Virus record (IMG/VR): IMGVR_UViG_3300021938_000097 | Span: 1 to 24,235 of that record | DNA length: 24,235 nucleotides | Strand: one strand, 5' to 3' | From: a virus | Shown here: piece by piece, positions 1 to 24,235 of the stretch | Layout of the letters: each line of letters opens with the position of its first letter | How positions within the stretch are numbered: position 1 is the stretch's first letter | Made by a program: the position numbers and the translations under genes | The notes under the pieces: model-generated | Told to the model about the DNA's origin: nothing | Seen by the model: the letters and a program-made list of their open reading frames with translations, nothing else | The model's database searches: none

Positions 1-3000
1 CTCCGCCAGATGCACCACCTGTAATACTATCTACAATACTCTTAGTTAAATCTGTCTCAAAAGTTAAAGCCTGATCTTTATAGTATTTTAGAATAGCATC
101 TGTTCCTGCATTTTCTACATACACTCTTTGATCTGCAATATTTTGATCTACAATTTTTTGAGCGGATTCTCTTGCTTTAGCTGCAGCCTCAATTTCAGCA
201 TTTGTAGCATTAGGATTATTTAAACTTCCTTCAAATGCTACATTTCCTTTTTCTAAAATAGCTTTAGTTTCTACAATACGTTTAGCATAAACTTCATAAG
301 CTTTAGTTCTAGCCATAAGACTAGCTTTTTCTGCATCAGAAGCACCAGCTAATTGATCTTGTAAATCTAATTCTGCTTTTCTAGCTTCGTTGGCATCTAA
401 GATTGTTCTATTGAATTTTTCTTGGGCATTTTCATTTGCTTTAGTATCTTCATTAAAAGTTCTTAATATAGCTATTTGACGTTCTTCAACAGAACTTTGT
501 AATGCTGTTCTAAAATTTTGTATGTCATTTGTAGTAGCAGCATAAGTATTTCCTAGATTACTTAAATATTGAGTATATTTTTCATTAATCTGTTTAATAC
601 GTTCTTGCGATTTATCATCTTCACCTAAACTAGATAATGCTTTATTGCGTTCTTGAATAGCATTTTTAATACTTTCAATATAAATACGATTAACATTATC
701 TTCATAAGATTTATTAGCTGCTAATTGTTTTGTTTCTGAATCAGCTAAAAGTTGTAAATCTTGATTAACAAATGTTTCTCTATCAATTAAACCAATATCA
801 TAATTATTTTTTAATGTTTTACGTTGGTCATCTGAAAGTTGTTTAATTAACTGTAGATCAGATTTATATTGACGTGTAAGATTAGCTTCTTCATTAGAGC
901 CTCCTAAACTAAAAGGACTTAATGGTGTTTTTTCTTTAGGAGATTTATGTTTTTCATCATAATCTGCAATAAGTTTAGTAATTTCTAAATTAGCACGTTT
1001 AGCAGATTCTAATTTAGTTTCACCTACATAAAGTTTTTGATAATAAGCAATTGTAGTTTGTACAATTTCATTAATATCTTTTGCTCTTTGTGCTTCTTTA
1101 GGTTGATATTTATCTTTTAATTTAAATAAATCATCTTGTGCTTTAGTTAATTCTACGTTTCTTCTTAGTTCTTCAGGTGTTGGACCTTCTGGAATATCAG
1201 ATTTAGGTTTAGGTTGATTTTCTGCCCTAATAGTAGCAATAGATTTACCATTAGCTTGTTCTAATACAGCCCCAATAATTTTAAAAGGCGCGGCAACGGT
1301 TTCTAATGCAGCAGCTAAAGTTTTAGATAATACAGGAGTATTAATTACAAAATTAACAAATTCACTATAAGCTAAACTAATACTAGTAGTAATATCTTTA
1401 AAACCTTGTTCAATTGGAGATAAATCATCTTTAATATTTTTTGCTGCTTCTTTAGTACTATCAGCATAAGTTTTAATAGCTAATGCAGCAGCGTCAGCTT
1501 TTAAGCCTTGTTGTTCTAAACTTCTAATTGTCTCAATAATAGCTGGATTAATTCTACCTGTAGCTTCAGCTAATTCAGTTAATGCTTCAACTGGTTTTTC
1601 TTTTAATTTTACAAATTCTTTAACAGTATCAGCAATAGCTACACCACCAAATTTTTCTAAATTAACAGCAGCTTCAGTAATTAAACCAATAGATTCTTTA
1701 CCAAATACACCCACTTTAGCTAATTCAGTAATTGCTTCAATACCTTTATTTGTGCTAATGCCGATAGAATTTAGACTTTCGGCATATTGAAGCGCTGTAG
1801 TTTTTGATAAGCCTAATGAAGCACCAGTAAGTTTAAGTGAACGATCTAGTTCATTACTAGCAGAAGTTACTTGATATATTTCATATACAAATGCTGCTAA
1901 AGCAGCTACTGCTAATACTAAACCCACTTTTTGTAATGTAGCAAAAGATTCTTTAAGTCTCTCTAAAATAACAGCAGCAGTAACAGTACCATCACGTAAA
2001 TCTTTTAATGAGGCAACAGCTAAAGAAATACTTCCAAATAAAGCCCCTGAAATACTGGCAGCAACAGTTTTTACTGCTCCACCGAGCAAATCAAGTACAG
2101 CACCAGCAGTTTGTTTAATACTAGTTACAACACCACCTAAAGCACCTGCAAAAGCTTTCTTTAAGGCTTCACCTTCAAGGCCAGTTTGTACAATCAATCC
2201 TCTGATCTGATCGCCTTGCTGTAATAATACAGTTAATGGACGTTGACCAGCTTGTAGAGATACTACAATGTCACCAATCTGAGGTTGTAAGCCACGTTGT
2301 AAGAAATTAATTTGTCGTTTTTGTTCTATTGAATTTAATTCTTCTTGTTGTTGTCTATATTTAGAAAGTTTAGCTGCGTATTCATCACCAGCAATACCAG
2401 CTTGTCTTAGATTTTTTTCGTAATTAGCAATACTTCTAGCTGATCTTTCAGTAGCTTTATTGACGTTACCTTCAGCATCATTTAAAGTTTTAAGAACAGA
2501 GACAATCTTTTCTTCTTCGTTTTGAACACGTTTAAGTGCTGCTTCACGTTCCTTTTCTACTTTAGTTAACGCTGTACCACCTGTAATACTTGCATCGCGT
2601 CTTTCTTTTTCGGCTTGTGCTAATGCTTTTTCACTTTGAATTTTTGTATTAATATCTTCTGTACTAATACCTTGTGCTTGAAGATTAACACGTTGAGTCG
2701 CTTCTGATTGACTAACACCAGTTTTAACTAAAGCAAGAATATCATTTGTTTTTTTAATGCTTTCTTGTACTGATAAATTAGCATTTATAATTCTTTGATT
2801 AGCATCTTCTATTGCTTTAGCTTTAGCTTCTTCATTTTTACGAAATAAAACTACAGCTTGATCGTTAAAAGTTAATGCTTCAGCAGTACGTCTAGCTTGT
2901 TCTTTTTCTTGTGCTCTTAAATTATCATTTCTTTGTTTTTCTGCTGCTGCAAGAACATTAACTTTAGTAGCAGTATCAATATAAGTACTTTGTGATTCTT

Positions 3001-3721
3001 TAAGAGTTTTATTAAATAATTCTTGACCTTGAATACTTTTTACATCAATACCAGCAGATGATAAACGAGCAGAAATTTCTTGAGCAATACGGCTGTATTC
3101 AAATAATTGTTTAGAGTTTAGTGAAATACCAGCAGTTAATAAATTTGCACGATTAGTTAATGATTCAAATTCATGATTAATACTTTTTAGCGCACCAATA
3201 TTTGAATCAAAAGGATTTTTACCTAAAGAGGTAATAGTATCTAAAGCTTTCTTTAGGCGAACTTCTAAATCATCAGTACCTGTACCAAGTAATTTAAAAC
3301 TAGCTAATGTACCAGCAGCGCCGCGAGTAAGTTCTTCACCTAAAAATTTAGCAATTAATTCTTGACGTTTAACTAATTTTTCAGCAGCACCCGCAGCTTT
3401 ATCAATAGCAGGTACAGAATCTTCTTGAGATTTATTTACATTAACTTGTGAGTCTGCAGTAGCTTTATTTTGTTTTTCTAACTTTTGTTTTAGGTTAATT
3501 TCAGCACCAAGGGCTTCAGATTGGGCTTTCATAGCCTCAAACTCTGCTTTTTTGGCATTAGAATTAGCAATGCTGGCCGCTGCTGCGGCTTGATCTGAAG
3601 ATGTTTGTTGCTTTTGTACTGTATTAAAATTAGATACTGCTTGAGCTAATTTATCAATACTTACAATAGCTTGTTCTAGTTCGTTTGTTTCAACGACAAA
3701 CTTTAGGCTATCTAAATCCAT
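1..3721 (-). CDS. Tail tape measure protein, 3' end outside window
   Basis: This gene sets tail length and helps DNA pass into the cell; the protein lies inside the tail tube. I read an open frame from the ATG at 3721 (preceded by AAAAGG) to the window edge, at least 1240 residues, with no stop at the places I checked. The N-terminal half is long Ala/Glu/Lys/Gln-rich coiled coil. Around residues 475-515 there is the motif QPQIGDIVVSLQAGQRPLTV followed by LLQQGDQIRG, characteristic of lambda gpH-type tape measure proteins. A hydrophobic segment near residues 592-610 (VGLVLAVAALAAFVYEIY) looks like a membrane helix, and another Gly/Ala-rich hydrophobic stretch lies near 525-560. It follows the tail chaperone pair directly, as usual in siphoviruses. 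The C-terminal part is missing, so lytic or peptidase domains cannot be assessed. Confidence 0.93.
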   Translation of the reverse strand, partial: MDLDSLKFVVETNELEQAIVSIDKLAQAVSNFNTVQKQQTSSDQAAAAASIANSNAKKAEFEAMKAQSEALGAEINLKQKLEKQNKATADSQVNVNKSQEDSVPAIDKAAGAAEKLVKRQELIAKFLGEELTRGAAGTLASFKLLGTGTDDLEVRLKKALDTITSLGKNPFDSNIGALKSINHEFESLTNRANLLTAGISLNSKQLFEYSRIAQEISARLSSAGIDVKSIQGQELFNKTLKESQSTYIDTATKVNVLAAAEKQRNDNLRAQEKEQARRTAEALTFNDQAVVLFRKNEEAKAKAIEDANQRIINANLSVQESIKKTNDILALVKTGVSQSEATQRVNLQAQGISTEDINTKIQSEKALAQAEKERRDASITGGTALTKVEKEREAALKRVQNEEEKIVSVLKTLNDAEGNVNKATERSARSIANYEKNLRQAGIAGDEYAAKLSKYRQQQEELNSIEQKRQINFLQRGLQPQIGDIVVSLQAGQRPLTVLLQQGDQIRGLIVQTGLEGEALKKAFAGALGGVVTSIKQTAGAVLDLLGGAVKTVAASISGALFGSISLAVASLKDLRDGTVTAAVILERLKESFATLQKVGLVLAVAALAAFVYEIYQVTSASNELDRSLKLTGASLGLSKTTALQYAESLNSIGISTNKGIEAITELAKVGVFGKESIGLITEAAVNLEKFGGVAIADTVKEFVKLKEKPVEALTELAEATGRINPAIIETIRSLEQQGLKADAAALAIKTYADSTKEAAKNIKDDLSPIEQGFKDITTSISLAYSEFVNFVINTPVLSKTLAAALETVAAPFKIIGAVLEQANGKSIATIRAENQPKPKSDIPEGPTPEELRRNVELTKAQDDLFKLKDKYQPKEAQRAKDINEIVQTTIAYYQKLYVGETKLESAKRANLEITKLIADYDEKHKSPKEKTPLSPFSLGGSNEEANLTRQYKSDLQLIKQLSDDQRKTLKNNYDIGLIDRETFVNQDLQLLADSETKQLAANKSYEDNVNRIYIESIKNAIQERNKALSSLGEDDKSQERIKQINEKYTQYLSNLGNTYAATTNDIQNFRTALQSSVEERQIAILRTFNEDTKANENAQEKFNRTILDANEARKAELDLQDQLAGASDAEKASLMARTKAYEVYAKRIVETKAILEKGNVAFEGSLNNPNATNAEIEAAAKARESAQKIVDQNIADQRVYVENAGTDAILKYYKDQALTFETDLTKSIVDSITGGASGG

Positions 3722-3734
3722 ATGGCGCCTTTTA

Positions 3735-4507
3735 TTATTTAGCGTTTTTCTTATTTTCTTGTTCAGCTTGAACTCTATATGCATCTAATGCAATACGGTC
3801 TAACTGCGTAATTAATTCTAACTCATATTCTTCTGGTTGTACTTTTATTAATTTAAAATAACTATAAATATCTGAGTAAACTAAAGGATTCATACCAAAT
3901 CCATTACTTGTTCTTTTATTATGTAAATCAATAAAATATTTCCAAATGTATCTCATACTATTAGGTAGTTCTAATAATCCTTCTAATTGAGGGACAAGTT
4001 TACCTATTTGTCTGGATGCAGACTCATACTTTGAACGCAAAGAGCCTTCACCTGAACCAAGTGTAAACTCTTGTTTTGCAAATTCAATTAACTGTTCTGC
4101 ATCTTCGGCTGAAAATTTAATACGTCAGCACTTTCTGTAATAATAGCTTCACGAATCCAAGGGTGTTGTTTTAGTACTTCTCGGGCTTTTTCTTTACTAA
4201 ATGGTACATCTTGACCTTGTTCAGTAATACCAGACCAATTAACTAATCGAACTAAAGTAGATTCTACAGCTAATTCTTCAGCTTCGTCTAAATCCATTTC
4301 TTCTGACTCTTTGCCTTTGCGTTTAGCAATGGCTTGTTTTTGCTGATATTCTTGAAATTTCTTACGACTATACATCTTTACAGTGCTAGATAAATCACCT
4401 AAAATTGTAAGAAAAGCACCAGAAGATGCACCTGTAGGTAATTTTAATTCAAAAGTATATCCTAGATCAGCGGATTTAGAAAAATCTTGTTGTTGTAGAT
4501 CAAACAT
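3735..4507 (-). CDS. Tail assembly chaperone fusion (gpGT-like) made by -1 frameshift
   Basis: The downstream frame (3735-4112) has no convincing start of its own; its first candidate is a TTG at 4040. It stays open upstream into the end of the preceding gene. Reading 4507-4112 and then stepping back one base at 4112 gives a fused protein of about 257 residues: 132 from the upstream frame and 125 from the downstream frame. The junction is a perfect slippery heptamer, A AAT TTT. Lambda gpG/gpGT proteins work this way, coating the tape measure protein during tail assembly without entering the virion. The extension is rich in Glu, Leu and Tyr and ends in a basic ENKKNAK tail, 13 bases before the tape measure start. 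Function rests on position and frameshift structure, not on recognisable sequence. Confidence 0.85.
4088..4507 (-). CDS. Tail assembly chaperone, short form (gpG-like)
   Basis: A 139-residue protein is translated from the ATG at 4507 behind AAAGGAG and ends at a TAA eight codons past the slippery site. It is the abundant unshifted product, expected to act with the frameshifted form in chaperoning the tape measure protein. The start region (residues 17-40, ELKLPTGASSGAFLTILGD) resembles the beta-rich start of phage tail chaperones that mimic part of the tail tube protein. A basic segment (RKKFQEYQQKQAIAKRKGK) and an acidic one (EEMDLDEAEE) follow. It is the first gene after the promoter at 4557-4585, directly after the tail tube gene and before the tape measure gene, which is the normal place for this role. 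Confidence 0.82.
   Translation of the reverse strand: MFDLQQQDFSKSADLGYTFELKLPTGASSGAFLTILGDLSSTVKMYSRKKFQEYQQKQAIAKRKGKESEEMDLDEAEELAVESTLVRLVNWSGITEQGQDVPFSKEKAREVLKQHPWIREAIITESADVLNFQPKMQNS
4112..4118 (-). promoter_or_regulatory. -1 ribosomal frameshift slippery heptamer
   Basis: On the coding strand the heptamer is A AAT TTT, in register with the upstream frame (TTA AAT TTT CAG), so it fits X XXY YYZ exactly. Both tRNAs can re-pair after a -1 slip (AAT to AAA, TTT to TTT), and the shifted frame then stays open for 125 codons. No strong hairpin or pseudoknot is obvious downstream by eye. Confidence 0.85.
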
Positions 4508-4556
4508 TAGTTAATTACTCCTTTGTAGTTATAGCAAAATTGCTTGTTTATATTCT

Positions 4557-4585
4557 ATTATAACATTAATAGTATACAAAGTCAA
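4557..4585 (-). promoter_or_regulatory. Sigma70-type promoter for the tail chaperone/tape measure operon
   Basis: The -35 TTGACT (4580-4585) and -10 TATAAT (4557-4562) are 17 bases apart. The first gene starts about 50 bases below the -10. CTATTA/TAATAG inverted-repeat arms (4555-4560 and 4567-4572, six-base spacer) overlap the -10 and could be an operator. The terminator of the previous operon lies just upstream, so this is a separate transcription unit. Confidence 0.8.
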
Positions 4586-4611
4586 TACGTTAATATAAAT
4601 AAAAATCAGAA

Positions 4612-4625
4612 TTAAACTTGTTTAA
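4612..4625. repeat. Near-palindrome upstream of the promoter
   Basis: TTAAAC-TT-GTTTAA is a perfect 6+6 inverted repeat with a two-base centre, lying between the terminator U-tract and the -35 box. Its position and symmetry fit a dimeric regulator site, but an AT-rich palindrome this short can occur by chance. Confidence 0.35.
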
Positions 4626-4628
4626 AAC

Positions 4629-4663
4629 GAAAAAATACCCCAAGGAATTAACCAAGGGGTATT
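4629..4663 (-). terminator. Rho-independent terminator after the tail tube gene
   Basis: Transcribed from the minus strand, ATACCCC pairs with GGGGTAT (with an inner GG/CC pair beyond a TT/TT internal loop; loop TTAATT). Six U residues follow. It separates the head/connector/tail-tube operon from the tail chaperone operon. Confidence 0.85.
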
Positions 4664-4667
4664 ATAT

Positions 4668-4708
4668 GACAGGTTAATTACTTCTGTCGCAATCCGAGTT
4701 ATCTCGGA
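4668..4708 (-). other. Two hairpins in the 3' region of the tail tube transcript
   Basis: Downstream of the tail tube stop codon the transcript can form TCCGAG-ATAA-CTCGGA (4693-4708), then GACAG...CTGTC (4668-4688), just before the terminator hairpin. Three consecutive stem-loops may protect the 3' end of an abundant message. Confidence 0.5.
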
Positions 4709-4717
4709 ATCATTTTA

Positions 4718-5914
4718 TTAGGCTTGTGAATCGCTAATAACAATTGTAGTTACATCACCAGCAGCATTGCTGTTGTTTAGTAATGCAGTAAAAGCTGTAG
4801 AAGCAGTAATAGCTCCTTCACCGTCATCTTTAGTAAAACTGTTAAATTTGCAACGTGGCATTGTAATTGTAAAGAAATCAGCGGTAGCAGAGTTATTTGT
4901 AGTTAAATTAATAATAACAGAAACTTCTGTTTCATTTTTAAATGCATCACGCGCTGCGGCGTCAATAAAATATAAACTTAGGTTGCCATCGACAATCGCT
5001 CGGCCATCTACTGATTCAACAATACTATTAGAACCTAGAGCAGTAGTTTCAGCTAAGTTACGGTTTAAGTTAATTGTACAATTAGTAATTACAGCTACTT
5101 TAGCACCATTAAAAATAACTGAGCCATTAACACCAGCACATACACCTGTTGTTCCTAAAGCAGAAGGAGAAGTAAAATATTGTGTTGTACCTGTTTGAGT
5201 TAAGTCTTTACCAGTTAAAGAAAAGTTAACAGTTGAAATACCAGTAGAAGGTAGGGTTAGCCCCATAGTATTTACTTTAACCCCAGTATATACTTCAGAT
5301 TGAGCAATACCAATACAAAATTCTTCTACAGTAAATGATTTACTAGTGTGACCAGTTTGAGGTACATAAGTCTTTTTACCTTGAACTACAAGAGTAGCAC
5401 CTGTAACGGTAGGACTAGGTGTAATTGTAGCGCCGTTAACAACTACAAAAGTAATATCAAGTGCTACTACGTTAGTAATTAGTAAATTAATATTAAGGTT
5501 ATCAGAAGCAGCACCAGTACCTGCTGTTAAACGAATAATATCGCCTAATTTAAAACCATCAGTAATAAATGAACCTGATGCACGGGTAATATCTGTTGTA
5601 GTAACAGCTAAAGATAGTCCTGTAAAACTAATACCAGCAGTAAAATCTCTTGCTAAAGCAGCTTGCATTAGAGTAGAATAAGAGCCAGGAGATAATTCAC
5701 CAGCTACTGTACCAGCACAAGAACGTACACCATGTCGGAAGTCCGCAACTTGATAGTCAGTACGAATTTCGGCTGATTGATAGGTAGCTTTTGCTAAGTT
5801 AAATGTTGAAGTAACTCGACGTAGTAAAGCAGCGCCAGAAGCACCAGCTAATACGCCGTATGAAGATTCGGGCTTGATAGCAAGCTGCTTGGTAATACCA
5901 CGGGCAATAGTCAT
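4718..5914 (-). CDS. Tail tube (major tail) protein
   Basis: A 398-residue protein starting at the ATG at 5914 behind AAGGAA. It stacks as rings around the tape measure to form the tail tube. The N-terminal pattern (ITKQLAIKPESSYGV, then RRVTSTFNLAKATYQSAEI and FRHGVRSCAGTVAGELSPGSY) is typical of a family of siphovirus tube proteins that bind neighbours through a conserved beta-strand edge. The middle (about residues 110-175) has the usual DGFKLGDIIRLT insertion, and the rest is Thr/Ser/Asn/Val-rich beta sequence. At almost 400 residues it is longer than the lambda gpV class. It follows the tail terminator gene and is followed by a strong terminator, consistent with high expression. Confidence 0.88.
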   Translation of the reverse strand: MTIARGITKQLAIKPESSYGVLAGASGAALLRRVTSTFNLAKATYQSAEIRTDYQVADFRHGVRSCAGTVAGELSPGSYSTLMQAALARDFTAGISFTGLSLAVTTTDITRASGSFITDGFKLGDIIRLTAGTGAASDNLNINLLITNVVALDITFVVVNGATITPSPTVTGATLVVQGKKTYVPQTGHTSKSFTVEEFCIGIAQSEVYTGVKVNTMGLTLPSTGISTVNFSLTGKDLTQTGTTQYFTSPSALGTTGVCAGVNGSVIFNGAKVAVITNCTINLNRNLAETTALGSNSIVESVDGRAIVDGNLSLYFIDAAARDAFKNETEVSVIINLTTNNSATADFFTITMPRCKFNSFTKDDGEGAITASTAFTALLNNSNAAGDVTTIVISDSQA

Positions 5915-5934
5915 GTTTTATTCCTTTTTGTATC

Positions 5935-5948
5935 TAGGGTAAACCCTA
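5935..5948 (-). other. Hairpin upstream of the tail tube ribosome site
   Basis: TAGGG-TTTA-CCCTA forms a compact five-pair stem-loop in the gap between the tail terminator gene and the tail tube start, just before the AAGGAA ribosome site. No U-tract follows, so it is more likely an RNA processing or stability element than a terminator. Confidence 0.45.
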
Positions 5949-5983
5949 ATTAATTTGTTTTAATGTTTTAAGATTTACATCTA

Positions 5984-6394
5984 TTAACCAAATACTTCTG
6001 CTGAGTAACTAATAATAATAGGTAATACTGTTCTATCTTGTACTGTACTTGTTCCTGCAATATAAGGTGTTCCTACAATAATAATTGTGGTATTTCCTTC
6101 TGTAAAACTATCTCCTTGATGGAAATAACTTCTAGTTAACTCTGCTCTGTCTAATATAGGTATTGTTCCTAGATTATTAGGATAACATAAGAAAATTTGA
6201 TAAGAACCTATTTCCCTATGATATAAACCTCCTAATGTTGGATCAAGAGGTCTAGCAGGACTTAATTGCACTCTTTGATAAGGTATACCGGGAGTAGGAG
6301 TAAAACTTACTGCTTCATAAGCTGTATCTATATTCGGTGTAATACTATTTAATCTTTTATTAAATGCTTTAGTAATTTCTGAAAGTGTATTCAT
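5984..6394 (-). CDS. Tail terminator / tail completion protein
   Basis: A 136-residue protein expected to cap the tail tube at its head end and stop its growth. The N-terminal helix (LSEITKAFNKRLNSI) followed by TPTPGIPYQRVQLSPARP, the central YHREIGSYQIFLCYP, and GIPYQR/DRAELTRSYF spacing resemble the small DUF4128-type tail terminator family. The mixed alpha/beta layout and length fit lambda gpU-class proteins. Its start codon overlaps the preceding stop by one base (TAATG), showing translational coupling. Position between connector and tube genes supports the role more strongly than sequence does. Confidence 0.78.
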   Translation of the reverse strand: MNTLSEITKAFNKRLNSITPNIDTAYEAVSFTPTPGIPYQRVQLSPARPLDPTLGGLYHREIGSYQIFLCYPNNLGTIPILDRAELTRSYFHQGDSFTEGNTTIIIVGTPYIAGTSTVQDRTVLPIIISYSAEVFG

Positions 6395-6951
6395 TATTCT
6401 CCACTCATATCATAATACTCTTTTAGATTTTGAGCATATACATTCATAATAGAATTAATAGTTGGACCTGATATACCAGAAGGTGCTTGTAATGAATACC
6501 CATTTTCAAGAGAACCAAATCTAGATATAACTATACCAGAATTAGCTACATAAGGTATATTATTTGTAATATAAATAGTTTCACCTAATTTATAATCTTT
6601 AGATGCATTCTCAGCAGAGATTTTAACATTATCAGCACTAGATGAATTAGCTATAATACCTAATTTATATTTACTAGTTGATCCAAATGAAAGAATCCAT
6701 CCACCTTTAGCATGACCGGGTTTTGGCTGTAAATGATATACATTAGCTCGGGCAGGAATAAAATAAAGAGAGTTTATTTCACCTGTTTCTGGATTTACTA
6801 AAGAGCCATAAGGTGTGTTATTGATTGCTTCTATTGTAATATTATAAGAGAATAATTCTACCATTCCCATTAACTTACGTTTGACTTCTTCTTTATATTC
6901 TTGTAGTTGTTTAAGCAAAACATCAGTTGAGACTTTAATCTGAACTGACAT
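6394..6951 (-). CDS. Neck/tail completion protein, HK97 gp10-like
   Basis: A 185-residue protein with an N-terminal amphipathic helix (STDVLLKQLQEYKEEVKRKL) followed by FSYNITIEAINNTPYGSL and then GHAKGGWILSFG. This 'helix, then TPxxTGxLxxGW' arrangement is the signature of the HK97 gp10-like / minor capsid-to-tail family. The late ETIYITNNIPYVANSG is the conserved NxxxYAxxlexG-type motif. These proteins act at the head-tail joint or in tail completion. TAATG overlaps occur at both ends, so it is tightly coupled with its neighbours. Confidence 0.82.
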   Translation of the reverse strand: MSVQIKVSTDVLLKQLQEYKEEVKRKLMGMVELFSYNITIEAINNTPYGSLVNPETGEINSLYFIPARANVYHLQPKPGHAKGGWILSFGSTSKYKLGIIANSSSADNVKISAENASKDYKLGETIYITNNIPYVANSGIVISRFGSLENGYSLQAPSGISGPTINSIMNVYAQNLKEYYDMSGE

Positions 6952-7304
6952 TATACCACACCAATGACTTTATATAAAATAATTGAACCTAAAGCAGCAA
7001 AATTTTGAGTTGAATCAACTTTATAAGTCTTAGTATTATAAATAATTAAATCTTGAACTTTTGGTATAAAACTAAGATTAGCAGCATCAATATAAAAAAT
7101 ACCTGAATCTTTATCAATTAAAGTAGGATAATTAAACTGATTAGCAATTAATTGCTTCATGTAGATTCTAATACTATAATCTGTTGTAGTATTTATAACT
7201 ATACCAGTACTAGGATTATATGTACCAGTAGTCGTTCGTCTATATGTACTAATTATACCATGCCTTTGAATTACATTTCTAGTAGCAGAAGCAAATTGAT
7301 TCAT
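6951..7304 (-). CDS. Head-closure (stopper) protein
   Basis: A 117-residue beta-rich protein. It begins with a short helix (NQFASATRNVIQRHG) and continues in alternating strands, ending with VQDLIIYNTKTYKV and LGSIILYKVIGVV. This size and pattern, with the DxIxxxgxxYxV motif near the end, fit the small stopper/head-completion proteins that seal the portal after packaging (lambda gpFII or SPP1 gp16 type). It lies between the connector adaptor and the gp10-like gene. Sequence alone would only support a hypothetical call; the gene order makes this the best role. Confidence 0.68.
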   Translation of the reverse strand: MNQFASATRNVIQRHGIISTYRRTTTGTYNPSTGIVINTTTDYSIRIYMKQLIANQFNYPTLIDKDSGIFYIDAANLSFIPKVQDLIIYNTKTYKVDSTQNFAALGSIILYKVIGVV

Positions 7305-7312
7305 AGTTTGCC

Positions 7313-7747
7313 TTATGTAATAGAACTAATTCCAAATGGATCAACATTAGAAGGAGTACTGAATGTACCTGGAAAATCTGCAGTTTTAATATAATTATTA
7401 TCAAGATTTTCTATGTTGGTTTGCATATCAGTTTTGCTAATGCCACTAGCATAAGGGTTGGCAGAAGTTAAAACAGGGTTTAGTCCAGGATTATTTAGAA
7501 ACAACAATAATGCTTGTCTATATTGGTCAGCAGCTTTAGAACCTTTAATAGTAAAAATATCTACTTGTTCATCTCCACGCATTGACAATTGAAATAAAAT
7601 TGTTTTAGCTGCGTCTAATGATGATCTTCGTACTGAATTTTCACTTTTGTCTAAAAAATATTGGTAGGTAGCATCATCCAAAAAAGGAAATTCAACGCTA
7701 ACATCTGCTACTTCAATCCTTACTTGTTGTATTAATGTTAATGACAT
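7313..7747 (-). CDS. Head-tail connector adaptor protein
   Basis: A 144-residue, mainly helical protein. The opening (TLIQQVRIEVADVSVEFPFL followed by DDATYQYFLDKSENSV) and the central RRSSLDAAKTILFQLSMRGD closely follow the pattern of gp6/gp15-like adaptor proteins that bind the portal ring and link it to the stopper. The conserved 'lsddeiqyfLd..n..v..Aal.aae.la..ls' organisation is visible. The start overlaps the previous gene by 35 bases. The C-terminal quarter is Asn/Pro/Ser-rich and probably extended. Confidence 0.8.
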   Translation of the reverse strand: MSLTLIQQVRIEVADVSVEFPFLDDATYQYFLDKSENSVRRSSLDAAKTILFQLSMRGDEQVDIFTIKGSKAADQYRQALLLFLNNPGLNPVLTSANPYASGISKTDMQTNIENLDNNYIKTADFPGTFSTPSNVDPFGISSIT

Positions 7748-8066
7748 TGGTTTTCTTTCTTTGATTATATCTTTGTACTAAATCGTCTACTATTAAAATA
7801 TAGTAATTGGAATTAATACTTTTAGAAAAAGGCAATCTGTGTCTTGGTGCCCTATGAGCCTTAATTATTTTAATGTTATTTTCTATACAAAAATCTATAA
7901 AACTATACCAATGTTTTAATGTAATTGTGCCATTTAATCCATTAATCCATACTGTATCTATTGATTCCCAACTTAGTGTACATACACCACAATAATCTTC
8001 GTATTCAGCAGGGACTTCGTTGTTATAAAAACGTATTAAACTTACTAGTACTTCATGCTTTAACAT
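7713..8066 (-). CDS. Hypothetical 117-residue protein after the major capsid gene
   Basis: I do not recognise this protein. It has an N-terminal helix (KHEVLVSLIRFYNN), Trp-containing segments (SWESIDTVWINGLNGTIT, KHWYSFIDFCIENN), a basic HRAPRHRLPFSKS patch, and a hydrophobic strand (YYILIVDDLVQ) before a Lys/Asn-rich tail. No signal peptide or membrane segment is seen. It lies between the capsid and connector-adaptor genes and overlaps the latter by 35 bases, so it is a coupled structural-operon gene, perhaps with a role in the head-tail joint. A GC-rich hairpin lies just before its start and no clear Shine-Dalgarno is present, so translation may be low or depend on ribosomes from upstream. 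Confidence 0.7.
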   Translation of the reverse strand: MLKHEVLVSLIRFYNNEVPAEYEDYCGVCTLSWESIDTVWINGLNGTITLKHWYSFIDFCIENNIKIIKAHRAPRHRLPFSKSINSNYYILIVDDLVQRYNQRKKTNVININTTSKD

Positions 8067-8074
8067 AATAAGAA

Positions 8075-8093
8075 GGAGGGCATAAAGCCCCCC
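8075..8093 (-). terminator. GC-rich hairpin after the major capsid gene
   Basis: The transcript forms GGGGGGC-TTTAT-GCCCTCC, seven pairs including one G-U, nine bases below the capsid stop codon. The following TTCTTATT is a weak U-tract and the next start codon is only eight bases beyond the stem. It may be a partial terminator that reduces downstream expression relative to capsid, or a 3'-stabilising stem. Confidence 0.6.
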
Positions 8094-8102
8094 ATAACCT
8101 AA

Positions 8103-9113
8103 TTAGTTACTAGAGAATAATCTAATAATGGCACCTGGGCGGCGTACTAGATGTAGATGGTTAGATTCAGACTGAAGAAGAATTCCCTCGTCGCGGGTAT
8201 CATTATATTGGAATACGTATGCTTCTTGACCTAGTGTGTTAACTAGAGCCATCTTGTTAGCTGGTGAGAAGTATGTCTTGAATACATCCATTGTACCCAT
8301 TGGGATAGCATAAGCATCACCAGCAGGAATTAAAGCAGTACCATTATATGAACCACGATATTCGATGAATGTAGCACCGCAGTGGTAGAACTTACGATAT
8401 AGACCTGAACCTAAACGATCACGCTGTGGTTGCTGTGTACTTGTGTAGTACTTGTAAGCATCAATAACTTTAGGGTGATTGATAAGAGCAGAGAAGAAAG
8501 TAGGTGAGCAAAGAACAAATACTTCATTGACTACTTCACCAGACTGAATATTGTCTTGAATAGCAGCAATAGTTGCTTCAACTTTACCGACGATATCAGT
8601 TGTAGCAGTACCTAGCACAAAGTCAACAGTAGTACGGGTAATACCAAAAGTTGTATAATAGTTATCAGCTACAGTACCGTTAGGAGCATAAATTGCACCA
8701 GTAGTAATAGCATAAGCGCGCGCGGCTTCCATTGTAATAGAATGATTACGACGAATACGCACTAGTTTACGTGCAATAACTTCAGCAGCAACATCAGCAG
8801 TATCTGACCCATAAGCACGTTTACCTTGTAGGTCTTGTGGTGTTAATTGGTCATCTAATGGGAAGTGAGGAATAGGGAAAGAATAAATAACACGGTTATC
8901 ATCTTTATTTACGTTATTTTTTTCGCCGCGAATACGGTCAGGAATAACGCTTAGTGTACCAGAAACAGCTTCAACAACAACAGTATGTTGAGTAACAGGT
9001 TCTGGATTAAAAATACCTAGTTCATTAATAAGACCCCATGTATTAGGGATAATATTAAGTTCTTCTGTTAAGTCTACGACTTCAAATGGTTTATCATATG
9101 ATCTGATCTGCAT
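8103..9113 (-). CDS. Major capsid protein, lambda gpE type
   Basis: A 336-residue protein forming the icosahedral shell. The N-terminal region (DLTEELNIIPNTWGLINELG, then QHTVVVEAVSGTLSVIPDR and RVIYSFPIPHFPLDDQLTP) is characteristic of the lambda gpE-like major capsid family (Phage_cap_E), as are AARAYAITTGAIYAPNG and the late GDAYAIPMGTMDVFKTYFSP. The length is normal for the family. Its Shine-Dalgarno (AAGGAAAA) lies within the end of the upstream endonuclease reading frame, which overlaps the first 20 bases. Decoration protein lies upstream and a hairpin lies downstream. Confidence 0.95.
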   Translation of the reverse strand: MQIRSYDKPFEVVDLTEELNIIPNTWGLINELGIFNPEPVTQHTVVVEAVSGTLSVIPDRIRGEKNNVNKDDNRVIYSFPIPHFPLDDQLTPQDLQGKRAYGSDTADVAAEVIARKLVRIRRNHSITMEAARAYAITTGAIYAPNGTVADNYYTTFGITRTTVDFVLGTATTDIVGKVEATIAAIQDNIQSGEVVNEVFVLCSPTFFSALINHPKVIDAYKYYTSTQQPQRDRLGSGLYRKFYHCGATFIEYRGSYNGTALIPAGDAYAIPMGTMDVFKTYFSPANKMALVNTLGQEAYVFQYNDTRDEGILLQSESNHLHLVRRPGAIIRLFSSN

Positions 9114-9390
9114 TTTTATTTTCCTTGTTTTCTTTAAATAATATCCAGTCGGGGTCTAAGTTTGGTACCCAACCATTTCTAAATGATTTTAAAATTGAGC
9201 CAATATTTTCAAATTTTAATCCACATAATTCTGCAAATACTTTATGAGAAAATGGTCTACGTCTATTTTTACAAATATTTAACATTGTAAGATAATTTAA
9301 ATAATATATATCTGCTTTTAACCATAAATTTATATTAGCAAAGTTATTATTCCATTTATTTCTATTTTGCTTTTTAGCCGCAGCACGCAT
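9094..9390 (-). CDS. C-terminal DNA-binding part of a split GIY-YIG homing endonuclease
   Basis: A 98-residue frame begins at the ATG at 9390, but it continues upstream without a stop into the end of the GIY-YIG gene in a different register. The upstream codons read NSKETKEK and join KMRAAAKKQ, a pattern like the NUMOD3 DNA-binding motif (SEETKEKM) that follows GIY-YIG domains. The remainder (RRRPFSHKVFAELCGLKFEN, then IGSILKSFRNGW) looks like a helix-turn-helix, ending WVPNLDPDWILF. It is therefore probably the target-recognition half of the enzyme separated from its nuclease half by a one-base change in an A7 run. It could be translated separately from the ATG, although only a weak A-rich ribosome site precedes it. 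It overlaps the capsid start by 20 bases and carries the capsid ribosome site. Confidence 0.7.
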   Translation of the reverse strand: MRAAAKKQNRNKWNNNFANINLWLKADIYYLNYLTMLNICKNRRRPFSHKVFAELCGLKFENIGSILKSFRNGWVPNLDPDWILFKENKENKNADQII

Positions 9391-9406
9391 TTTTTCTTTT
9401 GTTTCT

Positions 9407-9769
9407 TTAGAATTTTTTTGTTCCTAATCTATTATGAGTATAATTAGAACTTCTTTTGATAACAAAAGTACCTGCATATTTTATAGTACTTAAACCACCT
9501 TTTGCATGATTTAAACCTATATTTATATGTGGTCTTAATTTGTATTCAATATCTAAACAATAATCAATATCAGATTTAAGAATAATATCAAAAATAAAAT
9601 CTTGATATTTATTTAAAGAATTATAAAGTTTATGATTTTTACTATTTTTAATTCTTAAATGATCTTTAAATCTTCTTTGTGGGTTGGTAGTTATACCGAT
9701 ATAACCTTGCGCAAACATATCTGTATGACAAGGACGGTGTAACCAATAAACATAACAAACTTTCCCCAA
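9407..9769 (-). CDS. GIY-YIG homing endonuclease, N-terminal nuclease part
   Basis: A 120-residue protein. The GIY-YIG fold is clear: VCYVYWLHRP as the first strand (GIY position), GYIGIT as YIG, then NPQRRFKDHL with the conserved Arg and His, IEYKLRP with the metal-binding Glu, and GLNHAKGG. No ATG preserves the first strand; the TTG at 9769, six bases below the stop of the decoration gene, is the best start and probably depends on coupling. It ends soon after an A7 run; dropping one A continues the protein into the NUMOD3-like downstream frame, giving about 225 residues. Free-standing homing endonucleases of this sort spread by cutting phage genomes that lack them. Without the DNA-binding half it may be inactive or unspecific. 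Confidence 0.85.
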   Translation of the reverse strand: MGKVCYVYWLHRPCHTDMFAQGYIGITTNPQRRFKDHLRIKNSKNHKLYNSLNKYQDFIFDIILKSDIDYCLDIEYKLRPHINIGLNHAKGGLSTIKYAGTFVIKRSSNYTHNRLGTKKF

Positions 9770-9775
9770 AGTTAA

Positions 9776-10174
9776 TTATACAGTAGGCGCGACTTGAATG
9801 CCTTTTGCTTCAAAAGCAGCATAGACACCATTTAATAGAGCACCAGCAGTAAAACTAGCATCAACAATTAAAGCACCTTGTGCAACGACAGCTGGGCCGC
9901 GAGTCATTGTTAAAACAAAAGGTACGTCTGTATTTAGAACAGCAGTAAAATCTTGGAGGACAATAGCAGCAGGAGTTTGTGAACCATCAACGGCTGTTTG
10001 AACTGCAATTTTGTATTTACCTGTAGAGGTAACAACACCTAATACAGTACCAATTTTAATAGTACCAGCAGTACCGTTATAAGTACCAGTTGAACGAGTA
10101 TAACCCTGTTCAGAGAAAAGTTCACGTTTAACTAGATTGCTAAATTTAGCATTTTCTGTTACAAGTAATGGCAT
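9776..10174 (-). CDS. Head decoration protein, lambda gpD type
   Basis: A 132-residue protein starting at the ATG at 10174 behind AAGGAAA. Such proteins bind the expanded capsid at its threefold positions and stabilise it. The layout is typical: a short N-terminal arm, then KRELFSEQGYTRSTGTYNG, a beta-barrel core with KIGTVLGVVTSTGKYKIAV, PAAIVLQDFTAVLNTDVPF (a near-universal 'aigil...d...' pattern), and RGPAVVAQGALIVDASFTAG. The last segment ends in AAFEAKGIQVAPTV. It sits between the scaffold gene and the capsid gene, separated from the latter by the inserted endonuclease. Confidence 0.9.
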   Translation of the reverse strand: MPLLVTENAKFSNLVKRELFSEQGYTRSTGTYNGTAGTIKIGTVLGVVTSTGKYKIAVQTAVDGSQTPAAIVLQDFTAVLNTDVPFVLTMTRGPAVVAQGALIVDASFTAGALLNGVYAAFEAKGIQVAPTV

Positions 10175-10208
10175 ATTATATTTCCTTAATAATAATTTTT
10201 ATAGATTA

Positions 10209-10230
10209 AAAGCAAAGATATTATTGCTTT
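10209..10230 (-). other. Hairpin overlapping the scaffold gene stop codon
   Basis: AAAGCAA pairs with TTGCTTT across an eight-base loop, starting in the last codons of the scaffold gene. The downstream TTTTAATC is only a weak U-tract, so this is an attenuator or stability element rather than a proven terminator. The decoration protein that follows is normally needed in much larger amounts than scaffold. Confidence 0.4.
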
Positions 10231-11207
10231 AATTTAGATTGCTTTGTAATCTCGGCTTTAACAGCCTTTGCAACAGCAGATTCTTTAACTACAGGAGTAT
10301 CTTCTTTAACAGCTACACCTTTTTCAGTAAATAATTCTGATTTTTCAACTAAAGCTGTAAGTTCACCTAAGACCTTAACAATAGCAGTAAATTCAGAAGG
10401 TTCTTGTACTAGGTCTAAAGCTTTAAATAGAACTTTAGCTTTTTCTTCGTCTACAACAGCTTCTTTAACTTCAGCAAAACGTGCTTTAGTAATGGCTTCT
10501 TTTTCTTTAGCTTTATAGATATTAATTTCATCTAAAGCTTTTTGAAGCGCCGCTGATTTTTCAATTAGTTCTTGTTCTAACATAACTTTGTTTTCCTTTT
10601 GCGCTTTTGAAACAGAAGCACTTACGACATCTGTACTTGTATCAGCCGTATAGCCTCTAGTAGTTTTTGTTTTTTTGGTTTTAGTTGTTGGCTTTGTTTT
10701 AGCCATTTTAGCTTTTTCAATAATTTCTAAAGCTTTTTCTAATTTAGATTGATCTTTTAATACTTCTAAATATTGATCTTCTGTAAGAGTACTTAAAACG
10801 TTTGTAACATCTTCAGCTTCATACATAGATTTCATTAATGAAAAACTTTGAACTTGTTGTTCAATATAATTTTCATACCAATCGTCATAGCTACCATCAG
10901 ATTCATCTGTTTCATTAGCTTCTTCTTCTTGCATTTCTGTAGTAAAACCAAGAGTTCTAGCTAGTACTTCAGCATCTGAGCCATAAAGACCAAAGAATTT
11001 TTCTAAGAATTCTGTAATCTCTAAAGTAACTGTAATCATTGCTGCTTTTTTAATAAACTCATCTGAAAAATTAGCTGATTTCATAATAAGAGCATAATTA
11101 TGCCCATTTGCAGGGCCACCTTGAGCTTTACCTACTAAAGCAACATGAGCACCATCTGCGCTAAAATCAATATTGCTAAGTTTTCTTTTAGCTTTCGTTG
11201 TTGTCAT
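10221..11207 (-). CDS. Capsid assembly scaffold-type protein
   Basis: A 328-residue, highly charged protein. The N-terminal stretch (KLSNIDFSADGAHVALVGKA, then QGGPANGHNYALIMKS) is a conserved block that I associate with phage proteins encoded beside XkdF-type proteases. An acidic Glu/Asp-rich section (about residues 93-112) and a Lys/Thr-rich linker (about 165-185) precede a long coiled coil (about 200-300) and a basic tail. Coiled coil plus basic C-terminus is the normal scaffold design, where the tail binds capsid protein during prohead assembly and is later cut by the protease. It lies between protease and decoration genes, as expected. No catalytic motif is seen. Confidence 0.75.
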   Translation of the reverse strand: MTTTKAKRKLSNIDFSADGAHVALVGKAQGGPANGHNYALIMKSANFSDEFIKKAAMITVTLEITEFLEKFFGLYGSDAEVLARTLGFTTEMQEEEANETDESDGSYDDWYENYIEQQVQSFSLMKSMYEAEDVTNVLSTLTEDQYLEVLKDQSKLEKALEIIEKAKMAKTKPTTKTKKTKTTRGYTADTSTDVVSASVSKAQKENKVMLEQELIEKSAALQKALDEINIYKAKEKEAITKARFAEVKEAVVDEEKAKVLFKALDLVQEPSEFTAIVKVLGELTALVEKSELFTEKGVAVKEDTPVVKESAVAKAVKAEITKQSKLKQ

Positions 11208-11216
11208 TGTTATCCT

Positions 11217-11669
11217 TTACGTTGCGGCTGAAACTAAAAGTTCATCCTGTTCTAAAGTTTCTGTATTTGCTAAAGCACTAATAGATACTCCGTTAATCTC
11301 ACCTGATTTAATCATTTCCCATACAACATCAGAGTGTACTTGAAGGTTAGTTAACCAAGTACCAGCTTTGACTACTACATCATTAAGAATGAAGTCTACA
11401 GGGGCAATATAACTTTCTACAATTGAGAAAGAGTCGGTCTGAACAAGGTGAAATAAATTAGCTTTTCTACAATGCTGATTAAAATTATGGCAAGCTTTTC
11501 GTACTTCTTCAGGAGAGGTACTATCACCATGTAAATCTACTTCATCAGGAACCATAGCAATAAATAATACTTGCTTTAGTTCTTCATTAAGAGATTTTTT
11601 TATTGAAAGTTTAATTTGTTCTTTGGCTTTGCTAAATAACTGTAAATTTTTAAGGTAGTTATTTGTCAT
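11217..11669 (-). CDS. Prohead maturation protease, XkdF-like
   Basis: A 150-residue protein starting at the ATG at 11669 behind GAAAGG. It closely follows the XkdF-type phage serine protease pattern: VLFIAMVPDEVDLHGDSTSP, then EEVRKACHNFNQ, KANLFHLVQ with a His in the usual catalytic position, ESYIAPVDFILND, VVVKAGTWLTNLQVHSDVVW, and IKSGEINGVSISALA with the likely catalytic Ser. These enzymes cleave scaffold (and sometimes capsid) proteins so DNA can be packaged. It is the first gene behind the promoter at 11712-11740 and is followed nine bases later by the scaffold gene. Confidence 0.88.
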   Translation of the reverse strand: MTNNYLKNLQLFSKAKEQIKLSIKKSLNEELKQVLFIAMVPDEVDLHGDSTSPEEVRKACHNFNQHCRKANLFHLVQTDSFSIVESYIAPVDFILNDVVVKAGTWLTNLQVHSDVVWEMIKSGEINGVSISALANTETLEQDELLVSAAT

Positions 11670-11693
11670 TTATGCCTTTCGTAGACAATAAAA

Positions 11694-11733
11694 TGTAAGC
11701 ACTATAATAATATTATATCATACAGTGCTTACA
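11694..11733. repeat. 10-bp inverted repeat flanking the -10 of the head promoter
   Basis: TGTAAGCACT (11694-11703) and AGTGCTTACA (11724-11733) are perfect inverted arms around a 20-base AT-rich centre. The right arm touches the -35 box, the -10 lies in the centre, and the left arm covers the first transcribed bases. This fits a repressor or activator operator; it could also form a hairpin. Confidence 0.65.
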
Positions 11734-11740
11734 ATGTCAA
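11712..11740 (-). promoter_or_regulatory. Consensus sigma70 promoter for the head operon
   Basis: TTGACA (11735-11740) and TATAAT (11712-11717) are both perfect, with a 17-base spacer. The first gene below is the prohead protease, starting about 43 bases below the -10. The sequence around the -35 (ATATTCCTTGACATTG) is the same as in the promoter at 23482-23510, suggesting a common upstream activator or a shared origin. Confidence 0.88.
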
Positions 11741-11759
11741 GGAATATTTTTCCGTAATT

Positions 11760-11782
11760 AATAATTTTAATACAAAATTATT
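11760..11782 (-). terminator. AT-only hairpin at the end of the fibre cassette
   Basis: AATAATTTT-GTATT-AAAATTATT is a perfect nine-pair stem overlapping the stop codon of the 45-residue gene. There is no U-tract and the stem has no G-C pairs, so termination would be weak. It marks the junction between the fibre cassette and the head promoter. Confidence 0.35.
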
Positions 11783-11915
11783 CTTTTGCACTACCCCAAA
11801 TAATAGTAGAACCATCTACCATTGTAAAACGAATAGCATTGTCTCTAGCAAGTCTTTCTGCCTTAGTAAACGTTTCTGTACCATCTACAGAAATTGATCG
11901 TTCTTTAATTGTCAT
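11778..11915 (-). CDS. 45-residue protein with the spike/fibre anchor motif
   Basis: A short gene starts at the ATG at 11915. The protein begins MTIKERSISVDGTETF and continues with FTKAERLARDNAIRF, ending TIIWGSAKE. The start matches the shared N-terminus of the two large fibre genes upstream (MTVKERQIDLAGNE), and FTKAERLA aligns with their FTAAQKVA/FTADQKLA. It therefore looks like a free copy of the virion-anchoring domain, either a remnant of a third fibre or a small attachment partner. The ribosome site is weak. It is too short for certainty, but a chance match to the leader of two neighbouring genes is unlikely. Confidence 0.65.
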   Translation of the reverse strand: MTIKERSISVDGTETFTKAERLARDNAIRFTMVDGSTIIWGSAKE

Positions 11916-11980
11916 ATTAAAGCCAATTTTTAAATTTTAACCAAAGGTTTTTTAAGGAGTTTTTAATTTTTGTAAACATT

Positions 11981-12193
11981 TTAATTTTTAATCCATGTTG
12001 GTTCAGTATTTTGAAATAATTTTAATTCTGTAAGTTCAGAAGTCCAAAAATTTCCACAAGTACATTTAGCTGATAATTTAACAATATTACTACCACCAGA
12101 TAGTAAACCATCTACAGATTGAATAATAGGATCAGCTGCTAAACTTGGATTTCGCATTAACTCCATAACAGAATGACAAATTGGTAAGTGCAT
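11981..12193 (-). CDS. Small 70-residue protein with a CxC motif
   Basis: I do not recognise this protein. The ATG at 12193 has a good AAGGAAA ribosome site; an upstream in-frame extension to 12274 overlaps the previous gene, has no ribosome site and is rejected. The sequence has MELMRNPSLAADPIIQSV, a Gly/Ser turn and SAKCTCGNFWTSELTEL, with Cys-x-Cys and an additional Cys near residue 6. A metal site is possible but not shown. Its start lies eight bases below the stop of the trypsin-like gene, so it is cotranscribed with it. Its codons look AT-rich like the main phage, unlike the preceding gene. Confidence 0.6.
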   Translation of the reverse strand: MHLPICHSVMELMRNPSLAADPIIQSVDGLLSGGSNIVKLSAKCTCGNFWTSELTELKLFQNTEPTWIKN

Positions 12194-12200
12194 ATTTTCC

Positions 12201-13616
12201 TTAATAAGTATTAAAGCCAGACAAGCTAACCTCGTTAACAGAATATTGTGTATTATCGCCAGCAGCAGAAGCAAGCGCCCTCATTTCTGTGTTTAATTGC
12301 GCGGCATTTCCAGAGTATTTCGGCCCATTTCCTGGCCCGTAATACTCGGTCAGCAATACCGGAGTGCCATTTATCACAGTGAAGATTTGACTTCCTGAAT
12401 CGCCCGGAATAGCATAGTCACACCATTGCGTACCGTTTGTGGTAATTGCTCCACTGCCATCACCAGCACTTTTTGAAGTTGGGTTTCCTGCATATCCACT
12501 AGAGTTTGCATATATGCCAGTATCAACATTTGTCCCGCTTGCTTGCTGGTCATCTGGCATTAAAGGCGTCCAGCTTATTCTTTCGCTAAAGTTACCAATG
12601 CTTGCTTCGTAATTGATTCCGTTATTTTGAATTAAACGAGTAAATACTCGAACAACTGGTGGAATATCTGCTGCAGACCCAGGGCCAGCCCTTCGATATT
12701 CTTTGTGTCCGAGGTATGGAATATAGGTTAAGTAATTAGACGGCAAAATCGAAACGCAAGTGACTTGGGTGCTTACTGCAGCATCAAGGTAAAGTAGCTG
12801 GCAATCGTTCAAAGCACCTGTCAAACTAGATGACGAAACCACATTGGCGTAGTATGGGTTGCCATCACGTCCGATCCATGCTATGCGCGTAGGCACTGGG
12901 TTGTAATGGTTGGCCTTAACTGCGTGCCTTGGGGAAATCAAACTGCACGGAGAATAAGCAGAACCAACGCCGGTTCTCACGCTTGACGCCGACATCCAAC
13001 TCATGTCAATGTCTACTGCTACATTGTTTGGGTTTCGCACCGCAGATAGTGCAGTGCCGCTGTAATTGTTCGATGACCAGCGCAGCCGATTGGTATCGTT
13101 GTAAGTCTTTCCGGCAAACCGTGTTGCTACCTGATCGTCCATGTACTTTGCAAGGCTTCCCGGCTGCATAGTCACTGGACGAATAAATGCCAGACCAAGT
13201 GTTATTGAAAAAAAGTTTTGATTTGGGGAATAAGACTCTCCACGATCAGTAAGCAAAATTCCAAAATTAAACGAACTTGAACCTGTTGACCCATCGGATG
13301 CTAATATTGTGAGCGGCTGGTTCATTACTCCGCTAGAATTCCATGTTAGCTGTGGATTACCCACCTGCTGATTTACAGCAGAAATCGTCAAAGGAGTCGC
13401 TGCGCCAGGGGCAGATACGTCAATGAGGGTGTTGTTAAAACTTGGTGCCTCACGAACAGCGGTGGCCACGTCGCTAAAGTTTGTCAAATTAGTAGAAACT
13501 GGCGATACCGTCGCGCCTCTTGGCACAAACGACAGGCTTGTGGGCAGGTCTGACGGCTGCTTTCCGCGTACAATGCGCGTACTGGCAGCATTATATTGAA
13601 TAAGGTTGACTGTCAT
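12201..13616 (-). CDS. Trypsin-like (chymotrypsin-fold) virion-module protease
   Basis: A 471-residue protein that I read as a possible serine protease. CSLISPRHAVKANH supplies His231, NDCQLLYLD supplies Asp271 (Asp278 is an alternative), and CDYAIPGDSGSQIF supplies Ser407 in a textbook GDSG motif, followed by NGTPVLLTEYYG as in the strand after the active-site Ser. Order and spacing (40 and about 136 residues) suit a chymotrypsin-type double barrel in the C-terminal half. Residues 1-200 are Ser/Thr/Asn-rich beta sequence resembling fibre material, and the C-terminus is SLSGFNTY. No signal peptide is seen. The start overlaps the fibre stop (TAATG), so it is coupled with the fibre and probably a virion component, perhaps acting on host surface protein. 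Base composition is G+C richer than the phage average. Confidence 0.75.
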   Translation of the reverse strand: MTVNLIQYNAASTRIVRGKQPSDLPTSLSFVPRGATVSPVSTNLTNFSDVATAVREAPSFNNTLIDVSAPGAATPLTISAVNQQVGNPQLTWNSSGVMNQPLTILASDGSTGSSSFNFGILLTDRGESYSPNQNFFSITLGLAFIRPVTMQPGSLAKYMDDQVATRFAGKTYNDTNRLRWSSNNYSGTALSAVRNPNNVAVDIDMSWMSASSVRTGVGSAYSPCSLISPRHAVKANHYNPVPTRIAWIGRDGNPYYANVVSSSSLTGALNDCQLLYLDAAVSTQVTCVSILPSNYLTYIPYLGHKEYRRAGPGSAADIPPVVRVFTRLIQNNGINYEASIGNFSERISWTPLMPDDQQASGTNVDTGIYANSSGYAGNPTSKSAGDGSGAITTNGTQWCDYAIPGDSGSQIFTVINGTPVLLTEYYGPGNGPKYSGNAAQLNTEMRALASAAGDNTQYSVNEVSLSGFNTY

Positions 13617-14460
13617 TACGCGGAAAATCCAAGGACGTTAGAAATAGCCCGCCAATTAATTGTTGTAGCGGCAATCCCTGTAACCGTAATGTTCAATACC
13701 CCTGCAGAAACAGTGATTTCGACAGTAGAACTTGCAAGGGCGGACGATTTAATATCGTCAGGGCTGGCAGGTTTTACTGTAATTAAAGCACCAGCGCCAT
13801 CCGTAGAAAACTGCCTGCGAAAAACAGCACGATTATTACCACTGACCGCAGAAATTACAATGTCATGGTATTCTAAAGGCCCAATTGTTATGTTAACAGT
13901 GAAATTACCTAAAACCGGGTCGCGCTGCTTGAGAGTCGCGGGTGTAGCATTAATCGTTTGAATGCCAAACAGTTGCCACTCGGTAGCAAATGCAGAGCTA
14001 GGCGTAGATATGGATATTAGATCGTTTGATTTTGAAAAAAATGGCCCTGATGAACCAAGCAACAAAGATTCGTTATTTATACTTCCTAAAGCCGGGTCAG
14101 AACCGCCTGCAGAGATTGCAAGAATGTTTTTTACCTGATCGGTATTACTTGTACCAACTGAACTAGCTCCGCCATTTGAAATTAACAAAACTCCGCTAGT
14201 CCAGTTTAACGAAGCGTCGTTATTTGTTAGCACTAGATTGTTTAAGTTAGTGCCACTTTTGGTGGTGTTTTTGGGAGTAATTACAAGATTGCCAAAAGCG
14301 TCTCCGCTTACCCCACCACCGATCTTCTTGGCACCGCCAGCTACTCCGTTCAATAGATAAAAAACATTGGTATCTGTGGTAATTGCAATTTCATTTGCGT
14401 TGCCCGCCGTAGCTGAAATAACCGAATCAGCCCCGTTACGCGGGACAATTGATGCTTGAA
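12210..14460. other. Segment of foreign base composition
   Basis: From about 12210 to 14460 the DNA is clearly richer in G and C, with GC-ending codons, than the AT-rich sequence on either side. It covers the whole trypsin-like gene and the distal two thirds of the fibre gene, while the first third of the fibre gene is of normal phage composition. Boundaries were placed by eye. Confidence 0.7.
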
Positions 14461-14824
14461 TTATATTTGGCAAATTACCTGTTGGAAGCGTACCTGTAAC
14501 ATCTGAACCTGCTAAATTAATAGCTGTAGTAGATGAACGATATAAGGTATCAAAATAACTTTTAGCTGTAGCTTTTAAATTAGCCCAAGTTAATTTCTTT
14601 AGTACATTAGATGCTGCACTATCTATTAATGGAATTAGGTCAGTATCTACTGGAGTAGCTTTAGATGCTGCTGCTAGGGTATCAACAGCAACATTACCTC
14701 CGCCACCTCCGCCGCCAGTAGCTAACGCTACTTTTTGTGCAGCAGTAAAAACAGAAATACTTCCATCGTTTTGAAGTAATGTTTCATTTCCCGCTAGGTC
14801 TATTTGTCGTTCTTTTACGGTCAT
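13616..14824 (-). CDS. Fibre protein with shared N-terminal anchor
   Basis: A 402-residue protein. The first 35 residues (MTVKERQIDLAGNE, then GSISVFTAAQKVA) nearly match those of the 865-residue spike gene upstream, so both probably attach to the same virion site. A seven-Gly linker (residues 37-43) follows, then VDTLAAASKATPVDTDLIPL and LKATAKSYFDTLYR, a segment typical of phage tail-fibre shafts. The remainder is Ser/Thr/Asn/Gly-rich beta sequence without a catalytic motif. The encoded base composition changes from AT-rich to more GC-rich near 14460 (about residue 120), suggesting the distal, receptor-facing part was exchanged. Because it lies among head genes, a head fibre is an alternative to a tail fibre. 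Confidence 0.75.
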   Translation of the reverse strand: MTVKERQIDLAGNETLLQNDGSISVFTAAQKVALATGGGGGGGNVAVDTLAAASKATPVDTDLIPLIDSAASNVLKKLTWANLKATAKSYFDTLYRSSTTAINLAGSDVTGTLPTGNLPNIIQASIVPRNGADSVISATAGNANEIAITTDTNVFYLLNGVAGGAKKIGGGVSGDAFGNLVITPKNTTKSGTNLNNLVLTNNDASLNWTSGVLLISNGGASSVGTSNTDQVKNILAISAGGSDPALGSINNESLLLGSSGPFFSKSNDLISISTPSSAFATEWQLFGIQTINATPATLKQRDPVLGNFTVNITIGPLEYHDIVISAVSGNNRAVFRRQFSTDGAGALITVKPASPDDIKSSALASSTVEITVSAGVLNITVTGIAATTINWRAISNVLGFSA

Positions 14825-14830
14825 AATTTA
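14733..14830 (-). repeat. 98-bp direct repeat, copy A (start of the fibre gene)
   Basis: This segment matches 17341-17438 with about nine differences over 98 positions by my count; the final 37 positions before the last are identical and include the start codon. It encodes the shared anchor domain. Confidence 0.85.
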
Positions 14831-14834
14831 CTTT

Positions 14835-17432
14835 TTAATTAACTCGTTTTGAAGTATCAACATCATATGCAAAAGTAATAGTAGACCCTGGAGCTACATC
14901 TACATTAATATTAAATGTAGTATTATCAGAACCTGGGGTAATCCACCATTTAGTTGAAGAACTGATTGATCCTGTTGGACGTACACGTACTTGTTGATTT
15001 AATTGTTGTTGTGTTGGAGGATTACCTGCTAAATAAATATCTAATAAATTAGCTAGTGAAATTGTAGCACTAGTTGCTGCTGAAGTAATTGTAGTAGTTC
15101 CAGAAAGTTTTGTTCTAATACCAATACAATTATTAAATTCATATTGTATTTCATTACTAAAATCAGAAGTTAAAATTGGATTATCTATTTCAGTAAAATC
15201 ACAATCAGAGACCATTAAATTAGCATATCTTTTTGCTACTCCATTATAAATAGCATAAGTATTTCTATTAGTACCAAAATATCCTTTTGCTCGACTAAAT
15301 TTACTTCCTCTAATTCTAGCAAAAGTTCCTGCAACAAGAAAACCTAAAACTGCAGCAGTACCACCATTTAAAGGAATTGGTTCTTGAACAGTAATAGTTG
15401 TATTACCACCAGAAAATGATGTACTATAAACAGAATAAATACGATTAGTTCTAGGATCAGAATTTCCTGCAATAGCAAATCTACTATTTATTGGAAGTAA
15501 TCCAGTATAATCTCCAGTAATTATAAATGTTCCTGTATTAACTGTACCAAAACCAGCAGTTCCACCAACTGAACCAGGGGTACAACTATTAATTCCAACG
15601 CCAACAAGAGAGCCAGGAAAAAATTTAATAGCTTGTGCAGCACCATTTTGTTGAATTTCTGTAAAATCTGCTGTAATTTCTATACCTGGAGTATGAATTA
15701 CTGTTAAATGTGGTAATGCTAATCCAGGCTGTCCAGAAAGTCTACCAGCGATTTTAATATCTCTATGTTGTTGAGTTCCAAAATAATTAAAATAAGGTGT
15801 TACTGTAATTCCACCACCTAATGGAACCTGCATTTCTAAATTAACAGTAGAATCTTGTGCATTAAATACTTGTCCGCCTATCATATTAAATGATGTAGCA
15901 GCAACAGCAGCAGGGATAGATGCAAAAGCGCGTAAAGCAGAAGTAAATAAAGTACCAGCAGTTAAAGCAATTGCAGAATTAGATGCTCGACTATTTGATT
16001 TAAAAAGTAAAGCATTAACACCATTTGTTGCTGCCCAATCTACAGTTGCTTGAACTCCATTACTAATTAAAGCAGCATTTATTTGATTTAATAAATTAGT
16101 AAAATTTTGAGCTATAGAACCAGGAATAGTAATATTTACTGGTGCTCCACCATCTACTGCAATTGTAAAATTATAATTTGTAGATGATACAAGATTTGTA
16201 TTTGCAAAAGTAGGAAAAGCTGTATTTAATAAAACAAATTGATAACCACTTGCATATCCAACTGGTTCAATAAAAGTTAAAGAACCCTCTATTTTACATT
16301 TAGTAGCATTTTGTATTGTAAAACCATATGGATTATTACCATCATGATTTACACCACCTACTTGTAAATTGTTAGTACTAATATAACAATTTGTAATATT
16401 ATTACAAATAGTACCAGGAGATTGTGTTACACTAATATCATCTATTTTAATACCACCAGAACGTGTTTGTCCTGCTCGGCCGCCGACATTTATAACGGTA
16501 ATTCCTACAGGCTTATGTAAATTAACGGTTCCTGGAAATCTATAAGTACTAATAGCAATACGAACTGCATGAGCTTTAGTACTAATACAAGTAGGAGCTA
16601 GCCATGTAATATTTGGTCCGATTGATTGATCGTCAAATAAAAGACCATCAGGAAAAGCACTATAGTCTGGTTTACCATCTAATTCAAAAGCTAAAGCGTC
16701 GTCTCCACCTTCAAAATAACCGCCAACCCCATGTATATCTGTACCAAAAATTACATGGAGTCCATCTTGACCTGTATTTTTACCATTAAGAACTTTTACT
16801 CCGGGGCCAATATTACCTCTTTTACCGCCAATTGTAATACCATAAAAAGCACCATAGGGTAAATTATGAACATAAGTTAAATTATCTAAATCAAAATCTT
16901 GTACATTTACTAAATAAATTCCAGCCCTACCTAGCGCTTTACCATTACCATTCCAAATACCACCATAAATACCTAAATTATTAGCACTACCATACCATGA
17001 ACCAGTATAAGAAGAATCAGCACTAACAGTTGCTCTAATTTTATCTGCTAGGGTCATTACTGTACCAAGCATAGATTGAGTAGCATTTTCAGTATTATTA
17101 AAACCACCTGAAGAACCATCGTATAATTTATAAAATATATTATTTCCAAAACGATGATTAACATTAGACCTAACAATTAAACCATTAATATAATAAATTT
17201 GATTATTAGGTAAAACAGCTTCTACTCGTGGGCCACCAGGAATATATTTTGAAGCAGCTAAATCAATCCAAGATTGTAAAATAGCTGTATCATCTCCTCC
17301 TGTACTAGATGGTCCACACACAATTAAAGAAGCTGCTAATTTTTGATCGGCAGTAAAAACAGAAATACTTCCATTACTTTGAAGTAATATTTCATTTCCT
17401 GCTAGGTCTATTTGTCGTTCTTTTACGGTCAT
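14835..17432 (-). CDS. Tail spike with pectate-lyase-like beta-helix
   Basis: An 865-residue protein. It begins with the shared anchor (MTVKERQIDLAGNE, GSISVFTADQKLA), followed by TGGDDTAILQSWIDLAAS and VEAVLPNNQIYYINGLIV, the standard entry into a right-handed beta-helix of the pectate-lyase superfamily. Helix repeats with N- and G-rich turns follow (GVKVLNGKNTGQDGLHV, GYFEGGDDALAFELDG). Roughly residues 395-510 form an inserted domain (NYNFTIAVDGGAPVNITIPG, then LLNQINAAL) that looks separate from the helix. The C-terminal part is again beta-rich. Spikes of this kind bind and often cut host polysaccharide, and the acidic cluster GGDDALAFELDG is a candidate catalytic area, though the substrate cannot be read. 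It lies directly after the portal gene, an unusual place. Confidence 0.82.
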   Translation of the reverse strand: MTVKERQIDLAGNEILLQSNGSISVFTADQKLAASLIVCGPSSTGGDDTAILQSWIDLAASKYIPGGPRVEAVLPNNQIYYINGLIVRSNVNHRFGNNIFYKLYDGSSGGFNNTENATQSMLGTVMTLADKIRATVSADSSYTGSWYGSANNLGIYGGIWNGNGKALGRAGIYLVNVQDFDLDNLTYVHNLPYGAFYGITIGGKRGNIGPGVKVLNGKNTGQDGLHVIFGTDIHGVGGYFEGGDDALAFELDGKPDYSAFPDGLLFDDQSIGPNITWLAPTCISTKAHAVRIAISTYRFPGTVNLHKPVGITVINVGGRAGQTRSGGIKIDDISVTQSPGTICNNITNCYISTNNLQVGGVNHDGNNPYGFTIQNATKCKIEGSLTFIEPVGYASGYQFVLLNTAFPTFANTNLVSSTNYNFTIAVDGGAPVNITIPGSIAQNFTNLLNQINAALISNGVQATVDWAATNGVNALLFKSNSRASNSAIALTAGTLFTSALRAFASIPAAVAATSFNMIGGQVFNAQDSTVNLEMQVPLGGGITVTPYFNYFGTQQHRDIKIAGRLSGQPGLALPHLTVIHTPGIEITADFTEIQQNGAAQAIKFFPGSLVGVGINSCTPGSVGGTAGFGTVNTGTFIITGDYTGLLPINSRFAIAGNSDPRTNRIYSVYSTSFSGGNTTITVQEPIPLNGGTAAVLGFLVAGTFARIRGSKFSRAKGYFGTNRNTYAIYNGVAKRYANLMVSDCDFTEIDNPILTSDFSNEIQYEFNNCIGIRTKLSGTTTITSAATSATISLANLLDIYLAGNPPTQQQLNQQVRVRPTGSISSSTKWWITPGSDNTTFNINVDVAPGSTITFAYDVDTSKRVN

Positions 17433-17438
17433 AATTTG
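17341..17438 (-). repeat. 98-bp direct repeat, copy B (start of the spike gene)
   Basis: This is the partner of 14733-14830. Both copies cover the first about 30 codons plus the start codon and six or so bases upstream. Recombination between the copies would delete the spike or swap its distal domain behind a constant anchor. Confidence 0.85.
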
Positions 17439-17456
17439 CTCTTTATTTTAAATATT

Positions 17457-18953
17457 TTAACTTGCATTTTCTAAATTAGTACTAGAATTATCAGTACCAG
17501 CTACGTTATCTGATGTTCCATTTCCTGATCCTTTAGCCATACCGTCTGACGACCTAGAAGTATTACCTGTTAAGATGCTCATATCTACAGGCTCATCTTC
17601 TGGTTTAGGGTCAAGCCCTACTTGTTTACGGACAGAGTTAAGGGTATCACGATCAATTTCTATTAATCCAACTGATGCAGCACGCTGAATAAATTTAGAA
17701 TACGAATCTAGATCAATATCGGTTAGTCCTTCATAATCTAATGAAGCACAACGAGAAGTATCCCATCCATTTAACTCATATAATTGACGAATAACATCAC
17801 GATTAAAACATTCTACGATGTTATTTAACATTGATTCAACTGCTGTACCTGTAAGTGAGTTTTTAATCGTACCAAGAGCAAAGCTACCTGAACCATTAGA
17901 GCCTAGCAAGAGTACATCACAAAATAAACCTGTATAGATTTGATTCTGATAGTAATCTTTAATTTTACCAATATCAAAATTCTTACCTGCACCTTGTTGT
18001 GTAAGTAATTGAATATCAAATAATCTAGCTTTAGTATCAGGGTCTACTTGTGAAGGTAAAATAATACCTGATTGAGAATTTTGTTGAATATTACGAATAA
18101 TATTTTTAAAGTTCTCATAAATAGCTTTTTGATCTGAACTCGCGTCTGCTGACATATATTGAGCAGGAATACTCATTACAGGTATTCCTACTAAGTCTCT
18201 AGCAACACCAGAGGCTTCAATTTCTTGGATGACTTCTAGGTATCTCCACGCTAAATAAACGTCTCTAAGGCGCGATTTACCAAAAGGATCACCACGATTT
18301 CTACCTGTAGTAATATGAATAAACTTGCTACGTGGTAGAACAATCTCAAGATTCTTATTTGCACTAAGTCTAGCTAGACCAATAGCTGAAAGATTTTGTT
18401 TAACACCTAAGATTTCATTACCTTCTTCATCAAAGATAAATTTTTGAATAGTTTCTTGGTTACGATGTCCTAATTTCTTTAGCCCAATCTTACCATCCGT
18501 GAACATACTACCATTTTTGGCTGTTCTTCTGCGATAGACTTTTTCGATAATACTGAAGCCATAGACATTTGAGCTAAGAGCATCTTTGATAAATTGAGTA
18601 AAAGGCTGATCCATATCACCAAGGCATTCTTCTACAAACTTAGCTTTGGCTTTATCTGATTTAGTAGCTTTTTCAGGAGGTTTAACCCGCCAAATTACTT
18701 TAGAGATAAGATTTTCATACAAAGTCAAACAAGCGTTAATACTTGTATGATAAGTCATTTGCCTATAAAGTTTAATATTATTAGGCCAAAGAAGTTCTTT
18801 TTTATCTTCGTCTTTAGTAACACCAGCAAAAATATTAAGGCCAGAAAAACCTAATTCTGCTAGCTCAAATTTAGCTGGTTTTTCATTAAAACCTAGATTA
18901 GTAGTATTTAAAACTAAAGTACCTTTCTCAGTTTTTTCTTTTTTAATTGCCAT
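17457..18953 (-). CDS. Portal protein, DUF935 (Mu gp29-like) type
   Basis: A 498-residue protein that forms the dodecameric ring through which DNA enters and leaves the head. The pattern is that of DUF935-type portals: LYRQMTYHTSINACLTLYEN, VIWRVKPPE, FVEECLGDM, DALSSNVYGFSIIEKVYRR, KFIHITTGRNRGDPFGKSRL, RDVYLAWRYLEVIQEIEASG, GIPVMSIPAQYM, then GSFALGTIKNSLTG and the stem/wing region LIEIDRDTLNSVRKQVGLDP. The tail is Gly/Ser/Asn-rich. The start at 18953 has GAGGA lying within the end of the upstream HNH gene, which overlaps by 11 bases. Length is normal. Confidence 0.93.
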   Translation of the reverse strand: MAIKKEKTEKGTLVLNTTNLGFNEKPAKFELAELGFSGLNIFAGVTKDEDKKELLWPNNIKLYRQMTYHTSINACLTLYENLISKVIWRVKPPEKATKSDKAKAKFVEECLGDMDQPFTQFIKDALSSNVYGFSIIEKVYRRRTAKNGSMFTDGKIGLKKLGHRNQETIQKFIFDEEGNEILGVKQNLSAIGLARLSANKNLEIVLPRSKFIHITTGRNRGDPFGKSRLRDVYLAWRYLEVIQEIEASGVARDLVGIPVMSIPAQYMSADASSDQKAIYENFKNIIRNIQQNSQSGIILPSQVDPDTKARLFDIQLLTQQGAGKNFDIGKIKDYYQNQIYTGLFCDVLLLGSNGSGSFALGTIKNSLTGTAVESMLNNIVECFNRDVIRQLYELNGWDTSRCASLDYEGLTDIDLDSYSKFIQRAASVGLIEIDRDTLNSVRKQVGLDPKPEDEPVDMSILTGNTSRSSDGMAKGSGNGTSDNVAGTDNSSTNLENAS

Positions 18954-19500
18954 TAATATATTCCTCTAATAATTTATTACTCTTTTGAATATTATCACTT
19001 TTAGTGAGTATTTGTAAATTCCAAGGAACATTTAGACCACAAACTAAATTATTTTTTAATGGTATAATATGATCTACTTCGTGTTTAATACCTGTTGATA
19101 AAGTTAATTCTTTTGCTTTAGCATAAAAATCTAATATAAGTCTATTTTGTTCTTTACTTAACCAACAAGGGCTGGCTTTTACTTTTAAAGCATTTCTTCT
19201 AGTTCTACAAGCATTTCCTATATGCCTATTTGCTCTACCCCACTTTAATTTAACTTTATTAATTCTTGCTTTATTTTTTTGATAGTATTTATTATTTTTT
19301 GCAAGTATTTGTTTTTTATTATTGTAATATTCTTCTTTTCGTTTAGCTAAAATAGTTTCTTTATTTTTATTAGCATATTCTTTTTGATTTGCTCTTGTAC
19401 AAAATTTACAGTAAAAACTATAACCATCTTTATTAGTTTTAATTTTATAAAAATTATCTAATAAATGTGTAGTTTCACATTTTATGCAAAATTTATGCAT
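18943..19500 (-). CDS. HNH homing endonuclease between large terminase and portal
   Basis: A 185-residue protein. It opens with a zinc finger (FCIKCETTHLLDNFYK with CxxC, then FYCKFC with the second CxxC), followed by a Lys/Asn/Tyr-rich linker (about 40-90) with several NKxxILAK-like repeats. The HNH core is HEVDHIIPLKNN, then GLNVPWNLQILTKSDNIQKS, with the D-H pair and the conserved Asn residues. Such zinc-finger HNH enzymes are common free-standing homing endonucleases in phages. The ATG immediately follows the large terminase stop (TAAATG), and its end overlaps the portal start, so it has been inserted without disturbing either neighbour and carries the portal ribosome site. Confidence 0.9.
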   Translation of the reverse strand: MHKFCIKCETTHLLDNFYKIKTNKDGYSFYCKFCTRANQKEYANKNKETILAKRKEEYYNNKKQILAKNNKYYQKNKARINKVKLKWGRANRHIGNACRTRRNALKVKASPCWLSKEQNRLILDFYAKAKELTLSTGIKHEVDHIIPLKNNLVCGLNVPWNLQILTKSDNIQKSNKLLEEYINGN

Positions 19501-20979
19501 TTAAACTATAGGAGAAGGTAAAGTTAACTCCGATGATGGTATAGATACACTTGTATTAATACCAGAAAAATTATTATTAGAAATTAAATCTGGTAAAGAA
19601 AAAGTAGGAAGAACTAATTCTTTATTTAATAATGTAAAAGCATCAGATACACAGTCTACTTGGTCATCATGGTGTTTACCTAAACCATCAAAAATTTCTA
19701 GTTCATCAAAGAATTCTTTATTCCATTCTGCTCTGAGTACATTTACAAAACCAGCTTGAGCAACAGAACTAAAAGGAGCAAATCGTGTTACTTTAGATAA
19801 TACAGGTCTTTGTAATTTACAAGTAAAACCCATTTCACCTAATCTACGTTGAAGGTCTTTAGCATAAGCACCAGCAGCCGCATTTGGGTCTTGTGGAATA
19901 CTAATAGTTACCTCTCGCCCATCCATTACTGCTGTTCTAAAAATTAAAGTTTCTACTTCATGGACTCTATCTCGTATTCCTTTAACATCTTCTACAGTAT
20001 AAATATGAGATTTATCTTTTGATATTAATACACCGCGAGTCCAGTCAGGATTTGAATTTTGTTCAGATACTTTAGAAAAAGCAAAATCCCATGCTCTGAT
20101 TCTTTTATATGCTTTAGGATTAGGATAATCTACTAAAGTTACCCATTCTCGTTTAAACAAACCTGATGCTTCTGCTCTAGCAAACCATGAGCCTAATAAA
20201 AGTCTTTCCATTTCTACTCTAGGTAGAGACATTAATCGGCTAATATATGAAGGATTTGCTTTTAATAATGGTGGATTATCCCTGCAAGTAGCTGGTATAA
20301 ATGTAAAACTTGTAATACCAGATTCATCACCTTTTCCATGAATAGTTTCTGCTTCTTCCAAAGAATTATACCAAATCATTGTATTTCCTTGTCTAAAGAA
20401 ATACCTTTTTACACCTGATAAATGTTCTAATGGAATTCCACTTAAAGGATCAAGATAAAAATCTTGAATCCATAATCTTAAAAATGAATTATAGTCTGGA
20501 TTAGTTGTAATATATAACTGTGGTTTATAATTTACATGAGCATTACGCATACGAGATAATAAATACGTAATCATTTCTTCTGTAAATTCGGTTCCTTCAT
20601 CAAAAGCACAAAAGGATAATTGAGAACCCTTCCAATCATAAATATTTGAATCATATTGTAAATGACTAAATTTTAATACAGACCCATGCGGAAAAATAAT
20701 CTCTAATTCTCTATGACGAACTCTTAATCCTTTAGGATAAATTTCAGAGTACATTGAAACTGCTTCTTGCCAAATACTTCCTGGGGCTTTAATCATAGCA
20801 GAATTTCTACGAAAAATTACACCAGTTGCTTTTGGATGCTGCATAAATTTTAATGCAGTTAATAGCAAGCAGTATGTCTTACCACTACCAGCAGCACCAC
20901 CAGCTAGTGTAATTGTTGCATCAGAATTTAAAATTTGTTCTTGTTTTTTAGATGCGGGTGATAATAATAAATTACTCAT
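19501..20979 (-). CDS. Terminase large subunit
   Basis: A 493-residue DNA-packaging motor and nuclease. Counting from the ATG at 20979, Walker A is GGAAGSGKT (27-35), Walker B is FCAFDE (123-128), and ITTNPD follows as the coupling motif. The RNase H-type nuclease has WDFAF (Asp298), PQDPNAAAG (Asp364) and HHDDQVD (Asp438/Asp442). All key residues are present. I prefer this ATG, whose first bases overlap the previous stop (ATGAGTAA), over a TTG at 21003. The enzyme works with the small subunit encoded two genes upstream and the portal encoded after the HNH gene. Confidence 0.95.
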   Translation of the reverse strand: MSNLLLSPASKKQEQILNSDATITLAGGAAGSGKTYCLLLTALKFMQHPKATGVIFRRNSAMIKAPGSIWQEAVSMYSEIYPKGLRVRHRELEIIFPHGSVLKFSHLQYDSNIYDWKGSQLSFCAFDEGTEFTEEMITYLLSRMRNAHVNYKPQLYITTNPDYNSFLRLWIQDFYLDPLSGIPLEHLSGVKRYFFRQGNTMIWYNSLEEAETIHGKGDESGITSFTFIPATCRDNPPLLKANPSYISRLMSLPRVEMERLLLGSWFARAEASGLFKREWVTLVDYPNPKAYKRIRAWDFAFSKVSEQNSNPDWTRGVLISKDKSHIYTVEDVKGIRDRVHEVETLIFRTAVMDGREVTISIPQDPNAAAGAYAKDLQRRLGEMGFTCKLQRPVLSKVTRFAPFSSVAQAGFVNVLRAEWNKEFFDELEIFDGLGKHHDDQVDCVSDAFTLLNKELVLPTFSLPDLISNNNFSGINTSVSIPSSELTLPSPIV

Positions 20980-21751
20980 GCTTTTTTCTATGCTCTGTGG
21001 CAAGTTGTAAAGCTAATTCATTTCCATATTTTTTAACACTGAAGTTTTTAGCTTTTTGTTTACCATTTTCGTACCATGTAGAAGTATAGTATAAAACACC
21101 GCTCATAGTATTTAAACTTACACCTTTAATTCCAGAAGTATTATCATTTCTGATTAAAGTATTTAAAGCATTTTTCTGATAGGTGACTTCTCTAAGATTA
21201 TTAATTGTATTATTTAATGGGTTATTATCTTTATGATCTATAAGTAGTTCATTAGAAATAAATTTATTATAAAGTAAATAAACAATTCTGTGGACATAAT
21301 AGTTCTTAGAAAAGAAAGATAATTGCCATGCCGATGGGCTACCATTTCTTCTTTTAAGTAGTCTACCAGCTATGTCTCCGGCTTTTTTACGATTAACGGT
21401 GGAATTAGTATTGTTATCTTTTTTCCAACGTAAACCTGTAGGAGAAGTTGAATCTATATAGAACCAAGTATTAAATAAATCATAATCTAATTTAATAACT
21501 GTACTTGAGGCAGTTTTATTATTAACTAAATTAGAATATAAACTAATATAATGTTTTTCTTGTTTTAGTGCTTCTTGTTTAGAGAGATTTTTCTGTAGAA
21601 ACTCAACATTATAACTAAAAGTATTTGCTATATTATGCCACTGTTTATTTCTAGAGAATTTTGAATAAGCACGAGTTTCTGTACCTTGTCCTACATAAAA
21701 AATCTCTTGAGTATCTTTTCTGCGATGTACGTATACACAAAACTTATTCAA
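20972..21751 (-). CDS. Composite homing endonuclease: GIY-YIG + HNH + AP2
   Basis: A 259-residue protein with three apparent domains. Residues 3-75 resemble a GIY-YIG nuclease (FCVYVHRR, FYVGQG, TRAYSKF with an Arg, and LKQEKHYI with the metal-binding Glu). Residues about 150-195 form an HNH_3-type core (VHRIVYLLYNK, LLIDHKDNNPLNNTINNL). Residues about 206-255 look like an AP2 DNA-binding domain (SGIKGVSLN, STWYENGKQKAKNFSV). HNH-AP2 is a common homing endonuclease layout; an additional N-terminal GIY-YIG domain is unusual. It lies between the small and large terminase genes, overlapping the large terminase start by eight bases. Confidence 0.87.
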   Translation of the reverse strand: MNKFCVYVHRRKDTQEIFYVGQGTETRAYSKFSRNKQWHNIANTFSYNVEFLQKNLSKQEALKQEKHYISLYSNLVNNKTASSTVIKLDYDLFNTWFYIDSTSPTGLRWKKDNNTNSTVNRKKAGDIAGRLLKRRNGSPSAWQLSFFSKNYYVHRIVYLLYNKFISNELLIDHKDNNPLNNTINNLREVTYQKNALNTLIRNDNTSGIKGVSLNTMSGVLYYTSTWYENGKQKAKNFSVKKYGNELALQLATEHRKKHE

Positions 21752-21762
21752 TGGAAATATCC

Positions 21763-22122
21763 TTATCCTTCTTTTTCTGTATTAATCATTTTAAGTGAAA
21801 ATACAGGGTTATTTTGTTCTTGAATTTCAGTACCTTCTTCGTCAGGATCATCACCTTCGTAAAGATCAAGAGTTAATCTACGATAATTATCTAAAAGAAT
21901 AGTACAAGCTTTAAGTTTATTTTGATCTGCAGCTTGTTCGTTTTTCATAATTTTAGCTGCTTCGTAAATTGAGTCAGCTACATGAGGACGAATTTTTCTG
22001 AGTAACATCAGAAGTTCACGTTCTTTTAGATCACGATTAGTAGGCTTACCTTCAGTTTTAGGTGGGCGACCTAATCGATTAATTTTTGGGTCTTTAATAC
22101 CATCAACATTTTTCTTAAACAT
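21763..22122 (-). CDS. Terminase small subunit (probable)
   Basis: A 119-residue protein starting at the ATG at 22122 behind AAAGGAAG. It begins with a basic DNA-binding-like segment (INRLGRPPKTEGKPTNRDLK), followed by a helix-rich core (ERELLMLLRKIRPHVADSIY and LKACTILLDNYRRLTLDLYE) and an acidic tail (GDDPDEEGTE). The GRPPK start is common among phage small terminases that recognise packaging sites and stimulate the large subunit's ATPase. It is the nearest upstream phage-packaging gene to the large terminase, which supports the call. Confidence 0.8.
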   Translation of the reverse strand: MFKKNVDGIKDPKINRLGRPPKTEGKPTNRDLKERELLMLLRKIRPHVADSIYEAAKIMKNEQAADQNKLKACTILLDNYRRLTLDLYEGDDPDEEGTEIQEQNNPVFSLKMINTEKEG

Positions 22123-22140
22123 ATTCTTCCTTTAGGTTGT

Positions 22141-22161
22141 GGAGTAAACTAAAGTTTATCC
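22141..22161 (-). other. Hairpin upstream of the small terminase gene
   Basis: GGATAAAC and GTTTACTCC pair as eight base pairs with one bulged base and a four-base loop, between the zinc-ribbon gene and the small terminase ribosome site. No U-tract follows. Confidence 0.4.
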
Positions 22162-22172
22162 TTTCCTTTAAA

Positions 22173-22373
22173 TTATTCGTCGTTTTCATCTGTTTCATTA
22201 AATACAGCCTGAATTTTTCCATTAGGATTAACTAACTGAAGAATATCTAATTCAGTATCAGAATCTTCTTCGTAATCATCAACTAATACAGCAGTACAAT
22301 CTTGACAATTGTAAGGATCATGATGAAATGGGTCTAGACGATAGTAAGAATTACAGGAAATACAAGTACTCAT
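22173..22373 (-). CDS. Small zinc-ribbon protein
   Basis: A 66-residue protein starting at the ATG at 22373. It has a CxxC pair near the start (STCISCNSYYRLDPF) and a second in NCQDC at residues 23-26, separated by 15 residues, which is a plausible zinc ribbon. The rest is acidic (VDDYEEDSDTELDILQL, ending NETDENDE). I do not know its function; small zinc-ribbon phage proteins can bind DNA or host enzymes, but nothing here shows that. An in-frame extension to 22520 would run through two tRNA genes, so the internal ATG is preferred. It is the first protein gene below the tRNA cluster. Confidence 0.7.
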   Translation of the reverse strand: MSTCISCNSYYRLDPFHHDPYNCQDCTAVLVDDYEEDSDTELDILQLVNPNGKIQAVFNETDENDE

Positions 22374-22408
22374 TGTTGTTATTATTATGACTCGATGTTT
22401 ATTTAAGA

Positions 22409-22483
22409 TGGTTGCGGGGGTCAGAATCGAACTGACGACTTTCAGCTTATGAGACTGAATTTCTTCCACTGAATTACCCCGCA
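22409..22483 (-). tRNA. tRNA-Met (CAT)
   Basis: The cloverleaf is clear: acceptor TGCGGGG/CCCCGCA, anticodon stem TCAGT/GCTGA around loop CTCATAA, T arm GTCAG-TTCGATT-CTGAC, discriminator A and encoded CCA. The first D-stem pair is A-A. T1-A72 pairing argues against initiator tRNA; an Ile tRNA with modified CAT cannot be excluded. Confidence 0.92.
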
Positions 22484-22491
22484 ATCGAATA

Positions 22492-22566
22492 TGGTAGAAA
22501 GTTAGGGATTTGAACCCCAATCACACGGTTTTGGAGACAGGCATAATACCATTATACTAACAATCT
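22492..22566 (-). tRNA. tRNA-Trp-like (CCA), poorly paired
   Basis: The anticodon loop is CTCCAAA and the T arm (TGGGG-TTCAAAT-CCCTA) is good, with discriminator A and encoded CCA. The acceptor AGATTGT/ACTTTCT has two internal T-T mismatches, and the anticodon stem CCTGT/ACCGT has two mismatches. It may be degenerate or decaying. Confidence 0.7.
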
Positions 22567-22574
22567 ACTGAATA

Positions 22575-22648
22575 TGGGGCGGCTAAAGAGAATCGAACTT
22601 TTACTGCAACAGCTTGGAAGGCTGGCGGTACACCTTGTACATAGCAGC
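22575..22648 (-). tRNA. tRNA-Gly (TCC), unusual D arm
   Basis: Anticodon loop CTTCCAA gives TCC. Acceptor GCTGCTA/TAGCCGC has one mismatch at pair 3, and the T stem AAAAG/CTCTT has one mismatch. The D region can fold as GTAC-AAGGT-GTAC, with a very short loop. Discriminator C and encoded CCA are present. Confidence 0.8.
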
Positions 22649-22654
22649 TTTAAA

Positions 22655-22729
22655 TGGTGCTTCATGAGTGAATCGAACACCCGAATCCTGCTTACAAGGC
22701 AGGTGTTTTACCACTAGAACTAATAAAGC
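22655..22729 (-). tRNA. tRNA-Thr (TGT)
   Basis: Acceptor GCTTTAT/ATGAAGC, anticodon stem CCTGC/GCAGG with loop CTTGTAA, T arm GGGTG-TTCGATT-CACTC, discriminator A and encoded CCA. The D stem GTTC/AAAC has one mismatch. Confidence 0.93.
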
Positions 22730-22734
22730 TAATT

Positions 22735-22810
22735 TGGCTGTCTCGGTTGGGCTCGAACCAACAATCTAAATATTAACAGTATTTTGCGATACCTATTTCG
22801 CCACAAGACA
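22735..22810 (-). tRNA. tRNA-Asn (GTT)
   Basis: All stems pair: acceptor TGTCTTG/CGAGACA, D stem GCGA/TCGC, anticodon stem AAATA/TATTT with loop CTGTTAA, T arm GTTGG-TTCGAGC-CCAAC. Discriminator G and encoded CCA are present. Confidence 0.95.
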
Positions 22811-22818
22811 ATATAATT

Positions 22819-22895
22819 TGGTCTGGAATCTAGGACTCGAACCTAGAGCCTGCAGCCTCCAAAGCCGCCCGTCTACCAATTGACAATAATCCCAG
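22819..22895 (-). tRNA. tRNA-Pro (TGG)
   Basis: Acceptor CTGGGAT/ATTCCAG, anticodon stem GCGGC/GCTGC with loop TTTGGAG, T arm CTAGG-TTCGAGT-CCTAG, discriminator A and encoded CCA. It is the first tRNA to be transcribed in the cluster. Confidence 0.94.
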
Positions 22896-22906
22896 AAAAG
22901 TTGTTC

Positions 22907-22923
22907 CTAGGATTATCTCCTAG
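22907..22923 (-). other. Hairpin between the small membrane gene and the tRNA cluster
   Basis: CTAGGA-GATAA-TCCTAG is a perfect six-pair stem-loop starting five bases after the stop codon. The AACTTTTC that follows is only a weak U-tract, so it may be a processing or weak termination site ahead of the tRNAs. Confidence 0.5.
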
Positions 22924-22927
22924 TTGT

Positions 22928-23254
22928 TTAAACAGGTGCTGTAGGGTCTACAGGTGTAGGTACAGGGGTAGGTACAGGATCGGGATTTAAATCATCTAAA
23001 CCTTGTGCTACAGCTTTTAATGCATCTACAGCAGCTTGTACTTCAGGGGTTACTGCTCCTGAATTAGCAACAGCAACTTCTAGGGCTTGAACATGAGCAA
23101 CAATCTCAGCAGATGCTTTTAGTAGTTGATCTTTAATTAAACCTAATTCAACAACAAGTTCAGTTTGAGTAGTCATAATTTCTCCAATTTTATAATTAAT
23201 ATTAAATAATATAAATATACCGAATAATGCTAGTATAACATAGGAAGTAATCAT
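22928..23254 (-). CDS. Small coiled-coil protein with optional membrane anchor (two starts)
   Basis: The reading frame has two in-frame ATGs with good ribosome sites. The upstream start at 23254 (AAAGGAAG) gives 108 residues with a single membrane helix (ITSYVILALFGIFILFNINY). The start at 23176 (GGAG) gives an 82-residue soluble form. The shared part is amphipathic and probably coiled coil (ELVVELGLIKDQLLKASAEI, then VQAAVDALKAVAQGLDDL), ending in a Pro-rich tail with PVPTPVPTPV. The long form resembles an inner-membrane spanin or a membrane-anchored lysis/exclusion protein in layout, but no sequence motif confirms this. The short form resembles small phage structural or hypothetical proteins. 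It is the first protein gene below the promoter at 23482-23510. Confidence 0.72.
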   Translation of the reverse strand: MITSYVILALFGIFILFNINYKIGEIMTTQTELVVELGLIKDQLLKASAEIVAHVQALEVAVANSGAVTPEVQAAVDALKAVAQGLDDLNPDPVPTPVPTPVDPTAPV

Positions 23255-23475
23255 ATCTTCCTTTCATAATAAATTGTATCTGCCAGTGACTTATCTGGCT
23301 TGATATAAAGTACAGAATCAACTGACGAATATCAAAGGTTAGATTGGGTCTTAGCCTTGCCCTGTCGCGCTGACCAAGGGAATACAAGCAGGTTTATATA
23401 GATGTTTGTCTAATTGCAGAATGTAACCGCTTAATAGTTAACCTTACAATTAAGTTCTATATTAATTTGCATGTA
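23255..23475 (-). ncRNA. Long structured leader or small RNA
   Basis: About 220 bases separate the expected transcription start from the first good start codon, with no convincing gene. The middle (about 23340-23385) is unusually GC-rich for this genome and can form CCTTG/CAAGG or CCCT/AGGG pairs around GGTCAGCGCGACA, and GGTC/GACC pairs. GCCAG/CTGGC (23282-23299) forms a further hairpin. A 13-codon frame starts at the ATG at 23472. It could be a regulatory leader or a stable RNA. Confidence 0.45.
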
Positions 23476-23481
23476 TAACTA

Positions 23482-23510
23482 ATTATACCATATGATGCTT
23501 GCAATGTCAA
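23482..23510 (-). promoter_or_regulatory. Consensus sigma70 promoter
   Basis: TTGACA (23505-23510) and TATAAT (23482-23487) with 17-base spacing. The flank ATATTCCTTGACATTG is shared with the promoter at 11712-11740. GTATAA/TTATAC arms (23473-23488, four-base centre) overlap the -10, again suggesting an operator. It would drive the small membrane gene, the tRNAs and the packaging genes. Confidence 0.88.
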
Positions 23511-23537
23511 GGAATATTTGAAGTTGCCCTCGTAGGT

Positions 23538-24014
23538 CTATTCCGTTATCACGTAAGCACCAATATACTTCAACATTCTCAATTGTAACTTTAACATCTT
23601 ATTCCTAGCAAGTCCTATATCACCTAAAACTTCTTTGCGTTTTCTACCCTCATATTTATATTCTAGAACTGTACTATAAGCATCATTAGGTTTAGGATAT
23701 ATCTTTAAGCCTCCTGAAAGGTTATATAAGTATTCTTTAATCTTAAAATATGTTTTATTAGATATTAAGACTAAATTATTCAGTTTAAAGTTATTTGGGT
23801 CTAAATCTTTATGAAAAACCTTTTGTTTAGGGCTAGGTTTAATTTTATGTACTAATATCCAAATTAAATTATCATATTTTAGCTTAATTCGGATAGATTC
23901 TAAGGTAAATACTACAAAATAATCATCAGAAATGTTAATTATCCTTAAATTTAAATAAGATAATCCTGTATTTGGGTTATATTTTATGTATTTTTGTAAT
24001 AATTCTGTATGCAT
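23538..24014 (-). CDS. HNH-type homing endonuclease (divergent)
   Basis: A 158-residue protein. The central part (NLIWILVHKIKP followed by KVFHKDLDPNNFKLNNLVLI) matches the HNH_3 pattern found in phage homing endonucleases: first His in ILVHK, His-Lys-Asp in FHKDLDPNN, and the conserved Asn residues with LNNL. The N-terminal part (YIKYNPNTGLSYLNLRI) resembles the 'f.yd..tG.l.w' start of such enzymes. The C-terminal segment (ALE-type YKYEGRKRKEVLGDIGLA) is basic and could bind DNA. It has its own promoter (24137-24165) and leader. The last codons end about 27 bases from the next promoter. Confidence 0.75.
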   Translation of the reverse strand: MHTELLQKYIKYNPNTGLSYLNLRIINISDDYFVVFTLESIRIKLKYDNLIWILVHKIKPSPKQKVFHKDLDPNNFKLNNLVLISNKTYFKIKEYLYNLSGGLKIYPKPNDAYSTVLEYKYEGRKRKEVLGDIGLARNKMLKLQLRMLKYIGAYVITE

Positions 24015-24131
24015 TTAAGCCTATATAGACGATGATATATTGGTTATAATTTAGCGTTAGCACGTCCTAACGGAGTTAAAGTGCTGTAGGATTAACAATG
24101 TTCTCACGTCGAAGTAAGAGACAATCAATTC
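24015..24131 (-). promoter_or_regulatory. Structured leader with competing hairpins
   Basis: Between the predicted start of transcription and the HNH gene, two hairpins compete: CGTTAG-GACGTG-CTAACG (24055-24072) and AGCAC...GTGCT enclosing TAAC-TCC-GTTA (24059-24085). They share bases and cannot form together, as in an attenuator or riboswitch. I recognise no known ligand-binding class. Confidence 0.4.
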
Positions 24132-24136
24132 TTTAT

Positions 24137-24165
24137 ATTATAGCAGTATATTTACTAAAAATCAA
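24137..24165 (-). promoter_or_regulatory. Sigma70-type promoter for the HNH gene
   Basis: TTGATT (24160-24165) and a perfect TATAAT (24137-24142) with a 17-base spacer. Upstream, 24166-24235 is AT-rich with A/T tracts and no gene that I can see; it could act as an UP element. Confidence 0.72.
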
Positions 24166-24235
24166 TATTTAAGATAAAAAAATATTAGATATATACTAAT
24201 AATGATATCTTAGATGATATTAATAGTTAATCTGC

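Follow-up and report, generated by a model that had tools for sequence, protein, structure and literature searches.

The enzymes that phages are known to carry on their virions cut mainly sugars or peptidoglycan. Virion-borne depolymerases, which include tailspike polysaccharide lyases and hydrolases, are encoded with fibre genes in hypervariable adhesin intervals. The locus described here has the same arrangement, but its enzyme is predicted to cut protein and not polysaccharide. A chymotrypsin-like protease is also reported among the structural genes of a tailed archaeal provirus. There, however, the protease is fused to the capsid protein and is counted as a maturation protease, whereas the present peptidase is a separate gene beside fibre genes in a phage that has a true prohead protease. 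A "trypsin-like serine protease" has been recorded for two Rhizobiaceae phages (PMC10783043), and can be set beside the present family by name only. A literature search found no description of the family. In the libraries and papers searched, neither the lineage nor its association with fibre and tail modules appears to have been described; the fold and the chemistry are already known.

The window analysed here is a stretch of 24,235 nucleotides (IMG/VR record IMGVR_UViG_3300021938_000097) from a freshwater virus of bacteria. Its terminase is nearest to those of Limnohabitans phage DC31 (70%) and Curvibacter phage P26059A (49%), and the latter phage is a siphovirus by electron microscopy (PMC5964084). 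An earlier sequence-only reading had described the gene at 12201-13616 as an S1-type protease encoded in the fibre cassette of a siphovirus and distinct from the maturation protease. That observation is confirmed, with the catalytic His corrected, and its interpretation is partly supported. The assignment to siphoviruses is based on gene content and on the relative P26059A. Features are collected in Table 1, and L-numbers are our labels for contigs and loci.

Table 1 Features of the peptidase gene and its surroundings in the window
Feature	Position	Strand	Basis or remark
XkdF-type prohead protease (not the S1 protein), marking the downstream end of the variable interval	11217..11669	-	PF14550 E 1.1e-25; phrog_3017
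Peptidase gene, 471 aa, with predicted C-terminal chymotrypsin-fold serine peptidase domain	12201..13616	-	ORF; family profile 122 bits; AF2 and fold matches
Predicted peptidase domain, residues 185-471	12204..13064	-	Profile envelope; domain model pTM 0.76; S1 folds Z 14.0
C-terminal tail ending in YSVNEVSLSGFNTY	12204..12254	-	Kept in most phage members, not in bacterial lipoprotein members
Ser407 codon, predicted nucleophile in GDSG, invariant	12396..12398	-	Alignment; motif also search key for relatives
Asp271 codon, predicted catalytic, invariant	12804..12806	-	Alignment
His237 codon, predicted catalytic (ANHY, equivalent to trypsin AAHC), invariant	12906..12908	-	Alignment
Helix motif GSLAKYMDDQVATRFAGKT just upstream of the peptidase domain, common to phage members	13107..13163	-	Alignment; AF2 helix 155-167
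TAATG stop/start overlap from the 402-aa fibre-like gene to the peptidase gene	13614..13618	-	Sequence
402-aa fibre-like protein	13616..14824	-	Shared adaptor; tail-fibre segment; L015 motif
865-aa fibre/spike-like protein	14835..17432	-	33-aa N-terminal adaptor common with the 402-aa protein
Portal protein, marking the upstream end of the variable interval	17457..18953	-	phrog_113 E 3.6e-82; Portal_Mu

A fibre cassette in a hypervariable interval

The peptidase gene is an intact ORF, the last of three genes in a fibre cassette that lies between the portal and XkdF genes. As originally read, it is coupled by TAATG to the 402-aa gene, the stop and start codons having position 13616 in common. 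The 402-aa and 865-aa proteins begin with a common 33-aa adaptor (89 of 99 nt identical), as two fibres using one mount would be expected to do. After these near-identical 33-codon starts the two genes diverge completely, as if tips had been swapped onto one adaptor. A segment of about 43 aa in the 402-aa protein recurs in phage proteins annotated as tail fibre or tail proteins, and the 402-aa protein has a motif in common with the fibre gene upstream of the peptidase relative in L015 (E 1e-4). GC3 is 0.41 in the peptidase gene and 0.29 in the 402-aa gene. Because these values lie above those of the eight other window genes tested (0.065-0.226), the pair appears to have been imported recently. 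By this measure the 865-aa gene, with a GC3 of 0.065, is not foreign.

The interval was compared in 11 viral contigs with a related portal gene (L065-L075). XkdF is conserved at 65-69% wherever a contig extends that far, and the genes between portal and XkdF differ in number and kind. Because the borders are kept while the inner genes differ, the interval is a hypervariable accessory island in related freshwater siphophages, and it is probably an adhesin island. The S1 cassette is one passenger of this island; an S1 domain was found in none of the 11 contigs, nor in the examined stretches of P26059A and DC31. Across the window (11217-18953) and L065-L075, the island holds unrelated and sometimes GC-richer (0.52) genes between conserved borders.

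The maturation protease that had been read at the downstream border is indeed of the XkdF type. It resembles the S1 protein in being a serine protease of the structural operon, but belongs to a different family that is conserved in the relatives checked, and the S1 protein has no match to PF14550. The location of the peptidase gene between portal and capsid genes, together with the capsid-fused enzyme reported for the archaeal provirus, could point to a second prohead maturation protease. We rejected this explanation, which is extremely improbable, on the grounds that an XkdF protease is present and that relatives without the S1 gene retain it; the composition of the peptidase gene, which shows recent import, also argues against it. 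A role in anti-phage defence was checked as well, and the protein had no PADLOC match.

Some other features of the window are of separate interest. Putative homing endonucleases (one endonuclease VII/HNH-like, the other GIY-YIG/HNH/AP2) at 18943-19500 and 20972-21751 flank and overlap the terminase gene. A 120-aa ORF at 9407-9769 is 32% identical to a DC31 ORF that lies after the DC31 portal gene, and by eye both resemble GIY-YIG endonucleases. The XkdF gene of the window encodes 150 aa, against 255-290 aa in P26059A and L065, where there is an extra N-terminal part.

Identification of the family

In single-sequence searches, the window protein had no match in Pfam, PHROGs, NCBIfam or PDB (phmmer), none by tblastn against phages, and none in two viral-contig scans. 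Against Pfam there was no match at E up to 10, which leaves the protein below the Pfam Trypsin cut-off. Relatives were sought by pattern scans for GDSGxxxFxxxNGxxVLL and variants of it. The viral scans returned 12, 32 and 9 stretches and the cellular scan 15, with some overlap among them; about 40 diverse relatives were uncovered. An iterated profile over the ORFs of these stretches gathered 57 ORFs at the first round, and 64 domain matches once two loci and one annotated record had been added.

A profile built without the window sequence gave the window protein 122 bits (E 1.3e-34, Z=100,000), whereas 200 shuffles reached at most 5.9 bits; the peptidase domain alone scored 114 bits, and its shuffles 7.3. 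The motifs ISPRHAV (H231), NDCQLLYLD (D271, D278) and PGDSGSQIF (S407) occur in the order first described, and, judged by profile score, the three are not a product of chance, because the independent profile separates the protein so widely from its shuffles. The link to Pfam Trypsin runs only through one relative, L048 (Paractinoplanes). This bridging protein belongs to Pfam Trypsin (54.8 bits, cut-off 20.6), and a profile made without it recognises it at 39.4 bits (shuffles 2.1 or less). The most divergent member, L064, scored 27.0 bits in a leave-one-out test. PDB profile matches outside the domain (Hoc-like, short tail fibre, S-layer) were set aside, as they concern Ig-like N-termini of relatives and not the peptidase.

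Predicted fold and catalytic residues

Structure prediction and a fold search had been proposed as a check on the protease assignment, and the resulting AF2 models match S1 peptidases at Z about 14. In the full-length model, pLDDT exceeds 90 in most blocks of residues 190-300 and 400-470, which carry the triad, and confidence is low at the N-terminal 1-70 and in the loop 302-392. The domain-only model has a pTM of 0.76. The PDB fold search gave hundreds of matches, and among those listed all were S1 peptidases or S1-fold homologues. The best rows had VIA Z of 14.1 and 14.0, with rmsd 3.1-3.5 over 182-200 residues; the domain model matched S1 folds at Z 14.0 over 182-192 residues. Of about 1000 chains, 957 and 985 reached Z 8 or more, as for a double beta-barrel chymotrypsin fold. 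The unmodelled loop is the probable reason why Foldseek TM-scores by target were modest (0.40-0.57 for most single-domain chains listed). The best structural match over most of both proteins is A0A6J7XEP5 of an uncultured Caudovirales phage (BFVD, E 1.4e-13), which has no annotation and is 17% identical to the window protein. On these models, the C-terminal domain has the chymotrypsin (S1/PA) fold. The N-terminal 1-150 has no family match, and the AF2 model is unconfident there.

The alignment of the family identifies the probable catalytic residues. H237 and D271 each occur in 46 of 46 distinct aligned rows, and none of H237, D271 and S407 varies in the 46-49 distinct rows counted for each, whose pairwise identities are near 20-30%. 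Among 36 non-redundant sequences, the sole invariant columns are H237, D271 and G405-D406-S407-G408. As GDSG was the search key, its conservation is partly by construction; the His and Asp played no part in the selection of members, and their conservation is therefore independent evidence. The sequence-only reading had taken H231 as the catalytic His, which is wrong. This position is His in 36 of 45 rows and Y, W or V in the remaining 9, whereas H237 (AVKANHY, equivalent to trypsin TAAHC) never varies. The segment LISPRHAVKANHY aligns with trypsin-type LI(S/T)xxxVLTAAHC, and we take its second His to be catalytic. D271 and D278 had both been offered as the catalytic Asp; the first holds, and the second falls away (D in only 23 of 44 rows). 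From the alignment, the predicted triad is H237-D271-S407.

The window protein can be compared with S1 peptidases of clan PA (Trypsin PF00089, Trypsin_2 PF13365). It shares with them the predicted two-barrel fold, the conserved His-Asp-Ser order of clan PA(S), the GDSG oxyanion-hole motif (G405-D406-S407-G408), and AxH before the His. It differs from them in the large extra loop 302-392, in an upstream helix and C-terminal tail that are phage-specific, and in that no IVGG activation N-terminus was seen. The conserved disulfides of S1A were not found, as no aligned column has Cys in more than half of the rows. The description "trypsin-like" is apt for the fold and not for the specificity. The position of Asp189 (Ser195 minus 6) is Tyr401 in the window protein and Asp in only 3 of 45 family members, so the term should not imply cleavage after Arg or Lys.

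The sequence-only reading had also allowed for an inert fold, which would be a binding module only, at the fibre tip. Pseudo-peptidases of the S1 fold exist, and the HGF beta chain (1shy) is among the fold matches. However, a domain kept for binding alone should, in some lineages, have lost one or more of the triad residues, and the strict conservation of all three across such divergent rows makes an inert fold very unlikely. The same conservation suggests that the peptidase is catalytically active.

Genomic neighbours of the relatives

Phage relatives recur beside tail and fibre genes. The peptidase gene comes after a Mtd_N/collagen fibre gene in L028; in L014, whose S1 domain is truncated, it comes after a spike-like gene. 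In MW202510 it closes the run of structural genes, next to genes annotated as rhamnogalacturonan lyase and FN3. Another carrier of the family, Podoviridae sp. ct3Et533, comes from metagenomic data, as does the window phage. It lies between terminase and head-tail adaptor in L012, and among tail genes in L007 and L045, in the latter just before a tape-measure-like ORF of about 1500 aa. In L064, a single ORF has the peptidase domain followed by a T4-gp19-like tail-tube domain (phrog_45 tail tube E 3.3e-29; gp19 E 0.003, below the Pfam cut-off). This ORF (2853-6305) appears to comprise a lectin-like region, the S1 domain and the tail-tube domain, and the next ORF (6302-6868) begins with the same NTNLALPTNF tail-tube sequence.

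These neighbours, together with the single tail-tube fusion, suggest that the window peptidase is present on the virion. Four marine members (L031, L034, L040 and L041) have a lysin-like gene nearby and no recognisable fibre gene adjoining, so not every member need be on the virion. These marine members, the many sorts of accessory genes in the island of the relatives, and the lack of an evident signal peptide in the window protein would all suit a late-expressed enzyme that merely sits in the variable island and is released at lysis or acts inside or outside the cell. Such a non-virion enzyme is nevertheless improbable in view of the TAATG coupling to a fibre-like gene, the tail-tube fusion, and the repeated adjacency to fibre and spike genes in relatives.

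The main rival to cutting at the host surface is self-processing, in which the peptidase would cut itself or a neighbouring fibre or structural protein during assembly, for maturation or release, and would have no role at the host surface. As a general matter, viral chymotrypsin-fold enzymes are often autoproteases. The peptidase domain of L064 sits between two other domains of one ORF, and phage members have a conserved C-terminal tail behind the domain; both would suit self-processing. On the other hand, the window phage already has its own XkdF protease, the domain is C-terminal in most members with nothing behind it to release, and the bacterial members look like free-standing exported proteins. 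We regard self-processing as unlikely, if worth serious consideration.

The bacterial members come mainly from Verrucomicrobiota. Most of their N-termini look like Sec or lipoprotein signals, which would be fitting for extracellular proteolysis, and several have PEP-CTERM-like ends. Short lipoprotein-like members are found in Akkermansia-type and other Verrucomicrobiota genomes (L050, L051, L052, L057 and L061), and two tandem members with PEP-CTERM-like ends in Verrucomicrobium sp. (L054:4462-6305).

A proposed role at the host surface

We lean, by a little, towards an active, virion-borne peptidase that clips host or extracellular proteins at adsorption and was acquired with the fibre cassette. 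The fold, the invariant triad, the import, and the recurrent tail or fibre adjacency or fusion of relatives were computed; the substrate, presumably host or extracellular proteins met at adsorption, is suggested by this context. In the proposed mechanism, the phage would have acquired a cassette of fibre and peptidase in the hypervariable interval that separates the portal gene from the prohead protease gene. The peptidase would form the C-terminal end of a virion-type protein, with the triad H237-D271-S407 and the GDSG oxyanion loop, mounted on the particle (neck, head or tail) with or beside fibre-like proteins. From there it would clip proteins on or close to the host surface as the phage adsorbs, by analogy with the fibre-borne depolymerases that clip polysaccharide. 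The conserved C-terminal tail and upstream helix of the phage members might anchor the domain on a fibre or sit in the active site.

A broader and more tentative proposal, which we put at slightly below an even chance, is that this widespread chymotrypsin-fold lineage is a virion-borne "protein depolymerase". It would be an enzymatic head that moves among the fibre cassettes and tail tubes of phages and opens the way to the receptor by digesting extracellular proteins or proteins of the host surface. The family is unannotated in viral data because it is invisible to Pfam, PHROGs, NCBIfam and single-sequence searches, and a profile from the present members would detect it there. The findings suggest that the attack of some phages on a cell may involve the cutting of proteins in addition to sugars. 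If the proposal is true, protein cutting at the cell surface would join the known tools of phage entry.
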